DNA of 64,000 nt from NCBI RefSeq assembly GCF_037392515.1, contig NC_090288.1:1240001-1304000 (forward strand). Direction: 5' to 3'. The position numbers and the translations under genes are program-made. The stretch is from Haliotis asinina (lineage: Eukaryota > Mollusca > Gastropoda > Lepetellida > Haliotidae). Under the pieces are notes generated by a model. The model did not search any database and was not told the origin of the DNA. It saw nothing but the letters and a program-made list of their open reading frames with translations. Within the stretch, counting starts at the first letter, position 1. Every line of letters starts with the position of its first letter. Below, piece after piece: positions 1-64,000 of the stretch.

Positions 1-68
1 GTCTGTGTCTGTGTGTCTGTGTGTGTGTGTGTGTGTGTCTGTGTCTGTGTCTGTGTCTGTGTGTGTGT
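1..68. repeat. (GT)n/(GTCT)n microsatellite at window edge
   Basis: Simple alternation of GT with interspersed TCT; it begins at the first base, so its true left end is not visible. Confidence 0.95.
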
Positions 69-770
69 AAATATATGGCTTAATAATCATAAATGGGATT
101 GGTTCTATTGAAACAGCAAATAAGTTTAAATTAATGAAAAACCCAGCTACATTAAATCCCAAAGCAGAAACTCAAAAATGACTTTAAAATGTTTCTCAAG
201 ATGCACCTGCGTGTAACTTTGCTGCCTCACCCCAAGAGCAATTTTCAATGAATTCGCTGAAACATGAAAGAATGACTTATGAAAGTCAGACTAAAGTATT
301 CCTGTAGATGTGAAATATATACCTCGTTTAAAGAAAACGTTGATTGGTTACACACTGATAATATTGATATTGATTTGAGACAGCCATTTATGGTCACATT
401 TCCTGAAACCGCTGGAAGCGCATGTACAATCACCACTACAAGCCCGCGAGATTATCAGAAATAGACTTAGTTGGTCTAGTGAGAATATCCATGTCAACAA
501 ACGCTCGCTCGTGTATTGGAATCTCTCGTCGTCAACTGCATGAGTCTTATTTTTAAAAAAAACTTCACATTAGGCAACACTCTTCTGTTAGCTGCGTTCT
601 TAGTACTTTCAATATGTCGATATTTTTTTTTCATGATTTTTTAAACAATAATATAATGTCATACACGATTTACGTAGTCGGGATTATTTTTATCAAAGCA
701 CCACACACCATTACGGACATTCTTAGTGGTTTGTCGCATTTTCCCAAGCATCGACAACAAGCATCGAGTC
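69..770. other. Stretch without recognisable gene
   Basis: AT-rich sequence with only short open frames that lack splice context or domain signatures. It should be intron or upstream sequence of the FAS1 gene, whose previous exon must end with one base of a split codon. I could not find such an exon here. Confidence 0.5.
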
Positions 771-775
771 ACAGG

Positions 776-898
776 GGGCGAGTCTTCCCGGAAGGTACCG
801 AAAGGGACGAGTCTTCCCGGAAGGTACCGAAAGGGGCGAGTCTTCCCGGAAGGTACCGAAAGGGGCGAGTCTTCCCGGAAGGTACCAAAAAGGGGCGA
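776..898. repeat. 29-bp minisatellite, about four copies
   Basis: The unit containing GAGTCTTCCCGGAAGGTACC repeats at 29-bp spacing (starts near 780, 809, 838, 867), with a partial unit at 897. Each full copy carries a GGTACC palindrome. Confidence 0.9.
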
Positions 899-1028
899 GT
901 GGTGACGAATAGAATGATATTCTACGTCAGATATTCTGTATTTCATTGATGCAGAGTGAGTACTGATTAACCCTTCCAGAATATCAGTATGGATGTTCGG
1001 ATACTGACGGAATTCATATTTCTTCCAG

Positions 1029-4000
1029 ATCCCCCTGCACCCTTCACCGTATTCGGACCGACAGATGCCGCCTTCGCCGCTCTCTCTCAACCAACCAAAG
1101 ACTTGCTGAACAACGTGACCATTCTCAAAGAAGTTCTGCTGTACCACGTGCTGTCGGGGGTGGTCTACTCCACAAAACTGACTAATGAGATGGTCGCCAA
1201 ATCCCTCTCTAACGGCCTACCCATCAGGATCAACATCTACCAGGAAGGAAAGGTGAGTGCCTCCCACGGCAACGTTTACGACAACATACATGAAGGAAAA
1301 CCCGAAAATAGAACCTGTTAACAGCAGAACCCCGAATATCCGAGTTGGAATTGATCTTCAGTAACCCATGCTTGTCGTGAAAGTCGACACATGATGGCGG
1401 GTGGTCAGGTTCGCTTATCTCGGTTGAAACGTCATCGGATGCCACTTGTGTGGATCAGTGATCACGCTGTTGGTCACTGGATTGTCTGGTCCTATTATTT
1501 ACAGACCGACGACATACTGCTGGAATATTGCTAGAGTTCAGCGTAAAACTAAACTCACGGTGTTAACTGTAATTCGTGTCAGGCACTGTCCCGGGATGGG
1601 GATCGGTGATGCGCATCATACTATACCATCAACACAGAAGGATGTCGTGTAGCTTGAATGTCGTGTAGTGTTAAACTTAAGACAACAAAGAAAACTATTT
1701 GGATTAAGGTGGTTAACTATGACCTGTGTGACGTCACTACTGATTGTTTCCCCCAGGTGGTGACAGCGCAGGGCTCCCCCATCGCCCTCGTCAACCAGAA
1801 CGCTACCAACGGCGTCATCCACACCCTGAGTCGCGTCATGCTGCCCCCAACGGGAACGGTCGTCGATGTGGTGTCTAACGTCCCTGACTTCAGCGATCTG
1901 AATACAGCCGTCATTGTTGCTAAACTGCTCGATGTCTTGGCTGGTAGGCCTTACCCAGTGTCATATTCTGGTGATCTGTCAGTAAATACAATGTCGTTTG
2001 CTCATCCTAATTAATTGCAATCCTCTACCACTGACCAATGAATCAGTGTGTATTTCATGCTGCTTGATTTCTGCTGTCATACTTACAGGTAATGGTTAGG
2101 GTCAAACACGTGTCCCGGTGACATTTAGATGAAAGATGGAAACGTGCCATCTTGACATGTTGTAGGTGATGGACCCTTCACCGTGTTTGCTCCAACTGAT
2201 GCGGCCTTCGCCAAACTCCCGCCAGGAACCTTTGACAACCTCCTGAAGAACACCACCGAACTCACCAGTAAGTAACACATCTCACCAGTAAGTAACACAC
2301 CTCACCAGTAACACATCTCACCAATAAGTACCACATCTCACCAGTAAGTAACACAGCTCACCAGTAAGTAACACAGCTCACCAGTAAGTAACACATCTCA
2401 CCAGTAAGTAACACAGCTCACCAGTAAGTAACACAGCTCACCAGTAAGTTACACACCTCACCAGTAAGTAACACACCTCACCAATAAGTAACACATCTCA
2501 CCAGGAGGTAACACATCTCACCAGTAAGTAACACAGCTCACCAGTAAGTAACACACCTCACCAGTAAGTAACACACCTCACCAGTAAGTAACACACCTCA
2601 CCAGTAAGTAACACAGCTCACCAGTAACACATCTCACCAGTAACACACCTCACCAGTAACACAGCTCACCAGTAAGTAACACAGCTCACCAGTAAGTAAC
2701 ACAGCTCACCAGTAAGTAACACAGCTCACCAGGAGGTAACACATCTCACCAGGAGGTAACACATCTCACCAGTAAGTAACACAGCTCACCAGTAAGTAAC
2801 ACAGCTCACCAGTAAGCAGCACCCAGTGTAGCTGTTCAGTAACCTAGACGTACTGTGCCGTGACGCTACCGCAGTCTACTTGGAATTCCCAGTCGGAGTG
2901 CTTGATTTCCCTTGTCGTTATGTTGTTGAGTAATTTCGGGGTTTCAAGTTACTAGAATATGTTTAATGTGGGTTGTTTTAGGTTTTTAGTGGGAGTGGAA
3001 CTACTTAATTCCTTAGCTTATTTGTTTCATGTCTTTTATTTGTTGTGCATACCCCTTCGTCCACCCTTTCGTCCACCACCCCAGGTATTCATTTAAATAT
3101 GTTATCTGTTAATGTAACTCAATTACATGATGTTGTATCACATTACTATATACATGTCCTACTTATCTGTTGACTGTAGAACCTTGTGTAGAGCCGGAAG
3201 CGCACGTAACATATTTTGCTCATCGTAATTAATTGCAGTCACGGAGCAAAATAATGTACACCGAATCGTCGTTCCGCGTGATTAACAAGAAGTTGTTTTA
3301 CATGTATGTGTATTTGTATGCTTCATTACTGACTCTCCGCCTTCTAGAAAGCTGATCAAACAATTAAGACACGTAGTTACAGCGTGTGATCTAAACAAAC
3401 GGGTTTCAGACGGGCTCAGAAGACAACCGCGCAGACTGACTAACTTAGTCACAGCCGAGTGTATAATGCCGCGCGTAGCGGATATGCTGATGATTTCAGC
3501 TCTGCGTTACTTCCAGGTCTGCTTGAGTACCACGTTGTGAGCGGCACCGTCTACAGCGCCGGACTGACCAACAACATGAAGGTGACGACCCTCAACAAAA
3601 AGGACTTTACCGTCATGGTGTCCAGTGGTGAGTACGATCGTGAGCATGACGATGTCATACGTGTCTCGCTGTGGGAATTTCCCAGTGCAGTGAATCTGAG
3701 GTACCCTATGCTTGTCTAGGATATCTCATATACCACACACTTGTGTATGTGTGTGTGTGCGCGTTCGTGCGTGCGTGTTGGGTTGGGTTGCGGGGTATCG
3801 GGTTATCGGCACAGTGAATCTCAGGTACCCTATGCTTGTCTCAGATACATGCTACCTGTCTCCCTACTGGGGACCTCTCGGCACTATGTCAGGTACACAG
3901 AACACCATGCTTCTCCCTCAGTGGGGGTTTCAGTGCTGGATTGGTTAATTTAGCGCTAATTAACTGCCTTCGTCGGACTTCTTTTCACTAATGATGTTTC

Positions 4001-4523
4001 GCATGTGTATATATACGTATAGATGTCTAGTCTTTCATTCACCTGATAGAGTAATACGAATATGCTTCGTGTCCCTCGAAATATAGGGTTTAGATCCATA
4101 AATTATCGCCTTTAGGTAGAGTTACTTTGCTGATGGTGTTGTCTTGTCATGGGCATCGAGTGAACGTTGGGGTTTACCGCTTCTAGCAATATTCCAACAA
4201 TATCACAACGACGTTACACAAGAAATGGGCTTTGCACATAACACCCATGATGGGAATCAAACCCAGATCAAGGTTTGCCCACTGGGCTACCCCGCTCGTT
4301 CTTACTATAATGATATGTATGGTTTGTTTGTACATATCACATTTCACATGCTTTACTCGTAGCAATAATCTCCTTGTTTTACTTGACAGGCGGTGTAAGC
4401 ATCAACACCGGCTCTAACACAGCTAACGTCATCGATGCCGATGTCAGCATTACCAACGGTGTCATCCACGTCATCGACAGTGTACTCATCCCACCAAAGA
4501 TGCTTTACCATTTGGAAAAATAA
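1029..4523 (+). CDS. FAS1 (fasciclin) domain protein, 3' part, five exons
   Basis: Exons by splice signals and phase: 1029-1252, 1757-1943, 2166-2267, 3517-3627 and 4390-4523, stop TAA at 4521. Introns after the first two exons are phase 0 and phase 1; the next two are phase 1. The spliced product holds two FAS1 domains. Each opens with the family's H1 motif ([15 protein letters not shown] in exon 1, [15 protein letters not shown] in exon 3). Each has the central YHV-SG motif ([25 protein letters not shown]) and ends with the NGVIH box ([30 protein letters not shown]). FAS1 proteins are extracellular or membrane-anchored adhesion or matrix proteins. Asn-X-Ser/Thr sites (NVT, NAT, NTT) fit secretion. 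No C-terminal membrane anchor follows the last domain. Exon 1 begins with two bases of a split codon, so the start, any signal peptide and possibly more FAS1 domains lie upstream of the window. Seen: exons, phases, motifs. Inferred: secretion and adhesion role. Confidence 0.9.
1335..1562 (+). mobile_element. Degenerate SINE-like element, family M, in FAS1 intron
   Basis: Diverged copy of the family seen intact at 8612-8879 and 34414-34684. It keeps TTCAGTAACCCATGCTTGTC, GGTGGTCAGG, the CACTGGATTGTCTGGTCC block and the 3' end GCTGGAATATTGCT followed by CGTAAAACTAAACTCAC. It lies wholly in the phase-0 intron. Confidence 0.75.
2261..2816 (+). repeat. 20-bp minisatellite made of the exon 3 donor site
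   Basis: About 28 copies of CTCACCAGTAAGTAACACAT, some shortened. The first copy is the true end of FAS1 exon 3 (CTCACCA) plus its donor GTAAGT. Most later copies therefore carry a full-consensus donor of their own. In the exon frame AGT AAG is followed at once by TAA, so any downstream donor would add a stop codon. Confidence 0.95.
2820..3516. other. Rest of FAS1 intron 3
   Basis: No exon seen. 3283-3378 resembles the arm of the fold-back element at 24303-24478 (AACAAGAAGTTGT and TTCTAGAAAGCTGATCAAAC in common order), so it is probably an old fragment of that family. Confidence 0.4.
4150..4303 (-). mobile_element. tRNA-derived SINE-like element, family T
   Basis: Read on the minus strand it gives a B-box-like segment in a TGGGTTTGATTCCC context, then the body with AAGCCCATTTCTTGTG and the tail GATATTGTTGGAATATTGCT. 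Diverged copy in the last FAS1 intron; the (CTCA)n tail is eroded. Confidence 0.7.
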
Positions 4524-4782
4524 ACAACGTATAAAATGGGACTTCCACCCACCCTGACCTTTGTGTGAATGCTTCCTTCTGTACTGAGTCCATTGGCTGG
4601 ATGACTGTGCTGGAGTGTAAATGATCTCGCCATTGTCCTACACTCCCTCACTCCCGATCACCACTGTTACCTTTATTACATACTTGTGGTCGGTACTTGT
4701 TGTTGTTCCAGAAGTTGTCAATGTGAGATGTCAGCTAGGTATATTCCAACTGTTTTCACCTTTATAACATTGTTGTATTTAC

Positions 4783-4788
4783 AATAAA
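4783..4788 (+). terminator. Polyadenylation signal of the FAS1 gene
   Basis: AATAAA about 260 bp after the stop, followed by a GT-rich stretch. It is the first canonical hexamer downstream of the stop and a good candidate for the 3' end. Confidence 0.75.
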
Positions 4789-5147
4789 GTATTGATGAAC
4801 GAACACTTGCTTCTGTTAAACATCCTTCATGCTTGCTCGAATGTGGAAATGTTCATGTCGCTTTTTTACCAGGAACTAATAGAAAGGAGAGAGCCACATT
4901 TATTTCTGTTAAGACTTTTAGTGAATGGTGTTTAATTAAAATCAAGTATATCAATCAGTTTCAGAAAGGGAATATTTGCGTTTATTTTTCTATGAATACG
5001 CAGAGCCACCTAGCAGCTATGTTAGGAAAAACAGAAACAAGTCCTATCGCTTCTGTTTCTGCAAGACATGTACCATCGCTCGAACAGTGATCTGCTAAAA
5101 ACAAAATGGAACTCGTGTGTATTTATTCATAGCAGTGGCCAGCGGAT

Positions 5148-5212
5148 CATCCTCTTTGGTGTAGTGGGCAGTGTGTCTGCTCGGAGTGACATGTTGGGGG
5201 TTCGATCATCTG
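5148..5212 (+). mobile_element. tRNA-like fragment, possible SINE head
   Basis: TCCTCTTTGGTGTAGTGGGC followed 25-30 bp later by GGGGTTCGATC resembles A and B boxes of a tRNA-Asp/Glu-like gene. The anticodon arm does not pair properly and no 3' acceptor partner is visible. This points to a tRNA-derived repeat or pseudogene rather than a working tRNA. Confidence 0.4.
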
Positions 5213-5395
5213 ACTTCAAACATGGTGGAGTGGATAGACCAACACCTTTAGGTAATAATGACTACTCCTTTGAATAGAATATCCTAAAATATAATAATTC
5301 AACTTTACTCTTAAATACTATGCTTACATTTCATTTGGATGGTATATCTATCGTTATTCACGAAACAAGGAGAACACGAGGCCGAAATATCATTG

Positions 5396-6784
5396 TGTGG
5401 TGATGTCAATAGATGGCGTCAGTGGTGTGGTGACGTCAGATGCTATACTGAGTCAAAAAGAAACTTCACAAATTGTATTTTTTGGCCCAAGGTCGGGTCG
5501 TCCACGTGTGACGCCCAGGTCTACAGATCCAGCATGATAATGCTCGGCCGCATACCACGATGTTGACACGAAATTCCCTTCAAAATGCTGGAATCAACGT
5601 CATGGACTGGTCATTGAGGTCCCCTGACCTTAACCCAATAGAGGACGTTTGGGATGTACTTGGGAGAAGGCAGTGTATCGAGTACATCACACAGATCTCA
5701 GCAATTTAAATAATAACAATTTTACCATCTTACCATCTCTTGTTCGTTTATAGTGCCCTGAAGAAAGAATGTCAAGTTTCTTTTTTTGACTCAGTATTTT
5801 TCAATAGTGTGATGACGTCAGATAGTATTTCAGTAGCGTGATGACGTCAGATGGTATTTCTGTAGTGTGGTGGCGTCAAAAGGGACCTCAGTAGTGTGAT
5901 ATCGACAAAAGGAACCTCAGTAGTGTGATGACGTCAGATGGTATCTCAGTAGTGTGATGACGTCAGAAGGTATCTCAGTAGCGTGATGACGTCAGATGGT
6001 ATTTCTGTAGTGTGATGACGTTAGATAAACTTTCAGTGGTATGATAACGTCACATGATATATCAGCAGTGTGATGACATGAGATGGTATTTCAGTAGTGT
6101 GATGGCGTCAGATGGTATTTTAGTTGTATTATGTCAGATGGTATTTATGTAGTGTGATGATGTCAGATGGTATTTCAGTGGTGTAATGACATCTGATTGT
6201 ATCTCAACAACGTGGTGACGTCAGAAGGTATGTCAGTAGTGTTATGACGTAAGATGATACTTCAGTAGTGTGATGACGTCAGATGGTATTTCAGTAGTGC
6301 GATGACGTCAGAAGTTATTTTAATAGTGTGATGACGTCAGATGGTATTTCAGTGGTGTGATAATGTCACATGGTATCTCATGGATGACATCAGATTGTAT
6401 CTCAATAACGTGGTGACGTCAGAAGGTATGTCAGTAGTGTTATGACGTAAGATGATACTTCAGTAGTGTGATGACGTCAGATGGTATTTCAGTAGTGCGA
6501 TGACGTCAGAAGTTATTTTAATAGTGTGATGACGTCAGATGGTATTTCAGTGGTGTGATAATGTCACATGGTATCTCATGGATGACATCAGATTGTATCT
6601 CAATAACGTGGTGCCGTCAGAACATATCTCCGTCGTGTTATGATGTGAGATGATATTTCAGTAGTGTGATGACGGCAGATGGTATTTCAGTGCTGTGATA
6701 TCGTCATATGGTGTCTCAGTATGATGACATTACAAAATTTTGTATCTCAATAACGTGACGTCAGAAGGTATCTCGATAATTATG
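5396..6784 (+). repeat. 29-bp minisatellite carrying CRE-like TGACGTCA sites
   Basis: Unit close to GATGGTATTTCAGTAGTGTG plus ATGACGTCA, period 29 bp, with degenerate members. I count 15 perfect TGACGTCA palindromes (consensus cAMP response element) and many one-base variants. A 198-bp block is tandemly duplicated inside (the word TATGACGTAAG at 6243 recurs at 6441). Units occur on both sides of the Tc1-like element, so the array is older than that insertion. It lies between the convergent 3' ends of the FAS1 and TSP1/chitin-binding genes. Confidence 0.9.
5448..5794 (+). mobile_element. Deleted Tc1-like DNA transposon
   Basis: Terminal inverted repeats of about 24 bp: CTGAGTCAAAAAGAAACTTC at the left; the right end reads the same on the minus strand with two extra A. 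TA dinucleotides flank both ends (5446-5447 and 5795-5796), the target site of the family. The interior 5533-5676 encodes the C-terminal transposase signature: HDNARPH, then WSLRSPDLNPIEDVWDVLG, including the E of the DD34E triad. At about 347 bp it lacks most of the transposase and is non-autonomous. It is inserted inside the array described at 5396-6784. Confidence 0.9.
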
Positions 6785-6867
6785 TCAGCACTGGGGCTCT
6801 TATTGATGTGCTCAGTGATGTATCAGCGATTTCTGACAAAAGCACGAAAGAAACAACGATTGCAGAT

Positions 6868-6873
6868 TTTATT
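6868..6873 (-). terminator. Polyadenylation signal of the TSP1/chitin-binding gene
   Basis: AATAAA on the minus strand, about 43 bp downstream of the stop codon at 6916-6918. Confidence 0.7.
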
Positions 6874-6915
6874 ATATTCTTCAGGATTGTCGCTTCTTTC
6901 CGGTGTGTGTCAATA

Positions 6916-9900
6916 CTAACACTTTCCGTGGACGCATCTTCCGAGTTTGCTGTCGAACTTTGTTTTGGTCGGGCACGTTCTCTCAACCTTGGTGCCATGG
7001 GAACACTCATAGTACTTCCTGCAGTCGGTGCCATGAGCAAACATCCGATAGCCTAGCCCGACGCATACGCTGTCGGGAGTTGATGTTAGTTGGGTACATC
7101 CGGGTCGTGCAGGGTCAAACATTGTTCCAGGTGCGCACTGGCGTAAGTATGCTATGCTGTTGCTGCACTGGTAGAAACGTTGTGGATTGGTAGTGTGAGT
7201 GATGAAGGTGGCTTTACCTTTGGGACATTTTCCTGGATGGGAAACGGAGTATAATTGTTACAAAGTCGAAACAAAAATGGCACGTTTAAAGATAACTCTT
7301 CTTTGAGAGAAATTATTTCATTCTGTTCTTTCCTCATGGTTCCACACAATCAGACTCGTCACCAAATAACTCCCCAAATCAACACGAGAAGGAATTGACT
7401 AGTTTCACCTGCTGACGTGACTATCACATAATACAGTCTGGCAAGTACCTAATATCAGTTACCTATAGTAAAATCCTTTCCTCTAGATGAGCCGGTTCCT
7501 ACACTCCATGCCAGACTGCTTCCAAAGTAGGCATTGGAATCGGGCGAGTAAACCTGATCGCCATCGTAAAGTACATAATGGAACTGTTGAATGGCAACCT
7601 GTCAGGAACCAAACATGATTAACCAAACATATTAGTTTTCGTGAAATCCATATATGTCCCAGTTTCGTGTTAACCTCCTTTACACACAGCCCATTCAGTA
7701 TTCACCGCTGGATCTGTTTGAATGTGGACGAGGTTGTGCATTTGGACCCGACTGTAAGTCACGGCACTTCGCGAGACCTTAGTGCATCTGGTGACAAATA
7801 ACGCTTCATACCTTCATACTGTCATTTGACAGTGAAGAACAGATAATCATTGCAGGAATAACAAATTTCCGATCTAACCATACCCATATTAGTCTACTAT
7901 TACGACTGTCAACTCCTGTAAAAAATCACGGTTGTACACTGAGTCACTTGGTATGGTCTTGTAAAGATGTATTTGGCAGTCGTGCAGTTTGGATTTAATA
8001 CTGGCTCTCACCAAAACCCTTGGACCGGAAGTAAGCTGGGCACCGTCTCGGACATCGCAAGATCAAGCGCGTAAAGAGGGCAAGAAACCAGCTTAGTTCC
8101 AGAAGTAACGAGACATATAGGTCCAGTACTGCTGCCAGTTGATATACATAAATCAGAAAGGCCAAAGGTTAAGGGGAAATGCCTCTCTGGGTCCGTCCCC
8201 GTGCATCGGATTGTGTTTAGCATTCTGGTGAGAATGTAACAGAGGCGATGGTAAAAGTTCCATCGCTCTTACATTTACCGTTTGTTTGTATACACAGTGT
8301 CTTCAAAGGCCATTTTCACCTGCATTGTTTGCAGTTAGACAATGACAACATGTTTTGAACGAGCTTATAGCTACCGATACCGCTACTAAACGTCGGACGT
8401 TCCGAATTTCACTCAAATGGAATTATACACACTCATTTTCATCGTTTTTCTCTCCCAACTTCAATAGTGTAAAGACATATTTTCTTAACATGCTTGCTTG
8501 TGTTGTTTTTCTACAACTACTTAAACCAAGCGTTTTGGGGAACAAATCAAATAATACGGGTCAGGCTGCATAACATTAACTTGTTGGATTGAGATTTCTT
8601 CATTCATACAAGACCCGTGAAGGTCTACCCGGGGTAGAATAGGTCTTCAGCAACCCATATTTGTCATGAAAGGCGATTGTGCTTGTCGTAAGAGGCGACT
8701 AACGGGATCAGGTGGTCAGGCTCGCTGACTTGGTTGACACATGTCATTGGTTCCCAATTGCGCAGATCGATGCTCATGCTGTTGATCACTGGATTGTCTG
8801 GTCCAGACTCGATTATTTACAGACCGCCGCCATATATATGGAATATTGCTGAGTGCGGCGTAAAAGTAAATTCACTCACTCATTCATACAATTTCGTTTG
8901 TACGCCGGTGTATCTTACTTAAAGGGCCCGCTCATCATGGCAAAGACCATGGTGTGATTTCCCTCAATGCAACATGTGAAGCCCATTTTTGGTAGTGCCC
9001 CCCTCCGTAATATTGCTGAAATATTGCTGAAAGCTAAAACTCACTCACTCATTCACTAGCTCACACACTCTACAGTACTTACTTCCACAGAGGTTGGTGC
9101 CGCAGGGAATGGTCCTGTTCTGATAGGCGTCACCCCGGCAGTAGGATCCGCCGTGGGTGGGTCGGGGGTTGGTGCATGACCGAGAGTGGTCCTGGTCCTT
9201 GGTCCCGCCCCCACACAAGACACTACACTCATCCAGATCTCTCCAGGGCGACCAGCTTGACCAGCCCCCGTTTTCTGAAACCATTGCATTGTGTATTTTT
9301 AGACCATTATACCGTGGTCATAAAGAGAAACCGTGCACGTAGGAAATCAACATCTCTATTGGAGCTCCAACAGGGCAAAAACAAAAGAAGTAAACTCAGT
9401 CAGGAACTAGTGGATTGAACAGATATTGCCACGTGCACCACGTTTGTGCATGTGCAGCCCGGAATACTGCCTGGTGCACATGCATGTCAAGAATAGCTGT
9501 TTGTTTTGGAGCCTTAAGTGTTTGACGTTTGCTCGTCAAAATGAACGGACGACAAACAGTACATCATGCCACGACTGACGACTGCTTTTTCAAGCTGTTG
9601 GGACGGGAATGTCTCAGCGTCAGGTGACGACGCATTCAACGTTATCATAAGACGTTATCAGAACAATAATGAAGTCGCTGACCACCCACGTGCAGGACGT
9701 CGCTCCTCAAGGTCACGATCGACAGACAGATACGGATGACCCATCTCCGGCTCTGGTTCCAGATTGCAGTGATCACTGCGCAGACCAGTCCCGAACATCC
9801 GCGTATCCATCCAAACTGGTCTTTAACTACTCAAGCCACTATCGGATACAACCATGCCATCACCCCACACAACCATGTCATCCCCCACACAACCATGTCA

Positions 9901-12900
9901 TCCCACACACAACCATGTCATCCCACACACAACCATGTCATCCCCCACACAACCATGCCATCCCCCCACACAACCATGTCATCCCACACACAACCATGTC
10001 ATCCCCCACACAACCATGCCATCCCCCCACACAACCATGCCATCCCCCCACACAACCATGTCATCCGTCTACACAACAAACGTAATGCCTCAACACAATC
10101 ATGTCACCCATCTATACAACCATGCATCCCTCCACAGCACCACCTCATCCCTCCATACAACAATATCATCAATCAATACAACCTCGTCATCCCTGCATAG
10201 AACCACATTATCCCTCCGTACAACCACGTCATCCCTAAATAAAACCATGTCATCCCTCTACACAACAACGCCATTCCTCTATACAAAAAGGTCATCCATC
10301 CATACCACCACGACATCCCTACGTCATCAGTCCATATAACCATGTCATCGGTCCATGCAACCATGTCATCCATCTACACAACCACGTCATCGATCTATAC
10401 ATCCACGTCATCGATCTATACAACCATGTGATACCTCCATACAATCATGTCATCCTTCCAGACAACCATGTCTTCCCTCCTCACAACAACGTCATCAATC
10501 TATACAAACATCTCATCCCTCCATACAACCACATCATCCATATGTACAACCATGTCATCCCTCCATACAAACATCTCATCCCTCCATACAACCACGCTAT
10601 CTCTCCATACAAACACGTGATCCCTCCACACGACCATGTTATCTCTTCATACAACCATGTTATCTCTCCATACAAACATCTCATCCCTCCATACAACCAC
10701 GTTATCTCTCCATACAAACACGTGATCCCTCCACACGACCATGTTATCTCTTCATACAACCATGTTATCTCTCCATACAAACATCTCATCCCTCCATACA
10801 ACCACGTTATCTCTCCATACAAACACGTGATCCCTCCACACGACCATGTTATCTCTTCATACAACCATGTTATCTCTCCATACAAACATCTCATCCCTCC
10901 ATACAACCACGTTATCTCTCCATACAAACACGTGATCCCTCCACACGACCATGTTATCTCTTCATACAACCATGTTATCCCTCCATAAAAACATCTCATC
11001 CCTCCATACAACCACGTTATCTCTCCATACAAACACGTTATGCTTCCATACAACCTGGCCATCACTCCACACAACCACATGATCCCTCCACACGACCATG
11101 AAATCCCTCCATACAACTACGTAATCCCTGTATACAACAATGCTATACCTCCATACAACCAATGGTTCCCTCTATACAACCACGTCATCCATCTATACAA
11201 CCATGACATTAATCTACAGAACACTGTCATCCCCCCACACAACAATGTCATTCCTCTATACAACTATGTCATCCACGTATACAACCACGTGATTACTCCA
11301 CACAGCCACGTCATCGGTCCATACAACCATGGCATCCCTCCATACAACCACGTCATCAATTCACACAAACACGTCATTCCTCCATATAAAGTGTCATCCT
11401 CCACACAACGTCATCTCCCATGTGCAACCATGTCATAACTCCATACAACCACATGATCCCTCCACACAAGCAAGTCATCCCTCCACTCAACAATGTCATC
11501 CATCCACATAACCGCGTCATCCATCTATGCAACCATGTCATCCCTCCACACAACAATGTCATGACTCCACACAACCATGTCATCCCTCCATATAACTACA
11601 TCATCCATCTATACAATCATATCATCCATCTATAAAAACATGTCATCCCTCCATACAACCATGTCATCAGTCCATATAACAACCTCATCCATCTAAGGAA
11701 CCATGTTATCCCTGGAAACAATCATGTCATCCATAGATACAACTACGTCATCCATCTTTATAATCACGCCATCCCTCCATACAACCATGTCATCCCTGCA
11801 TACAGCCACGTCAATCCTCCACACAACAACGCCATCCCTCCATATAACTACATCATCCATCTATAAAAACATGTCATCCCTGCATACAACCACGTGATCA
11901 GTCCATATAACAACCTCATCCACCTAAGGAACCATGTTATCCCTGCATACAGTCACGTCATTCCTCCACACAACAACGTCATCCCTCTATACAAAAATGT
12001 TTTCCCTCCATATAACCACGTCATCCCTCTATGCAACCACATCATCCCTCCACACAAGCATCATCCTAAACAACCACGTCATCCCCCACACAGTCACGCT
12101 ATCTCTCTACACAACCATGTCATCTCTCTACACAACCATGTCATCTCTCTATACAACCATGTCATCCCTCCATACAGCCATGTCAACCCCCCATACAACC
12201 ATGTCATCCCTCCATACAACCACGTTACCCCCGACACAGTCACACTATCTCTCTACACAACCATGTCATCTCTCTACACAACCATGTCATCTCTCTATAC
12301 AACCATGTCACCCCTCCATACAACCATGTCATCCCTCCATACAACCATGTCATTCCTCTATACAACCATGTCATCTCTCCATACAGCCATGTCATCCATC
12401 CATACAACCACGTTATCCCTCCATACAACCATGTTATCCCTCCATACAACCATGTCATTCCTCTATAAAACCATGTCATCTCTCCATACAGCCATGTCAT
12501 CCATCCATACAACCACGTTATCCCTCCATGCAACCATGTTATCCCTCCATACAACCACGTCATCTCTCGGTACGACCATTCTAGACACGAGTCAAATTCG
12601 CCACGGACGTGAAGACTGCAGACCTCTTGGGAATCATATTCGTATTCAATGGTTTATACAGGTATTGATTAATAATATAGCTATATAATATATCAGGATA
12701 CTCACGAGCTTGAATCCTGTAGCAGGTCGAATAGTACCTGTAGATAAGTGAAACAGGGACAAGATAATAAACACTTCAAGATTGTATACTGTAAGTCGTC
12801 CAATACAACGTTAAAGAAATTTCTGGTTTCCTCCCTAGGTAGTTGCGATAGTGCGGGTGTCCTTACTCTCTGGTAAGGAAATCGAAATCATTACACCTAC

Positions 12901-15581
12901 AAACCCTGCATTTCAAATAATTGGAAGTTGGTGTTAAAAGTGTTCGAACCCTTCACTGGTACTGAACGCACCAGATATAGTAGGTGCTACATCGGGATTC
13001 AGTGGCTACGACTTTGCGGGAAAAAAATAGGCTGGACGTGTTCAAATGACTCTTAGTACTCACGATCTCCAGAAATGTCTCCTTCTGCATTTGTAGCTGA
13101 CGCTGGAACAAACACAGGACATTAATACATGCGTACATGACTAGGCATGGATGGGATGATGCTGCGTGAACTGACCGCCACCATCACTAACACCATCACC
13201 ACCACCATCGCCAACAGCAACAACACCACCATCACAACCACCGGCACCACCAACATCAACACCACCACCAACACCATCACTACCAACACCACCACCATCA
13301 CTACCACCACCATCACCACCACCACCACCACCATCACTACCACCAACAACAACACCACTATCACTACCACCACCATCATCACTATCACCACTATGACTAC
13401 TACTACCACCACCACCACCATCACCACTACCACCACCACCATCACTACCACCATCACTACCACCACCACCACCACCACCATCACCACTACCATCGCCACT
13501 ACCACCACCACCATCACTACTACCACCACCATCATCACTATCACCACCATGACTACTACCATCACCACCACCACCATCACCACTACCATCACCACTACCA
13601 CCACCACCATCACTACTACCACCACCACCACCACCATCACCACTACCATCACCACCACCACCACCACCATCACTACTACCACCACCATCATCACTATCAC
13701 CACCATGACTACTACCATCACCACCACCACCATCACCACTACCACCACCACCATCACTACCACCACCACCACCATCACTACCACCATCACCACCATCACC
13801 ATCACCACCACCACCATCACCGATATTTCGAATCCCCACTGCTCCCAGACGATTTATGAAGGTTTGGTCGGATATTCCTCTCGTGAGTGAGTATGATTTT
13901 ACGCCGATCTTAGCAATATTCCAACAACATAGCGGTGGGGAACACCAGAAATATGTTTCACACATTGCATCCATGTGGAGAATCGAACCCGGGTCTTCGG
14001 GATGACTGGCGAACGCTTTAACCACTACATTACCCACCGTCCCCGAAATTCAAGTCAAAAACATTACAGAACAGTCTCATTACCGTTTACTGGGTCCTGA
14101 GCTACTGCGGAACTTAGTGTGATAACCAGTCCACATTTTTTAGACTAATTCATTAAATTAGATACATAATTATTAATCAGCATGAGTTGGTACGTCTAAG
14201 CACTTGTTTATTGCAACACCAAGCTCCTTCTATGTCCTACAAACACGTGGTACAGCGTGCTCTGTCGTACAGTGAGCTCTGTCGTACAACTTGGCGGTGT
14301 TGTACGGGACTGATTTTATAACAATCTCATTGTGCGTTACTGAACTGCACTGAATAAGCGCAAAAAAACACGTAACAGGTTTAACCAGCGAACCAGATGC
14401 ATTGTGAATCACTTTACAATCTTATCAAACAGGGCAGTCTGCGATTTCTTAGTTAACGTATGCTGTCTACACCTAGACATAAAATATAGAAATACGGTGT
14501 TATTAAAAGTTAAAAATCAAAATTCTTTGGTAAATACCATTTTCTTATGTGCATAGGCCTTCGAAATATCCGCCGGCCTGGAAGCCCGGTGCCGGTTGTT
14601 ATATATATATTGTACCGGGCCGGCAGTTTCAAATATTTGCAGACCCTTGTGGCCTACAGTAAATTATCTGCCATTTTATTATCCAAATAGAATCTTTCCC
14701 ATATTTGTTTAACATTTGGAAATCAACCTTCATGTTACTTTGTTTCTTAAAAGCTGATATCCCCTAGGATCTAAACTGTGTACAAAGATGAACAACAAAT
14801 GAAAATCCTATTAAACTCAAGAAATATAAATGTTATAATATCTGTTATCAATATTCCTAAAAAGATTTTGAAATTGGACAGTAATATATGTATGTATATA
14901 TTTACATCCAAGTGACTGTGCAATGTGAAAGTATAACAACACAACTGTACTATAGGTCACGTGGCCTGAATACTAAATATGCTGTCTGTCTGTCTTCAAT
15001 AACTGATTTCGTAGACACAGTGTAAATCTATGTACAGTGAAGTCTGTTTTGTTTTTATAGGTTTGACCTAAACAAAATGGACCTGCAGATTTCATTCAGG
15101 GACTGTAGATTTTAAAGACTGCAGGCGGCAGCAGGCCCTGATGGCCAACTGGAAAATGAAAGTATTGCAAACACTGCCTACTACACTTTCCATGCATCGT
15201 TTCCATATTTATATGATAAAAGTTTACAAATTCATTTCGGATGTGTCTAGGGGCAATACACATATCAACAACCACGGCTTGATCAGCAGGTTTCAAACAC
15301 AGGTAATGTCTTAATGTCCATTGCTGTCAAAACATTTAGAAATTAACTAAATGCGGGGGATTTGTTGTTTTTCTTTTCTTTTTTGAAGCTTGACCTACCC
15401 TAGCTCTTAAACTACCATAACGACTATTCCTACTGCAACATCTTCAACTAGTAATCTATGAAATCCTTGGCAGTATTGTAAAATCATAGTAAATAAAAGA
15501 AACAATCACTTACACGATCCCCGAGGTATCTTGCAGTAGGCAGGTAACCGCAACAACAGCAACTGCTACACTGGACAACAT
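6916..15581 (-). CDS. Secreted protein with one TSP1 and two chitin-binding (CBM14) domains
   Basis: Five exons in transcript order: 15581-15514, 13102-13064, 12737-12706, 9274-9083 and 7232-6916, stop TAG at 6916-6918. Intron phases are 2, 2, 1, 1; the exons total 648 nt, giving 215 residues with no frame conflict. Residues 1-20 form a signal peptide ([16 protein letters not shown]). The two tiny exons (39 and 32 nt) give a short basic, tyrosine-rich linker with two cysteines. Residues 48-109 are a TSP1 repeat: [35 protein letters not shown]. Residues 113-156 are a degenerate peritrophin-type domain with four cysteines. Residues 167-210 are a canonical one ([23 protein letters not shown]). 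TSP1 modules bind matrix and glycosaminoglycans; CBM14 binds chitin. A role in mucus, cuticle or shell matrix is inferred. The 39- and 32-nt exons rest on splice signals and phase only and are the least certain part. Confidence 0.82.
7233..8599. other. Part of last intron of the TSP1/chitin-binding gene
   Basis: No further exon or known repeat recognised in this stretch. The acceptor for the terminal exon is preceded on the minus strand by a pyrimidine-rich run (CTCCGTTTCCCATCCAG). Confidence 0.5.
8612..8879 (+). mobile_element. Intact SINE-like element, family M, with target-site duplication
   Basis: Starts GACCCGTGAAGGTC, continues GGGGTAGAATAGGTCTTCAG, GTAAGAGGCGACTAACGGGA, CACTGGATTGTCTGGTCCAG, and ends GGAATATTGCTGAGTGCGGC with a CTCA tail. 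The 12-bp direct repeat TCATTCATACAA flanks it at 8600-8611 and 8880-8891. It lies in the last intron of the minus-strand gene, antisense to it. No clear tRNA A/B boxes are visible, so the head origin is unknown. Confidence 0.85.
8965..9056 (+). mobile_element. Truncated SINE-like element, family T (3' half)
   Basis: Retains GTGAAGCCCATTTTTGGTAG, AATATTGCTGAAATATTGCT and AAACTCACTCACTCATTCAC; the tRNA-like head is missing. It ends about 27 bp below the TSP1 exon donor. Confidence 0.7.
9850..12590. repeat. 21-bp minisatellite in intron 3 of the minus-strand gene
   Basis: Unit CATCCCTCCATACAACCATG plus T, about 130 degenerate copies. The left edge uses C-rich versions (CCCCACACAACCATG). At 10616-10935 a 105-bp block of five units is repeated about four times (the word CGTGATCCCT recurs at 105-bp spacing). 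The 21-bp period leaves long open frames in several phases on both strands, for example His/Pro/Thr-rich and Trp/Leu/Tyr-rich peptides. These are artefacts. Confidence 0.95.
13158..13826. repeat. (ACC/ATC/ACT)n trinucleotide array in intron 2
   Basis: Nearly pure CAC, CAT and ACT triplets for about 670 bp, encoding poly-Thr/Ile or poly-Val depending on frame. A block with CATCATCACTATCACCAC recurs three times (near 13372, 13529, 13686), the last two exactly 157 bp apart, so longer segments have duplicated within the simple repeat. Confidence 0.95.
13885..14046 (-). mobile_element. tRNA-derived SINE-like element, family T, near complete
   Basis: On the minus strand: an A-box-like TAATGTAGTGGTTAAAGCG, a B-box GGGTTCGATTC, then ATGTGTGAAACATATTTC, and the tail TGTTGGAATATTGCTAAGAT followed by CGTAAAATCATACTCACTCA. 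It lies in intron 1 of the minus-strand gene, sense to it. Confidence 0.85.
14562..14645. repeat. Imperfect GC-rich inverted repeat around a TATATATATA core
   Basis: AAATATCCGCCGGCC on the left pairs imperfectly with GGGCCGGCAGTTTCAAATAT on the right, around AAGCCCGGTGCCGG and an AT core. It could be a remnant of a short inverted-repeat element. No target duplication recognised. Confidence 0.45.
14650..15513. other. Remainder of intron 1 of the minus-strand gene
   Basis: AT-rich, no exon or repeat recognised. Confidence 0.4.
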
Positions 15582-15640
15582 CGTCGACTGGGGTGTTTTG
15601 GGTGGTGAAACAAATTCACTGTGTTTTTAAGGACAAGGTC
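15582..15640 (-). promoter_or_regulatory. Likely core promoter and 5' UTR of the TSP1/chitin-binding gene
   Basis: Minus strand upstream of the ATG at 15581 shows a weak TATA-like CCTTAAAAACAC (around 15622-15633), about 40-50 bp before the start codon. It leaves room for only a short 5' UTR. Assignment is by position only. Confidence 0.35.
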
Positions 15641-15905
15641 ACGTGTGTTGCACGTCGAGGGAGGTGTTAATTGCCGTTACCGCCGTCGGTGTGACATTGC
15701 CCTGGTAGATTTGGTTACGTAACTGTATCTGCACAAACGTGAAGATTGGAATCAACCCCACCCCACATCTGACACCCCTCTCATAAATCATATACGGTGT
15801 AGAGTTCAGTAATATCCTCATCAAGGTACACATACAACGTTGTTATTCTCAATAACATACATATGTTCTTCTGGTTATTTCGCTATTGTCTTTTGCTATT
15901 TGTCT

Positions 15906-15910
15906 CTGTG

Positions 15911-15942
<32 letters not shown>

Positions 15943-15960
15943 TGGGTGGGTGGGAGGGAA
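15906..15960. repeat. (GTGC)n / (GGGT)n microsatellite
   Basis: Eight or so GTGC units grading into GGGTGGGTGGGAGGG. Confidence 0.95.
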
Positions 15961-16018
15961 GGGGGTTCTATTTTGTTTTAGGGTTATACTGGTTTGTTTC
16001 TTGTATGATTATTGATTA

Positions 16019-19000
16019 TTGTGCCTGGACATTGATCAGTAGGAGGCTGGAGTTTGATTGTTGGTGACGTGCCTGGACAATGATCAGTAAGAGACTGTAG
16101 TGTGATTGTTGGTGACATGCCTGGACAATGATCAGTAGGAGGCTGGAGTTTGATTGTTGGTGACATGCCTGGACAATGATCAGTAAGAGACTGTAGTGTG
16201 ATTGTTGGTGACGTGCCTGGACAATGATCAGTAGGAGGCTGGAGTTTGATTGTTGGTGACGTGCCTGGACAATGATCAGTAAGAGACTGTAGTGTGATTG
16301 TTGGTGACGTGCCTGGACAATGATCAGTAGGAGGCTGGAGTTTGATTGTTAGTGACATGTCTGGACAATGATCAGTAAGAGACTAGAGTGTGATTGTTAG
16401 TGACATGCCTGGACAATGATCAGTAAGAGACTAGAGTTTGATTGTTGGTGACGTGCCTGGACAATGATCAGTAGGAGGCTGGAATGTCATTGTTGGTGAC
16501 ATTCCTGGACAATGATCAGTAGGATGCTGGGGTGTGATTGTTGGTGACATGCCTGGAGATTGATCAGTAGGATGCTGGGGTGTGATTGCTGGTGACATGC
16601 CTGGACATTGATCAGTAGGATGCTGGGGTGAGATTGTTGGTGACATGCCTCGACAATGATCAGTAAGAGACTGTAGTGTGATTGTTGGTGACGTGCCTGG
16701 ACAATGATCAGTAGGAGGCTGGAGTTTGATTGTTGGTGACATGTCTGGACAATGATCAGTAAGAGACTAGAGTTTGATTGTTGGTGACGTGCCTGGACAA
16801 TGATCAGTAGGAGGCTGGAATGTCATTGTTGGTGACATGCCTGGACAATGATCAGTAAGAGACTAGAGTTTGATTGTTAGTGACATGCCTGGACAATGAT
16901 CAGTAAGAGACTAGAGTTTGATTGTTGGTGACGTGCCTGGACAATGATCAGTAAGAGACTAGAGTGTGATTGTTAGTGACATGCCTGGACAATGATCAGT
17001 AGGAGGCTGGAATGTCATTGTTGGTGACATTCCTGGACAATGATCAGTAGGAGGCTGCAATGTCATTGTTGGTGACATTCCTGGACAATGATCAGTAGGA
17101 TGCTGGGGTGTGATTGCTGGTGACATGCCTGGAGATTGATCAGTAGGATGCTGGGGTGTGATTGTTGGTGACATGCCTGGACATTGATCAGTAGGATGCT
17201 GGGGTGTGATTGTTGGTGACATGCCTGGACATTGATCAGTAGGATGCTGGGGTGTGATTGTTGGTGACATGCCTGGACATTGATCAGTAGGATGCTGGGG
17301 TGAGATTGTTGGTGACATGCCTGGACATTGATCAGTAGGATGCTGGGGTGTGATTGTTGGTGACATGTCTGGACATTGATCAGTAGGATGCTGGGGTCTG
17401 ATTGTTGGTGACATGTCTGGAGATTGATCAGTAGGATGCTGGGGTGTGATTGTTGGTGACATGCCTGGACATTGATCAGTAGGATGCTGGGGTGTGATTG
17501 CTGGTGACATGTCTGGACATTGATCAGTAGGATGCTGGGGTGTGATTGTTGGTGACATGCCTGGACATTGATCAGTAGGATGCTGGGGTGTGATTGTTGG
17601 TGACATGCCTGGACATTGATCAGTAGGATGCTGGGGTCTGATTGTTGGTGACATGCCTGGAGATTGATCAGTAGGATGCTGGGGTGTGATTGTTGGTGAC
17701 ATGCCTGGAGATTGATCAGTAGGATGCTGGGGTGAGATTGTTGGTGACATGCCTGGACATTGATCAGTAGGATGCTGGGGTGTGATTGTTGGTGACATGC
17801 TTGGAGATTGATCAGTAGGATGCTGGGGTGTGATTGTTGGTGACATGCCTGGACATTGATCAGTAGGATGCTGGGGTGTGATTGTTGGTGACATGCCTGG
17901 AGATTGATCAGTAGGATGCTGGGGTGTGATTGTTGGTGACATGCCTGGAGATTGATCAGTAGGATGCTGGGGTGAGATTGTTGGTGACATGCCTGGACAT
18001 TGATCAGTAGGATGCTGGGGTGTGATTGTTGGTGACATGTCTGGAGATTGATCAGTAGGATGCTGGGGTGTGATTGTTGGTGACATGCCTGGAGATTGAT
18101 CAGTAGGATGCTGGGGTGTGATTGTTGGTGACATGTCTGGAGATTGATCAGTAGGATGCTGGGGTGTGATTGTTGGTGACATGTCTGGAGATTGATCAGT
18201 AGGATGCTGGGGTGTGATTGTTGGTGACATGCCTGGACATTGATCAGTAGGATGCTGGGGTGTGATTGTTGGTGACATGCCTGGAGATTGATCAGTAGGA
18301 TGCTGGGGTGTGATTGTTGGTGACATGCCTGGAGATTGATCAGTAGGATGCTGGGGTGAGATTGTTGGTGACATGCCTGGACATTGATCAGTAGGATGCT
18401 GGGGTGTGATTGTTGGTGACATGTCTGGAGATTGATCAGTAGGATGCTGGGGTGTGATTGTTGGTGACATGTCTGGACATTGATCAGTAGGATGCTGGGG
18501 TGTGATTGTTGGTGACATGCCTGGACATTGATCAGTAGGATGCTGGGGTGTGATTGTTGGTGACATGTCTGGACATTGATCAGTAGGATGCTGGGGTGTG
18601 ATTGTTGGTGACATGCCTGGACATTGATCAGTAGGATGCTGGGGTCTGATTGTTGGTGACATGCCTGGACATTGATCAGTAGGATGCTGGGGTGAGATTG
18701 TTGGTGACATGCCTGGACATTGATCAGTAGGATGCTGGGGTGTGATTGCTGGTGACATGCCTGGACATTGATCAGTAGGATGCTGGGGTCTGATTGTTGG
18801 TGACATGCCTGGACATTGATCAGTAGGATGCTGGGGTGTGATTGTTGGTGACATGCCTGGACATTGATCAGTAGGATGCTGGGGTGAGATTGTTGGTGAC
18901 ATGCCTGGACATTGATCAGTAGGATGCTGGGGTGTGATTGTTGGTGACATGTCTGGACATTGATCAGTAGGATGCTGGGGTCTGATTGTTGGTGACATGT

Positions 19001-22000
19001 CTGGACATTGATCAGTAGGATGCTGGGGTGTGATTGTTGGTGACATGTCTGGACATTGATCAGTAGGATGCTGGGGTGTGATTGTTGGTGACATGCCTGG
19101 ACATTGATCAGTAGGATGCTGGGGTGTGATTGTTGGTGACATGTCTGGACATTGATCAGTAGGATGCTGGGGTGAGATTGTTGGTGACATGCCTGGACAT
19201 TGATCAGTAGGATGCTGGGGTGTGATTGTTGGTGACATGCCTGGAGATTGATCAGTAGGATGCTGGGGTGTGATTGTTGGTGACATGTCTGGAGATTGAT
19301 CAGTAGGATGCTGGGGTGTGATTGTTGGTGACATGTCTGGAGATTGATCAGTAGGATGCTGGGGTGTGATTGTTGGTGACATGCCTGGACATTGATCAGT
19401 AGGATGCTGGGGTGTGATTGTTGGTGACATGCCTGGAGATTGATCAGTGGGATGCTGGGGTGTGATTGTTGGTGACATGCCTGGAGATTGATCAGTAGGA
19501 TGCTGGGGTGAGATTGTTGGTGACATGCCTGGACATTGATCAGTAGGATGCTGGGGTGTGATTGTTGGTGACATGTCTGGAGATTGATCAGTAGGATGCT
19601 GGGGTGTGATTGTTGGTGACATGTCTGGACATTGATCAGTAGGATGCTGGGGTGTGATTGTTGGTGACATGCCTGGACATTGATCAGTAGGATGCTGCGG
19701 TGTGATTGTTGGTGACATGTCTGGACATTGATCAGTAGGATGCTGGGGTGTGATTGTTGGTGACATGCCTGGACATTGATCAGTAGGATGCTGGGGTCTG
19801 ATTGTTGGTGACATGCCTGGACATTGATCAGTAGGATGCTGGGGTGAGATTGTTGGTGACATGCCTGGACATTGATCAGTAGGATGCTGGGGTGTAATTG
19901 CTGGTGACATGCCTGGACATTGATCAGTAGGATGCTGGGGTCTGATTGTTGGTGACATGCCTGGACATTGATCAGTAGGATGCTGGGGTGTGATTGTTGG
20001 TGACATGCCTGGACATTGATCAGTAGGATGCTGGGGTGAGATTGTTGGTGACATGCCTGGACATTGATCAGTAGGATGCTGGGGTGTGATTGTTGGTGAC
20101 ATGTCTGGACATTGATCAGTAGGATGCTGGGGTCTGATTGTTGGTGACATGTCTGGACATTGATCAGTAGGATGCTGGGGTGTGATTGTTGGTGACATGT
20201 CTGGACATTGATCAGTAGGATGCTGGGGTGTGATTGTTGGTGACATGCCTGGACATTGATCAGTAGGATGCTGGGGTGTGATTGTTGGTGACATGTCTGG
20301 ACATTGATCAGTAGGATGCTGGGGTGAGATTGTTGGTGACATGCCTGGACATTGATCAGTAGGATGCTGGGGTGTGATTGTTGGTGACATGTCTGGACAT
20401 TGATCAGTAGGATGCTGGGGTGTGATTGTTGGTGACATGCCTGGACATTGATCAGTAGGATGCTGGGGCGTGATTGTTGGTGACATGCCTGGACATTGAT
20501 CAGTAGGATGCTGGGGTCTGATTGTTGGTGACATGCCTGGACATTGATCAGTAGGATGCTGGGGTGTGATTGTTGGTGACATGCCTGGACATTGATCAGT
20601 AGGATGCTGGGGTGTGATTGTTGGTGACATGCCTGGACATTGATCAGTAGGATGCTGGGGTGTGATTGTTGGTGACATGCCTGGACATTGATCAGTAGGA
20701 TGCTGGTGAGATTGTTGGTGACATGCCTGGACATTGATCAGTAGGATGCTGGGATGTGATTGTTGGTGACATGCCTGGACAATGATCAGTAGGATGCTGG
20801 GGTGTGATTGCTGGTGACATGTCTGGACATTGATCAGTAGGATGCTGGGGTGTGATTGTTGGTGACATGCCTGGACAATGATCAGTAAGAGACTAGAGTT
20901 TGATTGTTAGTGACATGCCTGGACAATGATCAGTAAGAGACTAGAGTTTGATTGTTGGTGACGTGCCTGGACAATGATCAGTAAGAGACTAGAGTGTGAT
21001 TGTTAGTGACATGCCTGGACAATGATCAGTAGGAGGCTGGAATGTCATTGTTGGTGACATTCCTGGACAATGATCAGTAGGAGGCTTGAATGTCATTGTT
21101 GGTGACATTCCTGGACAATGATCAGTAGGATGCTGGGGTGTGATTGCTGGTGACATGCCTGGAGATTGATCAGTAGGATGCTGGGGTGTGATTGTTGGTG
21201 ACATGCCTGGAGATTGATCAGTAGGATGCTGGGGTGTGATTGTTGGTGACATGCCTGGACATTGATCAGTAGGATGCTGGGGTGTGATTGTTGGTGACAT
21301 GCCTGGACATTGATCAGTAGGATGCTGGGGTGAGATTGTTGGTGACATGCCTGGACATTGATCAGTAGGATGCTGGGGTGTGATTGTTGGTGACATGTCT
21401 GGACATTGATCAGTAGGATGCTGGGGTGAGATTGTTGGTGACATGCCTGGACATTGATCAGTAGGATGCTGGGGTGTGATTGTTGGTGACATGTCTGGAC
21501 ATTGATCAGTAGGATGCTGGGGTGTGATTGTTGGTGACATGTCTGGACATTGATCAGTAGGATGCTGGGGTGTGATTGTTGGTGACATGCCTGGACATTG
21601 ATCAGTAGGATGCTGGGGTGTGATTGTTGGTGACATGCCTGGACATTGATCAGTAGGATGCTGGGGTCTGATTGTTGGTGACATGCCTGGACATTGATCA
21701 GTAGGATGCTGGGGTGTGATTGCTGGTGACATGCCTGGACATTGATCAGTAGGATGCTGGGGTGTGATTGTTGGTGACATGTCTGGACATTGATCAGTAG
21801 GATGCTGGGGTGTGATTGCTGGTGACATGTCTGGACATTGATCAGTAGGATGCTGGGGTGTGATTGTTGGTGACATGTCTGGACATTGATCAGTAGGATG
21901 CTGGGGTGTGATTGTTGGTGACATGCCTGGACATTGATCAGTAGGATGCTGGGGTGTGATTGTTGGTGACATGTCTGGACATTGATCAGTAGGATGCTGG

Positions 22001-22783
22001 GGTGAGATTGTTGGTGACATGCCTGGACATTGATCAGTAGGATGCTGGGGTGTGATTGTTGGTGACATGCCTGGAGATTGATCAGTAGGATGCTGGGGTG
22101 TGATTGTTGGTGACATGTCTGGAGATTGATCAGTAGGATGCTGGGGTGTGATTGTTGGTGACATGCCTGGAGATTGATCAGTGGGATGCTGGGGTGTGAT
22201 TGTTGGTGACATGCCTGGAGATTGATCAGTAGGATGCTGGGGTGAGATTGTTGGTGACATGCCTGGACATTGATCAGTAGGATGCTGGGGTGTGATTGTT
22301 GGTGACATGTCTGGAGATTGATCAGTAGGATGCTGGGGTGTGATTGTTGGTGACATGTCTGGACATTGATCAGTAGGATGCTGGGGTGTGATTGTTGGTG
22401 ACATGCCTGGACATTGATCAGTAGGATGCTGGGGTGTGATTGTTGGTGACATGTCTGGACATTGATCAGTAGGATGCTGGGGTGTGATTGTTGGTGACAT
22501 GCCTGGACATTGATCAGTAGGATGCTGGGGTCTGATTGTTGGTGACATGTCTGGACATTGATCAGTAGGATGCTGGGGTGTGATTGTTGGTGACATGCCT
22601 GGAGATTGATCAGTAGGATGCTGGGGTGTGATTGCTGGTGACATGTCTGGAGATTGATCAGTAGGATGCTGGGGTGTGATTGTTGGTGACATGTCTGGAC
22701 ATTGATCAGTAGGATGCTGGGGTGTGATTGTTGGTGACATGCCTGGACAATGATCAGTAGGATGCTGGGGTGTGATTGTTTGT
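16019..22783. repeat. 48-bp satellite array, about 141 units, with higher-order structure
   Basis: Core unit begins GATCAGTAGGATGCTGGGGT and continues through GTTGGTGACATGCCTGGACA. Three unit classes occur: AGGAGGCTGGAGTTTG, AAGAGACTGTAGTGTG and AGGATGCTGGGGTGTG. At the left edge (16047-16340) the first two alternate as a 96-bp dimer. In the core a 1152-bp block (24 units) recurs: the GCTGGTG variant at 18748 and 19900, and the GGTCTG variant followed by GTCTGG at 18979 and 20131. The edge cluster near 16931 recurs at 20961, a shift of 84 units minus 2 bp. The 2-bp loss is at about 20706. Because 48 is divisible by three, minus-strand frames stay open for over 3.6 kb in two phases at once; this is not evidence of a gene. 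Confidence 0.97.
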
Positions 22784-23002
22784 GATTGATTGGTTAGCAT
22801 CATGATGACTTAATGTTACGTCCTGTCATAGTCTAAATCCCTTAAATTATAGGCAATAATTTTGAACTGCAATATCATTATGTCACATCGTGCCCAGGTC
22901 GTTTCTTGATGATGAACAAAACTGAATGGTAGGGTCATCTGGGAGTCGGTCTTGAACTGGCGTGTAACAAGTATAACCTCTGTTTCCTCGTCGCATATAT
23001 CC

Positions 23003-23277
23003 AGACCCGTGAAGGTCCCGGGGTAGAATAGGTCTTCATAAACCCATGCTGGCCATAAAAGGCAACTATGCTTGTCGTAAGACGCGACTAACGGGATCGG
23101 GTGGTCAGGCCCGCAGACTTGGTTGACACTTGTCATCGGTTCCCAGTTGCGTAGATCGATGCTCATGTTGTTGATCACTGGATTGTCTGGTCTAGACTCG
23201 ATTATTTACGGACCGCCGGTATATATATAGAATATTTGCTGAGTGCAGCGTAAAACTAAATTCACTCACTCACTCAC
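23003..23277 (+). mobile_element. SINE-like element, family M, near complete
   Basis: Begins AGACCCGTGAAGGTCCCGGG, keeps GTAAGACGCGACTAACGGGA, CACTGGATTGTCTGGTCTAG and the tail CGTAAAACTAAATTCACTCA. The flanks GCATATATCC and CGTATATGTCC are a possible worn target duplication. Confidence 0.85.
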
Positions 23278-23299
23278 GTATATGTCCATGAACTGACGT

Positions 23300-24300
23300 T
23301 CCATGTAGAGGGTATAGTCTGGCAGCATGATCACGGCAGATCACAACCTATAGTCAAATGAAAAAAACTTCGATGCGAAGATCACGTGGTCGACTGCAGG
23401 TGCAAAAGTTGATTTGGCACTGATTTCGACTCAGTATATTTTACTTATCCAACATCACAATGGACCAATGAGTACTGGCATTAACTGGCAGTATTCCTAG
23501 TGAATGTATGACTTCCCAGTTCTTTCCTGTTCTTTGTATACATGTATAATTAGCACCTTAACTTGTCCAAAGGTGCTCATTGGGGTTTTTTGTCCTCATG
23601 TGTTTTGTCCTAAAGGGTTTTTGTTCTAGGGGTCTTTTGTCAAGCACTCTTTCCATCATACCGACCAACCGACATTGCATGCCAATACATATTAGCGAAA
23701 TGTTGAGCGGGCCAATAATTGAATGTATTATCAGTCGTGAAAATTAATTTATCTAATTTATCTATAAGAGATCCGTGAGTGGTCCGCAAGTAATGTCAGT
23801 GAATATAAGCCTGGACAGCAGCGAGATGTAGACATATTCAGCACCGTTCCGTAGTCATTAATCAAAACTTATTGTAGGCAACATACGCTTGTGTTGGTCT
23901 GATATCCACACCGTAGTGGGCTACGTTACATCTTCACACCCCAGTCACAATCGATCTTGGCGGGTTTTGATGTCAGATAATCCACATGTTGCCAAACAGT
24001 GAGTATCACACTAGCATCTGTCAAAAGTTAGTGGGGTAGTAGGTTTTCTTTTCTCAAAATCTCACAAAAGCGCAGTACAAATTTGTTAGAAAGAGTTTGT
24101 GTATAATCCAACACCATTTTCTTGAAAATTCTGATGCAAAGAAATTGGCAAATTCTAGACCGATGCAACAAACTATGAAAATTTTCAATCATTAATCATC
24201 TTTAATGATAGTATCGAACTCAAAACGTGAATGACTGTCGGAGTTTGACAGTTGACAGCTCTGTCAAAATTAAAACAAACAACTTTATGACTACACCTTC
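23300..24300. other. Stretch without gene
   Basis: No exon recognised. Near 23585-23645 a T-rich motif (TTTTGTCCT, GTTTTTGTTCTAGGGG, CTTTTGTC) repeats three or four times, apparently a short degenerate tandem repeat. Confidence 0.4.
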
Positions 24301-24302
24301 TT

Positions 24303-24478
24303 ATTTATTGCATAGAGCGACGTTTCGATGTAGGTTCTTGCATCGTTATCAAACCAAGATGTGCGCTGTTTGTCAAGACATACTATGTATATGTCCTTCT
24401 CATCACCTGGTTGTATTCACTCTTAGTTTGATAAAAATGTAAGAATCTACATCAAAACGTCGTGTTGTGCAATAAACA
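24303..24478. mobile_element. Fold-back / MITE-like element with 50-bp inverted arms
   Basis: Left arm 24303-24354 contains CGACGTTTCGATGTAGGTTC and GCATCGTTATCAAAC. Right arm 24427-24478 is its imperfect reverse complement (GTTTGATAA, GAATCTACATCAAAACGTCG, GCAATAAAC). The loop is about 72 bp. Related single-arm fragments occur at 50820-50985, 28240-28272 and probably 3283-3378. Confidence 0.7.
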
Positions 24479-24794
24479 AGAAGCTGTAATGCATAGAGTT
24501 GAATGTTTTAATTTTGAGTCAGCAACTTCTAGAATGCCGATCAAACAATTAGTCAGATGTGTCCATTTTCACCAACAATGGACCTGTGCCAGCGGAAACA
24601 TGGACGGTGGTAAAACATGCAAAGTGTAAAGTGTGCATTCGTCATTGTTGGGTTCGCCCATCCACGGTCTCTTGATCAGATGGACAGATGGATCACAGCA
24701 GTTCTACATATCATGTCAAATGTCAACAGTAACTTCAAATCAATAAACGTCCATCAACCGTTGGGAGGTGCCTGTCGTAGGTTTGCCGACCAGG

Positions 24795-24860
24795 GTGAGG
24801 TGCGGGACGGTGCGTGGACGGGGCGATGTGGAACGGGACGGGACGGGACGGTGTAAGGCG
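24795..24860. repeat. Short GGGAC/GGGGC-rich repeat
   Basis: Overlapping GGGACGGGACGGGACGG and related words just before the 38-bp array. Confidence 0.7.
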
Positions 24861-24870
24861 GGGCAGTGCA

Positions 24871-27800
24871 GTCGACTGGTGACATGGCTGTCGAGGCTGT
24901 GAATAGTTGACGACTGGTGACATGGTTGTAGAGGTTGTCATTAGTTGACGACTGGTGACATGGTTGTAGAGGTTGTCATTAGTTGGCGACTGGTGACATG
25001 GTTGTAGAGGTTGTCATTAGTTAACGACTGGTGACATGGTTGTAGAGGTTGTCATTAGTCGGCGACTGGTGACATGGTTGTAGAGGTTGTCATTAGTTAA
25101 CGACTGGTGACATGGTTGTAGAGGTTGTCATTAGTTGACGACTGGTGACATGGTTGTAGAGGTTGTCATTAGTTGACGACTGGTGACATGGTTGTAGAGG
25201 TTGTCATTAGTTAACGACTGGTGACATGGTTGTAGAGGTTGTCATTAGTTAACGACTGGTGACATGGTTGTAGAGGTTGTCATTAGTTAACGACTGGTGA
25301 CATGGTTGTAGAGGTTGTCATTAGTTAACGACTGGTGACATGGTTGTAGAGGTTGTCATTAGTTAACGACTGGTGACATGGTTGTAGAGGTTGTCATTAG
25401 TTGACGACTGGTGACATGGTTGTAGAGGTTGTCATTAGTTAACGACTGGTGACATGGTTGTAGAGGTTGTCATTAGTTGACGACTGGTGACATGGTTGTA
25501 GAGGTTGTCATTAGTTAACGACTGGTGACATGGTTGTAGAGGTTGTCATTAGTTGGCGACTGGTGACATGGTTGTAGAGGTTGTCATTAGTTAACGACTG
25601 GTGACATGGTTGTAGAGGTTGTCATTAGTCGGCGACTGGTGACATGGTTGTAGAGGTTGTCATTAGTTAACGACTGGTGACATGGTTGTAGAGGTTGTCA
25701 TTAGTTAACGACTGGTGACATGGTTGTAGAGGTTGTCATTAGTTGACGACTGGTGACATGGTTGTAGAGGTTGTCATTAGTTGACGACTGGTGACATGGT
25801 TGTAGAGGTTGTCATTAGTTGACGACTGGTGACATGGTTGTAGAGGTTGTCATTAGTTAACGACTGGTGACATGGTTGTAGAGGTTGTCATTAGTTAACG
25901 ACTGGTGACATGGTTGTAGAGGTTGTCAGTAGTTAACGACTGGTGACATGGTTGTAGAGGTTGTCATTAGTTGACGACTGGTGACATGGTTGTAGAGGTT
26001 GTCATTAGTTGACGACTGGTGACATGGTTGTAGAGGTTGTCATTAGTTAACGACTGGTGACATGGTTGTAGAGGTTGTCATTAGTTAACGACTGGTGACA
26101 TGGTTGTAGAGGTTGTCATTAGTCGGCGACTGGTGACATGGTTGTAGAGGTTGTCATTAGTTAACGACTGGTGACATGGTTGTAGAGGTTGTCATTAGTT
26201 GACGACTGGTGACATGGTTGTAGAGGTTGTCATTAGTTAACGACTGGTGACATGGTTGTAGAGGTTGTCATTAGTTAACGACTGGTGACATGGTTGTAGA
26301 GGTTGTCATTAGTTAACGACTGGTGACATGGTTGTAGAGGTTGTCATTAGTTAACGACTGGTGACATGGTTGTAGAGGTTGTCATTAGTTGACGACTGGT
26401 GACATGGTTGTAGAGGTTGTCAATAGTTAACGACTGGTGACATGGTTGTAGAGGTTGTCATTAGTTGACGACTGGTGACATGGTTGTAGAGGTTGTCATT
26501 AGTTGACGACTGGTGACATGGTTGTAGAGGTTGTCATTAGTTAACAACTGGTGACATGGTTGTAGAGGTTGTCATTAGTTAACGACTGGTGACATGGTTG
26601 TAGAGGTTGTCATTAGTCGGCGACTGGTGACATGGTTGTAGAGGTTGTCATTAGTCGGCGACTGGTGACATGGTTGTAGAGGTTGTCATTAGTTAACGAC
26701 TGGTGACATGGTTGTAGAGGTTGTCATTAGTTAACGACTGGTGACATGGTTGTAGAGGTTGTCATTAGTTAACGACTGGTGACATGGTTGTAGAGGTTGT
26801 CATTAGTTGGCGACTGGTGACATGGTTGTAGAGGTTGTCATTAGTTAACGACTGGTGACATGGTTGTAGAGGTTGTCGTTAGTTGACGACTGGTGACATG
26901 GTTGTAGAGGTTGTCAGTAGTTAACGACTGGTGACATGGTTGTAGAGGTTGTCATTAGTTAACGACTGGTGACATGGTTGTAGAGGTTGTCATTAGTTAA
27001 CGACTGGTGACATGGTTGTAGAGGTTGTCATTAGTTAACGACTGGTGACATGGTTGTAGAGGTTGTCATTAGTTGACGACTGGTGACATGGTTGTAGAGG
27101 TTGTCATTAGTTGACGACTGGTGACATGGTTGTAGAGGTTGTCATTTGTTGACGACTGGTGACATGGTTGTAGAGGTTGTCATTAGTTGACGACTGGTGA
27201 CATGGTTGTAGAGGTTGTCATTAGTTAACGACTGGTGACATGGTTGTAGAGGTTGTCATTAGTTGACAACTGGTGACATGGCTGTAGAGGTTGTCATTAG
27301 TTAACGACTGGTGACATGGTTGTAGAGGTTGTCATTAGTTGACGACTGGTGACATGGCTGTAGAGGTTGTCATTAGTTGGCGACTGGTGACATGGTTGTA
27401 GAGGTTGTCATTAGTTGACGACTGGTGACATGGTTGTAGAGGTTGTCATTAGTCGGCGACTGGTGACATGGTTGTAGAGGTTGTCATTTGTTAACGACTG
27501 GTGACATGGTTGTAGAGGTTGTCATTAGTTGGCGACTGGTGACATGGCTGTAGAGGTTGTCATTAGTTGACGACTGGTGACATGGTTGTAGAGGTTGTCA
27601 TTAGTTGACGACTGGTGACATGGTTGTAGAGGTTGTCATTAGTCGGCGACTGGTGACATGGTTGTAGAGGTTGTCATTTGTTAACGACTGGTGACATGGT
27701 TGTAGAGGTTGTCATTAGTTGGCGACTGGTGACATGGCTGTAGAGGTTGTCATTAGTTGACGACTGGTGACATGGTTGTAGAGGTTGTCATTAGTTAACG

Positions 27801-27938
27801 ACTGGTGACATGGTTGTAGAGGTTGTCATTAGTTAACGACTGGTGACATGGTTGTAGAGGTTGTCATTAGTTGACGACTGGTGACATGGTTGTAGAGGTT
27901 GTCATTAGTTGGCGACTGGTGACATGGTTTCAGAGGGG
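24871..27938. repeat. 38-bp minisatellite, about 80 units
   Basis: Unit CGACTGGTGACATGGTTGTA followed by GAGGTTGTCATTAGTTAA. Units are almost identical except at the junction, which reads GTTAAC, GTTGAC, GTTGGC or GTCGGC. A minority carry GGCTG or CATTTG changes. A 190-bp block of five units recurs at 27451 and 27641. Minus-strand frames contain stops; no coding signal. Confidence 0.97.
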
Positions 27939-28560
27939 TCAAAAGGACTAGACACGTGGATGACGTGGTTGGTGAGCTGCCATATGGATGTGAACGGGGT
28001 CAAAATTAAGACGAAATATACCCAGAGTCCAAACTGATCCATGATCTGTTTAATCGAAAGAGGGTTGATTAAATCTTGAACACTGGACGTGCCTACCTGT
28101 AGAAAGGTAAACATTTAAATGATTAAGTACTGTAGATAACGAGTCAGTGGATTTGCCTCGGATACACAATGCCAGAAATTGGTCAAATATAATACATGTT
28201 ATGTTTGGGATTAACATATAAAGTCCTATTGATAGATAACGTTCCGGTGTAGAAGCTACCACCGTTATCAAGTACCTGTTTTGGTGGCTCTCTTCGTTAC
28301 TGTTGCTTTCTCCGAAGATGGGAGAAACGATGTCACTTTAAATTTGTATGTACATTCTTCTGAACTGTGTGAAGCAGCTATAATGTAGCCTGATCACCGT
28401 GTTTGTCAGTAATACGAGATCTGTATACATCCGTCAACTCTCTCGGTAACCTTGAGTGAGACGAGAATATCTGATTGTCAACCTTCACCCAGCATGTACC
28501 TATGAAGTGTACGAAACACTACTTGAATTCCATTAGCAATCAACAGTGACATGTATATTG
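27939..28560. other. Stretch without gene; fragment of the fold-back family at 28240-28272
   Basis: ACGTTCCGGTGTAGAAGCTA followed by CCACCGTTATCAA parallels the arm of the 24303 element. Nothing else recognised. Confidence 0.4.
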
Positions 28561-28567
28561 TGACTCA

Positions 28568-28682
28568 AGGTGGACATGTGGACACGGTCTGTTTGTATTT
28601 TCTAAAGATGGACATGTGGACATGGTCTGTTTGTATTCTCTAAAGGTGGATATATGGACATGGTCTGTTTGTATTCCCTAAG
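28568..28682. repeat. 38-bp tandem repeat, three copies
   Basis: GTGGACATGTGGACACGGTC, TGTTTGTATTTTCTAAA and two close copies at 38-bp spacing. Same length as the 24871 array but unrelated sequence. Confidence 0.85.
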
Positions 28683-28954
28683 GAATAATTAACATACTAA
28701 CAGACTAACAGTTGCATCTAGTCAGGAACCGACAGATTACGAAAGAGTCATGGTATGGGGAGACATCACATCTCGAGGTCGGACACAACTTGCCATTGTC
28801 AGTGACACTCTGACTGGTCTGTGATTCAGGAATGTATATGGGTATTTATTATTTTTTGCATTAAAAATAACACCAAATAATGAACATTCTACCATGACTT
28901 CAGAAACTATTGGATTGTGATTGTAATGATGACAATATCTCTGCTACTGACGCT

Positions 28955-29605
28955 AACCTGGGTGACTCAGATGTGCTACCAGAACTTGATAATGAAATAA
29001 CAACGAATTAAATAACGCAAGCCATAAACGGTTTGAAACGGGATACAACCATGGTCTTGATCGCATTGTAAATGAATATTTCGTTAAATTTTACAAGTAT
29101 TTATTGCCTATTGCACACAAAATATTTGATTGTGTTCTATCCACTGGATTTTCCCCCAGGGCTGGGCTTCATGTGTTATTATTCCAGTTTTCAAGGTGAT
29201 CCAAGAGCTCCTAGTAATTATAGATTAATTGACCTTATTAGTTGTTTTGGAAAGTTGTTGACAAGGGATCTTAAACAGAGAATCCTCAGTGGGGTCGAGA
29301 AGCATGACTCTGTTGCCGATGCTCAGTTTGGTTTCCGTCCGTATCTCAGCGCGGCCATGCAGTGATTAGTCGTGCACTAAACAGCAAAAATGGTTGTATT
29401 GTGCATTTGTGGATTTTAAAGCCTTCTGATTCAGTAGACAGATGTAAAGTATGGTTCGACTTAGCACAATTGGGCGACAGAGGGAAGCTTTTATCGGTTA
29501 TCCATCCGTTATATCTTAACGTAAGGTCATGTGTGAGGATCGGTAGTTGTAAAAGCCAGTATTTAGAAATAGTTTGGGCTTAATGCAATGAGAAGTATTA
29601 TCACT
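28955..29605 (+). pseudogene. Non-LTR retrotransposon reverse transcriptase remnant
   Basis: Conceptual translation with frame breaks shows the order expected of LINE reverse transcriptase: an AINGLK segment, then PPGLGFM, then SNYRLIDLISCFGKLLTRDL (the YRPI-L-SCFGK region), then ADAQFGFRP (QFGFR motif), and after a shift HLWILKPSDSVDRCKVW, a worn FVDFKKAFDSV motif. The catalytic F-DD box is not visible. Inactive because of stops, frameshifts and missing parts. Confidence 0.85.
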
Positions 29606-29639
29606 AATGTTATTTTAAATCTTCCACAGCGAACTTTCT

Positions 29640-29955
29640 CGAATGTAGGCCAACGTTGGCGAAGAGGAAGACAGATGTAGAGAGGCCGAATGATGACACA
29701 GCTCCTGTATTACTCTGAGTGTAAGTCCGTTTTTGTGTGGTCAACACAACCAGCCCTATATATACACAGTCACTGATTCTTGAGCATTCCAGCGAAGTAT
29801 AGAAGCATCGCGATCGGTCTCGTGTTTAACAAAAGTCAAAACACACCAACGGGTGGCAACTCTAAACCTTAAAAGCGTGTCGCTAAAACACTTTTACTGT
29901 TTTACGAAATGTGACCCATAATAACTATCACTCAATGTTCTCTACACCCGTGGTG
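29640..29955 (+). mobile_element. TATA-containing dispersed repeat, copy 1
   Basis: Shares, in order, CTATATATACACAGTCACTG, GGTGGCAACTCTAAA, ACACTTTTAC and AAATGTGACCCATAATAACT with copies at 51870-52212 and 58610-58978. It separates the two LINE remnants around it. Could be a solo LTR or a non-autonomous element; ends not fixed. Confidence 0.6.
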
Positions 29956-29959
29956 TAAA

Positions 29960-30600
29960 ATATTAGGCGTATCAGGTGAAACTGGATTCATTGAAATTAA
30001 GGCAGGATTTTCCACTGGATTATCTAACAGTTACATGGCAAAGAATAAATGATCAGGCTATTCAGTTAAACTATAGTCAGCTGTCCAAGGCATGGAAATG
30101 TGCAATATCTAAATATATTATTAACCAGTGTACGCTTCAGTATTATTTATGTAAATCTATTCCATATCATTGCAGGAACTGCCTATCTAAATTCAGACTC
30201 AGTTCCCATAATTTAGCAAGAGAAACTGATAAGTATGAAAACGTAACTTGAAAATGTCAAATGTGTAAAGATGATATTGAAGATGAACTACACTTTATAT
30301 AAAATGTCCAACATAACTATAGACCAATGTGTATTAAGTCATATTACTATGAATGTCCATAAGTATTCAAGCAAGCAGTATTCAGCTACTTAGTTTTGGG
30401 TAATTTGGGGAAATAGTTATGTAAGGCGTCTCTATTAAGAACGGAATTAATCAGTAAACAGTAATTGTACATCTTCCTCCCTCTTTAGCTTTATGTATAA
30501 TCAACTGTCACCATGACTGCTAACCTGTACCAGTAACATTAGCGATGCCAATGTACCAGTTATCTGTACAGATAACGGTAAAAAACAAATCGAATCGAAT
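29960..30600 (+). pseudogene. LINE ORF2 C-terminal remnant with CxxC-type finger
   Basis: Translation around 30120-30320 gives LCKSIPYHCRNCLSKFRLSS, then NLARETDKYENV, and after a stop CQMCKDDIEDELHFI. This C-P-C-x-IEDE-HF arrangement is typical of the C-terminal finger of many animal LINEs. The element then runs into a 3' end with AATCGAATCGAAT, which fits a short LINE tail repeat. It may be the same element as 28955-29605. Confidence 0.75.
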
Positions 30601-30950
30601 GTTTATCTTTTAAGTACCAAAGACATAAACTGGCTATTTATGTATTTATTTCAGTCGTTTTCTAACCAGAAAAATATAACGCATAAGGGCGAGTATCCAG
30701 TTACATTTCAACTCCATTCAGTTTGTAGTACACCTGCCGAAATTCACCTGGGTCGTGTGAAATCTGAACCAGCACGTTATCAACTAGCGATGTGCATCAG
30801 CTGCATCTCGTAACGCAACGACAACTTTTTATATTAAACCCATCACCTGAACAGTGATGGAGACACGATCGCACTGTGCTGTGCCATATGCACTCCTGTA
30901 TTGCTGGTAGTATTTTGTAAAATACTTTCTAACTTTACTGCCAGTTCAAT

Positions 30951-33900
30951 GTGCATAGCTACTGTGAGTTAGTGTGTTAGTGAATATATACAGAGCCACT
31001 GTGTGTACATTAGTCACTCTACACAGAGATGATGTATGTACATTAGTCACTCTATAAAGAGCTACTGTGTGTACATTAGTCACTCTACACAGATATGATG
31101 TATGTACATTAGTCACTCTATAAAGAGATACTGTGTGTACATTAGTCACTCTACACAGATATGATGTATGTACATTAGTCACTCTACACAGAGATACTGT
31201 GTGTACATTAGTCACTCTACACAGATATGATGTATGTACATTAGTCACTCTATAAAGAGCTACTGTATGTACATTAGTCACTTATACAGAGATACTGTGT
31301 GTACATTAGTCACTCTATAAAGATATACTGTGCGTACGTTAGTCACTCTATAAAGAGATACTGTGTGTACATTAGTCACTTATACAGAGATACTGTGCGT
31401 ACATTAGTCACTGTATACGGAGATACTGTGCGTACATTAGTCATTGTATACAGAGATACTGTGTGTACATTAGTCACTTATACAGAGATACTGTGTGTAC
31501 ATTAGTCACTCTATAAAGATATACTGTGCGTACGTTAGTCACTCTATAAAGAGATACTGTGTGTACATTAGTCACTTATACAGAGATACTGTGCGTACAT
31601 TAGTCACTGTATACGGAGATACTGTGTGTACATTAGTCATTGTATACAGAGATACTGTGTGTACATTAGTCACTCTATAAAGATATACTGTGCGTACGTT
31701 AGTCACTCTATAAAGAGATACTGTGTGTACATTAGTCACTTATACAGAGATACTGTGTGTACATTAGTCACTGTATACAGAGATGCTGTGTGTACATTAG
31801 TCACTGTATACAGACCTACTATGTGTACTTTAGTCACTGTATACAGAGCTACTGTGTGTACATTAGTCACTGTATACAGAGATACTGTGTGTACATTAGT
31901 CACTTATACAGAGCTACTGTTTGTACATTAGTCACTATTCAGAGCTACTGTGTGTACATTAGTCACTGTATACAGAGCTACAGTGTGTACATTAGCCACT
32001 GTATACAGAGGTAATGTGTGTGCATTAGTCACTTATACAGAGCTACTGTTTGTACATTAGTCACTATTCAGAGCTACTCTGGGTACTTTAGTCACTATAT
32101 ACAGAGCTACTGAGTGAACAATAGTCACTGTATACAGAGCTACTCTGTGTACTTTAGTCACTGTATACAGAGACACTGTGTGTACATTAGTCACTGTATA
32201 CAGAGATAATGTGTGTACATTAGTCACTTATACAGAGCTACTGTGTGTACATTAGTCACTATTCAGAGCTAATCTGTGTACTTTAGTCACTGTATACAGA
32301 GCTACTGTGTGTACAATAGTCACTGTATACAGAGCTACTCTGTGTACTTTAGTCACTGTATACAGAGACACTGTGTGTACATTAGTCACTGTATACAGAG
32401 ATACTGTGTGTACTTTAGTCACCTATACAGAGATACTGTGTGTACATTAGTCACTCTATAAAGATATACTGTGCGTACGTTAGTCACTCTATAAAGAGAT
32501 ACTGTGTGTACATTAGTCACTTATACAGAGATACTGTGTGTACATTAGTCACTCTACACAGATATGATGTATGTACATTAGTCACTCTATAAAGAGCTAC
32601 TGTGTGTACATTAGTCACTTATACAGAGATACTGTGTGTACATTAGTCACTCTGTAAAGATATACTGTGCGTACGTTAGTCACTCTATAAAGAGATACTG
32701 TGTGTACATTAGTCACTTATACAGAGATACTGTGTGTACATTAGTCACTGTATACGGAGATACTGTGCGTACATTAGTCATTGTATACAGAGATACTGTG
32801 TGTACATTAGTCACTTATACAGAGATACTGTGTGTACATTAGTCACTCTATAAAGATATACTGTGCGTACGTTAGTCACTCTATAAAGAGATACTGTGTG
32901 TACATTAGTCACTTATACAGAGATACTGTGTGTACATTAGTCACTGTATACAGAGATGTTGTGTGTACATTAGTCACTTATACAGAGCTACTCTGTGTAC
33001 ATTAGTCACTTATACAGAGATACTGTGTGTACATTAATCACTATTCAGAGCTACTCTGTGTACTTTAGTCACTGTATACAGAGACACTGTGTGTACATTA
33101 GTCACTGTATACAGAGATAATGTGTGTACATTAGTCACTTATACAGAGCTACTGTGTGTACATTAGTCACTATTCAGAGCTAATCTGTGTACTTTAATCA
33201 CTGTATACAGAGCTACTGTGTGTACAATAGTCACTGTATACAGAGCTACTCTGTGTACATTAGTCACTGTATACAGAGATAATGTGTGTACATTGGTCAC
33301 TTATACAGAGCTACTCTGTGTACATTAGTCACTATTCAGAGCTACTCTGTGTACTTTAGTCACTGTATACAGAGCTACTGTGTGTACATTAGTCACTCTA
33401 TACAGAGCTACTCTGTTTACATTAGTCACTTATACAGAGACACTGTGTGTACATTAGTCACTGTATGCAGAGATAATGTGTGTACATTAGTCACTTATAG
33501 AGAGCTACTATGTGTACATTAGTCACTATTCAGAGCTACTCTGTGTACTTTAGTCACTGTATACAGAGCTATTGTGTGTACATTAGTCACTCTATACAGA
33601 GCTACTGTGTGTACATTAGTCACTGTATACAGAGGTAATGTGTGTACATTAGTCACTTATACAGAGCTACTGTGTGTACATTAGTCACTATTCAGAGCTA
33701 CTCTTTGTACATTAGTCTCTCTATACAGAGATAATGCGTGTACATTAGTCACTTATACAGAGCTACTGTGTGCACATTAGTCACTCTATACAGAGCTACT
33801 CTGTTTACATTAGTCACTTATACAGACATAATGTGTGTCCATTAGTCACTGTATACAGAGATACTGTGTGTACATTAGTCACTGTATACAGAGCTACTCT

Positions 33901-34182
33901 GTGTACATTAGTCACTATTCAGAGCTACTCTGTGTACATTAGTCTCTGTATACAGATCTACTGTGTGTACATTTCTCACTGTATACAGAGCTACTGTGTG
34001 TACATTAGTCACTGTATACAGACCTACTCTGTGTACATTAGTCACTGTATATAGAGCTACTATGTGTATATTAGTCACTGTATAAAGAGCTTCTATGTGT
34101 ATGTTAGTCCTTGTATACAGAGCTAGTATACATTAGTCACTGTATACAGAGCTTATGTGCGTTCGTTAGTCACTGAATACAG
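30951..34182. repeat. 33-bp minisatellite with several subfamilies, about 98 units
   Basis: Unit CATTAGTCACTGTATACAGA plus GCTACTGTGTGTA, with 31-, 32- and 33-bp versions (CTTATACAGAG, TATTCAGAG, CTCTATAAAGATATACTGTG). A six-unit block of 196 bp recurs, for example the CTATAAAGATATACTGTGCG word at about 31313, 31509, and again near 32454, 32650, 32846. The left end (30951-31270) is built from a different pair of alternating variants with GATATGATGTATGTAC. Confidence 0.97.
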
Positions 34183-34413
34183 GTTGGATCTTCAAGCGAT
34201 AGGGCAAACGGTTACGGAAGATTGTTTGCTAACTTTATCATCAAACGGAAACACAGGCACTTTTGATTAAGATTGAGTCTAACTTTCCTTTTGGGTGAAG
34301 GTTTGTTTTCGTGATGTTAATTAGGCAATCTCACAAAGTTTACATGACTTCACTTCACATGATTTCTCTGTATTTTCATAATATATCTATTGCGTTTCAT
34401 ATTATGTAGGCAT

Positions 34414-34684
34414 GTGACCCGTGAAGGTCCCAGGGTAGAATAGGCCTTCAGCAACCCATGCTTGCCATAAAAGGCGACTATGCTTGTCGTAAGATGCGAC
34501 TAACGGGATCGGGTGCTCAGGCCCGCAGACTTGGTTGACACATGTCATCGGTTTCCAATTGCGTAGATCGATGCTCATGTCGTTGATTACTGGATTGTCT
34601 GGTCCAGACTCGATTATTGACAGACCGCCGCCATATAGCTTGAATATTGGTGAGTGCGGCGTAAAACTAAACTCACTCACCCAC
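34414..34684 (+). mobile_element. Intact SINE-like element, family M, with 12-bp target-site duplication
   Basis: From GTGACCCGTGAAGGTCCCAG to the tail CGTAAAACTAAACTCACTCA. The direct repeat TTATGTAGGCAT flanks it at 34402-34413 and 34685-34696. Confidence 0.9.
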
Positions 34685-34968
34685 TTATGTAGGCATATAA
34701 ACCTTGCCATGCTGCAGTGGACGCGGATGGTGGTTCACACCTGATGACATGGACAGGTGTGTCACGCAATCAGGATGTAATGGCTCTGTCACACCTCAAC
34801 TAATGCTTTGCTTCAATCTGATGTGTCCCGTTAGGTGTGAAATCCACACCGTGCCAACATTTAGAGCTGCACAGATTGCCCAGTTGTAAACTACGTGTAC
34901 AAGGGAACACTTTTTGAGAGAGTGACTGAATACAACTCCAAGTTTGCTGCAACACACGTGGCATACAA

Positions 34969-35154
34969 GTGAGTGAGTGAGTGACTGAGTGAGGGAGGGA
35001 GGGAGTGAGTGAGTTCAGTTTTAGCAATATTCCATTAATATCAAGGCGGGGGCCCAGGAATTGGGCTTCACACATCGCAACTATGTCGGTATTCAAACCC
35101 AGATGATCGGCGTGACGAGCGAAAGCTTTAACCACCAGAATACCCCAGCGCCCC
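34969..35154 (-). mobile_element. tRNA-derived SINE-like element, family T
   Basis: Minus strand: TGGTGGTTAAAGCTTTCGCT, CGTCACGCCGATCATCTGGG, GTTTGAATACC, GTGTGAAGCCCAATTCC, then a long (CTCA)n/(CTCC)n tail appearing on the plus strand as GAGTGAGTGAGTGACTGAGT. Confidence 0.85.
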
Positions 35155-35284
35155 TGGACCCCGACCCGAATTTCATGATGAAGGAGCGGTATGAGAGACG
35201 ACATGCACAAAGCGGTATTATACCATGGTCATTAATACGTACTTTACACAAGAACCCATTGTCATCAGGATCGCTAATATCGAT

Positions 35285-35398
35285 GATGCCAGTCACAGGA
35301 TTACATCTGGACTGGTCTGGATTCGATAACTAACAAACCACCTTCATATGGCTGGATTGTTGTTGTGTTTGGCGTAAAGCTAAGGTCACTCAATCACT
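35285..35398 (+). mobile_element. Degenerate 3' end of a family M element
   Basis: GGACTGGTCTGGATTCGATA, ACAAACCACCTTCATATGGC and GGCGTAAAGCTAAGGTCACT match the family M 3' region with many substitutions. Confidence 0.55.
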
Positions 35399-35511
35399 AT
35401 TGTTGGACGTTACATAACAAACAATAAGTCACCCATTCACACACCCTCACTCATTCACTGCTAGATCGCAGCCACCAACACCTCTCTCCCTAGCCTCACA
35501 GGCCCTGAGAC

Positions 35512-35655
35512 GCGGCAGGTTAGCATTGTGGTTAAAGCCTTTGATCGTCACTCCAAAGACCCACGTTCGATTCCCCATATGTGTGGAGCCCATTTCTGGC
35601 GTCCCCCGTCATATTTTGCTAAAAGGCGGTGTAAAACTAAGTCACTCACTCGTAG
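35512..35655 (+). mobile_element. tRNA-derived SINE-like element, family T
   Basis: GCAGGTTAGCATTGTGGTTA (A-box region), CACGTTCGATTCCCCATATG (B box), GGAGCCCATTTCTGGCGTCC, ATTTTGCTAAAAGGCGGTGT and a CACTCACTC tail. CCCTGA on both sides may be a short target duplication. Confidence 0.8.
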
Positions 35656-35896
35656 TCCCTGAAACATCTTATTTCTCCACTACCTAGGCCTCTCTACAAT
35701 ACTATCACCCACAGTGAAGCCAGTCTAGATTTTTCCCTAGCGTCTGAATTTGACATCAGGTTCATGTAGAATCGATCACCCGTATCTGTTTGGTACATCA
35801 AAAACTTATTAGCTGGTAGTACTACCTGTTCACAACGTGTGTTACAAGGAAATGTCACCTATCAGTGATCTCGGTCTGCTCACTCAGCAATAACTG

Positions 35897-35978
35897 TATA
35901 TAAATAGGACCACCCAGGACAGCCACATCACCGCTGCTGCAGTCAACAGGTGACAGAGTCTCAGTTACAACTCTACAG
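35897..35978 (+). promoter_or_regulatory. TATA box and noncoding first exon of the EF-hand precursor gene
   Basis: TATATAAATA at 35897-35906. About 30 bp downstream the likely transcript start near 35925-35930 is followed by a short exon without ATG, ending CTCTACAG at 35978, with the donor GTAAGT. The next recognisable acceptor leading into an ATG is at 38893-38894. Linking the two is inference from order and strand. Confidence 0.55.
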
Positions 35979-36420
35979 GTAAGTCCGTCTTGTTGATACC
36001 TCGGTTCCGTTCATCTTCACAATGTCCTGACATAATACACATGTGCCAGGTACTGGCTAGACTACTGTTTAGTCTCTGAATATATAGAATCTGGATTGGA
36101 ACAAACTGAAAAGGATCCCCAGGCAGATGGGAAATTCTGACCAGAACCTGAGGAAGTCTCTACTTGCCCAATGTATGGCTTCAGCATTGCAGGGCGGACT
36201 GGGAGGACGGGGTGGGGAATAATTCGGTTGGATATTTAACTGAATTATATTTTATGGATCCTTTTGGCATCCCAGATAGCCATGTATTCCCGGGTTTGGC
36301 TCTCTTATCACCCTCTCTACCTAACTACCTGTGGCAGCGCAAAATGTACGCTCGTTGTCTTACTGAAGAGAGTCAGGAGTCTGCATCATGCTGGAGTACT
36401 GTGAAAACCCAGCACCCATA

Positions 36421-36474
36421 CCACTCACTCACTCACTCACTTACTCACTCACTCACTCACTCACTCACTCGCTT
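36421..36474. repeat. (CTCA)n microsatellite
   Basis: ACTCACTCACTCACTTACTC and continuation, of the kind that ends the SINE families. No SINE body precedes it clearly. Confidence 0.9.
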
Positions 36475-37274
36475 AAATTTACACATGACGTCCGCAAGAA
36501 TATGCTGTCAATCAGCCATTCATATTACTTTACGGGCATTTGGTCTTTGACAAACGCGTATATTCATGTGTCGTTTTCTTATGCAGTTCTCGTGTTTCCA
36601 GAATCTCATGTGCGTTTGGTCACTGACATGAGTGTTTATACCATAGCAATAGTTTGTGAGTAGTAATCTGTGGTTGGGTAAATAAAACAAGATTGGTTCA
36701 ATAGAAACTTTGCTGAGAATCACTTGAAATGTTTGCAGGGTTTTAAATGTGTTGGTTATTTTCCAAACACTTAACGTTTCTGTTTTCAAAGTTTTAAAGA
36801 TGTTTTCAAAAGTAATGATATGATAAATTTAGTTGAGAGGAATAGGTGTCTCCTCTGTATATATATCAGTATTCAGTCTATGTCTTTACAGGGACGTACG
36901 CCTCGCCTTGACTGGTAGTTCATTTATAGATGTTTAAGATATTTTCATCAATGTTTACAAACTGAATCACATGAGTAAATGTAGATTTAAAGTATATTTC
37001 ACACTTGTAGTGTTATCACAAGGTTATCATCTTGCATATGTACGGCGTTGATTGTCACGTGCACAGTCACAATGAGTCAGGACATTGAAACTTGTCACGT
37101 GTTCAACTTCTTTAGTTAGATTTAGGGGAAATCTTGTACCGCACTAGTCGAGCATTGTCAGTTTCATGTCACAAAGTCTGTTCACCTGTAAACAAAACAA
37201 AACATGTAGGGATCGTCTCAAAAGTTAAACCACGAAGAAAACAGACGTTCGATAACTTTGACAAGGAAGTCTTT

Positions 37275-38298
37275 CGTCGAAGGGTTTTCAGGCTCCACGA
37301 CCACAAAGAACCACCAGTGTGTTGTATAACCCAGGGTTTTCAGGCTCCACAACCACAAAGAACCACCAGCGTGTTGTATAATCCAGGGTTTTCAGGCTCC
37401 ACAACCACAAAGCACCGCCAACGTGTTGTATAATCCAGGGTTTTCAGGCTCTTCGACCACAAAGAATCACCAACGTGTTGTGTATTATAATCCAGGGTTT
37501 CAGGCTCTACGGCCACAAAGAACCACCAACGTGTTGTATAACCCAGTGTTTCCAGCTCTACAACCACAAAGAACCATGCACCAACGTGTTGTATAATCCA
37601 GGGTTTTCAGGCTCTACGACCACAAAGAACCACCAACGTGTTGTATAATCCAGGGTTTTCAGGCTCTACGACCACAAAGCACCACCAACGTGTTGTATAA
37701 CCCAGGGTTTCCAGCTCTACGACCACTAAGAACCATGCACCAACGTGTTGTATAATCCAGGGTTTTCAGGCTCTACGACCACAAAGAACCACCAACGTGT
37801 TGTATAATCCAGGGTTTTCAGGCTCTACGACCACAAAGCACCACCAACGTGTTGTATAATCCAGGGTTTTCAGGCTCTACGACCACAAAGCACCACCAAC
37901 GTGTTGTATAACCCAGGGTTTCCAGCTCTACGACCACTAAGAACCATGCACCAACGTGTTGTATAATCCAGGGTTTTCAGGCTCTACGACCACAAAGAAC
38001 CACCAACGTGTTGTATAATCCAGGGTTTTCAGGCTCTACGACCACAAAGCACCACCAACGTGTTGTATTATCCAGGGTTTTCAGGCTCTACGACCACAAA
38101 GCACCACCAACGTGTTGTATAACCCAGAGTTTCCAGCTCTACGACCACAAAGAACCACCAGTGTGTTGTATAATCCAGGGTTTTCAGGCTCTACGACCAC
38201 AAAGAACCACCAACGTGTTGTATAATCCAGGGTTTTCAGGCTCTACGACCACAAAGAACCACCAACGTGTTGTATAATCCAGGGTTTTCAGGCTCTAC
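37275..38298. repeat. 52-bp minisatellite in intron 1 of the EF-hand gene, about 20 units
   Basis: Unit TCCAGGGTTTTCAGGCTCTA followed by CGACCACAAAGAACCACCAA and CGTGTTGTATAA. Shortened and lengthened units (CCAGCTCTAC; ACCATGCACCAACG) recur as a longer block, for example near 37555, 37732 and 37945. Confidence 0.95.
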
Positions 38299-38929
38299 CA
38301 GCAACGTATCGTAGAATCAAGACAGAAATAGACAAGTGCATTATCATCTCCAAACCAATACTTGCCATTGCTAGTTAGGAGATGGTGTTAATACACAAAG
38401 TGGGAGGGAGTGGGGAATGGTCCCACACTGGCGTAAAAATATTCTGTTCTCACTATGATATCGGTTGATGTTCAGTGGAGGTCAAATCGGGTGGCTAAGA
38501 ATGTGAAGGACTATTATTTATTATTTGGCTTGTCAAAGTCCTGTACAAACGCATGCAAAGTGAGGGCGAGAATTGTCATGCTTCAAAGATCAACCATTGA
38601 CGTTACGTTGAACTGGCCCCTTCTCAAAAGATCCCACAGCCAATTTCGCTCTGGATGGAGATTCGGTGCATTCCAGGATTTTGATTGTTGTTGATGATGC
38701 GACCGTGGTGTTTGTACGAAGATGTCTCAACCGGACGTAGAGATCCTGGGCGGCGGTGGTAACTTTAGGTTAAAAGAAGTGTAGCGTTATGCCGTCGGCA
38801 ACCATACCCCAACGTGTTGGGATTCAGCATGGATTGGTTTGTGCCAAACATTTTCCTAAAATTCAATTTGTTTTTTCATTGTTGTTGTTTGAAGAGTATA
38901 TCACGTCGGTAACGTCAACAACAGTCGAC

Positions 38930-41900
38930 ATGCGTCTGCTGCTGGTGTTTCTGCTCCTGGGACTCATCCTGCTGCCGGACGCCGAGGGTTGGTTTATTCG
39001 ACGGCGGTGGTTTGGACGGGTAAAGAGAATTGGCAGGAGGATATACAGAATATACAGAAAATACAAGAACATTCAAAGAGGTAAAACTGTAATAGTCTAC
39101 TAGGCAAGGAAAGATATGGCCTCCTTAGAGCCGCCAATTGGATTGGTGGATTCGTACCCACTTTCCCACGCATACCCACCCACCAGCACCACCACCATCC
39201 CCAACTCCTCCTCCCCCCTCCCCCCCCCCCCCCCCCCCCCATCCCCCCATCTTTCTGAAACGAACCTGTTATTTATTTTACGAGCATTTTGAAAGATTAA
39301 CAGTAGTCCAGCCTTGTTTCCGTAAGGCTTGAGCTTTACTGTCGTGTTTGTCAGCTGTCGCACATCGGTTTTCCAAAAGAGCAGAATGTCCGAATATCAT
39401 TTCGGGTGTACCCGGTGGGAAATTGTTGGAATACTGCTAAACCGTTCTCTTTTCGTTGAAGGTCACTACATATACGGACGTGATGCCAACGACCTTGACA
39501 TCAATAAGGATGGCATAATTGACCAATCAGAGGCCAAGAAAGTTTTTGATGCGCGCGCAGTGAAGGACTTTCTTCCTCTTATTGATGAAGACGGTAAGTG
39601 ACTGTTTATTATCACACATGAATGTTAATCATTGTCTGATCACCATGCTCATAATACATCTAACCCGGACTTGTCTGGACACGACGCTAGTAACACATCT
39701 ATCCTGGGTGTGACCCTGGACGTAACTGGTCACCCTGCTAATATCACATCTACCATGGGCGTTACTGGTCACCGTACTGGTATCACATCTACCATGGGCG
39801 TTACTGGTCACCCTGCTACAATCACATCTACAATTGGCGTTACTGGTCACCCTGCCAGTATCACATCTACCGTGGGCGTTACTGGTCACCCTTCAAGTAT
39901 CACATCTACCATGGGCGTTACTGGTCACCCTGCTGGTATCACATCTACCATGGGCGTTACTGGTCACCCTGCTACAATCACATCTACCACTGGCGTCACT
40001 GGTCACCCTGCTAGTATCACATCTACCATGGGCGTTACTGGTCAACCTCCTGGTATCACATCTACCATGGGCGTTACTGGTCACCCTGCTGGTATCACAT
40101 CTACCATGGGCGTTACTGGTCACCCTCCTAGTATCACATCTACCATGGCCGTTACTGGTCACCCTGATAGTATCACATCTACCATGGGCGTTACTGGTCA
40201 TCCTGCTAGTATCACATCTACCATTGGCGTTACTGGTCACCCTGCTAGTATCACATCTACCATGAGCGTTACTGGTCACCCTGCAAGTTGCACATCTACC
40301 ATGGGCGTTACTGTTCACCCTGCTCGTAACACATCTACCCTGGGCGTTGCTGGTCACCCTGCTAGTATCACATCTACCATGGGCGTTACTGGTCACCGTA
40401 CTGGTATCACATCTACCATGGGCGTTACTCGTCACCCTACTAGTGTATCTACCATTGGCGTTACTGGTCACCATGATAGTATCACATCTACCATGGGCGT
40501 TACTGGTCACCATCACAGTATCACATCTACCATGGGCGTTACTGGTCACCCGGCTGGTATCACATCTACCATGGGAGTTCCTGGTCACCCTCCTAGTATC
40601 TCTACGATTGGCGTTACTGGTCACCTTGATAGTTTTACATCTACTATGGGCGTTACCGGTGACCCTGCTAGTATCACATATACCATGGGTGTTACTGGTC
40701 ACCCTCCTAGTATCTCTACCATGGGCGTTACTGGTCACCCTGATGGTTTTACATCTTCTATGGGCGTTACCGGTCACCCTGTTAGTATCACATCTACCAT
40801 GGGTGTTACTGGTCACCCTGCTAGTATCACAACTACCATGGGCGTTACCGGTCACCCTATTAGTATCACATCTACCATGGGCGTTACTGGTCACCCTACT
40901 GGTGTCACATCTACCATGGGCGTTACTGGTCACCCTTCAAGTATCACATCTACCATGGGCGTTACTGGTCACCCTGCTAGCATCACATCTACCATAGGCC
41001 TTAATGGTCACCCTGCTGGTATCACATCTACCATGGGCGTTACTGGCAACCCTGACAGTATCACATCTACCATGGGCATTTCCGGTCAACCTCCTGGTAT
41101 CACATCTACTATGGGCGTTACTGGTAACCCTGGTAGTATTACATCTACCATGGGCGTTACTGTTCACCCTGCAAGTATCACATCTACCATGGGTGTTGCT
41201 GGTCACCCTCCTAGTATCACATCTACCATGGGCGTTACTGGTAACCCTGCTGGTATCACATCTACCATGGGCGTTTCCGGTCAACCTCCTGGTATCACAT
41301 CTACCATGGGCGTTACTGGTAACCCTGCTGGTATCACATCTACCATGGGCGTTGCTGGTCATCCTTCTAGTATCACATCTACCATGGGTGCTACTGGTCA
41401 CCCTGCTAGTATCACATCTGCCATGGGCGTTGCTGGTCACCCTGCAAGTATCACATCTACCATGGGCGTTATAGGTCACCCTCCTACAATCACATCTACC
41501 ATGGGCGTTACTGGTCACCCTAATAGTATCACATCCACCATTGGCGTTTCTGGTCACCCTGCTAGTATCACATCTACCATGGGCGTTTCTGGTCACCCTC
41601 CTCGTAACACATCTGCCATGGGCGTATCTGGTCACCCTGCTAACATCACATCTACCATGGGCGTTACTCGTCACCCTACTAGTATCTCTACCATTGGCGT
41701 TACTGGTCACCCTGCTACAATCACATCTACCATTGGCGTTACTGGTCACCCTGCTAGTATCACATCTACCATGGACGTTACTGGTCACCCTTCAAGTATC
41801 ACATCTACCATGGGCGTTACTGGTCACCCTGCTGGTATCACATCTACCATGGGCGTTACTGGTCACCCTCCTAGTATCACATCTACCATGGGCGTTACTG

Positions 41901-44900
41901 GTCACCCTGCTAGTATCTACCATGGGCGGTACTGGTCACCCTGATAGTATCACATGTACCATGTGTGTTACTGGTCACCCTACTAGTATCTCTACTATCA
42001 TCGTTACTGGTCACCCTGCTAGTATCACATCTACCATAGGCGTTACTGGTCACCCTGATAGTATCACATCTACCATGGGTGTTACTGGTCACCCTGATAG
42101 TATCACATCTACCATGGGCGTTACTGGTCACCCTGCTAGTATCACATCTACGATGGGCGTTACTGATCACCCTCCTAGTCGCACATCGACCATGGGCGTT
42201 ACTCGTCACCCTACTAGTATCACATCTACCATGGGTGTTCCTAGTCACCCTGCTAGTATCACATCTACCATGGGCGTTTCTGGTCACCCTACTAGTATCT
42301 CTACTATCATCGTTACTGGTCACCCTGCTAGTATCACATCTACCATAGGCGTTACTGGTCACCCTGATAGTATCACATCTACCATGGGTGTTACCTGTCA
42401 CCCTGCTTGCATCACATCTACCATGGGCGTTGCTGGTCACCCTGCTGGTATCACAACTACAATGGGCGTTACTGGTAACCCTGCTGGTATTACATCTACC
42501 CTGGGAGTTACTGGTCACCCTGCTGGTATCACATCTACCATGGGCGTTACTGGTCACCCTGCTAGTATCACATCTACCATGGGCGTTACTGGTCACCCTG
42601 ATAGTATCACATCTACGATGGGCGTTACTCGTCACCCTGATAGTGTCACATCTACCATGGGCGTTACTGGTCACCCTGCTAGTATCACATCTACCATGGG
42701 CGTTACTAGTCACCCTACTAGCATCACATCTACCATGGGTGTTCCTGGTCACCCTGCTAGTATCACATCTACCATGGGCGTTACTAGTCACCCTACTAGT
42801 ATCACATCTACCATGGGTGTTGCTGGTCACCCTGCTAGTATCACATCTACCATGGGCGTTACTGGTCACCCTGCTAGTATGACAACTACCATGGGCGTTA
42901 CTGGTAACCCTGCAAGTATCACATCTACCATGGGCGTTACTGGTCACCCTGCAAGTATCACATCTACCATGGGCGTTACTGGTCACCCTGCTAGTATCAC
43001 ATCTACTATGGGCGTTTCTGGTCACACTGCTAGTATCACATCTACCATGGATGTTACTGGTCACCCTGCTAGTATCACATCTACCATGGACGTTGTTGTT
43101 CACCCTGCTGGTATGACAACTCCCATGGGCGTTACTGGTAGCCCTGCTGGTATCACATCTACCCTGGGTGTTACTGGTCACCCTGCTAGTATCACATCTA
43201 CCATGGGCGTTACTGGTCACCCTGCTAGTCTCACATCTACCATGGGCGTTACCGGTCACCCTGATAGTATCACATCTACCACGGGCGTTACTGGTCACCC
43301 TGCTGGTATCACAACTACCATGGGCGTTACCGGTAACCCTGCTAGTATCACATCTACCCTTTGAGTTACTGGTCACCCTGCTAGTCTCACATCTACCATG
43401 GGCGTTACCGGTCACCCTGATAGTCTCACATCTACTATGGACGTTGCTGGTCACCCTGCTAGTATCACATCTACCATGGGCGTTGCTCGTCACCCTGCTA
43501 GTATCACATCTACCATGGGCGTTACTGGTCACCCTGCTCGTAACACATCTACCATGGGCGTTCCTCATCACCCTGCTAGTATCACATCTACCATGGGCGT
43601 TACTGGTCACCCTGCTCGTGTTACATCTACCATGGGCGTTGCCGGTCACCCTGCTAGTATCTCTACCATGGGCGTTACTGGTCATTCTGCTGGTATCACA
43701 TCTACCATGGGCGTTCCTGGTCACCCTGCTAGTATCTCTACCATTGGCGTTTCTGGTCACCCTGGTAGTATCACATCTACCATTGGCGTGACTGGTCACC
43801 CTGCAAGTATCACATCTACTATGGGCGTTACTGGTCACCCTGATAGTATCACATCTGCTTTGGGCGTTACTGGTAACCCTGCTAGTATCACATCTACTAT
43901 GGGCGTTACCGGTCACCCTGTTAGTATCACATCTACCATGGGCGTTACTGGTTACCCTGCTAGTATCACATCTACCATTGGCGTTACTGGTCACCCTGCT
44001 GGTATCACAACTACCATGGGCGTTACTGGTCACCTTGCTAGTATCACATCTACCCTGGACGTAACTGGTCACCCTGCTAGTATCACATCTACCATGGGCG
44101 TTTCTGGTCACCCTGCTCGTAACACATCTACCATGGGCGTTACTGGTCACCCTGCTGATATCTCTACCATGGGCGTTACTGGTCACCCTGCTGGTATCTC
44201 TACCATGGGCGTTACTGGTCACCCTGGTAGTATCTCTGCCATGGGCGTTACTGGTCACCCTGCTAGTGTCACATCTACCATGGGCGTTACTGGTCACCCT
44301 GCTAGTATCTCTACCATGGGCGTTACTGGTCACCTTGCTGACAACACATCTACCCTGGTCGTGACTATTCACCGTACTGGCAACACATCTACCCTGAACG
44401 TGACTGGTCACCATGCTAGTAACACATTTACAGTGGACGTGACTGGTCACCATGCTAGTAACACATTTACAGTGGACGTGACTGGTCACCCTGCTGGTAG
44501 CACATTTACACTGGACGGTACTGGTCACCCAGCTGGCAACACATCTACCCTGGACGTGACTGGTCACCATGCTAGTAACACATTTAAACTGGACGCATTC
44601 TGTTATTTTACTGTATTAATACATTTTGTGTATCGCATTATTATATTTTATTGTAGTATTTCATTGTATTATTGTGTTCTAATCTTATATTGTAATGTTG
44701 TAATGTTGTAATATTGGCAGGCAATTCTGAAGTGAGCGTCGATGAGTTCACCAGGACCATGCGAGGCCTGCTGACTATTGATGCAGGTAGCCCAGCTATA
44801 AGCATATCAGAGTTCATACTCCAGTGAATGTTCCTGTAACACCACAGTCGACTAAACTGAAACAATATTGATCCTAAAATTAGTCAAGTCTTGACAAGAC

Positions 44901-45218
44901 AAACCAGTAATTGAAATCACTGAGTAAAGCGGAAAGACGCTATCAAGGATAATCAAGGATAACATGGTTAAGGATAACAGGCACTGTGACCAACGAAACC
45001 TCCATCCAACGTACTCACTCGAAATACGTGTACGTATGAATGTCTCCTTTGTTATGTATTGGGTGCTATGTACCTATCCACTCACTGCTGTCAGATCAAT
45101 GTCTCCTTTGTTATGTATTGGGTGTTATGTACCTATCCACTCTCTGCTGTCAGATCCGGATCTGAGACGTGCTGCTGAAGAGGACGAAGACGTTGACGAC
45201 TTCTACTCCAACGAATAG
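38930..45218 (+). CDS. Secreted precursor: cationic aromatic segment, two EF-hands, acidic tail
   Basis: Coding exons 38930-39080, 39462-39593, 44721-44786 and 45154-45218 (stop TAG), all introns phase 1, total 414 nt, 137 residues. Residues 1-20 are a signal peptide (MRLLLVFLLLGLILLPDAEG). Residues 21-50 form a segment with 10 Arg, 3 Lys, 3 Trp/Phe pairs or singles, 4 Tyr and no acidic residue, basic at nearly every third or fourth position, as in amphipathic helices. Residues 63-74 are a canonical EF-hand loop (DINKDGIIDQSE). Residues 92-103 are a second one (DEDGNSEVSVDE) with Ser in place of the usual Gly at position 6. The tail is acidic (AAEEDEDVDDFYSNE). The exon 2 acceptor is taken at 38893-38894; the ATG is the first in the exon. 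An intron of over 5 kb splits EF-loop 2 within codon 95. I do not recognise a named family. A cationic host-defence peptide or mineral-matrix protein are both possible (inference). Confidence 0.87.
39160..39245. repeat. C-rich tract in intron 2 of the EF-hand gene
   Basis: CACC/CCCA-rich sequence ending in an uninterrupted run of more than 20 C at about 39217-39240. Its length in the assembly may be unreliable. Confidence 0.9.
39690..44600. repeat. 39-bp minisatellite in intron 3 of the EF-hand gene, about 125 units
   Basis: Unit GTTACTGGTCACCCTGCTAG followed by TATCACATCTACCATGGGC. Variants of 36 bp lack one codon (AGTATCTCTACC). Most units hold an NcoI-type CCATGG and a GGTCACC palindrome. 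Because 39 is divisible by three, frames stay open on both strands (plus: GVTGHPASITSTM and LLVSHLPWALLVT; minus: TSNAHGRCDTSRV), up to 886 codons. The right end (44330-44590) uses a diverged form with ACACATTTACAGTGGACGTG. It sits about 100 bp after the exon 3 donor. Confidence 0.97.
45039..45156 (+). repeat. 59-bp tandem duplication that includes the exon 5 acceptor
   Basis: AATGTCTCCTTTGTTATGTA through CTGCTGTCAGATC occurs twice, at 45039-45097 and 45098-45156. Both copies end with a pyrimidine tract and CAG, so two acceptors exist, after 45094 and after 45153. Only the downstream one keeps the acidic C-terminus. Confidence 0.95.
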
Positions 45219-45245
45219 TGACCTCACTTCACACTTACCTGAGCA

Positions 45246-45251
45246 AATAAA
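45246..45251 (+). terminator. Polyadenylation signal of the EF-hand gene
   Basis: AATAAA 27 bp after the stop codon, followed by GTGATTACTTCGTTCGG and a GT-containing stretch. This gives a very short 3' UTR. Confidence 0.75.
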
Positions 45252-45259
45252 CGCAGTAA

Positions 45260-46080
45260 CTGACCGCAACGTCATGTGATTACTTCGTTCGGACACCGGT
45301 TTGTGCCCCTTGCCCGTTTCAGAATCCTCTGTCTGATTGTTGACTCGAGTGCCAAGTTAGGATGGCGCAACTACCATACTCTTCCTTCAAGGCGTCACTT
45401 GTAACTGGCATCCTCATCACTTCCGGTCTACATGAAGTTGCCCATAATTAACTCACTCATTCACTCTCTCATCCATCTACCCACCAGCTCACCCGCTAAC
45501 TCACCCATCCTCTCACCTTTTGGAAAGAGTTCACATTATCGTCACAATGTCGTTCTGCTTATTAGAGATTTTAACCGGTTTCAATGGTGACGATGGCGAC
45601 ATGTTGAAAACATACTCCAACGTAATTATTACAATTGTTCACCTTATATTTTCAGATGTAATTTCTAAATAAGAATTGTAAATTGGAAAGGTTTTGAAAC
45701 ATGTACATGTCGGAAAGCGCACGTAAAATCATGAAAGCATGCCAACGAACTCGTTGGTGAAAACAGAAAACATGAGAACCGTGATGTACACAAATATTAT
45801 TATTGTACGAAATTGGTAAAAGTAGCCAACTTCGTCCTTCATGTGTATTACCGGTGGAAGAAAACAGAAATGTAGCTGTTCTTGCATGAAGAACTTCTGA
45901 TGGTCATACGTCAACATGAAATCCTTCCAGTGGGGTGCGGGTAGCGGGATAACAGTAGGTCAGGAACGACGTCACACAGAGCCGATCGTGTCGTGTACAC
46001 TGATTGGGTTGATTGTACAGTCACAACTAGAGGGTCGCTTGTCGGATCTGTGTATGATCCATTAACAAGGTGCCCGTCTT
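45260..46080. other. Intergenic stretch
   Basis: No exon recognised. 45450-45520 is CTCA/CACC-rich and may be the eroded tail of a SINE. Confidence 0.4.
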
Positions 46081-46085
46081 GGACC

Positions 46086-46094
46086 GTATATAAC
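46086..46094 (+). promoter_or_regulatory. Isolated TATA-like site
   Basis: GTATATAAC with GC-rich flanks and a plausible start about 30 bp downstream, but I could not connect it to an exon. It may be fortuitous. Confidence 0.2.
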
Positions 46095-46099
46095 CATTC

Positions 46100-48290
46100 C
46101 AGTCCCCGGGCTACGTCAATTACATAATCTAGTCTAACCGGCGTTGTGTCGGTAGCATTGGATATTTGACAACATTTAAGTTTACATACATTGTGAAACT
46201 GGAGTCTGAGAGTACCGCAACTAGGTCATCTTGACCTGGTCAAACCAACTAGCTTAACAACGTGTGTTTCCTCACCGGAAGTTATAGGTTTAAATTCAGT
46301 GCCCCCTGGGTTCTCGCGACGTAACGAATGGTTCCGAGATGTAGGGAGATCCGACTGTCCTTGGGTTTTTACCTGCAACAGAGGGTTGATTAACGAGCGA
46401 TCCCGGTGCCGAGAGTCTACGTGGGGCCTGTGTTTTTGTCACGGAGCAGCAATATGAATCACATTCTTTGGAAAGAGAGCAACACCAGCCCACTCCATCT
46501 TACGCAATCTCTTTAATATCTGCTGAAGACCGACCAAGTGCTGGTTCGTATTACAAACATGTATCCATGGCGTCGTTCTACGGCGCAGCCTCCGAAACCA
46601 ATAGTACCAGCACTTTGGCATCATGGAATTGCCAACATTCATGCCATAGTTTGCTGTGCTGTTATCTTGGAAAGATACTATTTTAAGTAGCCTCGAAGCG
46701 ATATCCATTACTGCCATTCTTACAAAGCATACTTTGAAGGTTTAAAATTCAGTATATCATTTTGATGTGTCTTACTTATGGATACATTGTTTAAGCTCAT
46801 TTAGTGCTCAACGTATGTTATACTCTTCTACATGCGAATACAGCTTCAGTTTCCACGACTAATTCTTGTAATCCATGGTGTATGCCTCTGTAACGTACTG
46901 CAATGTCCGCAACCCGCTGGTTCCTTGTGCTTGTTCAAGCCATTGTTAAAGTTAAACTTTACTCCTTTGTCCATTCCAGTTTGTTTGGTTGGTTCTAACG
47001 CCTATCTATATGACAGCAGCTTGAGCAGCACACAATCGGTGACTGACATCATGAGCACATATCAACGGAGGATAAATTGACATAGAACATCAAGGTCAAG
47101 GAACCTGACCTCCGATCCCGTTAGTCACTTCTGCCAAACATTCTGAGACAAGTGTTTAGAACTCTCACTATATTTCATTTCCTTCGTTTCGAAAGTTAGA
47201 CCTGAAACCATTTTTGTTCAAAGACCATTTGGTATGTGTACCCACTGTAAATCTCCCACCTACTGCTAGTCGTCATTGATGACGGGGCGAGGTGTGGGGG
47301 TCAGGAGAGGTTTATTTCACTATAAATGTCCAATAATCCTCCCACGTGGTTGAAGTGTCAACGCGCAGTATATGGTTGACGTGATTACATACATGCAATG
47401 CTTTGACGAAATGATGAATGAATACGTTGATGAAGACGAAGGCATAGTTTAGTTGTTCAAACTTCTTTAGTTGGTTTCACAAGACATGACAAACAAGTAT
47501 ACATGAAAGAGGTGAACAGACTTCCAGCTCAACCCCAGGGCCTTTCCTGCGAGCGGCATAATCCTGCTCGCGGTCGTCCCTACAAAGACAATCGGAATGC
47601 CGGTCTCCACACTCACGTCTAACGTGCAGTATAGATGTGAGCATACATATATACAGTTTTCAACAACAATAGAGAGGCAAAGATTCAACAATGGACAGAT
47701 AGAGAAACTAATAGCACTTCCTTCTGCAATTGATGTGATGACAGACACAGCCAAGGGGGATAACCAATAAAGGCCATAAATGCCATATACAGTAATTAAT
47801 GGAAGTGACAAAGACGAACAAGGTAGCTGACAAAACAACGTACTCTGCGGTAGTGATAAAGATCAAGATTGTAGATTGAATGATAATAACTAAATATCAT
47901 ATAGCCTGGTCACATAGGTTTTGGTCTGTAGAAATATTTGACATGGCTGCCCTGAAGTAGACACTATAACAGAAGGAATCTCTGCCCCAGGCAAGCCGTG
48001 TCAGGATCTGACAAGGACTGACCAGCTCGTGGTTTCTGGGACACAGACCAAGGGCTGACCATTGTTTACTGTTGATGGCATACCACGCACACAAGTGTAC
48101 ATTCCATACACCTGTCTATAAGTAGTCAACAGGATGGGGATAGCGGTTACACGTTGATTTGTTAGTACTGCAGTGGTATAACGAGAGTGGACACTGGAAC
48201 AGCCCTCACACGATGTTCCTGGCCAAATCAAACCAGAACTTTGTCGTTGTAAGCGGACGACTTAACCAGTGTGCTACATGATCTGTAATC
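46100..48290. other. Stretch without supportable gene
   Basis: Contains a minus-strand open frame at 46439-46717 (92 codons; basic, with WFRRLRRRTTPWIH) and a hydrophobic one at 47467-47838 (123 codons). Neither has splice or start context, a recognised motif, or a neighbour that supports it. The first could be a worn transposase N-terminus. Confidence 0.3.
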
Positions 48291-48299
48291 AGAGAGGAA

Positions 48300-48697
48300 C
48301 AACCTTTGTGAAAGTCACCAAGTGAATACGTCACCAGTAAAATACCTCTCCAAGTCAATATGGCACCTACAATTACATTAACAAGTGAATATGTCACCTA
48401 CAATTAGCTCACCAGGTGAATACATAGCCCATTATTATCATACCAAGTGGGTATATCACCTGTGATTACCTCACTAAGTGAATGCGTCACCTGTAAAATA
48501 CCTCACCATGTGAATGCGTCACCTGTAATTATCTCACAATGTGAATGCGTCACCTGCAATTATCTTACCATGTGAATGCGTCACCTGTAATTATCTCACC
48601 ATGTGAATGCCTCACCTGTAATTATCTCACCATGTGAATGCGTCACCTGCAATTATCTCACCATGTGAATGTGTCACCTGTAATTACCTCACCAAGT
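48300..48697. repeat. 31-bp minisatellite, about 12 units
   Basis: Unit CACCTGTAATTATCTCACCA plus TGTGAATGCGT; the left units are more diverged (CACCAAGTGAATACGTC). Confidence 0.9.
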
Positions 48698-48699
48698 TT

Positions 48700-49950
48700 C
48701 ATGCACATATGTCACGTGTATGTACGTGCCAGGAAGCCATCTGAACACACGTCAACTACAAAAACGTCATCTGTGACTACGTCAACATGAAGCATTCACG
48801 ATTAAATAAGCTATGTGTAAATGTTCCACTGGTTAAAATTCCGCTGGAATTCTTCAGCATTTAGTTAAACGTCCCAAACATCCAGATTTAGGCTCACATT
48901 GAGTGGACAAGTGTTTGTATGACAAATCAATATGTTTATTTAGAAGTCAGTATCTACCTGTTGACACCTGTGAGATGCTGCATGATAGACGCTTTTCTTG
49001 CTGTAGTCCTTGTCGCATGTCAGCTTTGAAAGGTCAGGCATGTTGCGTCGAGTTTATGTTTCTATTTCAGACTGTTTATGTCTTCTTCCACATAACGCGT
49101 GTCTACATGTGACTTCCACAGGGTCTCTTGATACGCGCAGCTTGCGAAGCGTCTTTATGCATCATACAGAGAGGAGCACGGCCATGGCAAAGACATGCCT
49201 TACCACAAGGCATTGCCCAGTGGATAAACAGAGACGTTCCCGCCGGCAACCCAGAACATTTGCCAGTATCATCCTTCAACAACAAGCTGTAGACCATCAC
49301 TGCGCCACCGGCTCCAGGTGCCGTAACCTTATATATAATGGCCACTCAAGCCGGCTGCTGACGCTCACACACAAATACATGGCATATTTCGGGATATGTG
49401 AAATTGTATACATGGGTAAAATAGATCCAAGTTTATTTCTGAGTCTGGAGATGCTTATTGGTGACCCGACAGAAGGCTATTAGGGCATGATGTCGTGTTA
49501 AATACAGGTGCCGAATGGACAAGTGTTGGAATAACTGTTTAAAGTGTGTATGATACGGGTATTTAAATAACACACACTATTTATGCAAACTTAAATAAAA
49601 CTGTAAGTAGGAAGCCTAGGATATAAACTTGAAAACAAACTAGCGCCCAACTTTCTGGATATATGTTTAGTGGTGCGCACATTCAAGTCCATGTAGACTT
49701 CAAGAACTGACTCTCAGATTCACGTTATGAACATGATGACGGAATAAATATACATGACTTTGTGACTGGTTCAAGAACAGATCTAGAATAGTGATGCTGA
49801 GACACACGTCCGTCCTCGCTTCACCAGGATCAAACGCATGTGTCAGGTTAGAACTAGAACTGAATGAAGAACAAAGTCGATACACAGTTTCTAAACAAGA
49901 TATACACTCGAGTATGTGCCAGGATTCTCGTCCGTATTTTAAAGAAACTA
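48700..49950. other. Stretch without supportable gene
   Basis: At 49122 a good acceptor (ACTTCCACAG) leads into a GC-richer segment. It is open on the plus strand to 49483 and, in another reading, on the minus strand 49345-49103. No domain recognised in either, so I do not call it. Confidence 0.3.
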
Positions 49951-49954
49951 TCTA

Positions 49955-50138
49955 GGTGAGTAAGTTAGTGAATGAGTATTGTTTTACGCCGCTTTTAGCA
50001 ATATTCCAGCAATATCACCACGGGAGACACCAGTAATGGACTTCACATATTGTACCCATGTGGGAAATCGGACCCGGGTCTCCGGGGTGAGGAATGAACG
50101 CTTTAACCGTTAAGATACCCCAAGGTGCCCTACCTGGA
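49955..50138 (-). mobile_element. tRNA-derived SINE-like element, family T
   Basis: Plus-strand text shows TTTTACGCCGCTTTTAGCAA, TATTCCAGCAATATCACCAC, GACACCAGTAATGGACTTCA, GACCCGGGTCTCCGGGGTGA and GAACGCTTTAACC. This is the inverse of the family order, preceded by GTGAGTAAG as the tail. Confidence 0.85.
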
Positions 50139-50139
50139 T

Positions 50140-50820
50140 GACAACTTGATAACACAACGATGTGAATTACACAATGTCATCATAATCAATTCCACACGGA
50201 AGAGCCGAGGGGGTCCAGGTCCTGGTAGTATACACGCGTTCTGGCTGGACACAGGCACCTTGGGCCTCGCTTATGGTCAAATAGGCATACAAAGATAAAC
50301 ATATGTACTTTCTTTTATTGCAGCTGTGCCACTGAATTGAGCAGCCGGTCATTGAATCGTTCTACATGGTCAAACGCCCAGACAGAACCAAGCCAGTCAG
50401 TGTTGGCTAGGGACAGAGGGGTGTCACACACCTGCTACTCTAAGCCCCCAGGATGGATCGTCGTCACAGTCACTGACGCCAATGGGGATACCTGTAGACT
50501 TGTCGTAGCTTAACGCTGAAATACGGGTAAACTACCTTATCTTTTCACATGAAGTGAAAAATCGATGTTTCGGTAGGTATCGTTCCAAGGAGATGACCGG
50601 AGGAATCAGTTACACTTTTGTTTAATGGGAATTCTAGAAGTTGGTGAGTCAAAACTGAAACATTCAGCCATAGTCTTTCTAAGCATTGTTTCTGTTTGTT
50701 GTTACTACTCAATCCGACTTGTCACTGACTTCATCACTGGTGCTATTTCTTGTTTTTGTTCCCGATTGGCCTTTTTCAATCATGTACCGTTTGTTTTGTC
50801 TATTACTTGCCGTTGTTTAT
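50140..50820. other. Stretch without supportable gene
   Basis: A pyrimidine-rich acceptor-like site (CTTTCTTTTATTGCAG, ending near 50322) is present on the plus strand, but no coding exon with a recognisable product follows. Confidence 0.3.
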
Positions 50821-50985
50821 GTTAATCCGCTGTTTGTCACAACATACCATGTATGCAAAGCATCTCACTATTTGGTTGTATTCACTTTTTGCTTGATAAC
50901 AATATAAGAATCTACATCGAAACGTCCCTCAACGTAATAAACAAGACGTTTTAATCCATAAAGTTGTATGTTTCATCTTCAGTCA
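50820..50985 (+). mobile_element. Fold-back family fragment, loop and right arm
   Basis: CGCTGTTTGTCAC, CATACCATGTATG, GGTTGTATTCACT, GAATCTACATCGAAACGTCC and AATAAACAAGACG follow the order of the 24303-24478 element from its loop to its end. The left arm is missing. Confidence 0.6.
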
Positions 50986-50989
50986 CTAT

Positions 50990-51869
50990 TCACTTTGTCA
51001 TATTTTAATTTTAGATTGGTATTGTCTTATCTTAGCGATTTTATATAAAATTTAATTTACAACGTTTACATTTTTTTAGAAAATAAACAGTTTTCGTACA
51101 AAACACTTGACATGGGTATTTGTGAAATCCTATTTTTGAAAACCAGTACCCTTACCTTTCTTCGACCTGAGCAGTACATATCTCAACGTTTCATCAATTT
51201 AATCAGAAATAATGGTTTTCAGGTCTTAAATAATCTTGCACACTGCTGAACCTAATAAAGCGTACATATAGATTTAGCCGTGTACCTCCTAGTATCTACA
51301 GAGATAGCGCTCATGTTGTATATACTCACTCAGGTAAGCGTTCGATCAGATTAACATGATGACGTCATACAGCAAAGTTTACAGAAGCCTCAGATAGCAA
51401 GCTCCGCCGTGATGAACATGTGTAGGCTATACCACCATGTACTTATATTAGCTTTGCATAACGTTTATAAATAGCATCTAGGGGAGGGTAACCGATGAAC
51501 CCCGACTAGTCTTGCTTCATGGCTGTAAGGCAGGCAAAGTCAATGCATGAATGGTAATTCTGTCCTTTAAAGAGACAGTAAGGACAAGTCTGTTAGAGGA
51601 ATATTTATATTTTTTTCGGAATTATCGTTTAAACTAAAATTTATTAAGCGTTGTCACGGTGAGTAATTTGATGAGACAAAAGGTGCAAGAAATCCCCTCG
51701 GAACCAGCAAAATATAACACAGACAAGCCTAAAATATTCAATATCATGTTTTGAGCAAACAAAGCCAAGATAGAAAGATTCACAATTGAGACTTCTAGTA
51801 CAACGCAACTGAGTCCAATCTACAGTAATTGGTCACAGATATGGCATCAACTAACCCAAGTCTTGCTTT
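50990..51869. other. AT-rich stretch without gene
   Basis: No coding region or known repeat recognised. Confidence 0.4.
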
Positions 51870-52212
51870 GAGAGCGAGAGACGGTTATACTGGATGTTGC
51901 GCGGCAAGCGGCCAGTCTTTGATGTAGGTCGATGTTGAAACCTCCAAACACTACTTACAGAGGTGTGTTACCTTTATATACACAGTCACCGATTCTTGAA
52001 TATTCGACCACATCGTCACCAACTTAGATCTTCCTCGCACACTCCCGGGAGTAAACACACAACTAGTCAAGGGAGGCAACTCTAGAGCACTACCTCAAAG
52101 CACTGAACATTTATAACAAATGTGACCCATAATAACTGTAAACATTGTGACCCAATAATAATTATCACTTAATCAATAATACAATTCACAGAAAATACAC
52201 TCTCGTAACAGT
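51870..52212 (+). mobile_element. TATA-containing dispersed repeat, copy 2
   Basis: CCTTTATATACACAGTCACC, GGGAGGCAACTCTAGAGCAC, AATGTGACCCATAATAACTG, CCAATAATAATTATCACTTA and the end ACAGAAAATACACTCTCGTA are shared with copy 3. Position of the TATA-like block and a constant 3' end would fit an LTR. Confidence 0.65.
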
Positions 52213-52214
52213 AT

Positions 52215-52830
52215 TACCTTTACGACATGCGCAAGTCTACCCGACGACAAACAAGCCAATTTTGAAAAGCATTCCTCCCGGTACTAAACGCCAGCACTAA
52301 CGGCATATTTAATGTGATCAAGAGGAACACCGACCAATGTCACAGGGCGATTGGAAAAGACTCTCACACAAACCAAATATAGCTGTTTCATATTGAACCA
52401 AACATTTCGCTATGTTAGCCGAACCATTGTGGAGTCGTTTTGTTGTAGCTGTATCTGAGAAAACACTTCCCATGATGTATTCATGGGGAGCGGCGCAGTG
52501 ACACATTGTCGTTGTTGTAGCCAGTGGAAGAGCATTTGAATGAAGAGGGCAGTTTTTAGCAATCGGCGCAGTCGGCATGTACAGGTTTTTGTCAGTTCCT
52601 AGAACGCTCTATACATTGCGTAACTATAACATGTGATCGTGGTCCCTGCTGCAGTTAAGGAGGAAGTAAGAAAAAGCAATGCATCAGAGAAACATTTACA
52701 CCTTGTCCTCTTCACAGTGGAAGTCAGTTACCTGTCGGGAAGTGTGTGAGTGTTTGATGTATGGGGATGGAGGCACCTTCACAAAGACACTGCTGCGTTG
52801 TCAGGAGACAAATTCAGACACTGCATACGG
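52215..52830. other. Stretch without supportable gene
   Basis: No motif recognised in the open frames present. Confidence 0.35.
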
Positions 52831-52837
52831 AGAGTAG

Positions 52838-53548
52838 AGACACCTTCAAACACTACTGACGGAGTGGTAGAGACACCTTCAAACACTACTGAGGGAGTGG
52901 TAGAGACACCTTCAGATACTACGGACAGGGTGGTGGAGACACCTTCAGATACTACTGACGGAGTGGTAGAGACACCTTCAAACACTACTGAGGGAGCGGT
53001 AGAGACACCTTCAGATACTACTGACGGGGTGGTGGAGAAACCGTAAAACACTACTGACAGGGTGGTGGAGAAACCGTAAAACACTACTGACGTGGTGGCA
53101 GAGACACCTTAAAACACTACTGACAGGGTGGTAGAGACACCTTAAAGCACTACTGACGGGATGGTAGAGACACCTTAAAACATTACTGACGGGGTGATGG
53201 AGACACCCCATAACACTACTGACGGGGTGGTGAAAACATCTTCACACACTACGGGTTGGTAAAGACACCTTCAGACACTACTGAAGGGGTGTTGGAGACA
53301 CCCTCAAGTAATACTGACGGGGTGGAGGAGACACCCTAAAACACTACTGACCGGGTGGTGGAGACACCTTAAAACACTACTGACGGGGTGGTGGAGACAC
53401 CTTCAAACACAACTTAAGGGGTGGTGGAGACACCTTTAAGTACTACTGACGGGGTGGTGGAGACACCTTCAGACACAACTTAAGGGGTGGTGGAGACACC
53501 TGTAAGTACTACTGACGGGGTGGTGGAGACACCTTCAGACACTCCTAA
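52838..53548. repeat. 33-bp minisatellite, about 21 units
   Basis: Unit ACACCTTCAAACACTACTGA plus CGGAGTGGTAGAG with scattered substitutions and small indels. The first eight units are open as repeats of ETPSNTTDGVV; later units contain TAA in that frame. Confidence 0.95.
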
Positions 53549-53559
53549 TGAGGTGTCTA

Positions 53560-54220
53560 CTTTGGATATTTATAAACCTTGAGCTGCCTAGCTACTGAAC
53601 CTGCTGTTGGAGACTTAGAAGGACTAACCCATACATTGAGATCAGCTCATAATGTACTATGTTCCATTAAATCAGTTTTTATTTTAAGAAAAAAAATAAA
53701 ATGCAGCTTTAGTGTAAAAAGTGCCATCAAAGACCTATAAAATGTTTTTGAAAAATCTTAAAGAATAACCCCTCGCTTCCGACATCCAAACACGCTCTCT
53801 CTTTTTACAGCTGTTTGACACGACACAGCACTTCCGTTCGTTCCGGAACGGTCCTGTTTTACTTGACATTTCTCTGTAGGAGACAACTAGTTGCGTCACT
53901 CCACCACCCGGGGGTGTTGGCCCACAGCAATCACGATCGATTCTCCTACAAACAAAACAAATTGAATGTAAGTTTTTGCCGAGTCGCCATTCCCTGGGAT
54001 TTACTGGTGTCGCGTGTGTCGGTGTTGAAGAGCTTGTTTCTTGTCAGTCCGTCCAAAAACAGTACTCTGCACACTGATCGATGGGGGCTGCAATTTGTAA
54101 TTCACACGAGTGCCTTGAATATTGTCAATCACTCATTTTAATGACTTGAGAAAGATGACTTCAATCATGTCGTGATCTTTTCTGAATCAGGGCCGAATTC
54201 GGGAAACCAACATAATCAAA
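53560..54220. other. Stretch without gene
   Basis: Nothing recognised beyond short open frames. Confidence 0.35.
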
Positions 54221-54224
54221 TTGT

Positions 54225-54455
54225 GACATTGGTTGGAGGGCGGAAGGATGGGAGGGTGGGATTCGATCGTCTGGAGGTCGGTAGATCGGTGGGGAAGGTA
54301 GGGTTAATCGGGTGCTTCGTTGGTGGCGGGAATAGGGTGGCGAATGTAGTTTGACGGGTAGGTTAGATAAGATGGCTGGTTGAGGGCGGAAATTCGATGG
54401 TCTGTAGGTCGGTGGGTAGGGTACATCCAATGGCTGCTGGCTTGGCGGGTGGGTG
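54225..54455. repeat. Degenerate G-rich repeat
   Basis: GGCGGAAGGATGGGAGGGTG, ATTCGATCGTCTGGAGGTCG, and later GGCGGAAATTCGATGGTCTG, TAGGTCGGTGGGTAGGG point to two or three worn copies of a G-rich unit. Confidence 0.5.
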
Positions 54456-54572
54456 TGATAGGCAGGATAGTCATTTGTTTGTGCAGGGAATCGGAATGTC
54501 AGCGATGCTGTGCGTTAATTACTGATATATAACCGAGTATTATGTCGAATAATGTCGATCGTTTCTTTAGAG

Positions 54573-55295
54573 ACACAAAGGCGAGTGTCTGCACTGTGAT
54601 AGTATGACACAAAGGCGAGTGTCTGCACTGCGATAGTATGGCACAGAGGCGTGTGTCTGCACTGTGATAGTATGACACACAGGCGTGTGTCTGCACTGTG
54701 ATAGTATGACACTGAGGCGAGTGTCTGCACTGTGATACTATAATACAGAGGCGAGTGTCTGCACTGTGATAGTATGGTACAGAGGCGTGTGTCTGCACTG
54801 TGATAGTATGACACAGAGGCGAGTGTCTGCACTGTGATAGTATGTCACTGAGGCGAGTGTCTGCACTGTGATAGTATGACACTGAGGCGAGTGTCTGCAC
54901 TGTGATACTATAATACAGAGGCGTGTGTCTGCACTGTGATAGTACGGTACAGAGGCGTGTGTCTGCACTGTGATAGTATGACACAGAGGCGAGTGTCTGC
55001 ACTGTGATAGTATGTCACTGAGGCGTGTGTCTGCACTGTGATAGTATGACACACAGGCGTGTGTCTGCACTGTGATAGTATGACACAGAGGCGAGTGTCT
55101 GCACTGTGGTAGTATGACACAGAGGCGAGTGTCTGCACTGTGGTAGTATGACACAGAGGCGAGTGTCTGCACTGTGGTAGTATGACACAGAGGCGAGTGT
55201 CTGCACTGTGGTAGTATGACACAGAGGCGAGTGTCTGCACTGTGGTAGTATAACACAGAGGCGAGTGTCTGCACTGTGATAGTATGACACAGAGG
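54573..55295. repeat. 34-bp minisatellite, about 21 units
   Basis: Unit ACACAGAGGCGAGTGTCTGC plus ACTGTGATAGTATG. The right end switches to a GTGGTAGTATG version that is repeated without change about five times, suggesting recent local expansion. Confidence 0.95.
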
Positions 55296-55314
55296 CTATC
55301 AAGGAGGAAAACGT

Positions 55315-55570
55315 TCTTTGGTTACATGTCCTTTAATGTTGCAGCTGCCACTAAATGGAACTCACTGACAGACTCACTCACAGACTACTAGACGTTGGAA
55401 CAATTTAAGTGTCTCTTTAAGACTCATCTTTTCCGTCTATACTTCTAAAGTGACCTTTGCACTTCCACCAATTTTCCTTGACCCTTGCATGCGCTATGAG
55501 CACGTCCCAGTGGACTTTAGCCCCACATAAATCGACACACATATATTCATTATCATACAACGCTGCTGTC
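55315..55570 (+). mobile_element. 3' end of a CR1/L2-type LINE
   Basis: Translation gives FNVAAATKWNSLTDSLTDY, then after a stop TLEQFKCLFKTHLFRLYF. This is the conserved C-terminal LWNSLP...FK..LKTHLF pattern of these elements. The following noncoding part has GCGCTATGAGCACGTCCCAG and CCCCACATAAATCGACAC, as in their 3' UTRs. Confidence 0.75.
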
Positions 55571-55574
55571 TGTA

Positions 55575-57690
55575 AGGAGACAAAGTGTATTTTTCCTCTA
55601 CAACCACCAGGTGGCACGCATTAGACTGTACGTGCCTTACAGACAAGGTGTATCACTCCGCGCCCTTTTCACCCCGCTCTGCCCCGACCCACGTCCTGGC
55701 CCTACCCACGGGACTTCAAGCAAAGGTATAAGTCCCACCCCAGGGGCTCTCCGCCCACCCCTCCTTTCTTCTACCGGGTCCACGTGCGTCTTCCGTTAGT
55801 ATCAGGGAGATTAGGTTTCTAAACAAAATTACCTTCTCCGCATCTAACCGTTGTGTGTTTGTTTGTCTTTTATTGACTTAAATTGATATTTCATAATTAC
55901 ACTCAACCCGCAGCATGGTGTCTGACATGTGCCTTGAAGATGTTTATCCTGAATGACGACCGCGCGTTCGCCCGTGAGATCAGCATAATATGTTTGTTGT
56001 CCTTCTCATTCTAGTTCAGTCGATGTAATGCCAAGGGCGATAGTTTGAAATGCTGACAGTTAACATGACCGGGAAATGTAATATAAGATAGTCATTTGAA
56101 CATGGACACATTAACAACGTTGTTTTATCACAACCGTTAAAACAACGGACACATAAATATGGACTTCTCGCAAGGGGATTCCACATGCTGTTGTATATTA
56201 AACTTTGGTTAGCAATCATGATAAAATCCGGACAACTTACACATGACTGCCTTGACCACTTGTGTATCCAGGACGGACCAAATATACATCCTCGTCGGCT
56301 CGTAACCCAGGCTAAAGTACAAAACGTGGAATTTTCTCGATACAAGTCAACAGCATAGTTTAACATTTTATTCCATTGTTATTGCACAAGAAACCACTCG
56401 GAGATATTGCCGAACTTCTTGAGGAGCAGCGGTCTCATGCATAATCAATCAGGGAGAAGGTTGCGGATGGCTTTCACTTAACCCAAACATCCCATTGGAC
56501 AAATTAGAGAAACATGAGATTATTTGTTAGCTTTCAGAAGAAAGTACTACCGAATACACACACGCTGGTCGATAAAAGTAATCTTTTTGCTCATTTTCAG
56601 ACTCAGCGTGAGAGATCCAGTGAGATCGACTGCGTTCTAAATCAGAGAAATTTCCAACTGGATTTTTATAAATCTCGCAACAGCATCGGGATCTACCGAG
56701 AGTGAAATAATTGAAATCCATAAAAACATTTTCCAGTGTGGTTTAGTGTTATTCATCAAACTGCGATTTCATCAAAATAATTGAAAATATTTGAAGATGC
56801 GGATAATCATTACTGAATCCACGTGTCTCGAAAAGCTACGCGATATTCCCACCAAGTCTCGCTTTGTGTACCCTGAATGAAGCTGACATGTACACTGCTG
56901 TACAATATGAATCCATGTCGGGAGGCCATATAACGCCCTGAGACAAAACTTTATAAGTATTTTTTGTTGATCAGTGTAGATGTGTACAGTATGACGTGGT
57001 GATTGCATGGATGGTAGTTTGGCTTGGTCGATAATCTGCAGCTAATTCTAAAAATCATTTATCAAAGTGCAGTGCCGGCTTTTTATGCATATGATTACGT
57101 AACAAGACTGATGCAGGGAAATAGCCGTGTCCCTACGCGGCCAATATAGAGTGTGCTTAAAGGCGCACTTCGATGTGTCAGTAAAAGGATACCGTCTATA
57201 GTCAGGCTCTTCATCTCAGCTTGAAAGAATGTGTAAGTCTGTGGGTACCTCAGCGAGAATAGCTTCATGAGTTCGACAAGTCGAACATTTCTGAGGGAAC
57301 AGGAGAGGCATTTAGAAGTCGGTATTCTATGATAATGTATGACAAAATGTTATGGATGTCAACTTCTTCTTTATTGTTTACACACCGTCTCTGGGCTATT
57401 ACTTGCCCCCTCTCCACCGGACGAACATATGATTATCGAACAATTCAACATCTTATATATTCAATGGCGAAGGTTGCACCAGATATCGACCTTGTGATTC
57501 GTTATTGATACATCAGGGATTTCATCAGGATTGTGCCCGGCTCTTCAAAATTATCACACTTGTTGACGTCACACAAGCATAGTTATAACCTACAGCATGA
57601 GTCACTGAAGCCAAGTTTGCTTTTAAGAAGAGTGTTTTCCGTTCTTTGTTTCATTTACATTGGCCTTTGTCGTATTTGCATTTGTCAGTG
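55575..57690. other. Stretch without supportable gene
   Basis: 55660-55790 is C-rich (CCCACGTCCTGGCCCTACCC). The longest open frame, minus strand 56366-56016 (116 codons, ten cysteines), has no recognised motif or splice context. Confidence 0.3.
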
Positions 57691-57699
57691 TATCGAGAC

Positions 57700-57900
57700 T
57701 GAGGTTAGGAGAAGTTCCATTGTCAGTGCATCTAGCCAGTAAGTTAAACGCAGGTTTTTTTAGAAGTGACATTGCCAATGCACACATCCATACAGTAAGT
57801 TACACTGAGGTTTGGAGAAGTTCCATTGTCAGTGTGTCCGGACAGTAAGTTACACTGAGGTTTGGAGAAGTTCCATTGTCAGTGTGTCCGGACAGTAACC
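57700..57900. repeat. 50-bp tandem repeat, three to four copies
   Basis: GGTTTGGAGAAGTTCCATTG, TCAGTGTGTCCGGACAGTAA repeats exactly at 50 bp in the last two copies; the earlier ones are diverged. Confidence 0.85.
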
Positions 57901-58149
57901 ACTACTGAATAATGAATGAGTGTGACAATGTTTCTTCTGTCTTCATTGTACCGTGTACTCCCCAAGATATTTCTTCTGTTTCCACATTTACCGCATCGCT
58001 CCATCGCCTGTCAATTCATCTAATCAATGAAACAAGCCAGTCAGCAGACTTTACTCAAGAGTCCCGATCGATTGGTGTTCTTCCTACACTCATACACAGA
58101 CCTATGCCGTCTTTAGGTCTTAGGTGTCGTCGTTGTACTGTATTAGTAT

Positions 58150-58345
58150 GTTATGTCGCATTGTGGCGGTTCGTCATTGTACTGTTGTATTGCTATGTCG
58201 ATTGTTTCGTCATGTCGTATTGTGGCGGTTCGTCATTGTACTGTTGTATTGCTATGTCGATTGTTTCGTCATGTCGTATTGTGGCGGTTCGTCATTGTAC
58301 TGTTGAATTGCTATGTCGATTGTTTCGTCATTGGTGGGTTGCTAC
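58150..58345. repeat. 59-bp tandem repeat, about three copies
   Basis: TTGTGGCGGTTCGTCATTGT starts at 58161, 58220 and 58279; flanking sequence to 58470 shows weaker TCGATTGTTTCG echoes. Confidence 0.9.
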
Positions 58346-58609
58346 GTCGATAGTTTCGTTATTGCAGTAGTGCTACGTCCAATGTTTTTGCCGTTGTTAT
58401 ATTGCCATGTCGATTGTTTCGCCATTAATGTGTTGCTATGTTGCTTGTTTCGTCATTATTGCATTACTACAAGTATGTAGGATCGTTTCATCATTGCTGT
58501 GCTGTTCTGTTGTGTTGTATGTATGCCAATTGTGTCATCGTTGTTGTATTCTGAGAGTCAGAAACAGTAATGCAGAATGTAACACAGCGAGTGGTCAGAC
58601 AGCGGTTAT

Positions 58610-58978
58610 GTAGGTAAAGCGTTGACGGAGATGCTGGCAGAAATGTACTTCAGTAGTCTGTGTGTATTTCCTTGTCGTCAACACGGCAACTAGCCTTTAT
58701 ATATACAGTCAGTCATCTCCTGAAAGTTTGAGCACATACGACCATCGCCACTAACGTGGAAAGCTCTAGAACAGTAGTTGTCTCGTGTTTACCTTTTGAA
58801 AAGGAGGTAACTCTGGAGAACAGCCTTCACGGCCTGCCGATAAAATACTAATACCGCTGAACATTTATGATACGGAATGTGACCGTAATAATTATCATTC
58901 AAAACAATAAACGTTGTGCCCCAATAATAATTATTACTTAATTGATAATACAATTTACAGAAAATACACTCTCGTAAG
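58610..58978 (+). mobile_element. TATA-containing dispersed repeat, copy 3
   Basis: GCCTTTATATATACAGTCAG, GGAGGTAACTCTGGAGAACA, GCTGAACATTTATGATACGG, CCCCAATAATAATTATTACT and ACAGAAAATACACTCTCGTA match copies 1 and 2 in the same order. Confidence 0.65.
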
Positions 58979-58984
58979 ATGTTG

Positions 58985-61195
58985 CATTTACTATTAGATC
59001 GATTGTTTAATCATTGTTGCACTGTTACTTGAATTGTTTCGTTGTTGCATTGTGATGGTTCGTCGAGGTGCTTTGTGTTATGGGGTTTCGCCACTGCGTT
59101 GTTTCGCTGTTGTTTCGTGTCCTTGCTATGTTGCTGAATTGTTGTGTTGAATTACATGGATTACATCTTTCATAGACACTCAGGTGACACACATGTCCAC
59201 AGGTACCCCTGTATACTTCCAGAGGTATTTAATACCGGGAAAATTCAGAGTGCGAGAGTTCAGTTGCACGCGACTTTTGGCAATCGGATATGGGCTTCAC
59301 ATATTGGGTGGAATTAAACCTGGGTCTTCTGCGCGACGAACGAACGCTTGATCCACAAGGCTATTCCACCGCCTCTTAGAATTCAGAGCATACTGATTTG
59401 ATAACAGGTTATCGTAAATAGGCCATTATAAAAAGTTTGTCAAAGCCCTTTTCCTCAGAAATTGGACTCTATAATTTTAAGGGGAAGCAACTCCCACAAA
59501 TCTGAAAGATTGTGATGTTGGTTTACGACCATCACCGAGACATTTATCGTCGGCAGGAAGTGACCCTTGACCTGACCTTTGTCACCGGATACTGTCAAAC
59601 CTGGTGATCTATGGTGTTTACCTGGATGTGTAATGCGCGTGTCGGGTAGTTTATCAGGTGATTACCTCTCAAGGTTGCGCTGCAGTGCGGATTATAGGTA
59701 GGGACAGAGGTCAGGTAGATCAACTCCCAAACAAGTCACGATGTGTTCCCTCTCCACCTCACCCTGGTAACAGAAGAAACTCAAGGAAATTAATTACAGT
59801 CGAGTGACTATAAACCTGCCTGAGACTCTTTGTGCGCTGTTTCAGTAGCCAGGATTTACTGGACCCAAGATACTGCTTGCTTCACGCATACAAACACAGA
59901 CACCAGCATATGTACTCAGACATGATAGTGATTGTCACATAGAGGGTTTTATTGGTAATATTATAAATTGATTTTAGGATTTGAACCCGAAAAGTGTTAA
60001 AATCGTCGAAGACATGTATGCAAACAGTTGTGATTTGAAATGCACTAAATTTGCGTAAAATATGATGCATTCGTAAAGTATGATGCATTCATTAAAAATG
60101 GCTTCATCTGTTCACTTTAAACGGCCAGACAATCAGATGCTTATCATTAATATCGAGTCAAAAACCACTTCCATCCGTTGTTCTGGAACAGGTCCAACTT
60201 CCCACTCCAAGAGGAAATGACAGATGGCTACAGGCATCTTTCAGTCTGCTACCTCGCAGCATGACGTCATGTATCCATAGCACGTAGCGCCTATGGCAAA
60301 ACAATCAAGTGCCTGACCGACCTCGTAGTGGTAGCTCTCCAGATAACTACTCCAAGTCGAGACCGATGCATTCGAACCTCGCACCTATTACACAGATTAT
60401 AAGCAGCAACCCGTACAGCCGCTACCATACCTGGCTTCACACATAGCACCTAGGTGAGGAATCGAACCGGAAGGAAGGCTGTCATCACTAGGCTGTTATG
60501 CCTTTGTAGCGATTTGCATGCAATACCCACAAGATGCCATGATCTGTCACCCATGGGAAAACATGATAAAATGGAGCGACGTTAACGGCGTGATAACAAA
60601 TCGTCCTCAAACTCGCCCAAGTCACTCCTATGGAATGGTTTCTCCGAGACATACATCGACGTTTGGAGGTCTCAGCGAGGTGTACGTCCCAGATCCGTGC
60701 AATGCACAAGGTGGGCATACTGACCACGCTGTCCTGATCATGAGCTGCACACTTGCACATACCGGGTAGGTAGTCTTATGTACTGGTGATCGTTACCATA
60801 CCTTCTATGTAGTGACATTTCATTCGCAGCAGTAAACATTTAATATTGATTCTGTTTGTTGTTTATGTGTCACAATAACCTTTGTCTTTGAGTAAATAAT
60901 ATACTGTCAAACCTGCTGGACATGCACAACTGTACTCTATTACAGATTTGTATACAGACGTATATACAGACGATGTATGCAGACTTATAGTGTATTCAGC
61001 AGAAGAGCCCGACCACATGCACCTCTATATACATGTGTGCAGTCTCCCAATTACATACCGCGCATGCTCATGTGGGCGTGTGTAGTTATGGATGTGTAGA
61101 AGCAATGCTGACCCTGTTCACCATATACTGTGTTTACGTGCTGCCATGTGAAGCTTCATACCAACGCCAGAGGATGAGCCTAATGATATGACTGC
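58985..61195. other. Stretch without supportable gene
   Basis: Includes a diverged family T fragment (listed separately), a TATA-like CTATAAACC at about 59810 without a connected exon, and a possible second family T relic at 60430-60510 (CTTCACACATAGCACCTAGG, GAATCGAACCGG, CACTAGGCTGTTATGCC). Confidence 0.35.
59257..59378 (-). mobile_element. Truncated SINE-like element, family T
   Basis: ATGGGCTTCACATATTGGGT, AAACCTGGGTCTTCTGCGCG, ACGAACGCTTGATCCACAAG and GGCTATTCCACCGCC follow the inverse family order; the tail is lost. Confidence 0.7.
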
Positions 61196-61452
61196 GACCC
61201 GTGAAGGTCCGGGGTAGAATAGGCCTTCAGCAACCCATGCTTGCCCTAAACGGTGCCTATGCTTGTCGTAAGAGGCGACTAAGGCTGGTCAGGCTCACTG
61301 ACTTGGTTGACACATATCATCGGTTCCCAATTGCGCAGATCGATGCTCATGTTGTTGATCACTGGATTGTCTGGTCCAGACTCGATTATGTACAGACCGC
61401 CGCCATAAAGCCGGAAATTTATTGAGTGCAAAACTCAACTCACTCACACACT
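61196..61452 (+). mobile_element. SINE-like element, family M, with internal deletion
   Basis: GACCCGTGAAGGTCCGGGGT, AGGCCTTCAGCAACCCATGC, GTAAGAGGCGACTAAGGCTG (the ACGGGATCGGGTGG part is shortened), CACTGGATTGTCTGGTCCAG and a CTCACTCACACAC tail. CTAATG on both sides is a weak duplication candidate. Confidence 0.85.
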
Positions 61453-61659
61453 AATGGCTTGCAAACACAAACCAAACTGTGTATCCTGTAGTTGAGGGTA
61501 TCCTGGGGGTGAGGGTATCCATTAGTTGAGGGTATTCTGGAGTTGAGGATACCCTGAAGATGAGGGTACTCTGAAGCATTAGGGTGTCCTGTAGTTTAGG
61601 GTATTCTAGAGTTGAGTGTATCCTGGCGTTGACGGAAATCCTGTAGTTGAGGGTATACT

Positions 61660-64000
61660 TGTTTCTGCTCCACCCTGTAACCACCATGCAGTACACACAA
61701 ACATCTCGGGTGGCGGGCATGGGGTGGGTACCTTGTTTCTGCTCCACCCTGTAACCACCATGCAGTACACACAAACATCTCGGGTGGCGGGCATGGGGTG
61801 GGTACCTTGTTTCTGCTCCACCCTGTAACCACCATGCAGTACACACAAACATCTCGGGTGGCGGGCATGGGGTGGGCACCTTGTCTCTGCTCCACCCTGT
61901 AACCACCATGCAGCACATACAAGCATCTCGGGTGGCGGGCATGGGGTGGGTACCTTGTCTCTGCTCCACCCTGTAACCACCATGCAGCACATACAAGCAT
62001 CTCGGGTGGCGGGCATGGGGTGGGTACCTTGTCTCTGCTCCACCCTGTAACCACCATGCAGCACATACAAGCATCTCGGGTGGCGGGCATGGGGTGGGTA
62101 CCTTGTCTCTGCTCCACCCTGTAACCACCATGCAGCACACACAAGCATCTCGGGTGGCGGACATGGGGTGGGTACCTTGTCTCTGCTCCACCCTGTAACC
62201 ACCATGCAGTACACACAAACATCTCGGGTGGCGGGCATGGGGTGGCTACCTTGTCTCTGCTCCACCCTGTAACCACCATGCAGCACATACAAGCATCTCG
62301 GGTGGCGGGCATGGGGTGGCTACCTTGTCTCTGCTCCACCCTGTAACCACCATGCAGCACATACAAGCATCTCGGGTGGCGGGTATGGGGTGGGTACCTT
62401 GTCTCTGCTCCACCCTGTAACCACCATGCAGTACACACAAACATCTCGGGTGGCGGGCATGGGGTGGGTACCTTGTTTCTGCTCCACCCTGTAACCACCA
62501 TGCACTACACACAAACATCTCGGGTGGCGGGCATGGGGTGGCTACCTTGTCTCTGCTCCACCCTGTAACCACCATGCACTACACACAAACATCTCGGGTG
62601 GCGGGCATGGGGTGGGTACCTTGTTTCTGCTCCACCCTGTAACCACCATGCAGTACACACAAACATCTCGGGTGGCGGGCATGGGGTGGCTACCTTGTCT
62701 CTGCTCCACCCTGTAACCACCATGCAGCACATACAAGCATCTCGGGTGGCGGGCATGGGGTGGGTACCTTGTCTCTGCTCCACCCTGTAACCACCATGCA
62801 GCACACACAAGCATCTCGGGTGGCGGGCATGGGGTGGGTACCTTGTCTCTGCTCCACCCTGTAACCGCCATGCAGCACATACAAGCATCTCGGGTGGCGG
62901 GCATGGAGTGGGTACCTTGTCTCTGCTCCACCCTGTAACCACCATGCAGCACACACAAGCATCTCGGGTGGCGGGCATGGGGTGGGTACCTTGTCTCTGC
63001 TCCACCCTGTAACCACCATGCAGCACATACAAGCATCTCGGGTGGCGGGCAAGGGGTGGGTACCTTGTCTCTGCTCCACCCTGTAACCACCATGCAGCAC
63101 ATACAAGCATCTCGGGTGGCGGGCAAGGGGTGGGTACCTTGTCTCTGCTCCACCCTGTAACCACCATGCAGCACATACAAGCATCTCGGGTGGCGGGCAT
63201 GGGGTGGGTACCTTGTCTCTGCTCCACCCTGTAACCACCATGCAGCACATACAAGCATCTCGGGTGGCGGGCAAGGGGTGGGTACCTTGTCTCTGCTCCA
63301 CCCTGTAACCACCATGCAGCACATACAAGCATCTCGGGTGGCGGGCATGGGGTGGGTACCTTGTCTCTGCTCCACCCTGTAACCACCATGCAGCACATAC
63401 AAGCATCTCGGGTGGCGGGCATGGGGTGGGTACCTTGTTTCTGCTCCACCCTGTAACCACCATGCAGCACATACAAGCATCTCGGGTGGCGGGTATGGGG
63501 TGGGTACCTTGTCTCTGCTCCACCCTGTAACCACCATGCAGTACACACAAACATCTCGGGTGGCGGGCATGGGGTGGGTACCTTGTTTCTGCTCCACCCT
63601 GTAACCACCATGCAGTACACACAAACATCTCGCGTGGCGGGCATGGGGTGGGTACCTTGTCTCTGCTCCACCCTGTAACCACCATGCAGCACACACAAAC
63701 ATCTCGGGTGGCAGGCATGGGGTGGGTACCTTGTCTCTGCTCCACCCTGTAACCACCATGCAGCACATACAAACATCTCGGGTGGCGGGCATGGGGTGGG
63801 TACCTTGTCTCTGCTCCACCCTGTAACCACCATGCAGCACATACAAACATCTCGGGTGGCGGGCATGGGGTGGGTACCTTGTCTCTGCTCCACCCTGTAA
63901 CCACCATGCAGTACACACAAACATCTCGGGTGGCGGGCATGGGGTGGCTACCTTGTCTCTGCTCCACCCTGTAACCACCATGCAGCACATACAAGCATCT
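61660..64000. repeat. 74-bp minisatellite, at least 31 units, running off the window
   Basis: Unit GGGTACCTTGTCTCTGCTCC, ACCCTGTAACCACCATGCAG, CACATACAAGCATCTCGGGT, GGCGGGCATGGGGT. Two main allelic words alternate irregularly: GCACATACAAGC and GTACACACAAAC. As 74 is not divisible by three, each minus-strand frame passes through all phases of the unit, and all three are free of stops. This produces three overlapping open frames of over 430 codons. Confidence 0.97.

Follow-up and report, generated by a model that had tools for sequence, protein, structure and literature searches.

Within the window, the whole 64,000-nucleotide stretch of Haliotis asinina DNA that we analysed, lies a gene of four exons (Table 1). 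As the first-pass annotation had proposed, the exons join in frame across three introns, each bounded by GT and AG and each in phase 1, and the reading frame is kept to a TAG stop. The 137-residue product contains no cysteine and 24 Lys/Arg in total, and is probably a small secreted protein. The annotation's description of its two halves also proved accurate: residues 21-50 hold 13 basic residues (10 Arg and 3 Lys) and no Asp or Glu (pI 12.0), and residues 51-137 are acidic (25 Asp/Glu and 10 Lys/Arg; pI 4.1) and include two EF-hand loops, DINKDGIIDQSE and DEDGNSEVSVDE, both of which keep the acidic positions that serve as calcium ligands. Intron 1 interrupts the frame one base past codon 50, and a Gly-Arg site follows a few codons later.

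Table 1. Features of the four-exon gene, in positions of the window.
Feature	Position	Strand	Content
Exon 1	38930-39080	+	Signal peptide and cationic segment; donor GT at 39081, phase 1
Signal peptide	38930-38989	+	Residues 1-20 of the 137-aa product; assigned by eye
Cationic segment, exon-1 part	38990-39079	+	Residues 21-50
Exon 2	39462-39593	+	End of peptide (GHYIY), Gly-Arg site, first EF loop, start of second loop
Gly-Arg site, exon 2	39476-39481	+	
First EF loop DINKDGIIDQSE, exon 2	39497-39532	+	
Second EF loop DEDGNSEVSVDE	39584-39593 + 44721-44746	+	Split over exons 2 and 3
39-bp minisatellite, about 126 copies	39713-44583	+	Inside intron 2, outside the product
Exon 3	44721-44786	+	Remainder of second EF loop
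Exon 4	45154-45218	+	Acidic C-terminal tail DPDLRRAAEEDEDVDDFYSNE and stop
AATAAA polyadenylation signal	45246-45251	+	28 bases past the stop

Intron 2, which houses the minisatellite, is 5127 bp long in this gene versus 1170 bp in its paralogue on C4. Open reading frames of 771, 629 and 901 aa within it were rejected as genes, being a trivial outcome of a 39-base (13-codon) repeat. A duplicated acceptor near 45094, upstream of exon 4, was discarded because, judged by eye, it loses the frame of the tail. By tblastn, the window returned only the gene's own four exons and no second copy (next best E 0.27).

We assign the acidic half to the EF-hands on the pattern of its loops together with profile matches. 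Five Pfam models match the product at E up to 10, all of calcium-binding EF-hand types and all under their curated cut-offs, the best being EF-hand_1 (22.6 bits versus a cut-off of 25.4). Among four paralogue precursors, C9_1176 (30.6) and C9_2801 (25.8) pass; C9_1096 (19.0) fails, and the partial C9_3493 precursor scores 12.4 bits, below the cut-off. The first loop fits the pattern in all 24 genes read and the second in 17 of 19 gene models, and calcium binding by the acidic EF-hand pair is likely, as judged from these residues. A place among the calmodulin relatives was considered and rejected: calmodulins make up most of the best 60 of 151 PDB matches (E up to 10), with E values of 0.004 or above and coverage confined to the EF part. 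An array on C8, matched by EF-hand_7, was also set aside as a source of relatives, both loci inspected there being calmodulin-like. No Pfam model of an antimicrobial-peptide type matched at E up to 1 among the eight paralogue sequences scanned.

Querying the species' own genome (1.14 Gb in 159 contigs) with the product yielded 72 matches. By hand count, a related EF-hand exon is present, at E up to 0.03, in at least 46 places: 19 on C9 (15 at 1.05-1.28 Mb, the last of which is the window gene, one at 2.80 Mb and three at 3.49-3.52 Mb), 25 on C6 (15 at 38.3-38.4 Mb and 10 at 53.0-53.4 Mb), and one each on C4 and C17. Genome-wide counts of this family are lower bounds, and the figure of 46 omits six rows with E of 0.665 or more as well as C6 57.5 Mb (E 0.24) and C11 (E 9.5). 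The regions on C4 and C17 share 99% identity across 7.8 kb and may be one locus assembled twice.

We read 24 of the 46 places across the junction between the cationic and EF-hand parts, 19 as multi-exon models and five as C6 genes. Of the 19 models, sixteen, counting that of the window gene, have all four exons, and the 15 paralogue models among them share its exons and frames, an agreement beyond chance. Searches failed to recover exon 4 in C9_1186 and C9_2801, exon 3 in C9_3493, and any exon 1 within the roughly 3.7 kb upstream of the EF-hand exons at C9 3.505 and 3.520 Mb; for the C6 38.336 gene, the stretch examined does not reach the start codon. Where an exon offered several possible phase-1 splice sites, the pair agreeing with the other genes was taken; at C9 3.49 an alternative acceptor would lengthen the peptide, with Gly-Lys-Arg present under both choices. 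The exon-1 layout of the window gene recurs in the C4, C17, C9 and C6 paralogues read, and its exon 2 aligns with the paralogues' sequence beginning GALVGKRSIDDLD. We propose that the family expanded by tandem duplication, providing each animal with many different cationic peptides on one type of carrier.

The order of parts is the same in all 24 genes read: a cationic peptide, then Gly-(Lys)-Arg, then the EF-hand. This bears out the layout of signal, cationic peptide and anionic partner that the first-pass annotation had suggested. The junction reads Gly-Lys-Arg in 19 genes (nine at C9 1.05-1.15, five at C9 1.18-1.20, those at C9 2.80 and C9 3.49, and three at C6 38) and Gly-Arg in the remaining five (the window gene, C4, C17 and two at C6 53). 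Gly-Lys-Arg is a standard signal for cutting by a convertase, trimming and amidation, and we infer that cutting and C-terminal amidation occur at this position. The site in the window gene is monobasic (YGR/D, where / denotes the cut) and weaker than Gly-Lys-Arg. Basic pairs inside the cationic part constitute further possible convertase sites.

Cut in this manner, the 24 genes read would yield 13 distinct peptides, some of them nearly alike. The predicted peptide of the window gene is WFIRRRWFGRVKRIGRRIYRIYRKYKNIQRGHYIY and that of the C4 paralogue WGRRRWIRRAWRIARRVYRVYKVYKHIRGHYLY; the C9 array gives WRRFRLRVRGRRLLRTAGRVYRVYRRYKHIINPAVGALV and WGRRRRRRRRGWFRFRRVVRGVGRAYRIYRRYSHIINPAISAI, C9 2.80 gives WRRRRRRRRWIRFRGRRLFRRVARVYRFYRNNKAVIHTVIGAF, C9 3.49 gives WRRVRWRRVARAAATAAKIGIAVL, C6 38 gives WRRRRRRWIRVRGGKVLTGLAVASRLGLI and LFRRRRRWIRIRAGKVLTGLGVAAKLGLI, and C6 53 gives GWWRRVTRWIGEQWRKHKGAIIGTA and GRWWRGVKQGARQIWRDHKGTIIRTG, the last two being exon-1 parts with uncertain ends. 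We measured ten of the 13, leaving out two near-variants from the C9 array and one at C6 38.336. The net charge of the ten ranges from +5 to +18, with at most one acidic residue each, and the pro-regions, or the parts of them read, range from -8 to -20. Acidic tails are found in the window gene, in C4 and C17 and throughout the larger C9 group, but not in the models of C9_1176 and its copies.

AlphaFold2 models residues 21-50 alone as a single helix spanning residues 4-29 of 30 (mean pLDDT 75.5, pTM 0.28), which is weak evidence because it is a single-sequence model. Amphipathicity was assessed in the ten peptides by the helical moment of the best 18-residue stretch, relative to 2000 shuffles of each peptide. 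The observed moment was reached by 7 shuffles for the window gene, 18 for C4, and 22 and 19 for the C6 53 peptides GWWRRVTRWIGEQWRKHKGAIIGTA and GRWWRGVKQGARQIWRDHKGTIIRTG; by 124 and 78 for the C9-array peptides WRRFRLRVRGRRLLRTAGRVYRVYRRYKHIINPAVGALV and WGRRRRRRRRGWFRFRRVVRGVGRAYRIYRRYSHIINPAISAI; and by 444 for C9 2.80, 760 for C9 3.49, and 1749 and 1596 for the C6 38 peptides WRRRRRRWIRVRGGKVLTGLAVASRLGLI and LFRRRRRWIRIRAGKVLTGLGVAAKLGLI. Four of the ten peptides are thus clearly amphipathic, two are borderline and four are not amphipathic, and the property is not shared by the whole family. In two of the four non-amphipathic peptides, an Arg-rich head is followed by a tail that is largely neutral.

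We compared the rates at which the parts diverge. Relative to C4, its closest paralogue, the window gene is identical at 20/20 signal residues, 17/28 cationic residues, 54/58 EF residues and 22/22 residues of the tail (116-137), and the cationic and EF parts differ significantly (Fisher p 4.6e-4). Against distant paralogues, identities are 13/29 and 12/29 in the cationic part, 29/58 and 30/58 in the EF part and 8/20 and 10/20 in the signal, the first value of each pair being that for C9_1096. The cationic part is therefore the most variable in close pairs only, and about equal to signal and EF-hand in distant ones. Relative to C4, dN/dS is about 0.50 in the cationic part and about 0.49 in the EF part, where changes are few; in three pairs within the C9 group it is 0.24-0.27 and 0.07-0.11, respectively. 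These values give no support for positive selection on the cationic part, its dN/dS being equal to that of the EF part in the one comparison and below 1 in the others.

The C4 pair is also split at synonymous positions, with 14/38 diverged in exon 1 versus 4/55 in exons 2-4 (p 9e-4), and in its flanks, which are 75% identical upstream and 91% downstream. Conversion of the 3′ half, or unequal age of the two halves, would explain this split. Given the dN/dS values, the synonymous and flank split and the identities to distant paralogues, constraint on the sequence of the cationic part appears at most moderately lower, with charge kept. The first-pass annotation had named a basic segment not conserved among homologues as evidence against its proposal, and here the outcome is mixed: the segment is the least conserved part relative to C4 and is conserved about as well as the rest relative to distant paralogues, and it is strongly basic throughout the genes read.

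Together, these features lead us to regard the product, with moderate confidence, as the precursor of a host-defence (antimicrobial-type) peptide. The signal peptide would be removed at about ..DAEG/W, and in the folded precursor the acidic EF-hand pair would neutralise a peptide of charge +13. A proprotein convertase would then cut after the observed Gly-Lys-Arg (here Gly-Arg), the basic residues would be trimmed, and the exposed glycine would be converted to a C-terminal amide, giving approximately W21..Y55-NH2, of 35 residues and net charge +13. Once freed, the peptide, with a predicted helix in its middle, may bind and disrupt microbial membranes. For the family as a whole, the best reading of the sequences is an expanded set of amidated, Trp/Arg-rich peptides of host-defence type, with an acidic EF-hand pro-region that would neutralise them until cleavage.

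Several known precursors resemble this arrangement. Styelins and clavanins of tunicates comprise a signal, an aromatic-rich cationic helix and an anionic partner that is not known to be an EF-hand; compared by description, they offer only an analogy to the window gene. The first-pass annotation had considered an EF-hand in the anionic role unusual, a view that does not hold, as mytimycin precursors share that layout (PMC8004829). The passages of that paper describing mytimycin give a signal, a 54-residue antifungal peptide with 12 cysteines, a dibasic site and a 75-residue anionic EF-hand extension, encoded by a multigene family; its authors regard the meaning of the EF-hand as unknown and note that it sets mytimycin apart from other mussel peptides (PMC8004829). 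The window gene likewise belongs to a multigene family and encodes a signal, a (predicted) host-defence peptide and an EF-hand C-terminal extension, the likeness of the EF-hands being one of description. Where mytimycin has its dibasic site, the junction is Gly-Arg in the window gene and Gly-Lys-Arg in 19 of the 24 genes read. In contrast to the 54 residues and 12 cysteines of mytimycin, the peptide here is linear, cysteine-free and Trp/Arg-rich, carries an amidation glycine and comes from another class of molluscs.

The peptide itself is closer to the myticalins and modiocalins, which the relevant passages of PMC5577615 describe as linear Arg-rich peptides between a signal and an anionic extension, with pI above 11, more than 10% Arg and a variable mature part. 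Their Gly/Arg ends are likewise taken to predict amidation, and a phase-1 intron lies shortly past the mature peptide (PMC5577615). The window gene shares the linear form, the high pI (12.0), the richness in Arg (10 in residues 21-50) and, with its intron 1, the phase-1 intron position. Its signal MRLLLVFLLLGLILLPDAEG, however, does not match by eye the myticalin consensus MKGXXLLLLTIXXALCMIXECEG (PMC5577615), and the myticalin anionic extension is without an EF-hand, a feature by which PMC8004829 separates mytimycin from other mussel peptides, unlike that of the window gene. By analogy, the present family is a myticalin-like peptide on a mytimycin-like carrier.

Two other roles for a secreted protein of this kind appear less likely to us. 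The product could be the precursor of a neuropeptide or peptide hormone, in which the amidated peptide is the signal and the EF-hand tail sorts it into calcium-rich granules, as may hold for pleurin/HCS2. Gly-Lys-Arg sites are also typical of neuropeptides, and Bogdanov in 1998 reportedly described a snail gene with putative neuropeptides and an EF-hand region. Pleurin/HCS2 provides a gastropod precedent, with amidated PRX-amide peptides directly after the signal and an EF-hand region, as set out in the passages of PMC8398477 concerned with it. In the gastropods named there, however, the PRX-amide peptides occur in three or four copies, whereas this ending, the hallmark of pleurin, is absent by eye from the ten predicted peptides here. 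The presence of the family in at least 46 places, most in arrays, and its long Arg runs are moreover unlike a receptor ligand, and we consider a neuropeptide role unlikely. It is similarly improbable that the product remains uncut, as a shell-matrix or other calcium-handling secreted protein whose basic helix binds matrix or mineral and whose EF-hands bind calcium. Exons of fasciclin and chitin-binding CBM_14 type, families that are frequent in matrices, lie in the same window. The Pacific abalone also has Hdh-SMP5, which is secreted, acidic and of similar length (134 aa), contains EF-hands and is expressed in the mantle (PMC10741955). We ruled it out as a counterpart on charge and number of EF-hands: with 9 basic residues and three EF-hands, versus 24 and two here, it can have no comparable cationic block. 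Gly-(Lys)-Arg in all 24 genes read argues for cleavage between the halves, and the uncut biomineral protein that the first-pass annotation had offered as its alternative fits poorly with such a cutting and amidation site.

A role in reproduction, as secreted cationic peptides of sperm or egg coat comparable to abalone lysin and sp18, seems very doubtful. Lysins, known from abalones and their vetigastropod kin, are cationic sperm proteins that evolve rapidly, and the present family is likewise cationic and duplicated. The species' own genome contains Egg_lysin genes, with six Pfam matches on C14 as against no match across 14 control genomes, but neither the product nor any of the eight paralogue sequences scanned matches the Egg_lysin model, and we know of no EF-hand pro-region in reproductive proteins of the lysin type. 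One reading frame in the genome can be aligned with a structurally characterised sperm lysin at E 1.8e-11, with about half of the residues identical. Lysin-type genes of this sort point to a vetigastropod as the most likely host.

Among the open-access literature matches listed, none describes a gastropod family joining cationic peptides to EF-hands (subscription journals and protein databases lie outside this scope), and six sequence strings of the family are absent from the open-access papers searched. As far as the retrieved passages go, EF-hand pro-regions on antimicrobial peptides had been described for mytilid mussels only, again in the open-access literature among the matches listed. 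That a further, larger mollusc family places a different type of peptide on an EF-hand carrier points to a general design, which either arose twice or is old in molluscs.

The host-defence reading further raises a tentative possibility, to which we give little credence at present, that the EF-hand pair serves as a calcium-set safety catch. Calmodulin clasps melittin and other cationic amphipathic helices; in a comparable manner, the calcium-loaded lobe would hold its own peptide in calcium-rich granules, also after cleavage, and release it when calcium is removed. If so, one calcium catch would serve dozens of varying peptides, as the gastropod counterpart of the mytimycin design. The 24 genes read, with their 13 distinct predicted peptides, constitute natural variants that would allow the function of the EF-hand to be probed.

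Because its 39-bp unit is a multiple of 3, the minisatellite in intron 2 of the EF-hand precursor gene yields open frames, the longest of 901 aa, and these are meaningless. In the closest paralogue, on contig C4 of the same genome, intron 2 measures 1170 bp. When we compared the region at 38297-46000 with the locus of this paralogue (L057), identity was 75% in the upstream part and 91% in the downstream part. Judging from this split in the alignment, the 3′ half looks as if it had been converted, or were younger. Near the 3′ end of the gene, a tandem duplication leaves the exon-4 splice acceptor present twice, and, as read by eye, only the second copy gives in-frame entry to the tail.

Related copies occur elsewhere on contig C9. 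At 1175993-1197289, the same predicted peptide is found in five copies spaced by ~5 kb, which is a recent tandem expansion. A copy of the family member at 3.49 Mb carries a stop inside the cationic part and is probably a pseudogene. On contig C8, our profile search of the genome returned more than 40 EF-hand_7 matches along one stretch at 54.1-54.7 Mb; both of the loci inspected there (L001 and L003) are calmodulin-like.

The window also holds other coding frames, and long minisatellites are abundant across it, with periods of 33-74 bases.

Features of the window (window positions) and a related copy on contig C9
Feature	Position	Strand	Remark
Minisatellite	39713-44583		39-bp unit, ~126 copies; most of intron 2
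Tandem duplication	45039-45156		59-bp, 96% matches
Copy of C9 3.49 Mb gene	C9 3.515 Mb; fetched locus L056, ~8634-9100	reverse	
Open frame	6916-7257	-	two chitin-binding CBM_14 stretches, 78 bits
Fasciclin-domain frame	971-1321	+	57 bits
Fasciclin-domain frame	1658-2014	+	21 bits, slightly below cut-off of 22
Long minisatellites	16022-22785, 24873-27936, 30987-34182, 61658-64000		examples
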